Below, piece by piece: positions 1-38,544 of a DNA stretch of 38,544 nt. A model generated the notes under the pieces. The model was given only the letters and a program-made list of their open reading frames with translations, was not told the DNA's origin and searched no databases. A program made the position numbers and the translations under genes. The stretch is from a virus. The stretch lies in the IMG/VR virus record IMGVR_UViG_3300017917_001353, positions 1-38,544 of that record. One strand, given 5' to 3'. Positions within the stretch are counted from its first letter, which is position 1. Every line of letters starts with the position of its first letter.

Positions 1-89
1 CCAATGTAGTTCTTGCCATTGACCACAAGCTCATAGATGATGTGGTTGCGGTCTGCTCGCTTCTTGCGGGGAGTGTTTTTTGCTTCCAT
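1..89 (-). CDS. Partial N-terminus of a GIY-YIG-like protein
   Basis: Minus-strand gene cut by the window edge; only the first 29 codons are present, starting at an ATG at 87-89. The start reads MEAKNTPRKKRADR, a basic leader, and then IIYELVVNGKNYIG, which has the spacing of the first GIY-YIG nuclease strand (IY...YIG). The GIY-YIG assignment rests on this short stretch only, and the catalytic Arg and Glu would lie outside the window. The gene has its own promoter (-10 at 96-101). It could also be a non-catalytic phage protein that shares this strand. Confidence 0.5.
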   Translation of the reverse strand, partial: MEAKNTPRKKRADRNHIIYELVVNGKNYI

Positions 90-95
90 GTGTGT

Positions 96-124
96 ATTAT
101 AGCAAGGTTTTGCCAAACGAGCAA
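96..124 (-). promoter_or_regulatory. Sigma70-like promoter, cassette copy 1
   Basis: Reading the minus strand, TTGCTC (119-124) and TATAAT (96-101) are separated by exactly 17 bp. The predicted start of transcription lies just upstream of the ATG at 89, so the leader is very short. Two further promoters with the same TTGCnn-17-TATAATAC layout sit at 474-502 and 900-928. Confidence 0.7.
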
Positions 125-125
125 C

Positions 126-154
126 CAAAGACCCTACACTGGGCAGGGCCTTTG
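126..154 (-). terminator. Terminator-like hairpin, copy 1 of an identical repeat
   Basis: The minus-strand RNA folds as CAAAGGCCCU / AGGGUCUUUG, a 10-bp stem that includes one G-U pair, with a 9-nt loop. On the plus strand the same position is an A-C mismatch, so the hairpin is better formed in minus-strand transcripts. It follows the stop of the 163-444 gene. The U-tract is poor, so termination efficiency is uncertain. The same hairpin recurs, base for base, at 504-532. Confidence 0.55.
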
Positions 155-162
155 ATTATATA

Positions 163-444
163 TTACATATACGGATTTGCCTCTCCAATAACGTCCCAAT
201 ATGGCACTTTAAATGCCTCTGCAATATTCCTGCACATATTATCTGCACCCGTTAAAGTCCACGGGCATACTTTAACTTTAAGTTGAGGCGGATTAACTGC
301 AAAATATGCCCTCATTATCTCACGCACATTATTAACAGCCGTTTTATAATCCGCTGTTTTACGTGCGTTAATAGCAGGCCTATTTGCCTCAATATACTGT
401 AGCAGGGCTTTTACTTGCTGTTTGTTTTGAGGTGCGTAGTGCAT
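163..444 (-). CDS. Hypothetical protein, 93 aa
   Basis: I do not recognise this protein. It is small and soluble: a basic, helix-prone N-terminal half rich in Lys/Arg/Ala, then an aromatic C-terminal half with two cysteines and the ending DVIGEANPYM. The start is well supported: AAGGAG lies 7 nt before the ATG, and the leader (TTTTAACGCAACAAGGAG) is shared with the next gene upstream, 541-870. It is a monocistronic unit with promoter 474-502 and terminator 126-154. This organisation suggests an early or middle accessory gene, which is inference only. Confidence 0.7.
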   Translation of the reverse strand: MHYAPQNKQQVKALLQYIEANRPAINARKTADYKTAVNNVREIMRAYFAVNPPQLKVKVCPWTLTGADNMCRNIAEAFKVPYWDVIGEANPYM

Positions 445-473
445 ACTAGGGCTCCTTGTTGCGTTAAAAATGT

Positions 474-502
474 ATTATAACACAGTTTGGACAGAAGCGC
501 AA
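474..502 (-). promoter_or_regulatory. Sigma70-like promoter, cassette copy 2
   Basis: Minus strand TTGCGC (497-502), 17-bp spacer, TATAAT (474-479). It drives the 93-aa gene ending at 163. The region between the -10 box and the ATG carries the leader TTTTAACGCAACAAGGAG, shared with the next cassette. Confidence 0.75.
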
Positions 503-503
503 C

Positions 504-532
504 CAAAGACCCTACACTGGGCAGGGCCTTTG
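504..532 (-). terminator. Terminator-like hairpin, copy 2 of an identical repeat
   Basis: Identical to the hairpin at 126-154, with the same 10-bp stem, 9-nt loop and G-U pair. It lies between the stop of the 541-870 gene and the promoter at 474-502, so terminator and promoter abut as a modular insulator between two cassettes. Confidence 0.55.
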
Positions 533-540
533 ATTATCTA

Positions 541-870
541 TTATACAGTGGCAAAATGCTGTTCAATAACATTTTTTACAATGTTAGCACTTTGTTGACT
601 GCGTCCACCAATATGCCAACAAGTAATATTTTCTTTATCTAAGCCCTGTGCGCCTAGATAATTTTTACCATCTTTATAATTGTATATAGTGCAAACTACA
701 CCATTAATAACTACGTCCCAAGCGCAGTCGCTTTTATAAGGGTCAATACCCCCATTAGGGTTTCCAAATACATTAACCAGCGTTGCATAATCGCAGTTAA
801 TATAACCTTGCAAACAAGTGCCATTAATTTGTCGCCAATCGGTAACTTTTGCAATTTTAAATTTAGGCAT
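541..870 (-). CDS. Conserved-looking phage hypothetical protein, 109 aa
   Basis: Function is not recognised with confidence. The second half has the pattern WDVVINGVVCTIYNYKDG, KNYLG, then WHIGG and a C-terminal helix. I associate this layout (an acidic/aromatic strand, TIYNYKDGKNYLG, WHIGG) with small hypothetical proteins of T4-type phages, without a known role. It has five cysteines. The ATG at 870 follows AAGGAG by about 8 nt and shares its leader with the 163-444 gene. It is a monocistronic cassette with promoter 900-928 and hairpin 504-532. Confidence 0.75.
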   Translation of the reverse strand: MPKFKIAKVTDWRQINGTCLQGYINCDYATLVNVFGNPNGGIDPYKSDCAWDVVINGVVCTIYNYKDGKNYLGAQGLDKENITCWHIGGRSQQSANIVKNVIEQHFATV

Positions 871-899
871 ATTGAAACTCCTTGTTGCGTTAAAAGTGT

Positions 900-928
900 A
901 TTATAAGCCCAAAAGCCCAAATCTGCAA
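900..928 (-). promoter_or_regulatory. Sigma70-like promoter, cassette copy 3
   Basis: Minus strand TTGCAG (923-928), 17-bp spacer, TATAAT (900-905), followed by the shared leader and SD AAGGAG of the 109-aa gene. It is the third member of the TTGCnn-17-TATAATAC set. Confidence 0.75.
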
Positions 929-1018
929 GAATACCCAGCCAAACAGAGTGTGTATTTTACGCCACAGGCCCGGCACTTCCGCCCTCATACTTTAGTACTA
1001 CTGTATATACATATAGTC

Positions 1019-1052
1019 AAAAAAAAGTACTAGGCCAAATACCTCCTAGTAC
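1019..1052 (-). terminator. Strong intrinsic terminator after the tRNA unit
   Basis: On the minus strand, GTACTAGG and CCTAGTAC form a perfect 8-bp stem with a 10-nt loop, directly followed by eight T residues (plus-strand A-run 1019-1026). This is a textbook Rho-independent terminator. It is placed to end the transcript that starts at the 1386-1414 promoter and contains the tRNA. Confidence 0.9.
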
Positions 1053-1286
1053 CTTTTTAGTACTGATGTTCTGCAAGTCACAGCCACCAGTCCCGATCCC
1101 CATGTTCCTACTACTTTCGTAGTGAGCCTTAACCACTTGCCGCCTATGGTCGGGGACTCGAATCACACTGCGCTCAGTCTAAGACATTTTGCTCAATACA
1201 GTTTACTAGGATCTCTCAGCCGGCAAGCACCTGACCCGTTCACTGTACATATACTGTGATTCTACGGTTTCTCTATATAGTGTAAG
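1053..1286 (-). other. Unassigned transcribed non-coding region between tRNA and terminator
   Basis: About 230 nt downstream of the tRNA and before the terminator, with no credible ORF. It holds structure. A 13-bp interrupted inverted repeat (AGTCCC-CGA-CCAT against ATGG-GGATC-GGGACT, about 1089-1103 with 1145-1157) encloses a perfect ACTAC-GAAA-GTAGT tetraloop hairpin (1110-1123). A tRNA-like D-arm stretch, GGCAAGTGGTTAAGGC, lies at about 1127-1142, and ATTCGAGT, resembling a T-loop, at about 1156-1165. The pieces do not assemble into a standard cloverleaf. It may be a decayed tRNA or a small structured RNA. Confidence 0.4.
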
Positions 1287-1364
<78 letters not shown>

Positions 1365-1385
1365 ACTGTACACATAACACTAGTT

Positions 1386-1414
1386 ATTATACAGTCTAAC
1401 CCTAGGTTGGACAA
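1386..1414 (-). promoter_or_regulatory. Promoter of the tRNA transcript
   Basis: Minus strand TTGTCC (1409-1414), 17-bp spacer, TATAAT (1386-1391). Transcription would start about 15 nt before the tRNA 5' end at 1364. Confidence 0.7.
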
Positions 1415-1663
1415 TGGATTTACCGTGAAAAATGGTGGTTTTTCTGGCCATTTTTGGCCTAGAATGAGGTCAGAATAGGCCGATTTTCTAGGATTTTGGG
1501 GCACAATTGACGCAATTTGGCCACCGTTTTCTAGGGTCTACACTGTGATCTAGGCTGTGGTGGAGAGAGGTTATAGTCAAATACTCTCCCACAATCTCTC
1601 AGGTTCTCCACCGTAGTCCACCACCCCCACGGGGCCCCTATAGCGGGGTTTTCTACACACACC

Positions 1664-1790
1664 CTACAGCGGGGTATTTGGCTGTATATAGTGTATAGTG
1701 TGCTTAGGCTGTCTTCCTGTGTGCGTTCGCTACGCTCACTTATGGCGCTGCGTAAAGAATCTCTGATCTGCTACAGCGGGGTATTTGGCT
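1664..1790. repeat. Iterated CTACAGCGGGGTATTTGGCT motif
   Basis: The 20-mer CTACAGCGGGGTATTTGGCT occurs exactly at 1664-1683 and at 1771-1790. A related copy, CTATAGCGGGGTTTTCT, occurs near 1638-1654. Both full copies are followed by TATA-rich sequence (GTATATAGTG, ATATGTAGTG). The spacing between the two full copies is 107 bp. A regulatory-site or origin-type iteron is possible but not shown. Confidence 0.75.
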
Positions 1791-1900
1791 ATATGTAGTG
1801 TTGATCTATAGTCTCTATACTGCTATAGTTGTTCTATACAGTCTATGTGTACACAGTGATCTAGTCGCTCTTTATAGTAGCATGTGCAGTTTCACTAGTG

Positions 1901-1924
1901 TATATGTATATGTATATGTATATG
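1901..1924. repeat. (TATATG)4 microsatellite
   Basis: Four perfect tandem hexamers that end exactly at the base before the stop codon (1925-1927) of the 2OG hydroxylase gene on the minus strand. Slippage here would not change the protein unless it reached the stop. Confidence 0.95.
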
Positions 1925-2638
1925 TTAATCCCAGTTTAAGATCTGTGGAGGAACTCGTGTATGTTTGGGTTGAAACACTCTGGGCACGTAGTCAGCATTC
2001 TCTATGTAGGGTGTAAGTAGCTCTTTGTTAAAGTCGAAAGCCATAACCAGTCTGGGTTTCGTGCCTAGATGTCGTACTCCGTGATATACGTTACTGTCAT
2101 CAAAGGCCATTAAGTCGCCGTCACTCCAAGTATAACGATCGTTTTCTAGATCAAACTCTGCGGCTGGATCTGTGCTTAGTCCTAGATGACAGCGTAGGTT
2201 GTGCTGATTAGTTTCGGGCCCGTAGTGGTGATTGATCCTACTGCCGGGTTGATTTAGGTAAAATACTAGGCTACCCAGGTGTTCTTCATTGGTTTTTGCC
2301 CAATGACCTACAGTGGGCATTAGATCGTAGAGTTTATGCAGGAACAGTGGCTGTGTCTGATCCTTCCATATATAGATACGCTGTTTGTCCGCAGGGCTAG
2401 CAGATTCTGGGCGTACCATTAGGGGTACTGCGTGTATGCGACCCTCGTAGATCAACCGCTGTTCGTGTAGCGTAGTAACCTGGGGTTTGGTACTGGTTTC
2501 TGTAGGGTTGGGTTCTAGACAGTTAGCAATGCCGTGTATGTTACGGCGTAGTGCAGCATATTCATCACGGATCTTTGTCCAATTCTCGGTGAGGTAGTCA
2601 GTGTAGGGGTTACTTTTTAACTTTAGTACGAGGCTCAT
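1925..2638 (-). CDS. Aspartyl/asparaginyl beta-hydroxylase-like 2OG-Fe(II) oxygenase, 237 aa
   Basis: Predicted to hydroxylate a protein (or other) substrate using Fe(II), O2 and 2-oxoglutarate. The AspH-family core is clear: residues about 132-154 carry PGSRINHHYGPETN followed by LRCHLGL, with His151 as the first iron ligand. Residues 173-204 carry DGDLMAFDDSNVYHG and then KPRLVMAFD, with His186 as the second ligand and Arg196 exactly 10 residues later as the 2OG-binding arginine, the same spacing as in mammalian AspH. As in that family there is no acidic third ligand. The N-terminal 90 residues are variable. It overlaps the upstream gene by 29 nt. Substrate unknown; a sugar-cluster or virion protein target is a guess. 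Confidence 0.88.
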   Translation of the reverse strand: MSLVLKLKSNPYTDYLTENWTKIRDEYAALRRNIHGIANCLEPNPTETSTKPQVTTLHEQRLIYEGRIHAVPLMVRPESASPADKQRIYIWKDQTQPLFLHKLYDLMPTVGHWAKTNEEHLGSLVFYLNQPGSRINHHYGPETNQHNLRCHLGLSTDPAAEFDLENDRYTWSDGDLMAFDDSNVYHGVRHLGTKPRLVMAFDFNKELLTPYIENADYVPRVFQPKHTRVPPQILNWD

Positions 2639-2858
2639 CTCTAGGGTTGTCCTTGGAATTCTGCTCAGCCAAATGCTCTAGATGCTGCCATACTTCATAT
2701 TGGTTCTGGGCACTGTAGGCCAAGAGTTCGCGGACCAATCCGTAGGCATAGACCCAACTGGCTGTGCCCTTGTAGTTATCCATGCCCGGTTGTACCGCAC
2801 GATCAATTAGACTGCGTAACCTGGCCTGCCTAGTTTCTGCCTTTTTATCACCGTTCAT
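2610..2858 (-). CDS. Hypothetical protein, 82 aa
   Basis: Unrecognised, charged, soluble and helix-rich protein (KKAETRQARLRSLIDRAV, then WQHLEHLAEQN and a basic tail). Its 3' end overlaps the 2OG hydroxylase start by 29 nt, so the two are probably co-transcribed and coupled. There is no Shine-Dalgarno before the ATG; instead a perfect TATAAATA box ends 4 nt before it. Either the mRNA is leaderless or the true start is internal (for example Met26). Confidence 0.6.
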   Translation of the reverse strand: MNGDKKAETRQARLRSLIDRAVQPGMDNYKGTASWVYAYGLVRELLAYSAQNQYEVWQHLEHLAEQNSKDNPRDEPRTKVKK

Positions 2859-2862
2859 GAAA

Positions 2863-2870
2863 TATTTATA
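2863..2870 (-). promoter_or_regulatory. T4-type late promoter box TATAAATA
   Basis: Perfect match, on the minus strand, to the T4 late promoter consensus TATAAATA. By T4 geometry transcription would begin at the start codon of the 82-aa gene (2858). It is one of a divergent pair with the plus-strand box at 2886-2893. Confidence 0.55.
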
Positions 2871-2885
2871 GATCTGGACAGTGTC

Positions 2886-2893
2886 TGTAAATA
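2886..2893 (+). promoter_or_regulatory. Late promoter-like box TGTAAATA
   Basis: TGTAAATAC, one mismatch from the T4 late box, about 33 nt before the ATG of the plus-strand gene at 2926. The expected leader is about 27 nt. Confidence 0.4.
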
Positions 2894-2925
2894 CTGGACC
2901 AACGTAAAGAATCTATTTTATATAC

Positions 2926-3738
2926 ATGCAGAACAGAGCAGCACCCACAATAGTCACAGGCACACGACCCGGGCGTGTGAACACAGTATTCCGTATGAGC
3001 CCCTTGGCTACTTGGTTCAAGGTTCTGGCTCGACAGCCCGGTATAGAACACTATGCGATCGGTAATACCCGCAAGAGCCTGGTGGGTACAGGCACTGTAC
3101 AGCGTTTCCCTAAGGTACAGATACAGGGTCGTTGGCTGATACCCCTGCTCACACACTGTCATGTATACCCCCTGGGTCGTGGGGGTCAGTTTGCGGGCTT
3201 TACCAGCACGGGCTATTGGTTTGATGCTGGCTCGGGGGCCCTACTGGGCAACTGCCGCTACAGTGACAATCGCAGCCTCACAGCCATGCATGAGGGCATG
3301 GGCCCCTGGGACTGGGTTACCAATGATCGCGTAGAACTGGGCCTACCCAAGGACCCCGTCACAGTGGACTTCGGCCTCAGTGAAATAGCCTACGTGAGCG
3401 CTTGGACACAGTGTGGTACCAGCATGAGTGCGGCCTCTGGGGGTATTGGGCAGGGCAACGCCTACGTCATGGGCCCTGCTTACAGCCTACCCGAACTAGA
3501 GATCAAGCGCCGTGTCAGTATTGAAACGGGCAACAGACCCGGGCAGGTCTGCTATACTTGGACCACCCAGACACAGCAGGGCCAGGGTCCTATTCAAGAA
3601 GAAAACATTAGGTTTTGGATCAACACGGGTCAACACACTATAGAGGGGGTTGAGTGTTCAGTGGATGTGGTCCACGTGGACGAAGCACGGGTTCACAGTT
3701 GGATACGTGAGCCCAGCACGTGGCGTAGGCTGACTTAA
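2926..3738 (+). CDS. Unknown GC-rich protein, 270 aa
   Basis: I do not recognise this protein. It looks like a soluble beta-rich protein: many Gly/Trp/Tyr, short strands, about six Cys and no membrane segment. Stretches such as GGQFAGFTSTGYWFDAGSGALLGNC and the ending SWIREPSTWRRLT suggest a virion or secreted surface protein, but this is only an impression. It is the sole plus-strand gene in the left 5.5 kb and is much more GC-rich than the genes after 11 kb (38 of 60 bases in 3301-3360). Its stop codon shares the 4 bp TTAA with the stop of the convergent gene 3735-4454. No clear SD precedes the ATG; a late-type box is at 2886. Confidence 0.75.
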   Translation: MQNRAAPTIVTGTRPGRVNTVFRMSPLATWFKVLARQPGIEHYAIGNTRKSLVGTGTVQRFPKVQIQGRWLIPLLTHCHVYPLGRGGQFAGFTSTGYWFDAGSGALLGNCRYSDNRSLTAMHEGMGPWDWVTNDRVELGLPKDPVTVDFGLSEIAYVSAWTQCGTSMSAASGGIGQGNAYVMGPAYSLPELEIKRRVSIETGNRPGQVCYTWTTQTQQGQGPIQEENIRFWINTGQHTIEGVECSVDVVHVDEARVHSWIREPSTWRRLT

Positions 3739-4454
3739 ATCCAGGTCCAGTCCTGTCCGTGTACGGGGGTCAGGCCAATATGACTGCGCTGTATAAAGTA
3801 ACGGTCCGAGCCCAGGCCCAGTTGATCCACTAAATTGGCGTAGACGCTGTCCACACAGATGATGCTCTGGGCACCCTCAATAACACTGATCCAATCCCAA
3901 ATGGTGTAGCCCTTGATAGGCCGTATTTCCACAGTCTGCCACTCTGGGGGTACAATGCTGGGGTCAAATGACGCCCGAACATCACTGCCCTCTAGGTGTG
4001 CTACCACATAGTTAGGGTTGGTAACGACCTGTGCCATAAGGGCTCGTTCACGTTGTGGGTTACGTGTGATGCACCGGGCTAGATTCCATTTTTCCAAGAA
4101 GGGTACACCTGCCCTGATGTATTTGTACTGATCAAAACTGGTATATTGGAAATACTTTTCTTCTGAAAACTTATGATTGGTCAGATGCTGGTACAAGGGC
4201 AACAGTTCATCTACCTTTAGGTTACGTAGACGCTCAACGGGTACGTCATAGAAATAACGTCCCGGAGGGTCGTAGGGCACGGGCACCCAATTAACCCAGG
4301 GTGCGCCTTCCTGCATATCCCAAAGGAATCGTTCATCAATGGGCCAATAGATGTCCCAGTCTCGATCAGCGTACCAGCGGGCAATGGGGAGAGCGATCAC
4401 TAGATCGCCCAGGCCCCTACTTTGAATAATACCTAGTTTTTGTCGTTTGCTCAT
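3735..4454 (-). CDS. GT-B / glycosyltransferase family 9-like protein, 239 aa
   Basis: Putative nucleotide-sugar glycosyltransferase. The N-terminus (residues about 8-27) has GIIQSRGLGDLVIALPIARWY, the glycine-rich first loop of heptosyltransferase-type GT-B folds (G-x-GD-x-x-x-x-P). The C-terminal quarter has SVIEGAQSIICVDSVYANLVDQLGLG, the donor-site pattern (D-S-x-x-x-x-L-x-x-x-LG). At 239 aa it is shorter than cellular heptosyltransferases (about 320-350). It follows the 48-aa gene with an ATGA overlap and belongs to the unit driven by promoter 4628-4656. Acceptor and donor are unknown. Confidence 0.65.
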   Translation of the reverse strand: MSKRQKLGIIQSRGLGDLVIALPIARWYADRDWDIYWPIDERFLWDMQEGAPWVNWVPVPYDPPGRYFYDVPVERLRNLKVDELLPLYQHLTNHKFSEEKYFQYTSFDQYKYIRAGVPFLEKWNLARCITRNPQRERALMAQVVTNPNYVVAHLEGSDVRASFDPSIVPPEWQTVEIRPIKGYTIWDWISVIEGAQSIICVDSVYANLVDQLGLGSDRYFIQRSHIGLTPVHGQDWTWI

Positions 4455-4597
4455 GCAGTCAAATAAGTGATAACATTGCCCCGCCCGTATTGGGCTTCGG
4501 CTAGAGGAATAACGTCAGTAGCATAGTCTGCGTGAATTTGGACCCAGGCAGTACGGCCACGATCGCCACCAACAGCAATAAGAACTCGGTACAGCAT
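4451..4597 (-). CDS. Small protein, 48 aa
   Basis: A short gene starting MLYRVLIAVGGDRGRTAWVQ and ending GRGNVITYLTA. The start at 4597 is well supported: AAAGGGG lies about 6 nt upstream and a near-consensus promoter (4628-4656) lies just before it. Its TGA overlaps the ATG of the next gene (ATGA), so translation is likely coupled. It has the feel of a compact beta-alpha fold without cysteines. I cannot assign a function. Similar short proteins with an AEAQYGRGNV-type ending may occur in other phages, to be tested by search. Confidence 0.7.
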   Translation of the reverse strand: MLYRVLIAVGGDRGRTAWVQIHADYATDVIPLAEAQYGRGNVITYLTA

Positions 4598-4627
4598 GTT
4601 AGACCCCTTTCAATTAAGTATGTATAT

Positions 4628-4656
4628 ATTATACAGCGGTTTTACCTATAGGTCAA
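4628..4656 (-). promoter_or_regulatory. Sigma70-like promoter for the 48-aa / GT gene pair
   Basis: Minus strand TTGACC (4651-4656), 17-bp spacer, TATAAT (4628-4633): 5 of 6 and 6 of 6 matches, the best sigma70 promoter on this side of the window. Confidence 0.85.
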
Positions 4657-4667
4657 CCTATTTTTAT

Positions 4668-4683
4668 GTTGTAAAATTACAAC
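4668..4683. promoter_or_regulatory. Inverted repeat GTTGTA-N4-TACAAC
   Basis: A 6-bp inverted repeat with 4-nt spacing, lying between the stop of the 259-aa gene (4687) and 11 bp upstream of the -35 box at 4651-4656. It could be a weak terminator for the upstream gene or an operator for the promoter; nothing decides between them. Confidence 0.35.
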
Positions 4684-4686
4684 AGT

Positions 4687-5466
4687 TTAGAAGTACTCAA
4701 TGTGGCTTCTAGCAGGGAAATAGCACTCATTACGTTCTAGAGGCATGTCTCTGCGTGTTTCACAGCGTATATCTCCTACACCCAGGCCTACTGCCAGGGC
4801 GTAACATTGGCTTTGGTTGCCAATAAAGCATTTGGCTCCGGCAATAACTTCTGCTAGTTCTAGCATGTCCGAAGTCTTGTGATGCGGTACTGTCCAGCCC
4901 GTTAACTGTCTAAAATAGGCGTACTCATCTTCTAGGCCTACAAACACAGCACTGTCTTCCCAACGTCGCTTTTCTTTCCAAAACGCCCAGTGCTTGGGTA
5001 GATCAGGCGGTAACCAGCGTGTGGTTCTATTGATAACGATCTGACGACCTAGGATCTGTCTGGGTTTAGGCACAGACAGCCAAGGGCGTGTCTTAATGAT
5101 CTTTGCAGTTTCTGGACTGGTATACAATCCAAAGATGTCTGCGTAGAGATCTATGTAATTGGTAGGGTGATGCACAAAGGGAGGCCTAAAGCGATCAAGG
5201 TTATGACTGATCGCTGTTTGACGCTCATCTAAGACATCAAACTTGGTAATGTATTCTTGTGCTTCCATAAAGGGCCGCATGTACTCAAAGTCTTGTAGAG
5301 TCATGCGTCCTTTGTGAAACTCACTAGGAGGACTGTTATAATAGTGCAGTCCTACCCAGTCTAACTGGTTAAGGTGTAGATAAAACTCGCCGCCGCCTGT
5401 ATACTTGGCCACGACCATACCATAGATTAAATCACCTAGGGCACCGGAATGTTTGTATGTGTTCAT
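4687..5466 (-). CDS. GT-B-like glycosyltransferase candidate, 259 aa
   Basis: Likely relative of the 3735-4454 protein. Residues about 5-20 give HSGALGDLIYGMVVAK, again the G-x-GD loop of GT-B enzymes. Residues about 208-230 give LAEVIAGAKCFIGNQSQCYALAVGLGV, matching the donor-site pattern in which a small residue (often D/N-x-S) is followed by A-x-x-LG. The middle is variable. There is no SD before the ATG at 5466; a TGTAAATA box ends 9 nt upstream, so the transcript would be nearly leaderless. It is divergent from the giant virion gene at 5559. The specific reaction is unknown. Confidence 0.6.
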   Translation of the reverse strand: MNTYKHSGALGDLIYGMVVAKYTGGGEFYLHLNQLDWVGLHYYNSPPSEFHKGRMTLQDFEYMRPFMEAQEYITKFDVLDERQTAISHNLDRFRPPFVHHPTNYIDLYADIFGLYTSPETAKIIKTRPWLSVPKPRQILGRQIVINRTTRWLPPDLPKHWAFWKEKRRWEDSAVFVGLEDEYAYFRQLTGWTVPHHKTSDMLELAEVIAGAKCFIGNQSQCYALAVGLGVGDIRCETRRDMPLERNECYFPARSHIEYF

Positions 5467-5474
5467 GTTGCGAA

Positions 5475-5482
5475 TATTTACA
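5475..5482 (-). promoter_or_regulatory. Late promoter-like box TGTAAATA
   Basis: Minus strand TGTAAATA, 8 nt before the 5466 start codon. With T4 geometry the leader would be about 3 nt. Confidence 0.4.
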
Positions 5483-5514
5483 GTCTTGCTGGATCACCAC
5501 TAAATTTTTTCTAA

Positions 5515-5521
5515 CTAAATA
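5515..5521 (+). promoter_or_regulatory. Late promoter-like box CTAAATA
   Basis: CTAAATACG, 37 nt before the ATG of the giant virion gene, giving a leader of about 32 nt. It forms a divergent pair with the minus-strand box at 5475-5482. Confidence 0.45.
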
Positions 5522-5558
5522 CGATTTAACGGAATCTCTCTAGGAAATCTATAAAGTT

Positions 5559-8500
5559 ATGAGTGAAAAAAAGTATTATACGATAGGTGCAACCACCCCT
5601 GAAGCGTGGGAACGTATTCATGCAGTGTTGACTCAGGATGGTACCCTAGACGATAATATACCACCTAGATCAGTTGAATGCGTGGACCTAAAGGAACACA
5701 GTCCCACAAGAGCAGTTTATCTATTAGATGATAACGAAGCCGCACAATTAAGTCAACACCCAGATGTAAAGTTTATTGAGTTAGATAGATCCAAATATCC
5801 AGAACTATTTCCTTCTCCGCCTAACGAAGATTTCCATTACGGCAATAGATACACCGCACCAACTAAGAATCACAGAGATATTATAGCAGGCGGCTATCCA
5901 AATCCTGTAACCACAGCCGACATCAACAGATCGGGCTTTCAGGTACTACGCGGCTCTACTCGTAAGAACCCGTGGGCTACTGCAACTTCTGTTGTTTCGA
6001 GCAGAATTCCAAACGTAACAGGCACAGGTAAAGATGTAGACGTTATCGTTGGGGACGAGGGCTGCTGGTTCGGGCACGTAGAATTTGCCAACAACACAGG
6101 TACAGGCCCTGCTGACTACATTGGCGGTAACCCTTTACCAGGTAACGGAACCTGTGACCTACTGGACCTAGTTCTAGACGGTCCTTATTATATTGACCCT
6201 GCGTGGTTCAATGCAAACCCTGGTACACGATTAATGACACGTTGGGATGGAACGATTGTCCCTACAGAAACAGCAGCCAGAGCTTGGTGGAGTAATGCAG
6301 CACAGCGTTCTGCACAGTTTGCCAGTGCAGGTACTGTGGCAATTCCTAGTTACTACACAAGAGCAGACTGTAACGGATCTAACACAAGTAAGCCTACCTA
6401 TCCAGACGGCGTACACGGAACACCTTGTGCCGGACAGACCTACGGAAGAACACACGGCTGGGCCTACAATGCAAACAAATGGTTTGTAAATGCCTACGGT
6501 AATTATGGACTTTGGCCAGTTGACAATTACTTTGATGTGATGAAAATATTCCATCAAACAAAGCCCATTAATCCTACATACGGTAACAAGAACCCTACAA
6601 TATCTAGCAACAGTTGGGGATATCGTGCCACTCAGGGCAGCACAGGTTATTATTATTTTAGACAAGGTACATCGGGCACAGGCGGAGTTGCTTATAGCTC
6701 TAAGCCTGCGTTCATGCAGTATCTAGGCAGTACAGGTGACGGCGGCCGATTCAAAGGCGAAATGATTGACAACGGATTGACCACAGCAGGCGATGAAATG
6801 ATTGCTGCCGGTGTTATCTTTGTTGCAGCCGCAGGAAACAGTAACCAACAACAGGTAACTTCAGATCATCCTAACTACAATAACTATTGGAGTTCTAGTC
6901 CATCTACACCACTGACAAGTGCAACACACAACGAGTTCGGCGAGTCCTGCTACAACACAACTAATCGAAGAGGTTTCCCTCAGCACATCGGAAAATACTA
7001 TTCTGGAACAGCAACAATATACCCTGCGATTAATATCGGTGCGTTAGACGACGACTATGCTCCAGGTAGTAAAGAGCGCAAGGTAAATTACAGTGACATG
7101 GGTAATGACATTGATGTCTTTACACCAGGAGATGGAACAATTTCTGCAAACTACGGCTCTGGTCTACTGATCCCTCGTTATGATCAGCGCACTGAGCCAG
7201 GTAGTATAACATCTTATGATGCAAGATTTAACGGAACTAGTTCAGCATGTCCAACCGCTACAGGTTTAATTGCAACTATCTTAGAAAACAATAGAACATG
7301 GACATGGCAGAATGTAAGAAATTGGTTACACGATCTAACTCCTCACACTTCTTCTACATTCTATATCGGAGTAGAACCAAGCACGGCAACAGATCCTTCT
7401 TGGTCAGACCTAAACAGCCTTCAAGGCGCTGCTCCTCGTGTATTATATAATGCTAGTCTGGTTGCTACAACTGCAATTAATTTTGTATCCTTAAATGCAT
7501 ACAGTCCAGCGTCTACTCAAATTCCTGTAACTGCATCGGGTGGCACAGGAGTTTACTCTTACTCAATTAGTCCTGCACTACCTGCAGGGCTGTCATACAG
7601 TTCGACTGGTACACTATCTGGTACGCCAACGGTTCTTTCGTCAACAGCAACTTACACAGTTACCGTAGATGATCAAGACGACGTAGCATCTGCTACATTT
7701 AGTTTAAACGTTTATGCAACACCCCTAGTATCGCAGTTAACAACATCAACTGTAAAGATACAGCCGTTAACAACTACCACAGCATTTACGCCTGTAACAG
7801 TTACCGGAGGTAACGGCGCAAAGACCTTTGGTATATCACCTGCATTGCCAGGCACACTAACAATCAACGCAGCCACTGGTCAAATCAATCCAGGTGTTGT
7901 AACAACATTGTTTACAACAACCTTTACTGTAACAGTATCGGATCAAGTAGGACAGAGCACTTCGAAACAGTTTACACTGATTTCTGAAGCACCTCCCCTA
8001 TCTTTATCAGTTGACTACCCTACAGTAAGAATTAACCCATTTGTTACAATATTGCCTATCGCTCCAGTCTCTACCGTTGGAGGATTTGGTACAAAGACTT
8101 ACAGCATCAGTCCGTCTTTGCCCGGTACACTGACTTTCAATACAGCGACCGGCGAGATTGGAGCAGGTGTTGTAACAACATTGTTTACCACGACATTCAC
8201 GATTTCTGTAAGCGACCAAGTAGGTCAAAGTTCTTCTACGCAATTTGATTTAGTATCGGAGATTGTACCGTTGTCCGTTAATACACAGGTTGCCTCTAGA
8301 ACCGTATTAGCATTACAACCAATATCTCCCTATGTGCCTGTTGCAGCCGGCGGCGGTAGTGGTGTCCTTACATATTCTGTAACTCCTGCACTACCAGCAG
8401 GAATTGTATTCAATACAGCAACTGGTCAGGTATCTGGTACTCCTAGTGTACTAGTTAACAACTCTACACATCTAGTTACAGTTAGCGATCAGTTAGGACA

Positions 8501-11015
8501 AAGTCTTAGTGCAAACTTTTCTATCACGGTTCAACCTGTTCCTATTGTAATCAATACTGGGACCAAACGAGTTGTATATCTTAGAAATCAAACTATTACT
8601 CCATTCGTTCCGTTATCTGCATCTGGCGGCAGCGGAGTGCTAACGTATTCGATTAATCCTCCTCTGCCAGAAGGACTAACCCTTAACCCTAGCACAGGCG
8701 CATTGTCAGGAAACACTGGACTGTATATGAAGTCTACATTGTTTACAATGACAGTGGCAGATCAATTAGGACAATCGAAAAACTATCAGTTCTCAATTAA
8801 GATAGCATCAGAACTGAACTTAATTGAATCCGAAGATCAAAATCTTGTACATGATGCTTTATTCAGCATTATGGGTACGACTGCTACAGGCTACGGTGCA
8901 GTATTAATTGGCGACCCAGTTGACCCCGGCCAACTAGTTGAAGCAGATGAATGGAATGAGTTGTTGATGGACGTTGAAAGATGTCTAATACATCAGAATG
9001 GTACTTCAACAAATAACATCATTGCTGCGAGTACAGGTAGCATTGTAGACTTTGCTACACCTGCTAGGATGTACACCACAATTCAGTTCTTACAAAAGAA
9101 CATTGATCAAGTACACCCAAGTCAATTAGATTCGTTTACCTACAACACAAATCAATTGAGTCCTGTTTATTGGACATCTACTAACTATTCTAGTACCGCT
9201 ACTATGGTCGCCGGTAATGGTTACATGACAACCATTAACTGGACATGGTTCTATGAAAATCAACTTCGTTATTTCTTTAACCTAGGTGGCACACTACAAC
9301 CTCAAATTAAGATTGCAGAACCAACTGGGGCAAATGCTAAGAAAGGTTGGAAAGACCTAATTGCCGCTGCCAACCAAGTTGTATTTGGAAAAGAAGAATT
9401 CCTTCAAGCACTGTCTAACCCTAACAAGACATTTATCTACACTGTGGTAGGCAGTGGTGCAGCAGGCGACGCAAAAGGAAAGGTTATAGAAACCAGAAAG
9501 ACAAAGATCATTAGTGAGAAGTACGGCAAACGAATTATCTATAAGAATAAGGATGCTAAAAACTACTCTGCTAATGCACTAACTGTTACATTCAGAGTAA
9601 TGGGTAGTACCATCGTAGGTTCTATGAACTTCGTTGCAGGTCTAGCACTTAAGAAGGCAGGTCCTAAGAAAAAGACTGGTAAAGAAATTATCAAGTACAA
9701 TAAGAAAAATAACAAGAAACATATTTTCTTTGGAAAGAAAGTTATTGATATCTTTACCAAGAAGATCATTGGTAAGTACATTGGTGTTAGAGTTAGACTA
9801 GAAACAGACTTCAAGACAACATACTCTACCGGTGCGAATGGAGGCATCGCTGCACAGATTCCACAGACACAATTGATTGGTAATTATGTTAGTGCGGCGC
9901 CTAGCCCTGTGCCAGAGTTCGTGATGGGCGTAGGAGATACAGAATCGCAGATGATCGTGTTGAGAAACAACAGCACATTTACCTGTGAAGTTTCTGACAT
10001 TGTTCTTAGCGGCTATACGACAGGAACGGTTACCCCTACAACATTAACAATACCTGCGTTCAGCAGCGGCACATTTAGTTTATCCTACACAGGATCACAT
10101 GCTGGACATCATAAAGGTCTAGTTGACGTCTTATGTAACGTAAACAGACTGACACTGTTTACAGAAGTTAATGTTGGTAGCACCAATCCTCCGAACCTAG
10201 TACTGACCACATCTACCTACGATGTTATCAGTCAAGACTTCGTTGTTGACCATGCGGGTGGGTATTTCAAGAGCTTCGACTTGAACTTTGTTCCTGGCCC
10301 AGGATTTACCCATACTCCAAAACTTCCAGATACCATAGATTCATTTAATGTTACGTTTAATCCTAAAAATCTAGTGAATGGTGTTTATACTGCGGGTGTA
10401 GAAGTTACAGTTACTCCGTTAGACAGCAGTCAAGAACCGACAGTGTGGACAGTTCCTGTGGCCATTACACTGGCTGTTGAAAATAGACACATTGCAGATT
10501 GGACAAGTTGCAAACTAGGCAATAACACGAAACTAGGTTTGAGTTATGATATCATCGGAGGCAGAACATATCTAACAGCAGGTATTGGTCTGGGTTCTCC
10601 GTCTATTGCAGAGCTAGGTGTTGCTGAGTCTAATTTTGATTCTTGGAGCGAAGTCTATAGAATTCCTCTCGAAGCAACTACACGAAGGATTTATTCTAAA
10701 GACTATAGAATAAAGGCTGCTGAAGATTTTGTCTACGGCGAATACTTTGGTGTTGGAAGTGCAAGAGGTAGTATACTAACCTGCAACTATGATGGTAAAG
10801 GAAACCTCGAAGTGCTAATGAACACAGTCTATACAGTTCCTGGACAAAATACCAACGAAGTGTTAGACCTAAGTACAGCATTTAGATACTATGACAGCAG
10901 ACGCAGTGCTCAGTTACAGCAGTTGAGCGGACTAACACAAGGTGGCCAGTGCTATGTGTTTAATGGATTTGAAAGATCCGGCGATCTGATGCTAAACCTA
11001 GTGCTACCAAATTAA
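5559..11015 (+). CDS. Giant virion protein with subtilisin-like protease domain and He_PIG repeats, 1818 aa
   Basis: Predicted structural (neck/tail/fibre) protein with an embedded S8-type serine protease. Residues 1-85 resemble an inhibitory propeptide (VYLLDDNEAAQLSQHPDVKF). Residues about 150-590 hold the protease: Asp166 in VIVGDEG, His286 in GVHGTPCAG, oxyanion Asn427 in AAAGNS and Ser561 in NGTSSACPTATG, so the triad is complete. Five Ig-like He_PIG repeats follow at about 640-718, 724-812, 814-902, 905-993 and 996-1083, each with SPxLPxG...TGxxxG. Residues about 1090-1255 (EADEWNELLMDVERCLIHQNG ... WTWFYENQLRYFFNLGG) match a module I associate with T4-type marine phage virion proteins. 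Lys-rich and beta-sandwich stretches complete the C-terminus. A late-type box lies upstream. Whether the protease acts on the virion, itself or host surface proteins is unknown. Confidence 0.85.
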   Translation: MSEKKYYTIGATTPEAWERIHAVLTQDGTLDDNIPPRSVECVDLKEHSPTRAVYLLDDNEAAQLSQHPDVKFIELDRSKYPELFPSPPNEDFHYGNRYTAPTKNHRDIIAGGYPNPVTTADINRSGFQVLRGSTRKNPWATATSVVSSRIPNVTGTGKDVDVIVGDEGCWFGHVEFANNTGTGPADYIGGNPLPGNGTCDLLDLVLDGPYYIDPAWFNANPGTRLMTRWDGTIVPTETAARAWWSNAAQRSAQFASAGTVAIPSYYTRADCNGSNTSKPTYPDGVHGTPCAGQTYGRTHGWAYNANKWFVNAYGNYGLWPVDNYFDVMKIFHQTKPINPTYGNKNPTISSNSWGYRATQGSTGYYYFRQGTSGTGGVAYSSKPAFMQYLGSTGDGGRFKGEMIDNGLTTAGDEMIAAGVIFVAAAGNSNQQQVTSDHPNYNNYWSSSPSTPLTSATHNEFGESCYNTTNRRGFPQHIGKYYSGTATIYPAINIGALDDDYAPGSKERKVNYSDMGNDIDVFTPGDGTISANYGSGLLIPRYDQRTEPGSITSYDARFNGTSSACPTATGLIATILENNRTWTWQNVRNWLHDLTPHTSSTFYIGVEPSTATDPSWSDLNSLQGAAPRVLYNASLVATTAINFVSLNAYSPASTQIPVTASGGTGVYSYSISPALPAGLSYSSTGTLSGTPTVLSSTATYTVTVDDQDDVASATFSLNVYATPLVSQLTTSTVKIQPLTTTTAFTPVTVTGGNGAKTFGISPALPGTLTINAATGQINPGVVTTLFTTTFTVTVSDQVGQSTSKQFTLISEAPPLSLSVDYPTVRINPFVTILPIAPVSTVGGFGTKTYSISPSLPGTLTFNTATGEIGAGVVTTLFTTTFTISVSDQVGQSSSTQFDLVSEIVPLSVNTQVASRTVLALQPISPYVPVAAGGGSGVLTYSVTPALPAGIVFNTATGQVSGTPSVLVNNSTHLVTVSDQLGQSLSANFSITVQPVPIVINTGTKRVVYLRNQTITPFVPLSASGGSGVLTYSINPPLPEGLTLNPSTGALSGNTGLYMKSTLFTMTVADQLGQSKNYQFSIKIASELNLIESEDQNLVHDALFSIMGTTATGYGAVLIGDPVDPGQLVEADEWNELLMDVERCLIHQNGTSTNNIIAASTGSIVDFATPARMYTTIQFLQKNIDQVHPSQLDSFTYNTNQLSPVYWTSTNYSSTATMVAGNGYMTTINWTWFYENQLRYFFNLGGTLQPQIKIAEPTGANAKKGWKDLIAAANQVVFGKEEFLQALSNPNKTFIYTVVGSGAAGDAKGKVIETRKTKIISEKYGKRIIYKNKDAKNYSANALTVTFRVMGSTIVGSMNFVAGLALKKAGPKKKTGKEIIKYNKKNNKKHIFFGKKVIDIFTKKIIGKYIGVRVRLETDFKTTYSTGANGGIAAQIPQTQLIGNYVSAAPSPVPEFVMGVGDTESQMIVLRNNSTFTCEVSDIVLSGYTTGTVTPTTLTIPAFSSGTFSLSYTGSHAGHHKGLVDVLCNVNRLTLFTEVNVGSTNPPNLVLTTSTYDVISQDFVVDHAGGYFKSFDLNFVPGPGFTHTPKLPDTIDSFNVTFNPKNLVNGVYTAGVEVTVTPLDSSQEPTVWTVPVAITLAVENRHIADWTSCKLGNNTKLGLSYDIIGGRTYLTAGIGLGSPSIAELGVAESNFDSWSEVYRIPLEATTRRIYSKDYRIKAAEDFVYGEYFGVGSARGSILTCNYDGKGNLEVLMNTVYTVPGQNTNEVLDLSTAFRYYDSRRSAQLQQLSGLTQGGQCYVFNGFERSGDLMLNLVLPN
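7719..8270 (+). repeat. Recent tandem duplication of an Ig-like module (repeats 2 and 3)
   Basis: Inside the giant gene, repeats 2 and 3 are much closer to each other than to the rest: both have TTLFTTTFT, VSDQVGQS and the same strand order. At DNA level a 25-nt segment is identical at 7891-7915 and 8164-8188, offset 273 bp (91 codons, in frame). Confidence 0.8.
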
Positions 11016-11024
11016 ATTTGTCAC

Positions 11025-11056
11025 AAGCGTACTCTAAGATAAATTAGAGTATGCTT
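11025..11056 (+). promoter_or_regulatory. Stem-loop enclosing a start codon
   Basis: AAGCGTACTCTA (11025-11036) pairs with TAGAGTATGCTT (11045-11056) over 12 bp with a single G-U pair; the loop is AGATAAAT. The ATG of the next gene (11051-11053) lies inside the 3' arm, and no T-run follows, so this looks like a translational control hairpin or an mRNA 3'-end structure rather than an intrinsic terminator. Confidence 0.6.
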
Positions 11057-13066
11057 GACAACATTCCACGAGTACCCCCAGAAAAAGTTAAATCAGCCAA
11101 ATGGAACGGTGATCCATTAGAGTATGATCTACAACTCTATACTCTAGGAGAAGGCGAGGATGAGTTTTGGGTACTAAATCCAGAATTTGAACAGAGCCAT
11201 ATTCCGTTCTTCATTGATCATATCCCAGACAGTAGAAAGTGTGTAGTCTTTAACTATCAAGGGCAATGGGTCGCCAAAGTTTTTAAAGACGGCTGGTATC
11301 CTTATCACGGCTATGAAAGTATAGAAATATCTATTCCAAAACTAGCATGGTCTCGAAATCCTGATATTGACAGTAGAATGAATTTCAATATCGATCCTAG
11401 GACTACATACAGTCTTGACTTCTGGGATCAAAATTATGAAATGTATTGGGCTATAGATCCGCGTTTCTTTCCTCACGAAGGCGAAGTATGGGTCTACAAA
11501 GCGTCAGTTATCGGTAAAAAAACTACCGGCACAAAGTTTATGGGATACCTAACACCTAACGTCGTTGTTGAACGTAACGACTCTTTGGACTTTCTAGAAC
11601 TAGATCAAGACGAACTATATCCTCCATACTATGATTTAGATAATGAATGCGTATTCATACTAGATAAAAACTTTACAGGCAACGAGATAGTAGAAGTAGC
11701 GTCAATTAAACCTGCATACAAAAAAGTGTCAGGTCGAAGAATAATTGGTACAGTTACTCCGGAAGTCAAAATTAAAATTAATCCAAAGTTAAAAGACATA
11801 AACTTTGACATATCCGATACGATCATCTATTACGACAATCTAGCAAAAGAAAACATTTGGATGTTAGATCACAAATATCTAGGACCAGACGACACTGAAC
11901 TGTGGGCAGTAAAACTTACACTAGTAGATAAGCCTAAAGGAAAAGTAATCGTGGGGGAAATCTCTCCGCAGTTTACACTAGAGTATAATCCAGATCTTCC
12001 TGAATTAATCTATGATCTAGATTTTAAAGCACCTTGGTATGACTTAAAATATGAGCACATGTGGATGCTAGACTCTGACCACACTAGAGATTTACAAGAG
12101 GAAATGTGGGCTGTTAAAGTTAAGGCAACAGATGAGCCAGTAGGAACAAAAATTGTAGGTAGCATTGAACCTTGCGGAGAACTAGAGCTCAACGGTGATG
12201 TGACAGTTCCTTTCGAGTTACCAGAAAACTTTGCAGTTCAATACTACGATCTTGCATATGAACATGTTTGGGTATCTAGAGAAGGCGAAGAAAAGATTCA
12301 GGTCGCTCGTTTATGCTATGTAGAAGAACCGCGCGGCCGAAAAGAATTTGACGTCACTGAAGAACTCAACGAAGATCAGTTAGATGTTATCTTTATCAGT
12401 TACAACGAACCAAATGCAGAAAACAATTGGAATCGCGTAAAAGAAAAAGCACCCTGGGCTCAGCGTGTTGACGGCGTAAAAGGCATCCTAAACGCACATA
12501 AAGCCGCAGCCAAAAAGTCCAGAACAGACATGTTCTATGTAGTAGACGGTGATGCACATTTAATAGACACTTGGAAATTTAACTATCGTCCTAGTATTTT
12601 TGATAGAGACTGTACCTATATTTGGGCAGCAGTTAATCCATTAACTAATTTGACTTATGGCCACGGCGGTGTTAAACTGTTTTCTAAAGAGAAATTATTA
12701 AAATTAAAAAAGTGGAGAACTTTGGACATGACTACCTGCGTCTCTGAAAAAATCAAAGTAATGAGCGAAGTAAGCAACGTAACAGAGTTCAACACAGATG
12801 AATTCAGTGCTTGGAAGACTGCATTCAGAGAATGTGTAAAACTCTCTTTGAATGTCCAAACAGATCATGCAAATGAAAACCACAAAGTGCGATTAGATGC
12901 ATGGCAACATATTGATGCTAACTTATCTTTCTCCCGTGCTGCCATGGCGGGTGCTCTGCAGGGTATGGAGTTCTTTAAAGAACACGAGTTTGATGCAGAT
13001 GCTTTAACTAAGATCAACGACAGAGAATGGTTAGAGCAAAGATATAATACAACCTATAAGAAATAA
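11051..13066 (+). CDS. Repeat-containing protein with C-terminal GT-A-like glycosyltransferase domain, 671 aa
   Basis: Two parts. Residues about 20-430 are built from roughly 80-residue repeats whose signature is YDL-x-YE-x-x-W-x-LD followed by E-x-WAVK and VG-x-I-x-P (for example YWAIDPRF, IWMLDHKYL, MWMLDSDH, HVWVSREG). Residues 444-671 look like a GT-A nucleotide-sugar transferase: LDVIFISYNEPN, a VDGVKGILNAHKAAA segment and FYVVDGDAHLI with a DxD-type motif at Asp499/Asp501, followed by YGHGGVKLFS. The start lies in a hairpin and has no strong SD. Position directly after the giant fibre-like gene suggests it glycosylates or attaches to it; that is inference. Confidence 0.7.
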   Translation: MLDNIPRVPPEKVKSAKWNGDPLEYDLQLYTLGEGEDEFWVLNPEFEQSHIPFFIDHIPDSRKCVVFNYQGQWVAKVFKDGWYPYHGYESIEISIPKLAWSRNPDIDSRMNFNIDPRTTYSLDFWDQNYEMYWAIDPRFFPHEGEVWVYKASVIGKKTTGTKFMGYLTPNVVVERNDSLDFLELDQDELYPPYYDLDNECVFILDKNFTGNEIVEVASIKPAYKKVSGRRIIGTVTPEVKIKINPKLKDINFDISDTIIYYDNLAKENIWMLDHKYLGPDDTELWAVKLTLVDKPKGKVIVGEISPQFTLEYNPDLPELIYDLDFKAPWYDLKYEHMWMLDSDHTRDLQEEMWAVKVKATDEPVGTKIVGSIEPCGELELNGDVTVPFELPENFAVQYYDLAYEHVWVSREGEEKIQVARLCYVEEPRGRKEFDVTEELNEDQLDVIFISYNEPNAENNWNRVKEKAPWAQRVDGVKGILNAHKAAAKKSRTDMFYVVDGDAHLIDTWKFNYRPSIFDRDCTYIWAAVNPLTNLTYGHGGVKLFSKEKLLKLKKWRTLDMTTCVSEKIKVMSEVSNVTEFNTDEFSAWKTAFRECVKLSLNVQTDHANENHKVRLDAWQHIDANLSFSRAAMAGALQGMEFFKEHEFDADALTKINDREWLEQRYNTTYKK

Positions 13067-13068
13067 TT

Positions 13069-14463
13069 ATGAGCGAAGACTCGAGCCTGCACAGCAGGAT
13101 AAGAACTGTCATACCTATTATTAACGAAGTTAGTCAAACGTTTTGTCTAGCCAAGTGGTATCACACAACTCTGTATCTACAGACTGGAGAAACACACAGT
13201 TGTTATCATCCTCCTCCACATAAGATCAGCATCAAAGAGATCAGTAAAGATCCTAGCGCATTGCACAACACCTTGGCTAAGAAAATAGAACGCCAGGAAA
13301 TGTTAGTAGGTGTGCAGACAAAAGGTTGCCAGTATTGCTGGAACGTTGAAAACCTAAAAGGCGATCACCTAAGTGATAGACATCTGCGAAGTGCTGCGAT
13401 CTATACAGAAGATAGGTTCAACACTGCGAGTAGAGGCCCATGGGATCAAAATATTAATCCCGAATACGTTGAAATCAGTTTCGGTAACGAGTGTAATTTT
13501 AAATGCGGTTACTGCCATCCTAAGGCCAGCAGCCGTTTTTACAACGAGATTAAACAACACGGTCCTGTTGAAACAGTAAAGAATCATAGATGCGATATTG
13601 ACTGGCTCAAAATCTACGAGCGTGAAGAAGAAAACCCCTATGTTGATTCTTGGTGGAAGTGGTGGCCAGAACTGCGTAAAGAGTTAACCATCCTTCGCAT
13701 TACAGGTGGGGAACCGTTAATGCATTCTAGCACATGGAAGATGTTTGACAGCATACAAGAAGAACCTCTACCTTGGTTAGAATTAAACATCAATAGTAAC
13801 CTAGGTGTAAAGCCTGCTCTAGTTGATAAAATGATCAGCAAGGTTAACAGTATTATTGATAACAACGGAATCAAAACATTCAAACTGTTTACCAGCATTG
13901 ACACTTGGGGTCCTCGTGCCGAGTATATTCGCACAGGACTAGACTTATCTATATGGGAACGCAACCTCGATGCATACCTAACACAGACCGGCCAGCCTAT
14001 TAGTTTTATGATTACGTTCAATATTATGTCTGTTACGACATTTAAAGAATTGTTATCTAAGATATTAGAATGGCGCGGCAAGTATAATGCTTACAACAAA
14101 ACAGAAAAGCCTCAGATGATAAGGTTCGATACTCCGTATCTAAAAGAGCCGTTGCAGTACGACATTAACATTCTTCCTAAAGATGCGTTCATGCCTTATA
14201 TGGAAGATAGTCTACAGTTTATGAAAGACAACTTAGACGACAACGATCTTTCTAAGTTTACCACTGTAGAATACGAAAAGTTTAGACGGGTCGTCGACTA
14301 TATGAAAAGTGCAACATACTCTGACGAACAGTTGCTTGAAGGACGTCGGGACTTTTACAATTGGTTCAATGCATTAGATTCAAGACGAGACACAAACTTT
14401 ACGCAGGTGTTTCCGGAGATGAAGGACTTTTACAATCAGTGTGGATTACTAGCCAATGAGTGA
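13069..14463 (+). CDS. Radical SAM protein with N-terminal twitch-like Cys motif, 464 aa
   Basis: Radical SAM enzyme: cleaves S-adenosylmethionine at a [4Fe-4S] cluster. The cluster motif is C142-x3-C146-x2-C149 (ECNFKCGYC), followed by RITGGEPLM. Before the core lies an N-terminal twitch-like auxiliary region with TFCLAKWYH (C26), SCYHPP (C45) and GCQYC (C87, C90), which may hold a second cluster. The C-terminal segment has the pattern DSRRDTNFTQVFPEMKDFYN, shared with the next two genes (NEDFVSVFPEL, EDWINSIPEL). Substrate unknown. First of three consecutive related genes; it overlaps the next by 8 nt. Confidence 0.88.
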   Translation: MSEDSSLHSRIRTVIPIINEVSQTFCLAKWYHTTLYLQTGETHSCYHPPPHKISIKEISKDPSALHNTLAKKIERQEMLVGVQTKGCQYCWNVENLKGDHLSDRHLRSAAIYTEDRFNTASRGPWDQNINPEYVEISFGNECNFKCGYCHPKASSRFYNEIKQHGPVETVKNHRCDIDWLKIYEREEENPYVDSWWKWWPELRKELTILRITGGEPLMHSSTWKMFDSIQEEPLPWLELNINSNLGVKPALVDKMISKVNSIIDNNGIKTFKLFTSIDTWGPRAEYIRTGLDLSIWERNLDAYLTQTGQPISFMITFNIMSVTTFKELLSKILEWRGKYNAYNKTEKPQMIRFDTPYLKEPLQYDINILPKDAFMPYMEDSLQFMKDNLDDNDLSKFTTVEYEKFRRVVDYMKSATYSDEQLLEGRRDFYNWFNALDSRRDTNFTQVFPEMKDFYNQCGLLANE

Positions 14464-15670
14464 TACGAATAAATTATTAACTGAAAGTAAAGTGTTTTGC
14501 ATGGCTCCGTGGATTCATGCACACACTAATCCTATCGGTGATGCACATCCTTGCTGCATTGCAAAGGGTATCTTTGCACGGCAAGCAGACTTAAACGGTA
14601 TTGTTAATTCCGAAGGCATGAAGTCTCTAAGACAAGACATGCTTAACGGTAAGGAAAACTCTGCCTGTGTTGCTTGTTACAAACACGAAGAACAGAAGTT
14701 AGACAGTTTCCGCCAATGGTTCAACAGAGAGTACGGAAGCCATGCTTCTTATTCTATCGCAAACACACGTAAAGACGGAACGTTAGATCATTTTAAAATG
14801 CGTTACTTTGATCTACGGTTCAACAACATCTGTAACTTTAAATGCAGGACCTGTAACGCTAGTTTTAGTAGCCAGTGGGAACAAGAGGACCTTAAGCGTA
14901 AGGTGCCTTGGGCAAGAGTGTTACCTCGTAATACTGAAATACTCAGTGAAGTATTAGAACATGTTCCTTACATGGAACATGCTTACTTTGCAGGCGGCGA
15001 GCCTTTGATTACAGAAGAACATTACATCTTACTAGAAGAAATGATTCGACTAGGTAAAACTGATATTAAACTAAAATACAATTCTAATGTCAGCAACCTA
15101 AAGTTCAAGAACAAAGACATTGTCGAGTTGTGGTCTAAGTTCAGTAACCCTATTGAAATGGCAGCAAGCATTGATCACTTTGGTGCTAAGGCCGAATATA
15201 TTAGAACAGGTACTAACTGGGAACAAGTTGAACGCAACCTATTGAAGTTGCGTGACACACCAAACGTTAAGTTACAATTAAATTCTGTTGTAAGTATCTT
15301 TAACTATGTGTCCTACGGCGAATTTGTATCTTACCTAGATATGGTAGGCATACTTGCACCGGAGTCTAGAATTGAGCTTACTCCTTACAACATGGTAGAC
15401 CCACTGCACTTAGCAGCACAGGCTCTACCGATTGATTTAAAACAGCAGGGAAAGCAGAACCTGCTATCTGTAATTGCCAAGATGCAGGGATTAGGTTATA
15501 GAAGTTTCCAGACTGGTATTTTAAAGCAGGCAATTGATTGGGTCGAGGCCGCGAATACCTGGGATCAAAACAAAGATAAATTTAAGCAGGAAATTAAGGA
15601 TATTGACACAGTCAGGAACGAAGACTTTGTCAGCGTATTCCCTGAACTGAAAGGACTGTTAGATGATTGA
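14456..15670 (+). CDS. Twitch-type radical SAM protein, 404 aa
   Basis: Second paralog. N-terminal auxiliary cysteines C15 (VFCMAPWIH), C33/C34 (HPCC) and C71/C74 (CVACY); radical SAM motif C126-x3-C130-x2-C133 (ICNFKCRTC), then YFAGGEPLI. The layout FCxxPWxH, PCC, CxxCY, RWxNxCNFKCRxC corresponds to the family annotated as twitch domain-containing radical SAM proteins, seen in phage and bacterial sugar-gene clusters, with no defined reaction that I know of. It overlaps both neighbours by 8 nt, so the three genes are likely co-translated. Confidence 0.9.
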   Translation: MSDTNKLLTESKVFCMAPWIHAHTNPIGDAHPCCIAKGIFARQADLNGIVNSEGMKSLRQDMLNGKENSACVACYKHEEQKLDSFRQWFNREYGSHASYSIANTRKDGTLDHFKMRYFDLRFNNICNFKCRTCNASFSSQWEQEDLKRKVPWARVLPRNTEILSEVLEHVPYMEHAYFAGGEPLITEEHYILLEEMIRLGKTDIKLKYNSNVSNLKFKNKDIVELWSKFSNPIEMAASIDHFGAKAEYIRTGTNWEQVERNLLKLRDTPNVKLQLNSVVSIFNYVSYGEFVSYLDMVGILAPESRIELTPYNMVDPLHLAAQALPIDLKQQGKQNLLSVIAKMQGLGYRSFQTGILKQAIDWVEAANTWDQNKDKFKQEIKDIDTVRNEDFVSVFPELKGLLDD

Positions 15671-16919
15671 TAAGATACCAGAGTCTCCTGTATTCTGTAT
15701 TTTGCCTTGGTTACATTTTCACGCCTTACCAAACAAAAAGGTTCTTCCCTGTTGCATGGCTAACAGCGATAAGCCTGTAAGTTCTACAGATAAGGGTAGC
15801 ATCATTGAAATGATGAATACCAAAGAATATAAGCAGTTGCGTAAGAACATGCTATCAGGTACATTCAGCGATGTTTGTAACAGGTGCTATGATGTCGAAC
15901 GAGTAGGACAATGGAGCCTTCGTCAAAGTGCAAATGCTGTTCGAGGTAACAAGAATCTGGATTTGGTTAATTCTACCAAAGAGGATGGCAGCATAGATGA
16001 ATTTAAACTACAATATGTAGATATACGATGGAGCAATATCTGTAACTTCAAGTGTCGCAGTTGCGGACCGGAGTTTAGTAGTCTACACGCAAAAGAGTTT
16101 ATTGATAACAAGGGCGGTGTTGAGAAGTTGCAGCAATACTTCAAAATGGATAACATGGTTGTGAGCTGTAATGAAGACGGCTCCTTCTTTGATAAAGTTG
16201 TTCCATATTTGAAAGACACTGATGAAGTTTATTTCGCAGGCGGCGAAAGTTTAATTACTTCTGAGCATTACAAGATGCTAGACGAATGGATTAGATTAGG
16301 TAACGATGACATACGTCTAACCTACACTACAAACTTCAGCGTATTCAAACACAAAGGTAAAGATGTTATTGAGTATTGGAAAAAGTTTAAGAACATTGCT
16401 ATATTTGCTAGCCTCGATGGAATGGGTAAGAACCTTGAATACCTACGCCACGGTGCAGATTGGACAGAAATAGAAAACAATATCAAGATGCTCAAAGAAC
16501 AGGTTCCACATGTTAAGTTTAATCTAACGCCGACGATCAGCGTTTGGAATGCATGGCATTTCCCTGACTTCTTTGAGTACATGGTAAAGAACAATTATAT
16601 TGATCCAACCAGTGAAGATTGTCTGCGTCTAAACATGTTAACCAATCCTTGGTGGGCCAATGTAGCCATATTACCAAGTTTCTACAAAGACAGATTGTTC
16701 TTAAAGTGGAACAAGATAAAAACTAATTCCAACTATAGTGTAAGTGTTCGTAACGCGGCTGCTATGGTTCAAGAAGCACTAAAAGGTGAAACAAGAGTCG
16801 AAGGTCTAAAGGAGTTTTTTGATATTCAAAAGGAAACCGATGAACTCAGAAAAGAAGATTGGATTAATTCGATACCAGAACTAGAGGACGTATACGAATG
16901 GGTGGAAGAAAACTCTTAA
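15663..16919 (+). CDS. Twitch-type radical SAM protein, 418 aa
   Basis: Third paralog, closest to the preceding gene: C12 (VFCILPWLH), C30/C31 (PCC), C72/C75 (CNRCYD), C127-x3-C131-x2-C134 (ICNFKCRSC), then YFAGGESLI in which Pro of the usual GGEP is Ser. It has the same C-terminal NSIPELEDVYEW-type ending. The GGEP-to-GGES change lies near the SAM amino group site, so activity is likely but not certain. It overlaps the next gene by 22 nt. Confidence 0.88.
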   Translation: MIDKIPESPVFCILPWLHFHALPNKKVLPCCMANSDKPVSSTDKGSIIEMMNTKEYKQLRKNMLSGTFSDVCNRCYDVERVGQWSLRQSANAVRGNKNLDLVNSTKEDGSIDEFKLQYVDIRWSNICNFKCRSCGPEFSSLHAKEFIDNKGGVEKLQQYFKMDNMVVSCNEDGSFFDKVVPYLKDTDEVYFAGGESLITSEHYKMLDEWIRLGNDDIRLTYTTNFSVFKHKGKDVIEYWKKFKNIAIFASLDGMGKNLEYLRHGADWTEIENNIKMLKEQVPHVKFNLTPTISVWNAWHFPDFFEYMVKNNYIDPTSEDCLRLNMLTNPWWANVAILPSFYKDRLFLKWNKIKTNSNYSVSVRNAAAMVQEALKGETRVEGLKEFFDIQKETDELRKEDWINSIPELEDVYEWVEENS

Positions 16920-17881
16920 AGATTGATCATAACGAGCCATACTTGGATGTAGTATGGCAAGTAAGCAATTTTTGTAATTACAAGTGCAGTTATTGTAATC
17001 CCGGTAACTACTGTGGTGATAGTCGTAACGACGATAACCTAATCACCTACATCAATAACCTAGAAATTATTACAGACAAATATCTAGAACTAGGATATAA
17101 GAACTTTAAGTTCTTCTTCAGTGGAGGAGAACCTACATTATGGCGTAACCTTATTCCTATCATAGAATGGCTGCGTGAGAAGTTGCCGAATACTGTTGTA
17201 GCAGTTAACACTAATTTCTCTAGACCTCTAAGTTGGTGGAAGCGACACTATCATTTGTTTGATGATGTAGTCGCCAGTTTCCACGTAGAATATGCTGATA
17301 AGGAAAAGTATCTAGAGAATGCTAAATTTCTCTGCGATAAGTTTAATTACTTTAGTTGCAAGATGCTTATGCACGAGGAGCGTTTCTGGGAAGTAGCAGA
17401 GTTCGGAAAGAAACTAAAGGACGAACTGCCTAACTATTTTATTGAGTGGACTCCGTTATTTGATGAAATGAGTTTAAATGCAGGCCCTTGGGAATACAAA
17501 GATCCTAATAAGACACAGTTCTTAAAAGAACACTCAATTGATCAGCAGTTCACTATTCCTAAGCCTTACCTTAAGAAACCTTTTTACTCAGAAGCCTACT
17601 GGGATAACGGAGAAAAGACCGGAGTATACAGTAACGAGATTATCTTAGAAAGACAGAACTTTTTTAAAGGTTGGGAATGTAGCATCGGTGACAGTATCTG
17701 GATCAACCAGATCGGACAGGTCAGTATGGGAACCTGCGGACAGATAAAAGTCTTAGGTAACATACTGTGGGACACACTAGACATCGGACCTAAGAAAATA
17801 ATCTGTCAAAAGGATCACTGCCACTGCGGAACAGATATTTTGATTCCAAAAAGAAAAGTAATAGAAATTGTTAAGGAGTAA
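16898..17881 (+). CDS. Radical SAM protein with C-terminal SPASM-like cysteines, 327 aa
   Basis: Radical SAM core close to the N-terminus: C26-x3-C30-x2-C33 (FCNYKCSYC), with C39 soon after, then FFSGGEPTLW. The C-terminal 60 residues hold cysteines in ECSIGDSIWIN, MGTCGQ, IICQKDHCHCG, a SPASM-like arrangement that may bind extra Fe-S clusters. Start ATG 16898, with GAGG about 10 nt upstream, inside the end of the previous gene. It is a different subfamily from the three preceding genes because it lacks the N-terminal twitch region. Substrate unknown. Confidence 0.87.
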   Translation: MGGRKLLKIDHNEPYLDVVWQVSNFCNYKCSYCNPGNYCGDSRNDDNLITYINNLEIITDKYLELGYKNFKFFFSGGEPTLWRNLIPIIEWLREKLPNTVVAVNTNFSRPLSWWKRHYHLFDDVVASFHVEYADKEKYLENAKFLCDKFNYFSCKMLMHEERFWEVAEFGKKLKDELPNYFIEWTPLFDEMSLNAGPWEYKDPNKTQFLKEHSIDQQFTIPKPYLKKPFYSEAYWDNGEKTGVYSNEIILERQNFFKGWECSIGDSIWINQIGQVSMGTCGQIKVLGNILWDTLDIGPKKIICQKDHCHCGTDILIPKRKVIEIVKE

Positions 17882-17883
17882 TT

Positions 17884-20109
17884 GTGGATTTTGGTTTACA
17901 GGCGCTCAAGAAAAATAAAATAGAAATACCGGAGCGTCCTTCTACTGATGTTGAAGATGCACGCCATCGAGCAATGATGGATGCTATCGCACCTTATGCA
18001 AAAAAGGTACAGCAGTCTAACGCAACACCGGTCTACATAGATTATAAAACAAGAAAGACAAAGTTAGTTTTAGTTATGTGCCCTGAGTGGGCGCCTGACA
18101 TGCCTCCTTTCAACCTAGCAAGACTAAGTGGTATTGCAAAGACTGCGGGCTATGAAACAAACATATTAGATCTCAATATCAGAGCCTACAACGAGTTTGA
18201 AAAGGTTTGGTGGCCTGAACGTAGGATTCCGTTCAGGCTTTGGAATCCCAGTGCCACATGGCATTGGTTAGGAGATAACTATTACAAATACATACATCCG
18301 TTGTTAGGACCGTTGCTTGAACAAGCAATCGAAGAAGTGCTGGCGTTAGAACCCGATGTTGTGGGGTTTACACAATACTACACTAGCGAACAACCTACCA
18401 ACTGGATGGCCGCTGAAATAAAGCGCAGAGCACCCCACATTAAAATTGCCGTTGGCGGAAGTAATGTACAAAAGGATTGGTTCTCCGCACCGGACTGCTA
18501 TGACTACGTTGTAGTAGGAGAAGGCGAACAGGCCCTTTTAAACATTCTAGACGAGATTGAAGAAAGCAAAGCCGAACCGGGGCAGAAACTAATTAAGCAA
18601 CCTGAAGATCAACGTATCAGCATTAACGATCTGCCTATGCCTGATTACGAAAGTATCGACTTTAGTCAATACAAAGTTCCTAACGGAGTTAACAGTGAAA
18701 TCAGCAGAGGTTGTACAGCAAAGTGTACATTCTGTGAAGAAACACACTTCTGGAAGTATCGTCAGCGTCAAGCAGTTGATCTTATTAAAGAAGTAGAATG
18801 GCTCTACTACAATAAAGGCACAGATGTTATTTGGTTCATTGACAGTCTAGTGAACGGTAATCTTAAAGAACTACGTGCATTCTGCAAAGCAGTTGAAGCA
18901 AAGAAGTTGCCTATACATTGGACAGGCTATGCTCGTTGCGACGGCCGTATGGACCTAGAATACTTCAAGGATCTAAAAGCAGGTGGTTGCATTATTCTTA
19001 ACTACGGTATTGAATCGGGTAGTCAGAAAGTACTCGACGATATGGCCAAGGGCGTAACTATTGCAGAGATGGAACAGAACTTCCGTGACGGTAAGTCTGT
19101 AGGAATCTATGCTGCAACTAACTGGATAGTTGGGTTTCCTACGGAACAGCATCAAGACTTTGCCGACACAATGACTCTTTTGTGGCGCATCAGGAATATG
19201 AATGTTAATAATATTGGCGCTGGCATGGGCTTTGGTCTAGGCCCAGAAACTATTGTTGGACAGAATCCTGCTAAGTTTAACCTGAGTGACTTCAGTTACA
19301 TGAATCACTGGATTACCAAAGATTTCAAACTAGGCGGTACACACGTTATGTCTAGAGTCAAAGCATTCTATACATTCATTGATATGATGCGCGGCACAAC
19401 TGCATTAGACTTTGGATATCCTATTCGTGACAATCTAGAAAAGGAACATTACAAGATTACACTAGATAGGCCCGGAAGGTTAAATGAAAATGTAAACTAC
19501 GAAAAGTTTGACTATAACATTATCAAACCTAACATCAATCCGTTTGCAGATAGTCTTGTAAATGAGATGTGGCCTTTCTTTAGATTGCTGTGGAGAGCCC
19601 GCGGCGGTTATGAAGCAGAAATTTACTTTAATCCTGAGATAGATCTAAAGGAGTTTGGTAGCCAGTACGGTCCTGGAATGTACAATGCCGTACTTAAATT
19701 TAAGATAACAGAAGATGGCAAATGGACTGCTGACTTTAAGTTTAAGTTTGAACAGGTTAAACTACCGCCGTATCAAGAAAAAGATCCAGACCGTTGCGGT
19801 CCTTTCTACTTTCAAGACTTTACACGTCTAAAGAGTAATACAGCCGCTCGTGCTAGAAAACTAGCCAAGCCCGAGTGGTCTACTGAACATGGTCGCAGCG
19901 ATATGGAGTTCTGGGAATTGATACAGGAAGAATTTAAGTTGAACAAAGAAATTGACTTTAGTTTCGAACATCACTATCAGGATACAGGGGATTGGGGTAA
20001 CTGGAAAGACTATGAAGTAGAAGTGTCTAATGTTTCTGCTATGGCTGTTCCTGAGCGCCCATCAGTATTTTCAATTCCGTTAGATAAGATCAAAAGGGCT
20101 AGTCAATGA
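17884..20109 (+). CDS. B12-binding-type radical SAM protein, 741 aa
   Basis: GTG start with AAGGAG 5-6 nt upstream. Residues about 60-235 form a cobalamin-binding-type Rossmann domain (KLVLVMCPEWAPDMPPFNLARLSG, VVGFTQYYT, IAVGGSN, YVVVGEGEQALL). No DxHxxG motif is visible, so any cobalamin would bind without that histidine. Residues about 270-480 are the radical SAM core: C277-x3-C281-x2-C284 (GCTAKCTFCEE), then WFIDSLVNG and NYGIESGSQKVLD. A long C-terminal region (about 240 residues) is unrecognised. B12 radical SAM enzymes often methylate unactivated carbons or remodel sugars or lipids; the reaction here is unknown. Confidence 0.88.
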   Translation: MDFGLQALKKNKIEIPERPSTDVEDARHRAMMDAIAPYAKKVQQSNATPVYIDYKTRKTKLVLVMCPEWAPDMPPFNLARLSGIAKTAGYETNILDLNIRAYNEFEKVWWPERRIPFRLWNPSATWHWLGDNYYKYIHPLLGPLLEQAIEEVLALEPDVVGFTQYYTSEQPTNWMAAEIKRRAPHIKIAVGGSNVQKDWFSAPDCYDYVVVGEGEQALLNILDEIEESKAEPGQKLIKQPEDQRISINDLPMPDYESIDFSQYKVPNGVNSEISRGCTAKCTFCEETHFWKYRQRQAVDLIKEVEWLYYNKGTDVIWFIDSLVNGNLKELRAFCKAVEAKKLPIHWTGYARCDGRMDLEYFKDLKAGGCIILNYGIESGSQKVLDDMAKGVTIAEMEQNFRDGKSVGIYAATNWIVGFPTEQHQDFADTMTLLWRIRNMNVNNIGAGMGFGLGPETIVGQNPAKFNLSDFSYMNHWITKDFKLGGTHVMSRVKAFYTFIDMMRGTTALDFGYPIRDNLEKEHYKITLDRPGRLNENVNYEKFDYNIIKPNINPFADSLVNEMWPFFRLLWRARGGYEAEIYFNPEIDLKEFGSQYGPGMYNAVLKFKITEDGKWTADFKFKFEQVKLPPYQEKDPDRCGPFYFQDFTRLKSNTAARARKLAKPEWSTEHGRSDMEFWELIQEEFKLNKEIDFSFEHHYQDTGDWGNWKDYEVEVSNVSAMAVPERPSVFSIPLDKIKRASQ

Positions 20110-20846
20110 AAGAGAAGTTGCTGCTAATATCAGGGTGTAGTCATGCTGCCGGATCTGAAATCGACGGAACCTCTGATAGCGCATACAATAGACAACACAG
20201 TTTTGGTAATCTACTTGCAGGTAAACTTGGACGCAGGCCTGTTAACATTGCATTGAGCGGCTCTACCAATCAAGGAATTGCAAGAACTGTGTTAGAGTGG
20301 ATGGATAAGAACTATGATCCAGACACACAGGATCTTATGGTGCTAACTTCATGGACCGAAAGCACACGTATGGAGATTCCTATGACTCGTCCAACACACT
20401 ACGAGCAATGGAATACCTCTAGTGACTTCCTGTCAGAGCAGTCTAGAGGATTCTTTAGAGTCAACTTTGGCTATAAAGGAACACACAAGGATGAACAAGA
20501 GATCATAGCACGATGCCATTCCTTTATGGTTGATCCTATGAATCAAGTGTATCTTGAAATACTCAGCGCCTCTATTGTTTTGAAGATGCAATACTTTTTC
20601 AAATTGCACAACATACCTTATCTAATGTGCAACACCATGCACATGTTCAGTGACGACGATCATCTTAGATTTTATCTAAGCCTCATTGATCAAACTACCT
20701 ATTTCAATATGACTGATGGCAAGGAAGATTTTTATTGGAAGTACGATCGTCTGGGATATAAAAACACAAAGGCAACCTACTGGCATCATGGAGAAGAGCC
20801 GCACAGTCTCTATGCAGACGAACTGTTTTCCTTCATCAATAAATAG
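20106..20846 (+). CDS. SGNH/GDSL hydrolase-like protein, 246 aa
   Basis: Likely esterase or acyl-transfer enzyme of the SGNH fold. Block I is LLISGCSHAAGSE (Ser after GC), block III-like SGSTNQGIARTV has the Gly/Asn pair, and the C-terminal EEPHSLYADEL supplies a candidate catalytic His. No signal peptide. It starts in an ATGA overlap with the radical SAM gene. First of four SGNH-like proteins in this cluster; the others begin at 30124, 31019 and 31714. It may add or remove an O-acyl group on a sugar (inference). Confidence 0.65.
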   Translation: MKEKLLLISGCSHAAGSEIDGTSDSAYNRQHSFGNLLAGKLGRRPVNIALSGSTNQGIARTVLEWMDKNYDPDTQDLMVLTSWTESTRMEIPMTRPTHYEQWNTSSDFLSEQSRGFFRVNFGYKGTHKDEQEIIARCHSFMVDPMNQVYLEILSASIVLKMQYFFKLHNIPYLMCNTMHMFSDDDHLRFYLSLIDQTTYFNMTDGKEDFYWKYDRLGYKNTKATYWHHGEEPHSLYADELFSFINK

Positions 20847-20853
20847 GTATATA

Positions 20854-22284
20854 ATGAAACACAGAATACCTTTCTTTTACGATTACGTTTTACCTAACAC
20901 AGTTTTACCAAATGCCCTTCCACTCGAAATGGGCATTGTAAACTTTATTCATACACACTATTCAGATAGATTAGATACTGAAAGTTTCTTTGACGAAGAC
21001 TTAGACATACCGTTAAACCCTTTTAAGCGCATGTTCGGCGACAGAATGGGCGATATGCCTCAAAGCCTACGCATGAATGGTTCTTACCTTAGAAATCCCT
21101 GCTTCAATGATCGAGTAGACATCTACGAAAATAGCCTTTACTTTGGTAAAAGAGATCTAGTACAGCAAGGGTACAATCGTTATGTTTACCCTATTAAGGT
21201 TACACTACACTTCTCTAGATTTACCGGCACGGACGATGTAGGCAGCAAGTTAAACGGCGAGTACTTCTGGAAACATATCAGTGAAGAAGCACTCAAAGAT
21301 CTACGTGCGGGCCATGCTGTTGCTTTCTTAGACTGGTCTAACGAAAACTTCATTGATCAAACAGACTATGCTAATCTACACTACGCTATTAGATCTAGCG
21401 GCATTCCAAAAGAGAATATCATTCTTTCTGTGAACAGTTTTAATGCACAGCAGGTCTACGAGTCTTGGTTCGCTCCTCACGAACAGCGCCTACAGGTACG
21501 AAACTTGCCTTATATTATCAATCAGATATCCTACTTCTATGCTACAAACAAAGAAAGTAGGCTCGATGAAAAAACATTTAGAGAAAGCAAAGATAGAATT
21601 AGAGACAACTACTTTGTATTTCCTATGCGCCGAGGTAGAGATCATAGATTTGCAATGCTGTTCAAGTTCGCATCAGACGGAACACTAGACAAAGCAGATT
21701 GGTCCTGTTTAGACAACTCTGGTAATTTCGATTCTGCATTTTCTAAAGCAAATTGCTTTCCTCTAGGTTACGATATTGATGCCTGCAGAAAAGCCTACGA
21801 ACATACTCCTAAGACTCTAAACACAGAACAGGGCAGTACATTTTATACTGTTCACGGATGGAACGATAAACACGCACAGCCTAGTGCCAACGCCTACTTC
21901 TATGTTGCAACTGAAACCTATGTTCACGGTATCTACAAGTCAATGACTGAAAAGGTATTCAAACCTGTTGCAAACTTTAATCCTTTCTTGTTAGTGTCCT
22001 TCCCGGGTGCTTTAGAAGAACTTAGAAACTTAGGCTTTAAAACATTTAGCGGCTTCATTGACGAAAGTTATGATCTAGAACAAGATCCTACTAAACGTAT
22101 GGAAATGATTGCAGCAGAAGTTAAGCGCCTTTGCAGTATGAGTAAGGAAGAACTACACAACTGGTATTGGCAGATGGAAGACATCCTAGTACATAACCAT
22201 AATCTTATTATGACTATCTACCAGACTGAAAAGCACAGTACAGAGTTTATTAACTTCTTGCACAATAGAGTAAGGAACCCCTAA
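20854..22284 (+). CDS. Putative glycosyltransferase-like protein, paralog 1, 476 aa
   Basis: The start is set at ATG 20854 (MKHRIPFFYDYVLPN); a longer reading frame upstream would run over the preceding gene out of its frame. AGG lies 6 nt upstream and an AATAAATA box 9 nt upstream. The C-terminal third carries MTEKVFKPVANFNPFLLVS, then LRNLGFKTFSGFIDESYD and DPTKRMEMIAAE with LHNWYWQMEDILVHN, nearly the same as in the proteins at 23437 and 24738. The E-K-x-F-x-P...PF...G...GF-x-TF pattern resembles the donor-site region of GT10/GT47-like GT-B enzymes. I call it a putative glycosyltransferase; the reaction is unproven. Confidence 0.6.
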   Translation: MKHRIPFFYDYVLPNTVLPNALPLEMGIVNFIHTHYSDRLDTESFFDEDLDIPLNPFKRMFGDRMGDMPQSLRMNGSYLRNPCFNDRVDIYENSLYFGKRDLVQQGYNRYVYPIKVTLHFSRFTGTDDVGSKLNGEYFWKHISEEALKDLRAGHAVAFLDWSNENFIDQTDYANLHYAIRSSGIPKENIILSVNSFNAQQVYESWFAPHEQRLQVRNLPYIINQISYFYATNKESRLDEKTFRESKDRIRDNYFVFPMRRGRDHRFAMLFKFASDGTLDKADWSCLDNSGNFDSAFSKANCFPLGYDIDACRKAYEHTPKTLNTEQGSTFYTVHGWNDKHAQPSANAYFYVATETYVHGIYKSMTEKVFKPVANFNPFLLVSFPGALEELRNLGFKTFSGFIDESYDLEQDPTKRMEMIAAEVKRLCSMSKEELHNWYWQMEDILVHNHNLIMTIYQTEKHSTEFINFLHNRVRNP

Positions 22285-22829
22285 TGAACTACAAATTAAA
22301 TCAGTGGGACCACTTTGATACCTCGTATCTAAAAACCTTTGGGCAGGAAGTACCTGTCTATAGTCCCAGTGTCTATAGAGAATATAGAGGAGAGATCTTT
22401 ACTACATTCCATAGCACAGCACACCCTGTTATGCAGTTATTACCAGAACAGGTAAACGTACACGGCCGCTTTAGTAAATCATTCAAAGGTGTCTTAAGGG
22501 GATTACACTATGACACAAAGACTTGGAAGTTAGTACAGGCTCTAGTGGGAGAAATATATCTTGTGGTGCTAGATGTTAGACAAAACAGTCCAACATATGG
22601 AAAGTGGGAGTCCTACATTATCAGCGAACGTACTCGAGATCAAGTGTTGGTTCCTCCGGGCTTTGCCAACGGACACTTTGCACTTACGGATTGTATATTT
22701 CATTATAACCTTTTCTACGAAGGAGACTATGTAGACGAAAATGCACAGGGTGTAGTGAAGTGGAATGATATTAGATTTGAAATTGAATGGCCTACAGACA
22801 CACCCATTCTGCAACGGAGAGACAGATGA
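22284..22829 (+). CDS. rmlC: dTDP-sugar 3,5-epimerase-like protein (RmlC family), 181 aa
   Basis: A cupin enzyme that epimerises C3/C5 of a 4-keto-6-deoxy nucleotide sugar. Visible RmlC signatures: RGEIFTTF (35-42), SKSFKGVLRGLHYD with catalytic-type His75, VQALVGEIYLVVLDVRQNSPTYGKW, VPPGFANGHFAL and GVVKWND...FEIEWP. Length 181 is typical. Start follows TAATG, stop overlaps the next start (ATGA). No glucose-1-phosphate thymidylyltransferase (RmlA) or 4,6-dehydratase (RmlB) is obvious here, so the substrate must come from the host or from the epimerases at 26131-29718. The symbol is a family name; a C3-only epimerase is possible. Confidence 0.82.
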   Translation: MNYKLNQWDHFDTSYLKTFGQEVPVYSPSVYREYRGEIFTTFHSTAHPVMQLLPEQVNVHGRFSKSFKGVLRGLHYDTKTWKLVQALVGEIYLVVLDVRQNSPTYGKWESYIISERTRDQVLVPPGFANGHFALTDCIFHYNLFYEGDYVDENAQGVVKWNDIRFEIEWPTDTPILQRRDR

Positions 22830-23452
22830 TTAATTTAAAGCATTACAGCATAGTACGGGATCATGGCATGACAGCAGATGATCTAATAAATTTTGAAAAC
22901 AAAATAGTTGAACATTGGGAAAATGCTAAAATTAGAGGCCCGGTGCACCTTTCTAACGGAAATGAAGGGCAACTGATAGAGATATTCAAACGCATTAGAA
23001 CAACAGATTGGGTATTCAGCACATGGCGCAGTCATTATCATGCATTGTTAAAGGGCATAGATCCTAACTGGATCGAAAGCGAAATCCTTGCAGGTCGTTC
23101 TATTACACTGTGCAACATTGACGAAAAGTTTTATTCTAGCGCCATTGTAACTGCGACACTGCCTATCGCTCTAGGCACCGCTCTTTCGATTAAAAGATCC
23201 GGCGGTACTGATAAGGTGTGGGTGTTTGTAGGCGATATGAGTTTTGAAAGTGGTATATTCTATGAAGTACACAAGTATGCGAGAAACTTTGATCTTCCCC
23301 TTTATTTTGTTGTGGAAGATAACGGTGTATCTACATACACACCTACTGAAATAACATGGAATATTAAAAGAGATATTCCTAAAGATGTAATTTACTACAA
23401 CTACAAATCAAAATATCCTCACTACGGCTCAGGTAAATGGATAGCGTTCTAA
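22826..23452 (+). CDS. Thiamine-diphosphate enzyme E1 alpha-like subunit, 208 aa
   Basis: Start set at ATG 22826 (ATGA overlap with rmlC; GGAG 6 nt upstream), not at the more distant upstream Met. The protein matches the TPP-binding half of 2-oxoacid dehydrogenase E1 alpha / transketolase: HLSNGNEGQ, WRSHYHALLKG, GTALSIKRSGG and the diphosphate motif VGDMSFESG...EDNGVST, Gly136-Asp137 to Asn166. It is shorter than a cellular E1 alpha (about 320-400). It lacks a pyrimidine-binding partner of its own; the candidate beta subunit is at 32586-33128. Together they may carry out a decarboxylation/ligation on a sugar precursor (inference). Confidence 0.8.
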   Translation: MINLKHYSIVRDHGMTADDLINFENKIVEHWENAKIRGPVHLSNGNEGQLIEIFKRIRTTDWVFSTWRSHYHALLKGIDPNWIESEILAGRSITLCNIDEKFYSSAIVTATLPIALGTALSIKRSGGTDKVWVFVGDMSFESGIFYEVHKYARNFDLPLYFVVEDNGVSTYTPTEITWNIKRDIPKDVIYYNYKSKYPHYGSGKWIAF

Positions 23453-24762
23453 CAGCAGTATATTCAAATTGGTATACCGCAAACGGAACAGATTATCCTT
23501 TACCTAACGGAATGTCTGCAGATTTGCTACACTGGGTCACACAGGTAGCAAAATTAAATCCTCAAGGCCCATTTGATCGTTTAGATGATTTGGAAACTAG
23601 ATTCTTTTACAACGATCCTAATTCACATTATTACTTTAGAAATTCTAACTTTTATTTTCATTGCTTGAGAAATAATATTCCTTTTGTAAATGAAGAAGAA
23701 GTAAACAATGGAAACTATGTTTATCCTATTGAGATAGAATCAAACACAATTCAGTTTATTATAAATCCTCCTGCTTCTTATAACTTTGCATCTACTTTGA
23801 GCAGCAGGATGTTATCTCTATTAAGGTCTGGTAAGGTAAAACTGTTACTAGTTAATATGGTAGATCCTTCACTAGAACCTTCTGTGATTAAAGAAGTAGA
23901 AACTTACTTTGCTAATTTAGGTATCAACAAAATAGTTTTATTACAGGGAAATGTGCGTAAAGATATTAACACAGATATTCTTCAATTAGAATCAGTGTTA
24001 GCAGCGTATCAAACAGCAGAAGAAATGCCCAGATATCCTTATCAAACATCGCTAGGATATGTCAGCGATTACGTTAGGGTACAGGATTTAGATAATACTC
24101 TTAGAACAAAAAAGTTTCTATCGTTTAATAGATTTTTAGATAGGTCAAATAGATCCGGTCTCGCTTACCTTGCGGTTCGTTATAATCTCTTAGAACAGGG
24201 TTATTTTAGTTTTCTATGTAATTCAAAGGACGATTACGCAGACAGACTGCGCCGTTTGGATTTACCAGAAGAGTATGCTGAACAGATACGATCAATCGTG
24301 CCTTACCAAATAGACACACACCATTTACCGCAGGACGATTTATCTAAATTTTTTACAGTTACAAACTACAGAAAAGATCTGTACATAAACTCGTATGTTC
24401 ATATAGTTACAGAAACACAGTTTGAAGAAACCGCTAGCCCATTCTTTAGTGAAAAAACATTTAGACCCATACTTAACCTACAGCCTTTTATACACCTTGG
24501 TAACAGCGGATCATTAAATACACTGAGAATGATGGGGTTTAAAACATTTGCTCCGTTTATTAATGAAGATTATGACAGCGAACAAGATCCGGTAAAACGC
24601 TTTAAGTTAGCAGCCGAGGAAATATTACGCCTAGCCGATATGCCTATAGAACAAGTGCATGAATGGTACTATTCTATGAGAGACATATTAATACATAATC
24701 AACAAACATTAGAAACATTTAGAACATACAATCCTTTATGGCAACTTCAAAATATAAGTTAG
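23437..24762 (+). CDS. Putative glycosyltransferase-like protein, paralog 2, 441 aa
   Basis: Same family as 20854-22284 and 24738-26141. C-terminal block: FFSEKTFRPILNLQPFIHLGNSGSL, then MGFKTFAPFINEDYD, DPVKRFKLAAEEILRLAD, VHEWYYSMRDILIHNQQ. The N-terminal half is diverged and very AT-rich (13 G/C of 60 bases in 23641-23700). It overlaps the previous gene by 16 nt; the SD is weak. It probably transfers a sugar in the same pathway as its two paralogs, with different donor or acceptor choice. Confidence 0.6.
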   Translation: MDSVLTAVYSNWYTANGTDYPLPNGMSADLLHWVTQVAKLNPQGPFDRLDDLETRFFYNDPNSHYYFRNSNFYFHCLRNNIPFVNEEEVNNGNYVYPIEIESNTIQFIINPPASYNFASTLSSRMLSLLRSGKVKLLLVNMVDPSLEPSVIKEVETYFANLGINKIVLLQGNVRKDINTDILQLESVLAAYQTAEEMPRYPYQTSLGYVSDYVRVQDLDNTLRTKKFLSFNRFLDRSNRSGLAYLAVRYNLLEQGYFSFLCNSKDDYADRLRRLDLPEEYAEQIRSIVPYQIDTHHLPQDDLSKFFTVTNYRKDLYINSYVHIVTETQFEETASPFFSEKTFRPILNLQPFIHLGNSGSLNTLRMMGFKTFAPFINEDYDSEQDPVKRFKLAAEEILRLADMPIEQVHEWYYSMRDILIHNQQTLETFRTYNPLWQLQNIS

Positions 24763-26141
24763 TTTATTCAACTTGGGTTAATTGTGCCCAAGGCCATCTT
24801 CCCGTTGCCAACGGAAATCATTTAACCGTAGCAAAATGGATAGAAAGTACGATAAATGAAACGGCTAATCCATTCAGCATCTACGATAGATTTTCAGAAT
24901 TAGAATCTACATTTCAAGTCAAGGACTCGGGAATAGTATACAGACATTCAAACCTGTATTATTATTTTAAAAAGCACTACGGCACTGAAAATATTATTTC
25001 ACATGACCGGATTGCCGACGACGATAGTTTATATTTTTATCCTTACGAAGTAGAAGGACAGAATATCAATTACTTCTATTCTGGATTTAAGTTTACCCAA
25101 GACGGACAGCAGATAGAATATAATTTTGTTGATTCATTACCTCCAGTAGTGCTAGAACATTTGCGATCCGGTAAATTAAAGATCTTAATAGCCAGTACGA
25201 CAGAACCAACATATGGTAAAGATACATTAGCCTATATTGAAAAAGGATTAAGTAGTATCGGGATTGATCCCTCGAACATATATGTGGCGTTCGGTAACAC
25301 GCTTACCAACTACTCGGGTAGATTAAAACAGGTAACTGCCCATGCTTCGCTGCAACAACAAGCAGAGATTGCAGACAAGTATCCTATAGAAAGAAGTTCT
25401 CTAGGTTACCCTTGCGACTATCCTCGTGTACACGAATTAGACAATACTAGGATTAGACCTAAGAGATTCCTGTGCTGGAATAGAACAATGAATAGACCTC
25501 ATAGGTTAGCCATTGCTTATATAGCACTCAAGTACGACCTATTAAGTGATAGTACGTTTAGTTTCATACACGGGGTATCTCGCCATCATATCGATGACCT
25601 GCGTTCTCTAATTGATGACTCGTACAATGACATCTTAATACTTGCGTCGAAGATAGTAAGCATGATCCCGTATGAAGTAGATACACAGGATCTAACACTA
25701 GATGGCAAGCAAGGCTTCCAAACAAACGAAAACAACAAGAAAGAATTTTATGCAGACTCTTATCTGCATATAACTTCGGAAACTTGCTTCGATGCACACG
25801 GTAGTCCATTTATGTCAGAGAAGACCTTCCGACCTATTTTAAACCTGCAACCGTTTATCTATATAGGAAACTATAAGGGACTTGAAGAACTACGACGGTT
25901 AGGATTTAAAACATTTGATGGTTATATAGATGAGAGTTACGATCTTGAACCTGATCCAAAAAAGAGATTTGCTATGATTACAGCAGAGATTCTACGCTTT
26001 GCAAAAATGTCAAAGGAAGAACTACACAATTGGTATCATTCAGTTACTGACATACTGATCTATAATCAACAACACTTCTTAACATTTAAAGATTTTAATC
26101 CATTACAGAATATATTTGAAGGGCACGATCATGGAGTTTAA
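24738..26141 (+). CDS. Putative glycosyltransferase-like protein, paralog 3, 467 aa
   Basis: Third member of the family: MSEKTFRPILNLQPFIYIGN, LRRLGFKTFDGYIDESYD, DPKKRFAMITAEILRF, LHNWYHSVTDILIYNQQ. It shares an N-terminal start (YKLVYSTWVNC, DRFSELESTF) with paralog 2 (VYSNWYTANG, DRLDDLETRF), so these two are a closer pair than paralog 1. It overlaps the previous gene by 25 nt and the next by 11 nt. Confidence 0.6.
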   Translation: MATSKYKLVYSTWVNCAQGHLPVANGNHLTVAKWIESTINETANPFSIYDRFSELESTFQVKDSGIVYRHSNLYYYFKKHYGTENIISHDRIADDDSLYFYPYEVEGQNINYFYSGFKFTQDGQQIEYNFVDSLPPVVLEHLRSGKLKILIASTTEPTYGKDTLAYIEKGLSSIGIDPSNIYVAFGNTLTNYSGRLKQVTAHASLQQQAEIADKYPIERSSLGYPCDYPRVHELDNTRIRPKRFLCWNRTMNRPHRLAIAYIALKYDLLSDSTFSFIHGVSRHHIDDLRSLIDDSYNDILILASKIVSMIPYEVDTQDLTLDGKQGFQTNENNKKEFYADSYLHITSETCFDAHGSPFMSEKTFRPILNLQPFIYIGNYKGLEELRRLGFKTFDGYIDESYDLEPDPKKRFAMITAEILRFAKMSKEELHNWYHSVTDILIYNQQHFLTFKDFNPLQNIFEGHDHGV

Positions 26142-27111
26142 AGACAAACGAGTTGTAATTACTGGCGCTAGTGGGCTAGTCGGATACCCTACTGTAGTTA
26201 AGTGCTTGGAAGAAGGCGCCAAAGAAGTTATTGCAGTTGATATTAAGATCAGCGACGAACTACATCAATTAAAGTCAAAGTATCCTATCGGTCAACTTAC
26301 CCTACGACAGTTAGATCTAACCTACTTCAACAACTGCGAAAGTCTCTTCTCAACCGAAGTGGATATTTGTTTACACCTTGCAGGTATCAAAGGCAGTCCT
26401 AGCCGTGCCGCAAAACAACCAGCAGACTATCTGTTTCCTATGATGATGTTTAATACTAACATGATCAAAGCAGCATTTGATGCAAAGGTTAAATGGTTTG
26501 TCTATACATCTTCGGTAGGTGTTTATCAGCCTGCAGATGTTATGGAAGAAGATACTGTTTGGTCTACAATGCCCAGCAAGAACGATTGGTATCCTGGATG
26601 GAGCAAGCGCATGGGCGAACTAGCAATAGAATCTTTACAGGTTCAACACGATTGGCATAAGTGGACAGTAATTCGCCCCGCCAATATTTACGGTGTTAAA
26701 GATAACTTTGCACAGGACGCAACAGTTATTGGTGCTAACGTATGGAAGGTGTTTAACACTGAAGGCGATGAAATTGTTTGTTGGGGGAACGGATCTGCCC
26801 GCAGGGATTTTGTATTCGGTGACGATGTTGCACAAGCCGTAATCGATTCAGTTAAGAAAGAAGTTAACGATGTTATTAACTTTGGCTGCGGAAAAGCAGT
26901 TACAATCAAGGAAACTATTGAAACAATAGTTGATCTATATCAAGAACAAACAGGCAAGACAAAAACTATTGTTTGGGACGAAACAAAGCCTAATGGTGAT
27001 ATGCTTCGTTGTCTAAGCTCTAAAAAGCAAAAGAAGTATGGAATACTACCTACTACAACTTTACGAGAAGGACTGCAAAAAGTTATTGCTGCCTACGGAA
27101 ATAAGAAATGA
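26131..27111 (+). CDS. NAD-dependent sugar epimerase/dehydratase (extended SDR), 326 aa
   Basis: Start set at ATG 26131, with AAGGG about 7 nt upstream; a more distant TTG is less likely. Rossmann motif ITGASGLVG (10-18), HLAGIKGS, SSVGVYQPAD, then GWSKRMGE with the active-site Lys, IRPANIYG and SARRDFVFGDDVAQAV. The usual Tyr four residues before the Lys reads Pro here, with a Tyr one residue further away (YPGWSK), so the catalytic base may be shifted. The reaction may be epimerisation, reduction or dehydration of a nucleotide sugar; it cannot be chosen from sequence alone. Confidence 0.82.
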   Translation: MEFKDKRVVITGASGLVGYPTVVKCLEEGAKEVIAVDIKISDELHQLKSKYPIGQLTLRQLDLTYFNNCESLFSTEVDICLHLAGIKGSPSRAAKQPADYLFPMMMFNTNMIKAAFDAKVKWFVYTSSVGVYQPADVMEEDTVWSTMPSKNDWYPGWSKRMGELAIESLQVQHDWHKWTVIRPANIYGVKDNFAQDATVIGANVWKVFNTEGDEIVCWGNGSARRDFVFGDDVAQAVIDSVKKEVNDVINFGCGKAVTIKETIETIVDLYQEQTGKTKTIVWDETKPNGDMLRCLSSKKQKKYGILPTTTLREGLQKVIAAYGNKK

Positions 27112-27812
27112 TTGACTACGATCAATATCACAACACAGGTTACGGAATCTACAACCTTGCTGATCTCCTTAGCAAGGAAGACCTTGCTGAGTTTGAACAA
27201 CTTGCAGAAAGCGCATGTTCTGTTCCTATCAACGACGACACCTTTAGATATGTTTGTTCTGTTGTAGGATTCCATAATGATCCAGAGTGGCCTTTTAAAA
27301 GCCCTGCAAGTGAAAGAGATCGCCTGTTGCAAAAAGCCAAAGATGCAGGAGTACACATTTCTCAAAGATGGTACGAGTCAAACTCGAACTCAAAATTAAT
27401 AGAAAATTTTAGACGAGTAGTTAATAAATTTTTACCTAACTTCTACCCAGAACTAAAGAACATTCATCATCAGGATGCTATATCTGCATACTTAGACGGC
27501 GATCATACTGAATTTCACAGGGATGGACAAAACCAAGGACGAACCTGTGTTGTATTACTTTACTTAACACATGAAGACCAGTATAATAGTTCTGGTGAAC
27601 TCGCAGTTATGGGCGACGAAGAAACAAAAGATATTGATCGGGCAATCAAGTGCCCGCCAGTTAGAGGCAAAGTGGCTTTGCTAGACTTTAACAACCATAA
27701 TCCGTTTCACGGAGTGTTGCCAGTAAAGGATAAGTTCGACAGACGATGCTATATCTCGTTTGTTTGGAACATAGATAGAATGCCTAACGATATTAGACCA
27801 AAGGGATATTAA
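27108..27812 (+). CDS. 2-oxoglutarate/Fe(II)-dependent oxygenase, 234 aa
   Basis: The double-stranded beta-helix core is complete: His137-x-Asp139 in TEFHRDGQ, distal His201 in NPFHGVLPV and the 2OG-binding Arg212/213 in DRRCYISFVWN. Fe(II), O2 and 2-oxoglutarate would hydroxylate a substrate. It is a different subfamily (2OG-FeII prolyl-hydroxylase-like) from the AspH-type protein at 1925-2638. It starts in an ATGA overlap with the epimerase. Location among sugar genes suggests a sugar or lipid substrate; no direct evidence. Confidence 0.82.
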   Translation: MIDYDQYHNTGYGIYNLADLLSKEDLAEFEQLAESACSVPINDDTFRYVCSVVGFHNDPEWPFKSPASERDRLLQKAKDAGVHISQRWYESNSNSKLIENFRRVVNKFLPNFYPELKNIHHQDAISAYLDGDHTEFHRDGQNQGRTCVVLLYLTHEDQYNSSGELAVMGDEETKDIDRAIKCPPVRGKVALLDFNNHNPFHGVLPVKDKFDRRCYISFVWNIDRMPNDIRPKGY

Positions 27813-28783
27813 TGAAAGACTTAAAGATTTTAATCACAGGGGGCTCTGGACTAGTAGGACAGAACCTAACAAACCGTTTAGTAGACGACGGTTACAGTAA
27901 CATTAGAGTACATATTCACACACGCCAGCCTAGAATTAAGCATGACATCGTTGAATATGTAACAGGAGATCTAACAACCTATAAGGATTGTTTAGCAGTT
28001 ACTAAGGATGTTGATATTGTAATTCATGCTGCCGCTAGTACCAGTAACGCAGTTGATACAGTACAAGATCCGTTAGCACATGTTACACCTAACGTTGCTA
28101 TGAACAACTTTCTAATCGACAGTGCTTACCGTAACAAGGTTAAGAAGTATATCTTCATTAGTAGCAATACAGTCTATCCTCCTAAGGGCGACGAACCGGT
28201 TGTAGAAACAGACTTCCTATTCGATGAGCCTTATCCTGTATATTTTCCTGTAGGATGGATGAAGCGTTATGCAGAAGTACAGTGTGAACTATATGCTAAG
28301 TATCTGCCTAATCCTATGACCACAGTGGTTATTCGTCCTGCTAACTTATACGGACCTCATGACAAATATGACTTTGCTAAGTGTCACGTGACTCCTGCAA
28401 CTATCCGTAAAGTTGCAGACAACATGAATCCTATCCCCGTATGGGGTGACGGTACTGAACTACGTGATCTATTGTACATCGATGACTTTGTTGAAGCACT
28501 TCAACTAGTGATCGAAAAGCAGGACTCTTACGATGTTTACAATATTGGAAGTAATGTTGTTTACTCAGTTAACGATGTATTGTTTACTATGAAACAACTT
28601 GTTGATAATAACAATCCTATTGAATATGTAAAAGGTAAGCCTAGCATGATTCCAACTAGAAGGATTGATTCTAACAAGATTAAAAACAATCTAGGTTGGA
28701 GTGCCAAAACGCCATTGCACGTAGGTCTACAAAAAGCACACGATTGGTACTTGGCAAACAAGGACGAATTTAATAAAGGCTAA
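27812..28783 (+). CDS. GDP-fucose synthase-like NAD-dependent epimerase/reductase, 323 aa
   Basis: Extended SDR: GGSGLVG at 10-16, VIHAAASTS, FISSNTVYPPKG, GWMKRYAE with Lys, then IRPANLYGPHDKYDFAKCHV and WGDGTELRDLLYIDD, RRIDSNKIKNNLGW. The NLYGPHDKYD...HV and R-x-D-x-x-K-x-x-x-LGW signatures are those of the GDP-L-fucose synthase branch. The Tyr of the usual YxxxK is replaced (V at that position). It begins directly after the stop of the oxygenase (TAATG). It may convert a 4-keto-6-deoxy hexose to its 4-hydroxy epimer; the precise sugar is unknown. Confidence 0.8.
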   Translation: MKDLKILITGGSGLVGQNLTNRLVDDGYSNIRVHIHTRQPRIKHDIVEYVTGDLTTYKDCLAVTKDVDIVIHAAASTSNAVDTVQDPLAHVTPNVAMNNFLIDSAYRNKVKKYIFISSNTVYPPKGDEPVVETDFLFDEPYPVYFPVGWMKRYAEVQCELYAKYLPNPMTTVVIRPANLYGPHDKYDFAKCHVTPATIRKVADNMNPIPVWGDGTELRDLLYIDDFVEALQLVIEKQDSYDVYNIGSNVVYSVNDVLFTMKQLVDNNNPIEYVKGKPSMIPTRRIDSNKIKNNLGWSAKTPLHVGLQKAHDWYLANKDEFNKG

Positions 28784-28785
28784 AG

Positions 28786-29718
28786 ATGAATAAGGTTTTG
28801 ATTACAGGTGGCGCAGGCTATTTAGGATCTGTGTTAACAGGATTCCTGCTAAACTCTTTCGAAGTTACAGTATATGATAACCTAATGTACAAGCAGACTT
28901 CTCTACTGCATGTGTTCAGAGCGGGCTTTAAATTTATTAAGGGCGATGTTAGAGACAAAGAAAGATTGCAGGCTCTAGTAAAAGAGCATGACATTATCAT
29001 TCCTCTAGCAGCAATAGTAGGAATGCCTGCCTGTAAGGATAATCCGCAGTTAGCCGTTGATGTTAACTATCAGCACATTGTTGATATTGTTGATGTACTG
29101 CGACCTGATCAAAAACTTATCATTCCTAATACTAACAGTCAGTACGGATCTAGTGATCAAATCATAACAGAAGAAAGCCCGTTCAATCCTCTAAGCCTGT
29201 ACGCTAAAACTAAGTGCGATGCAGAAGACTACGTTCTTAAAAATGGTAACGGTGTTGTCTTGAGACTAGCAACAGTGTTTGGTGTAAGTCCTAGAATGCG
29301 ACAGGATCTATTAGTTAATGACTTTGTCTATAAGGCAATGACAGACGGATACCTTGTACTGTTTGAGCCACATTTCAAACGTAACTATATTCACATCGGT
29401 GATATTGCTCGAGTATTTGGACACATGATACAGGAATACAATACTTGTCGTGGGCAGGTATTTAACGTGGGACTGAGTAATGCGAATCTATCCAAATTAG
29501 AGCTTGCTGAGAAAATTAAAGAGTACATACCAAACTTGGTAATCAAGACTGACGATTATAAGCAGGACTTCGACAAACGTAACTACATTGTTTCTAACGA
29601 AAAAATAGAAAGCAAAGGGTTCAAACCGATGTTTAGCCTTGACTACGGTATCAAACAGTTGATCAACGCTTATCCGTTGATAATAACTAACAACAACAGG
29701 AGTTTTACAAACCTATGA
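28786..29718 (+). CDS. NAD-dependent sugar epimerase/dehydratase (extended SDR), 310 aa
   Basis: GGAGYLG at 8-14, IIPLAAIVGMP, NTNSQYGSS (Ser of the catalytic triad), then SLYAKTKCDAE with canonical Tyr-x3-Lys, RLATVFG and RNYIHIGDIARVF. Of the three epimerases this is the only one with a fully standard YxxxK. The neighbour overlap is ATGA at 29715. Activity and substrate cannot be set; UDP-glucose 4-epimerase-type and dehydratase-type family members share these motifs. Confidence 0.85.
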   Translation: MNKVLITGGAGYLGSVLTGFLLNSFEVTVYDNLMYKQTSLLHVFRAGFKFIKGDVRDKERLQALVKEHDIIIPLAAIVGMPACKDNPQLAVDVNYQHIVDIVDVLRPDQKLIIPNTNSQYGSSDQIITEESPFNPLSLYAKTKCDAEDYVLKNGNGVVLRLATVFGVSPRMRQDLLVNDFVYKAMTDGYLVLFEPHFKRNYIHIGDIARVFGHMIQEYNTCRGQVFNVGLSNANLSKLELAEKIKEYIPNLVIKTDDYKQDFDKRNYIVSNEKIESKGFKPMFSLDYGIKQLINAYPLIITNNNRSFTNL

Positions 29719-30149
29719 GCGAACGAAGATATCAGCACACACTAGGCGATCTTATTGATCGTTTAAGTATTGTGCAATTAAAAGAAGTGTTTATCCCTGA
29801 ACACAAAGCAGAATATAGTCAAGAAATTGCAGACATTGTACATGACATACAGGTCATACTAAACGATACGAATGCAAAAATTACAGCAGAAACTATTCGT
29901 GCTATTGTAGTTGTTAGTCAAATGAATTTACATATTTGGCACAACGAATCCGCTTATCGTCGAGGTATGAAGGAAGGTGACCTAGCGTTAACACATGGCC
30001 TCAACGGAATTCGAAATACAGGAAAGAACAAGATTCAAGAAATTGTCGGAGGCCGATTAGATTACAAAGTTGATTGCCTAGCAGCGGATTTTAAGGACTG
30101 GGAAATTAGTTGGACTAACAAAGATGAAGATAAGAGCGGACAAACCTAA
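29715..30149 (+). CDS. Unknown protein, possibly DUF4254-like, 144 aa
   Basis: Helical protein: HTLGDLIDRLSIVQLKE, FIPEHKAEYSQEIADIV, then VVVSQMNLHIWHNESAYRRG and RNTGKNKIQEIVGGR. The LIDRLSIxQLKE plus NLHIWHNE pattern loosely recalls DUF4254 proteins of glycan gene clusters; I am not sure of this. No catalytic residues are known for that family. It overlaps the next gene by 26 nt. Confidence 0.55.
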   Translation: MSERRYQHTLGDLIDRLSIVQLKEVFIPEHKAEYSQEIADIVHDIQVILNDTNAKITAETIRAIVVVSQMNLHIWHNESAYRRGMKEGDLALTHGLNGIRNTGKNKIQEIVGGRLDYKVDCLAADFKDWEISWTNKDEDKSGQT

Positions 30150-31026
30150 GACTAAGGCAATGGTGTTTGCTGGTTGTAGTTTTACTTGGGGACAAGGTCT
30201 TTGGTATTACTCTAACATCGATTCTCTCCAAGAGGACGGTAACTATGGTTATAATGCAGCCATGCACGGAGTAGTACATCATGCCTTTAGAGAAAAATGG
30301 CGTTGGCCTACAATAGTAGCCGACCACTTTAATACTGTGCCTATTACACACTATGAGAATGGTGGTGCTAACGATCAGATAGTAGAGTTCTGGAAAGGAT
30401 CATTTAGTCATCCTCGTCCTTACAAAGTGCGTTCATTTAATGAAATAAACAAAACCTGTTTAACAACACCGATACATGAAGGTGAAGTTTCGCATTTTGT
30501 ATTTCAATTTACACAGTGGTGGCGTTCTTACTTTACAATTACAACTAATACAGGCGAAACATTAACTAAGTCGGTGCAGGAACTAAGTCATCCAACTGGA
30601 CCTTTCAAGCAATACTGGGAAGATTGGTTTGAGAATAGATGTGATCTGCAGGGAAATTTTAATAGTCCTAAGATGGGTGTGCTACACGAAACGATCATGA
30701 GACGAGATGTAGAGACTGTGAAGTCGTTCTTACAAACTCTAGAAGGCAAAGGAATAAAGACTTCGATATGGTGTTGGCCTTTTGAATTGATTCAATTCAT
30801 CGAAAGTGATCCCTGGCTTAAAGAACGATTCATTACCTTTGACTATAAAGGAAAGAATTGGAAATGCCTCGAACAGTTATTGGCAGACAATAAACAAGAT
30901 GGACTCACTTTAGAAACTGACACAGAATACTTCGAAGTTCCTCCTGCAGATCAACATCCTAGTCTAAAGTGTCATAGATTAATTGCTGATACTGTTATTA
31001 AACACATAGAAAGACAAAATGGCTAA
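30124..31026 (+). CDS. SGNH-like hydrolase, 300 aa (paralog of 31714-32589)
   Basis: Block I MVFAGCSFTWGQGLWYYS (Ser after GC), block III-like HYENGGANDQIVEFW, and C-terminal DQHPSLKCHRLIAD with the Asp-x-His pair and a following His. Start at ATG 30124 gives a 12-residue basic leader; the paralog at 31714 has a leader of the same length before the same MVFAGCSF block, which supports this choice over the internal Met. It contains the segment SDPWLKERFITFDYKG, almost identical in the paralog. Substrate unknown; acyl ester chemistry on a sugar is inferred from the family. Confidence 0.68.
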   Translation: MKIRADKPKTKAMVFAGCSFTWGQGLWYYSNIDSLQEDGNYGYNAAMHGVVHHAFREKWRWPTIVADHFNTVPITHYENGGANDQIVEFWKGSFSHPRPYKVRSFNEINKTCLTTPIHEGEVSHFVFQFTQWWRSYFTITTNTGETLTKSVQELSHPTGPFKQYWEDWFENRCDLQGNFNSPKMGVLHETIMRRDVETVKSFLQTLEGKGIKTSIWCWPFELIQFIESDPWLKERFITFDYKGKNWKCLEQLLADNKQDGLTLETDTEYFEVPPADQHPSLKCHRLIADTVIKHIERQNG

Positions 31027-31717
31027 TATACTAATTTTAGGTGACACCTGGGGAATAGTTCCCTGCCACTCTTGGTCTCACAACAGAGGCATTACTGAAT
31101 GGTTTGAATACCAGTTCCTTAAGAAAGGACACCCTACGTTTAATAAAGCCTGGGGCGGAAACCAAAACATTTATCAATTAACACAGGCTGAAGTTTTCAT
31201 GAACGCAGTCAAAGGTACGCAGTTTGAAATTGATTTAGTTATCTGGTTCCATACTGAACTAGTTAGAGACCTTATACCCCCTGAGACTAAGTTATTTGAA
31301 ACAATGGATTTTGATTCTGTTATAGACATAACGGCAGAGCGGATGTACAATTATGTGTCTGATCTAAAGAAACAATTTCCTAACACCAAGTGGGCTATCC
31401 TCGGAGGTCATGCACCTTTACGTGCAACTAAGAAACATTTGTTAGATTGGGCAGAGTTTAGGATAGATAACCTACGTGCTAAGATAGCAGGAGTTGATAT
31501 ACCTGAGAGTCAAGCGTTTGAATTCCTAGAGCAGGGCAAGGGGTCTTTATGGGACTGGCCTGCTATATCTAACGAGATTATTGACCGAGAACTAAAAATT
31601 AAAGAGCAGATAATTGCAGCAACAAAGGATACTCAGAAATTCTATAATGGAAAGCACCCAGCAATGTTGCCTTTAAAATCTCTAGCATTTGAAATTATGG
31701 AGCACTTTAATCTATGA
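31019..31717 (+). CDS. SGNH-like hydrolase, diverged, 232 aa
   Basis: Same fold type, but block I reads ILILGDTWGIV, a GDS-like motif with Thr in place of Ser. Then KAWGGNQNIYQLTQ (block III Gly/Asn), LVIWFHTEL and C-terminal NGKHPAMLPLKSLAFEI with a candidate catalytic His. The Ser-to-Thr change means catalysis needs testing. It lies between the two close paralogs 30124 and 31714 and overlaps both (8 nt and ATGA). Confidence 0.55.
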   Translation: MANILILGDTWGIVPCHSWSHNRGITEWFEYQFLKKGHPTFNKAWGGNQNIYQLTQAEVFMNAVKGTQFEIDLVIWFHTELVRDLIPPETKLFETMDFDSVIDITAERMYNYVSDLKKQFPNTKWAILGGHAPLRATKKHLLDWAEFRIDNLRAKIAGVDIPESQAFEFLEQGKGSLWDWPAISNEIIDRELKIKEQIIAATKDTQKFYNGKHPAMLPLKSLAFEIMEHFNL

Positions 31718-32589
31718 AAAGCAAACCGGATAGCCGTGTAATCAAAGGCATGGTTTTTGCAGGCTGTAGTTTTACTTGGGGACAAGGGTTATACTACTAC
31801 AGTAACCTGAGCACCCTAGGCGAGCCGTTACCAGACCATTACGATAAAAATTTAGTCAAGCATTCCCACATTAAGTTTAAAGAAAGTGTACGCTATCCTA
31901 GGCTTGTAGCAAATCATTTCAATACCTACGAATTTGTACACCCAGAGAACGGCGGGTCTAATCAGGGAGCAGTACATTGGTGGGAGAATGTTTTTACAAA
32001 CAAAGATCCTAATGCTTGGTACGGTGGCCACACTATTCCAAAGGTAGAATATTCAGATGTGTCGCATGTTGTATTTCAATTAACACAGTGGCAGCGTGAT
32101 AACTTTGAAATGATCTTAGAAGGAGATCCCGAAAAGCACAACATACCGTTCCATTGTACGCATCAAGAACAGTATAGAGATAAGTTCTTTAAATGGCTAG
32201 AAGTGCAGAAACTAAGTTTAGGTACATGGATTCAGCAGTACATTCAGGGCGGACTAGATAATGTAAAGAGGTTCCTGCAGGACTGCGAAGCACACGGCGT
32301 AAAAACTCTATTGTTTACTTGGCCTAGCGAATACCTTCCCTACATTGAAAAGGATCCTTGGCTCAAAGAACGGTTTATTACCTTTGACTATAAGGGTATT
32401 AACTATAAGAGTATTGAAGATCTCATGAGCCCAGGTACCATGCAGAATAAAGGATACAATCCTGAGCTAACCATTAAGTGGGACGAAACAGAGTTTGTCG
32501 AGACTCCAAAGGATCACCACCCTAGTTTAACATGCCATCAAGTAATGGCCGAAAACGTTATTAAAAGAATTGAAAGAGATATGCAATGA
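31714..32589 (+). CDS. SGNH-like hydrolase, 291 aa (paralog of 30124-31026)
   Basis: MVFAGCSFTWGQGLYYYS, PENGGSNQGAVHWW, a QWQRDNF block and DHHPSLTCHQVMAEN correspond one for one to the 30124 protein; the central KDPWLKERFITFDYKG is nearly identical. This is duplication within the operon, with the diverged SGNH gene in between. ATGA overlap at both ends. Confidence 0.68.
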   Translation: MKSKPDSRVIKGMVFAGCSFTWGQGLYYYSNLSTLGEPLPDHYDKNLVKHSHIKFKESVRYPRLVANHFNTYEFVHPENGGSNQGAVHWWENVFTNKDPNAWYGGHTIPKVEYSDVSHVVFQLTQWQRDNFEMILEGDPEKHNIPFHCTHQEQYRDKFFKWLEVQKLSLGTWIQQYIQGGLDNVKRFLQDCEAHGVKTLLFTWPSEYLPYIEKDPWLKERFITFDYKGINYKSIEDLMSPGTMQNKGYNPELTIKWDETEFVETPKDHHPSLTCHQVMAENVIKRIERDMQ

Positions 32590-33128
32590 GCGGACCTCAA
32601 CTTAGTCCTTACAAGGATGCACTAACTGAAGCAATGACTTTCTTAGGAGAGCAGGATAATACAGTGTTCATAGGACAGCAGATTGTTTATGCAGGCAATC
32701 CAATGAGTACTACGCTAGGCAACGTATCTAAAGATAAGATGGTAGAACTGCCTGTAATGGAAGAAACACAAATGGGCATGACTCTAGGCATTGCAATGAC
32801 AGGAAAAACTGTTATCACATTCTACCCTCGTTGGGATTTTATTGTGCTGGCTGTTAATCAACTTGTTAACCATATAGACAAGTATGAACTAATGACTGGC
32901 AAACGTGCAAACATCTTAATCCGTTTGGGAAAAGGCAGCGACAAGCCGCTTGATCCCGGACATCAACATAAGGGCAACTACCTTGACGAGTTCAGGTCGA
33001 TGTGCCCTAACATTAAATTTCATGATCTAAAAGATACAGCACATATTCTCAAAACCTACAAGGATGCATATCATACCGGTGGTGTTCATGTTCTTGTAGA
33101 GTATCCAGAACTATACTACGTACAATGA
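32586..33128 (+). CDS. Thiamine-diphosphate enzyme E1 beta-like subunit (pyrimidine domain only), 180 aa
   Basis: Matches the Pyr domain of transketolase / 2-oxoacid dehydrogenase E1 beta: DALTEAMTFLGEQD, then ELPVMEETQMGMTLGIAM with the cofactor-activating Glu (Glu59) in the place of the E1 beta P-I-T-E, and NQLVNHIDKYELMTG. The transketolase C-terminal domain is missing (about 180 versus about 325 residues in a full beta chain). The alpha-like partner is at 22826-23452. A compact alpha2beta2-type enzyme built from two split domains is likely; the substrate may be a 2-oxo acid or sugar. Confidence 0.78.
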   Translation: MSGPQLSPYKDALTEAMTFLGEQDNTVFIGQQIVYAGNPMSTTLGNVSKDKMVELPVMEETQMGMTLGIAMTGKTVITFYPRWDFIVLAVNQLVNHIDKYELMTGKRANILIRLGKGSDKPLDPGHQHKGNYLDEFRSMCPNIKFHDLKDTAHILKTYKDAYHTGGVHVLVEYPELYYVQ

Positions 33129-33694
33129 CCTACTTGTTTGATCTTCCTTTTGAGACCGATGCATTTAGCAGCGGCCAGATAGGTAGCAAACTCTGGCTCT
33201 GCGAAGAAGTAGAGAAACTATTTGATAGGATTGATCAGATTTGGCTCTACGGCGGATGGTACGGTATGACCGCATTCTTACTCCGATCTCGAAATAACAT
33301 CAAGATAGATAAAATACGTAGTTGGGATATTGATCCCGAGTGTGAGCGCAAAGCAGACATGCTTAACGAAAATTGGGTTTGGAGAGAATGGGCCTTTAAA
33401 GCATATACACACGATTGCAATCTTCTACAGCCCGCTCTAATGTGCCCTGACATGATTATAAACACCAGCACAGAGCATTTTAAAAGCATGGAATGGTGGC
33501 ACAACATACCCAAAGGTATGATTGTTGTTCTACAAGGAAACAACATGCTGCACGAAGATCACTGTGTAGATTTCGATTGTCTTGAAACCTTTGAGAAAAC
33601 ATTTCCCCTTAGTCAAACTCTTTACTCTGGCCAACTAGATTTCAAATACGATGTCGGTGGCTTCTCAAGATACATGTTAATTGGTAAAAAATAA
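33125..33694 (+). CDS. SAM methyltransferase-like protein, 189 aa
   Basis: Rossmann-type pattern: IWLYGGWYGMTAFLL (SAM loop position, degenerate glycine-rich), IRSWDIDPECERKAD (acidic ribose-binding end of strand 2, DID), then PDMIINTSTEHFKS and GMIVVLQGNNML. This is a common layout in phage methyltransferase-like proteins. The glycine loop is weak, so it could be inactive or bind another ligand. Last gene of the long sugar operon; ATGA overlap with the E1 beta-like gene. Confidence 0.6.
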   Translation: MTYLFDLPFETDAFSSGQIGSKLWLCEEVEKLFDRIDQIWLYGGWYGMTAFLLRSRNNIKIDKIRSWDIDPECERKADMLNENWVWREWAFKAYTHDCNLLQPALMCPDMIINTSTEHFKSMEWWHNIPKGMIVVLQGNNMLHEDHCVDFDCLETFEKTFPLSQTLYSGQLDFKYDVGGFSRYMLIGKK

Positions 33695-33708
33695 TGTATT
33701 TTTACCAA
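33681..33708 (+). terminator. Stem-loop at the end of the sugar operon
   Basis: TTGGTAAAAA and TTTTTACCAA form a perfect 10-bp stem with an 8-nt loop that spans the stop of the methyltransferase-like gene. On the plus strand it is followed by A residues, not T, so it is not a classical intrinsic terminator. It may stabilise the 3' end or mark a processing site. Confidence 0.4.
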
Positions 33709-33713
33709 AAAAC

Positions 33714-33742
33714 TTGACTTTTGTACCTCTTTTCGCTAAACT
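33714..33742 (+). promoter_or_regulatory. Sigma70-like promoter of the lysis region
   Basis: TTGACT (33714-33719), 17-bp spacer, TAAACT (33737-33742). The -10 box is less ideal than the left-end promoters. It precedes the SleB gene by about 45 nt of leader, which has a strong AAGGAGG Shine-Dalgarno at 33782-33788. Confidence 0.65.
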
Positions 33743-33793
33743 TATGGCTTAGTTGAATAACTATTCTTACCGCTAACGAAAAAGGAGGTCTTT

Positions 33794-34372
33794 ATGACTG
33801 AAATTACGCTAGAAAGGAACGATAGTGATGTTGAGGTCAACTCAGTTGCTGTCAAAGCCATTAGTGCATGTTTAATGGCTTTAGGTGTATTCCTAACTGT
33901 TTCTTTACTATTGTGGGCTATCAATTTTAAATTAGATGGTCCTGCTGATGTGGAATCAAGCCACGTTACAGCCAAAGTGAGAGAAAGGCAATTGGCCTGT
34001 CTTGCTAAAAATATCTACTACGAAGCCGGGAACCAACCCTTTGAGGGTAAGGTCGCTGTGGCACAGGTAACTCTGAATAGAACAGAGAGTGGACAGTATC
34101 CTGAAGATATCTGTCAAACTATCTACCAAAAGAACATAGTCTACGAAAAAGTACTATGCCAATTTAGTTGGGTCTGCGATAGGGCACTGCTAACACGCCC
34201 TATGCATAATGCAAATTACAATGAGAGTATGGAAGTAGCCAAAAAAGTTCTGCTAGAAGGGTTTAGACTGCCTAGTCTAAAAGAAGCCATGTACTTTCAC
34301 GGTGACTATATCAATCCGGGCTGGAAACGCGAACGCATCGCTAAAATCGGCAATCACATTTTTTACAAATAA
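33794..34372 (+). CDS. Signal-anchored SleB-type cell-wall hydrolase (endolysin candidate), 192 aa
   Basis: Predicted peptidoglycan hydrolase. Residues about 21-45 form one hydrophobic helix (AISACLMALGVFLTVSLLLW), like a signal-anchor or SAR endolysin N-terminus. The catalytic domain (about 66-192) matches the SleB/CwlJ hydrolase family: CLAKNIYYEAGNQPFEGKVAVAQVTLNR with catalytic-type Glu77, then CQFSWVCD and FHGDYINPGW. AAGGAGG lies 5 nt upstream. The hydrophobic helix suggests it reaches the periplasm by itself and may be released at lysis; a holin-like gene follows at once. Confidence 0.85.
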   Translation: MTEITLERNDSDVEVNSVAVKAISACLMALGVFLTVSLLLWAINFKLDGPADVESSHVTAKVRERQLACLAKNIYYEAGNQPFEGKVAVAQVTLNRTESGQYPEDICQTIYQKNIVYEKVLCQFSWVCDRALLTRPMHNANYNESMEVAKKVLLEGFRLPSLKEAMYFHGDYINPGWKRERIAKIGNHIFYK

Positions 34373-34380
34373 GGAAAATC

Positions 34381-34713
34381 ATGAAACTTTTAGTCAATAT
34401 GTTTAACGTTGTTTCGGTGCCAATTAATCATGTGATTACGTTTGCTAAAACCCATCTCGGGCATGTTAGTGCAAATACGCTAGGCTGGATTACAATTATC
34501 CTATTGCATCTGGCCAGCGTACCTACCCTAGTTGCAGTCTTACTGGCTCAGAACGACAAATTACCATCAATTGATCTTATGATGTTTGTTTGGGCCGCGC
34601 TAACTACGCTGTTCTTCAAAAGTCTTATTGAAAAGAACTATTTGTATATCGCAACTAACTGTATGGGCTTTTTGGCACAGACAGTACTGATGGGGTTCAT
34701 CTTGTTCAAATAA
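34381..34713 (+). CDS. Small membrane protein, holin candidate, 110 aa
   Basis: Three likely transmembrane helices at about residues 33-56, 64-82 and 88-109, with few charges between and a short hydrophilic N-terminus. Size and topology match class I holins, and it follows the SleB hydrolase by 8 nt with AAGGAAAATC upstream. Placement is the main argument; membrane proteins with other roles cannot be excluded. Confidence 0.6.
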   Translation: MKLLVNMFNVVSVPINHVITFAKTHLGHVSANTLGWITIILLHLASVPTLVAVLLAQNDKLPSIDLMMFVWAALTTLFFKSLIEKNYLYIATNCMGFLAQTVLMGFILFK

Positions 34714-34719
34714 TAAATA
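34713..34719 (+). promoter_or_regulatory. Late promoter-like box ATAAATA
   Basis: TAATAAATACGTGAATG: the box overlaps the stop of the membrane-protein gene and ends 5 nt before the ATG at 34725. T4 geometry puts transcription start at the A of that ATG. It may also be chance in AT-rich DNA. Confidence 0.35.
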
Positions 34720-34724
34720 CGTGA

Positions 34725-34973
34725 ATGCGTATACAAGATCTTTTAGAAAAGAAACTCAAAGCGCCCACAGCCAGCCAATGCTCTGTGGGCCATTCTCGCC
34801 TTAGCAATGTTCGTTATTCACAATGCGTTAGTTTAGGTTTGCTTAAACACGACAGCGATCACACCGATGGCACCGGCAAACAAGGCGTTAAGGGTAGTGG
34901 TAAATCCTTAAAAGGACGCAGAGCAAAAAGCGAGATCCATGGCGGCCCTGTAAAAGACTATGACGGAAAATAA
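34725..34973 (+). CDS. Hypothetical protein, 82 aa
   Basis: Starts MRIQDLLEKKLKAP, then SVGHSRLSNVRYSQCVSLGLL and a Gly/Lys-rich tail (GTGKQGVKGSGKSLKGRR). I do not know its function; the basic glycine-rich tail suggests nucleic acid contact. No SD is visible. It overlaps the Cys-rich gene by 14 nt. Confidence 0.65.
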   Translation: MRIQDLLEKKLKAPTASQCSVGHSRLSNVRYSQCVSLGLLKHDSDHTDGTGKQGVKGSGKSLKGRRAKSEIHGGPVKDYDGK

Positions 34974-35115
34974 TCTTTCTTTTGAAAACTATAAAAGGTA
35001 TACAAGAAAGTGCAAATGCGGGTGCGATATGCACTGCGGTCATAGTTGTCTAGAATGTGATTATTGTACAGAATGTGAGTGCGAGTATTGTTTAACTTCT
35101 AACGAAAAGGACTAA
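34960..35115 (+). CDS. 51-aa protein with ten cysteines, first gene of Fe-S operon
   Basis: A short ORF in the 145-bp gap between the 82-aa gene and iscU. After a 17-residue charged leader (MTENNLSFENYKRY) come ten cysteines: C18, C20, C22, C26, C30, C33, C36, C39, C41, C44 (CKCGCDMHCGHSCLECDYC then TECECEYC). Nearly one residue in five is Cys, with one His on each side of C26. This density suggests a metal, Zn or Fe-S binding role. It sits just before iscU with 2 nt between. It could be a metallothionein-like protein, a redox protein or a scaffold for cluster delivery; none is shown. Confidence 0.8.
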   Translation: MTENNLSFENYKRYTRKCKCGCDMHCGHSCLECDYCTECECEYCLTSNEKD

Positions 35116-35117
35116 AC

Positions 35118-35507
35118 ATGGCATACAGTGATAAAGTTGTAGATCATTACGAAAACCCTAGAAATGTTGGCTCTTTTGATAAGAACGACACTGATGTAGG
35201 CACGGGTATGGTCGGAGCCCCCGCTTGCGGAGATGTAATGAAGTTACAGATAAAGGTTGATGAACATGGTATTATTAGAGATGCTCGTTTTAAGACATAT
35301 GGTTGCGGCTCCGCAATCGCCAGCTCGAGCCTGGTCACTGAAATGGTTAAAGGAATGCATCTGGATGATGCTAGTAACATTCGTAATAGCCAGATTGCTG
35401 AAGAACTAGCCCTTCCGCCAGTTAAAATTCATTGCAGTATTTTAGCCGAAGATGCTATCAAGGCCGCAGTAGAAGATTATAAAAAGAAACATGATCTCAC
35501 TAACTGA
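35118..35507 (+). CDS. iscU: IscU-type Fe-S cluster scaffold, 129 aa
   Basis: Scaffold on which [2Fe-2S]/[4Fe-4S] clusters are built from a cysteine desulfurase and transferred to targets. All ligand residues are present at the E. coli positions: Cys37 and Asp39 (GAPACGDVM), Cys63 (YGCGSAIA), His105 and Cys106 (IHCSILAEDAI). The chaperone-recognition motif LPPVK is at residues 99-103. Length 129, versus 128 in E. coli, so it is a full protein and not a NifU N-domain fragment. No desulfurase (IscS), HscA or HscB is in the window, so these must come from the host. It is the second gene of the Fe-S operon and overlaps iscA by 17 nt. Confidence 0.95.
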   Translation: MAYSDKVVDHYENPRNVGSFDKNDTDVGTGMVGAPACGDVMKLQIKVDEHGIIRDARFKTYGCGSAIASSSLVTEMVKGMHLDDASNIRNSQIAEELALPPVKIHCSILAEDAIKAAVEDYKKKHDLTN

Positions 35508-35811
35508 GTCTGCTTCTAAAAAAATAAACCAAACTCTAAAGAAACGCGGACGCGGTCTTGGAATTAGAATTGGTGTCAAAACTACAGGTTGTAGTGGTCT
35601 AGCCTATGTGCTAGAATATGTAGACACACCTGGCCCAGATGATAAATGTATAGACTGCGGAGAATGTAAAGTTTTCGTAGATCCAAAGAGTTGTCCATAT
35701 TTGCAGGGCATGACTATTGACTATGTCAAGCAAGGACTAAATGAAGGATTTGAATTTAAGAATCCAAATGAACGCGATCGTTGTGGTTGCGGGGAGAGTT
35801 TTAGAGTATGA
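35491..35811 (+). CDS. iscA: IscA-like A-type Fe-S carrier with extra cysteines, 106 aa
   Basis: A-type carrier that takes clusters from the scaffold to client enzymes. The three conserved cysteines are C34 (TTGCSGLAY), C98 and C100 (DRCGCGESF). Beyond these it has C53-x2-C56-x2-C59 (KCIDCGEC) and C68, where common IscA proteins have none. This may form an additional metal site. Start ATG 35491 lies inside the iscU end; ATGA overlap with erpA follows. Length 106 is typical for the family. Confidence 0.92.
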
Positions 35812-36131
35812 TCGAAGTTACAGAAACAGCCGTTAAAAAAATTACTGATCTTCTAGCAGAAGAAAACAATCCAAAACTTAAACTTCGTACTTTTGTACAA
35901 GGCGGAGGATGCAGTGGATTCCAATACGGATTTACATTTGACGAAGAACAGGCCGAAGACGACTTTGTAATCGAACGTCCGGGCATGACTCTGCTAGTAG
36001 ATGCAATGAGTATGCAGTACCTTTCTGGCGCAACAATTGATTATAAAGAAGAACTTATGGGCAGTAGTTTTACTATAAACAATCCGCAAGCCCAAAGTAC
36101 CTGCGGTTGCGGCAGTAGTTTTAGTGTATGA
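35808..36131 (+). CDS. erpA: ErpA-like A-type Fe-S carrier, 107 aa
   Basis: The sequence [44 protein letters not shown] and [11 protein letters not shown] is a close match in pattern to E. coli ErpA, which delivers [4Fe-4S] clusters to essential enzymes of isoprenoid synthesis and others. Ligand cysteines C35, C99 and C101 are present, and it has no extra Cys. It is the last gene of the four-gene Fe-S operon, starting in an ATGA overlap. Having both IscA- and ErpA-type carriers on one phage is unusual. Confidence 0.95.
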
Positions 36132-36148
36132 TTTTGGTAAAAAACTTC

Positions 36149-36177
36149 TTGACATTTGGCTCAATTTCCCATACAAT
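36149..36177 (+). promoter_or_regulatory. Near-consensus sigma70 promoter of the DNA ligase unit
   Basis: TTGACA (36149-36154), 17-bp spacer, TACAAT (36172-36177). It lies just after the erpA stop. The -10 box is the left end of an 18-bp perfect palindrome (next entry). Confidence 0.9.
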
Positions 36178-36189
36178 ATTAATATTGTA
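36172..36189. promoter_or_regulatory. 18-bp perfect palindrome, operator candidate
   Basis: TACAATATTAATATTGTA reads the same on both strands with no interruption. It begins with the -10 box of the ligase promoter and runs past the predicted transcription start (about 36184). Position and symmetry suggest binding by a dimeric regulator that blocks RNA polymerase. The DNA is AT-rich, so chance cannot be excluded entirely. Confidence 0.65.
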
Positions 36190-36196
36190 AACACAC

Positions 36197-37507
36197 ATGG
36201 GAACACACATGAATCCTTGCGAACGAGTTATTTCCGACCTGGAAACTCATTCCAGCCGTATCAACAAAGAACAAATTATCGAAGCCAATTTGGACAATGC
36301 AGAACTGTTCGAAGGCTTTGAACTAGCACTTAGTCCCTACATCACATTTGGTGTTAAAAAGGTCCCAAGCCATAGCGGACCCGACGGACAGGGACTTCCC
36401 TGGGTTGCCTTTAAAGAACTGTGTCATCTGTTGAGCACACGCCAACTCACCGGTGACGATGCCCGTTCAGCAATTGAACTAGCACTTATGGCTAGCCGCA
36501 AGGACCAATGGAACAATTGGTATCGTCGTATCCTTATCAAGGATCTGCGTTGCGGTGTAAGCGAAAAGACTGTTAACAAGGTTAAGAAAAATGCTGTACC
36601 TGTGTTCGAGTGTATGCTTGCACACGATGGTGCCAATCACGAAAAGAAAATCACAGGCAAGAAACTGCTCGAACCCAAACTAGACGGTGTTCGTTGCATC
36701 ACTGTGGTTGACTGCGAATCACAGACTGTGACTCAGTACACCCGTAACGGTAAGGTGCTAGAGAACTTTGGTCACATTACAGAAGGCCTGCTGGCTAACA
36801 TCGATCTAATCGGCCGCAGTTACGTTCTTGACGGCGAAGTTGTTTCAAAGAGTTTTCAAGATCTTATGAAGCAGGTTCACCGTAAAGATAACGTGCAGGC
36901 TCAGGACGCTCGTCTCATGCTGTTTGATATCCTTCCTCTTAGCGAGTTTAAGAAGGGCAAGAGTATTATGGGACAGCGCCGTCGTACTAATCTACTCAAA
37001 ACACTCAAGCCTGTTTTTGATAAAGCAGGGCACATCGACATCATTCCGCAGATTGAGATTAATCTAGACGAATATGTTGGCGAACTCCAGTTTAAAGAAT
37101 TTAACAAAAACGCCATCGAACAGGGCTTCGAAGGCATTATGATCAAGGATCCTGAAGCAGTATATGAATGCAAGCGAAGCACAAGTTGGCTCAAGCAAAA
37201 GCCTTTCATTGAAGTCAGTTTGGCTGTCACAGCCGTTGAAGAAGGTACAGGCAAGAATGAAGGTCGCCTCGGTGCTCTTATCTGTGAAGGTGAAGATGAT
37301 GGAAGAAAGATTCGCGTCAATGTTGGCTCGGGCTTTACCGATGATCAACGTACCGAATACTGGGCTGGCAAGGACGATCTGGTTGGTCAGATTATTGAAA
37401 TCCGAGCAGATGCGGCAACTCGGAGCCAAGATAGTGAAGATGTATACAGCCTACGGTTTCCGCGTTTCCTCCGATTCCGTGGTTTTAAAGCAGGTGAAAA
37501 AATTTAA
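36197..37507 (+). CDS. ATP-dependent DNA ligase, 436 aa
   Basis: Seals nicks in phage DNA using ATP, via a lysyl-AMP. Motif I EPKLDGVRC has the adenylated Lys161. Further elements are the GEVV strand (DGEVVSKS), EGIMIKDPEA (motif IV) and WLKQKP (motif V). An N-terminal all-helix domain of about 150 residues precedes the nucleotidyltransferase domain, and the C-terminal OB-fold runs from about 345. No signal peptide or BRCT. Two in-frame ATGs (36197, 36209) both lack a clear SD; the upper one is used here. Length fits mid-sized phage ligases. It heads the operon with the 80-aa gene, IF-1 and the 89-aa gene. Confidence 0.95.
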   Translation: MGTHMNPCERVISDLETHSSRINKEQIIEANLDNAELFEGFELALSPYITFGVKKVPSHSGPDGQGLPWVAFKELCHLLSTRQLTGDDARSAIELALMASRKDQWNNWYRRILIKDLRCGVSEKTVNKVKKNAVPVFECMLAHDGANHEKKITGKKLLEPKLDGVRCITVVDCESQTVTQYTRNGKVLENFGHITEGLLANIDLIGRSYVLDGEVVSKSFQDLMKQVHRKDNVQAQDARLMLFDILPLSEFKKGKSIMGQRRRTNLLKTLKPVFDKAGHIDIIPQIEINLDEYVGELQFKEFNKNAIEQGFEGIMIKDPEAVYECKRSTSWLKQKPFIEVSLAVTAVEEGTGKNEGRLGALICEGEDDGRKIRVNVGSGFTDDQRTEYWAGKDDLVGQIIEIRADAATRSQDSEDVYSLRFPRFLRFRGFKAGEKI

Positions 37508-37508
37508 T

Positions 37509-37751
37509 ATGGACAAAAGTGCATTAAAAGATTTTACGTATGGTGGCATAACAGAGATATTGCATAACCGTAAGTATTATTATCATAGCACAGTAGGGGC
37601 CGAATACAGTCACTTTACAGATGAAGGTAAAGAGGTTCTTAACGAGTTTATGAATTTGATGGCATTCAAAATGCTACAGGCAGAGGAGGCCGACCTTAGA
37701 GAACGGTCAAAACAAATGGTTATTAACGGTTTGAAAGGAGATAAAATTTAA
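37509..37751 (+). CDS. Hypothetical protein, 80 aa
   Basis: Starts at ATG 37509, one base after the ligase stop; a longer reading frame extends upstream but would run inside the ligase gene. [18 protein letters not shown], then [25 protein letters not shown] and a long C-terminal helix rich in Glu/Lys/Arg. I do not recognise a family. Small size and charged helix suggest a regulator or binding protein; that is a guess. Confidence 0.65.
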
Positions 37752-37753
37752 TC

Positions 37754-37972
37754 GTGGCCAAAGAAGAAGCAATTCAGATGGAGGGTAGGGTTGAAGAAGT
37801 CCTACCTAACGCTATGTTTAGGGTTAAGCTCGATCACGGAGCAACAATCCTTGGACACATTTCGGGCAAAATGCGTCAAAACAAAATTCAGATCCTTGCA
37901 GGCGATGCTGTGCGAGTTGAAATGAGCCCATACGATCTAACTAAAGGTCGTATTGTATACCGTAGCAAATGA
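37754..37972 (+). CDS. infA: Translation initiation factor IF-1, 72 aa
   Basis: A complete S1/OB-fold IF-1: residues 1-72 align end to end with bacterial IF-1 in pattern ([60 protein letters not shown]). IF-1 binds the 30S A site and steers initiator tRNA choice. Start is GTG at 37754, and an ATGA overlap links it to the next gene. The gene sits in a phage operon with DNA ligase, so it is likely a captured host gene that now serves phage translation. Phage copies are uncommon. Confidence 0.95.
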
Positions 37973-38238
37973 AACGGCGTTTTAGAACTTTTGTGCGGTC
38001 AGGCTGGTACCTGGCTGAAGTGCCTAGAACCAACCTTTGGCGTTGGCAAGAGGCAGCACAATCTAACAATGATATCGAATGGGGTTCAGAAGCCCACTAT
38101 AGACATATTAGATCTTGGTGCCACGGTACATTCGGAAAGAATACCTGGGAAGGCAGAATGTTGCCCACCGGATGCAAAGAATTTGTTTTCCAGAAAGAAA
38201 AAGACAGAACCCTATTTTTACTAAAATTTGGGTCATAA
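37969..38238 (+). CDS. Hypothetical protein, 89 aa
   Basis: A basic, tryptophan-rich protein ([38 protein letters not shown], ending LFLLKFGS). Unrecognised. The ATG overlaps the IF-1 stop (ATGA), so expression is coupled to IF-1. The high Trp/Arg content could mean RNA or ribosome contact, which is speculative. Confidence 0.65.
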
Positions 38239-38267
38239 AAAAAGGACCTTTCGGTCCTTTTTTATTC
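38239..38267. terminator. Bidirectional intrinsic terminator
   Basis: AAAAAGGACC-TTTC-GGTCCTTTTT: a GC core of 5 bp extended by A-T pairs, a 4-nt loop and T-runs on both strands. It lies between the stop of the 89-aa gene (38238) and the stop of the convergent HNH gene (38262), so it serves both operons. Confidence 0.95.
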
Positions 38268-38544
38268 TAAGTAGTTTGCCCAACTTGGATGTTGTAGATC
38301 CCACTTCATCCGCTTACGTTTGTCAGCCAGTTGGAAGTAACTAGGCTTGTAAGGCTTGTTCTTTGGGACAATCTTCTTGTTGTTACCTTTGCTTGCGTTG
38401 CAAGGACCACAGGCCGTAACACAGTTCTCCCAAACAGTCTTACCACCGTGGCTAGATGGTAGAACGTGGTCGAGAGTAGCAGTCTTACGGTTCAGTTCTG
38501 CTTCGCAGTAGACACAGCGGTATCCGTCACGAAGGAACACGTTC
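38262..38544 (-). CDS. HNH endonuclease, partial (N-terminus outside window)
   Basis: Zn-containing HNH nuclease: CVYC (first Cys pair), LDHVLPSSHGGKTVWENCVTAC with the DH / H / N catalytic pattern, then CGPCNASKGNN (second Cys pair). The reading frame continues beyond the window end: codons upstream of the in-frame GTG still read NVFLRD, typical of the HNH lead-in RNVFLRD, so the GTG is not the true start. Such proteins are often homing or packaging-associated phage nucleases; which is not decided here. Confidence 0.9.
   Translation of the reverse strand, partial: NVFLRDGYRCVYCEAELNRKTATLDHVLPSSHGGKTVWENCVTACGPCNASKGNNKKIVPKNKPYKPSYFQLADKRKRMKWDLQHPSWANYLE

Follow-up and report, generated by a model that had tools for sequence, protein, structure and literature searches.

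Radical SAM (rSAM) enzymes are oxygen-sensitive, depend on several iron-sulfur clusters and are not commonly encoded by viruses; what, then, do five consecutive rSAM genes do for a phage? The genes in question lie in a 38.5-kb stretch of DNA (the window) that is part of a 102.5-kb virus record, which we assign to a tailed phage because it carries rIIA, virion structural, tail-fiber-like and ribonucleotide reductase genes. T4 Gp23, which scored above cut-off in 10 relatives, was not found in the window's own record, and we therefore do not claim that this record is of T4 type.

As the original prediction had it, five intact rSAM ORFs are adjacent at 13069-20109 (these and all other window features located below are on the + strand): tA (13069..14463, 464 aa), tB (14456..15670, 404 aa), tC (15663..16919, 418 aa), D (16898..17881, 327 aa) and E (17884..20109, 741 aa, GTG start). 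They had also been described as lying back to back with small overlaps, which holds for tA/tB (8 b), tB/tC (8 b) and tC/D (22 b) but not for D and E, which are separated by a 2-b gap. The tight operon extends on both sides: a gene for a GT-A-like protein (GT; 11051..13066) ends 2 b upstream of tA, and the gene at 20106..20846, which encodes a conserved accompanying protein with homologs in many cassettes, overlaps E by 4 b. The latter protein is SGNH-hydrolase-like by motif only; neither Pfam nor NCBIfam has a match for it, and neither do the PDB profiles. In single-protein scans, Pfam Radical_SAM (PF04055) matched all five rSAM proteins, with tB, D and E above the curated cut-off and tA and tC slightly under it, and all five contain a CX3CX2C motif that is invariant in homologs. 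A sixth rSAM gene, also of the N-twitch type, is found outside the window (G000:74095).

The first three enzymes, called as related N-twitch proteins from the DNA alone, are all members of NCBIfam NF033640 (N_Twi_rSAM), scoring 307 (tA), 361 (tB) and 357 (tC) bits, far above the curated cut-off of 170 bits, and they have the same layout of an N-terminal twitch domain plus an rSAM domain. The name of this family gives no reaction, whereas here three to six of its paralogs are combined with D and a GT-A-like protein in one fixed operon. The sole PDB profile match of the twitch enzymes is BtrN, the butirosin twitch rSAM dehydrogenase (PDB 4m7s/4m7t): the alignment (E = 1.4e-4) spans the twitch domain only and places four cysteines in register. 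BtrN is a cyclitol dehydrogenase whose auxiliary cluster is held by four cysteines (PMC9012708); its twitch domain, however, follows the rSAM domain, while that of the phage proteins precedes it. An AF2 model of tC (pLDDT 92) matches rSAM folds in the PDB, and the closest of these are mixed (tetraether synthase, CteB, anSME, BlsE, viperin and MoaA). NCBIfam hits to viperin were weak (31 bits against a cut-off of 180) and were rejected.

The cluster cysteines of the twitch enzymes (four twitch and three rSAM; Cys 26/45/87/90 and 142/146/149 in tA, Cys 15/34/71/74 and 126/130/133 in tB) are complete in every one of 132 non-redundant twitch proteins (pairwise identity no higher than 85%; full-size ORFs of 350–520 aa only), so that no homolog in this set is missing a key cysteine. 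Also invariant in the same set are GGE, N211, S238, D240, R250 and R387 (tB numbering). From this retention of the cysteines, the twitch enzymes look functional. In a tree built by a quick method with SH-aLRT support, which contains some long branches and places the marine extra copies uncertainly, tA, tC and freshwater tB form separate groups, and marine rows fall inside both tA and tC. The tA/tB/tC labels change 6 times on this tree compared with about 54 times when shuffled, with some clustering to be expected because the labels came from the best match to the window proteins. Phylogenetically, tA, tB and tC appear to be old, distinct paralogs rather than recent copies, which split before the phages did; that the lineages separated early and that each was retained argues for separate tasks. 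Tandem paralogs with overlapping starts might also be produced by a non-functional or selfish expansion through tandem duplication, but the cysteines of the clusters, GGE and further residues of the active site are invariant and the lineages are old and separate, and we consider such an origin highly improbable.

D had been credited with SPASM-like C-terminal cysteines. It does have five invariant C-terminal cysteines (261, 280, 303, 308 and 310) beside its three rSAM cysteines, conserved in 23 sequences, the most distant of which are about 40% identical, but it lacks the seven-cysteine motif that defines SPASM domains (CX9-15GX4C-gap-CX2CX5CX3C-gap-C; PMC6231123), its cysteine spacing differs, and it does not match PF13186. 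E proved to be of the B12-binding type, with both the B12-binding (PF02310) and rSAM (PF04055) domains above cut-off and the CX3CX2C motif invariant across homologs. It shares this domain pair, as well as profile similarity in the PDB, with the B12-dependent rSAM enzymes TokK, OxsB and CysS. Its best NCBIfam scores are with RiPP C-methyltransferase models (TIGR03975, ApyD), all under their cut-offs, and E does not reach the cut-off of any curated B12 rSAM subfamily, the best being TIGR03975 (112 bits versus 282); we refer to it as a putative enzyme of the C-methyltransferase type.

Is this arrangement conserved? Three IMG/VR scans yielded about 200 loci, a sample that is anchored on cassette members and thus describes how the cassette is organized rather than how often phages carry it. 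Of 61 distinct tA genes with sufficient flanking sequence, 59 have GT, tB, tC and D all in place, an order conserved beyond chance; of the two exceptions, one is without GT alone at the expected spot, and the other has lost the rest. Similarly, the order GT-tA-tB-tC-D was found in 18 of 61 D-anchored contigs, in 31 more with two tB genes and in another eight with three (57 of 61 altogether), the remaining four being cut or having GT doubled. In marine loci, where identity falls to about 30%, the gene set is retained as GT-tA-tA-tC-tC-(others)-(E)-D. What had been proposed as a five-gene row does not persist as such, however, since E immediately follows D in only 10 of the 61 D-anchored contigs and elsewhere, where found, lies 3–9 kb downstream. 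The conserved unit is GT, tA, one to three copies of tB, tC and D, and E is a frequent extra.

The mobility of E relative to this core and the varying copy number of tB would both be understandable if these were independent auxiliary metabolic genes in a hypervariable island, sharing an operon and its regulation but acting on different substrates rather than in a single pathway; a mosaic make-up has been described for such islands (PMC7029224). Yet in the sampled loci any one of tA, tB, tC, D and GT is hardly ever seen without the others, even where identity is down to about 30%, and we judge this explanation to be improbable. Conserved linkage and the retention of separate lineages fit a possible stepwise action on a single substrate.

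A candidate for the nature of that substrate comes from the genes that accompany the core. The protein encoded by GT has N-terminal repeats followed by a C-terminal glycosyltransferase-like domain, and is homologous (E 3e-24) to the 318-aa GTcore of the related locus L169. Although it has no Pfam, PHROG or NCBIfam match and no sequence profile hit, the top PDB matches of an AF2 model of the L169 GTcore (pLDDT 79) are GT-A glycosyltransferases and nucleotidyltransferases (among them WrtF, HddC, hyaluronan synthase, BcsA and ArnC), but with low TM-scores of about 0.3. The window also encodes a homolog of RmlC (dTDP-4-dehydrorhamnose 3,5-epimerase; 22284..22829; PF00908, E 3e-33) and three NAD-dependent sugar epimerases/dehydratases (26116..27111, 27812..28783 and 28786..29718; PF01370, E 5e-33, 1e-46 and 4e-29, respectively), as well as a 2OG-Fe(II) oxygenase (27108..27812; PF13640). 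Epimerase-type genes are present in 45 of the 61 D-anchored relatives and a UDP-sugar dehydrogenase gene in 30, and relatives further carry genes for a DegT aminotransferase, a carbamoyltransferase and another B12 rSAM enzyme. Between GT and tA, marine cassettes have a gene that fuses a cytidylyltransferase to a mannose-phosphate isomerase (L144). As an independent case, the cultured Vibrio phage K566 has four N-twitch genes interleaved with a GT4-like gene and two GT8 genes.

Other neighbors are less readily assigned. Three transferase-like genes, labeled GT1-GT3, have neither Pfam support nor a PDB profile match of value. A conserved accompanying protein, in which we recognize a possible methyltransferase by eye only (33125..33694), has no family match and no PDB profile match of value; a homolog precedes tA in L045, L051 and L055, and in some ten loci of cellular origin one is found close to twitch genes. 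The one PDB match among the GT1-GT3, SGNH-like and possible methyltransferase families, alpha-1-acid glycoprotein, was taken as chance. Asp/Arg hydroxylase-like genes also occur near the cassette.

Because of the sugar-gene context, the GT-A-like partner, the sugar-nucleotide gene within the marine core and the GT8 cluster of K566, we favor, at somewhat better than even confidence, the interpretation that the phage cassette modifies a sugar or glycan in successive radical steps, the product probably being meant for the virion or the host surface. The match of the twitch enzymes to a cyclitol dehydrogenase, BtrN, speaks for the same interpretation, as do two published parallels described below, the rSAM cassettes of pelagimyophages and an rSAM block on a bacterial plasmid. 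Several observations caution against it, and some of the same observations would fit the alternative that the rSAM enzymes instead modify a peptide or a virion protein, such as a tail fiber or adhesin encoded nearby, through RiPP-like or post-translational crosslinking, epimerization or C-methylation, the sugar genes being separate neighbors. Twitch and SPASM domains are common in peptide-modifying enzymes (PMC6231123), and the match to BtrN covers the twitch domain only; the folds closest to tC are mixed and include anSME and CteB; and RiPP C-methyltransferase models, though under cut-off, are the nearest to E. Furthermore, the 2OG-Fe(II) oxygenase and hydroxylase-like genes are close by, the GT-A assignment rests on weak TM-scores, and GT1-GT3 are without Pfam or PDB support. 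A conserved 115-aa protein is encoded ahead of GTcore in 45 of 61 contigs. We set it aside as a candidate precursor peptide: it is conserved over its entire length, has no precursor-like features and is not encoded in the window. No RRE or PqqD domain was detected when the cassette was scanned with Pfam, although precursors can escape such scans, and modification of a peptide would leave unaccounted for a constant partner that is GT-A-like, the sugar-nucleotide enzyme in the marine core and the interleaved GT8 genes of K566. We regard this alternative as unlikely, while giving it appreciable weight.

Cellular relatives were found in Bdellovibrionota, Flavobacteriales and other groups, with D and GT homologs among those in Bdellovibrionota. 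The neighbors of these cellular genes (a tally of 126 genes) include few glycosyltransferases, a further caution for tailoring of a sugar, and because their functions are mixed, we did not use the tally as support.

The original prediction had further linked the rSAM genes to an Fe-S operon and to a possible need for more than five clusters. The Fe-S assembly genes are real: at 35118-36131, 15 kb downstream of the rSAM genes, they encode an IscU/NifU-type scaffold (NifU_N/IscU; 35118..35507; PF01592, E 2e-53) and two A-type carriers (35491..35811 and 35808..36131; PF01521, E 7e-20 and 1e-20). The expected demand is at least eight clusters: two for each twitch enzyme, plus one or more for D and likewise for E. 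A-type carriers are present in nine of 23 related records, and in five of the six of those larger than 150 kb.

If a sugar or glycan is indeed tailored, we infer the clusters, the substrate, the order of reactions, the final acceptor and the biological benefit as follows. The fixed core comprises one GT-A-like protein, which would handle a nucleotide sugar, together with three or more N-twitch rSAM enzymes and a single SPASM-like one. Every twitch enzyme would hold a SAM cluster and, on four cysteines as in BtrN, one auxiliary [4Fe-4S] cluster, with phage-encoded IscU and A-type carriers providing the clusters. BtrN itself oxidizes an aminocyclitol hydroxyl. Consecutive hydrogen-atom abstractions by the phage enzymes could lead to oxidation, dehydration or epimerization of a nucleotide sugar or sugar chain; methylation could be the step contributed by the B12 enzyme E, and adjoining transferases might then place the sugar on virion fibers or the host surface. 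Candidate benefits are a changed receptor, exclusion of other phages or protection of the virion. More speculatively, and doubtful in our estimation, a wide group of aquatic phages might encode every step of a radical pathway, together with an Fe-S supply of its own, and so produce a sugar not known from their hosts. Twitch and B12 rSAM enzymes acting one after another would oxidize, rearrange or C-methylate this sugar, which would then be placed on virion fibers or the host surface.

Multi-rSAM phage modules as such are already known. The virulent Campylobacter phages CP220 and CPt10 have 11–12 rSAM genes, including an exchangeable five-rSAM module (PMC2853527); unlike the present cassette, it is linked to amidinotransferase genes, and tA, tC, D and E have no sequence match in these phages at E 1e-5. 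Among T4-like aquatic phages, pelagimyophages gain rSAM cassettes among glycosyltransferases in their host-recognition regions (PMC7029224), and a T4-like genome from Tara has 12 rSAM genes, paired with A-type carriers (PMC5332604). In both, as in our phages, rSAM genes are accompanied by genes for glycosyltransferases or Fe-S carriers; in the sections of these papers drawn on here, the accounts concern counts and islands, and the ordered GT-tA-tB-tC-D core, its orthology and its invariant cysteines are not part of them. An rSAM, GT and rfbC block has also been described on a bacterial plasmid (PMC4267127). A partial survey of the literature for the ordered core retrieved no description of it, and among 50,697 isolated-phage records tA, D and GTcore had no match, while tC had only distant ones, in 19 Vibrio phages and a marine virus from a single cell. 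Several features appear to be new: the fixed order of the GT-tA-tB-tC-D core, the orthology of this core from lake to sea, cluster ligands that are intact throughout, the lack of the core in isolated phages, and the relatives in Bdellovibrionota that have D and GT homologs.

A fixed order of at least four rSAM genes, maintained from lake to sea with intact ligands, implies that the product is under strong selection. The cassette suggests a testable function for N_Twi_rSAM and a possible reason for the presence of IscU and A-type carriers in these phages, and it is a pointer to sugar chemistry of a new kind where phage and host surfaces meet. Vibrio phages K566 and K567 (OZ196521, OZ196593) resemble the cassette in having N-twitch genes beside GT8 and GT4-like genes, but differ in sharing only about 21% identity with tC, in lacking D and GTcore and in their gene order; with its related cluster, K566 makes the idea testable in culture.

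Among the conserved small proteins of the cassette, one of 190 aa (window 33125–33694), which is also encoded at loci L045, L051 and L055 and at the cellular loci L252–L256, is probably a component of the radical SAM system; it lies in or near the radical SAM core in phages and bacteria alike, and family searches returned no match for it. A conserved protein of 115 aa (L169:3538–3882), encoded directly 5' of the GT-A-like core (GTcore), is present in L169 and in 44 further loci found through the SPASM-like enzyme D, and is missing from the window's clade. Furthermore, many cassettes encode a second B12-binding radical SAM family of about 640 aa (for example, L068:6099–8024), whose nearest match is with the KedN5-type C-methyltransferases (254 bits, below the cut-off of 700).

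Directly upstream of the window's cassette, a gene for a protein of 1818 aa that combines a subtilase domain with Ig-like ones (window 5559–11015) takes the place occupied in relatives by adhesin-like proteins. The adjacent GT-like protein carries several N-terminal W/Y/D-rich repeats (window 11051–12400), each of about 65 aa, which most relatives lack; the aromatic-rich repeats of a 1542-aa protein at L068:17664–22289 differ from these. The sugar genes are flanked, one at each end, by an E1 dehydrogenase-like and a transketolase pyrimidine-binding part (window 22787–23452 and 32586–33128), which lie 9 kb apart and appear to be one TPP enzyme in two pieces.

Outside the window, in the stretch G000:72351–75430 (L008:14852–18524), the same record encodes a sixth radical SAM enzyme, of the N-twitch type (278 bits with NF033640). 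Several small proteins adjoin it, in which a likeness to 2OG-type oxygenases was noted by eye.

A full phage-type core was also found on a contig (L216) binned into the Rhodobacteraceae MAG NAT686; this is likely a phage contig, and its binning is perhaps a hint to the host. Finally, two stretches of marine phage DNA hold 17 radical SAM matches within 58 kb (L151, record G019) and 15 within 68 kb (L149, record G020), exceeding the phage counts of 11–12 given in the publications consulted (PMC2853527, PMC5332604).
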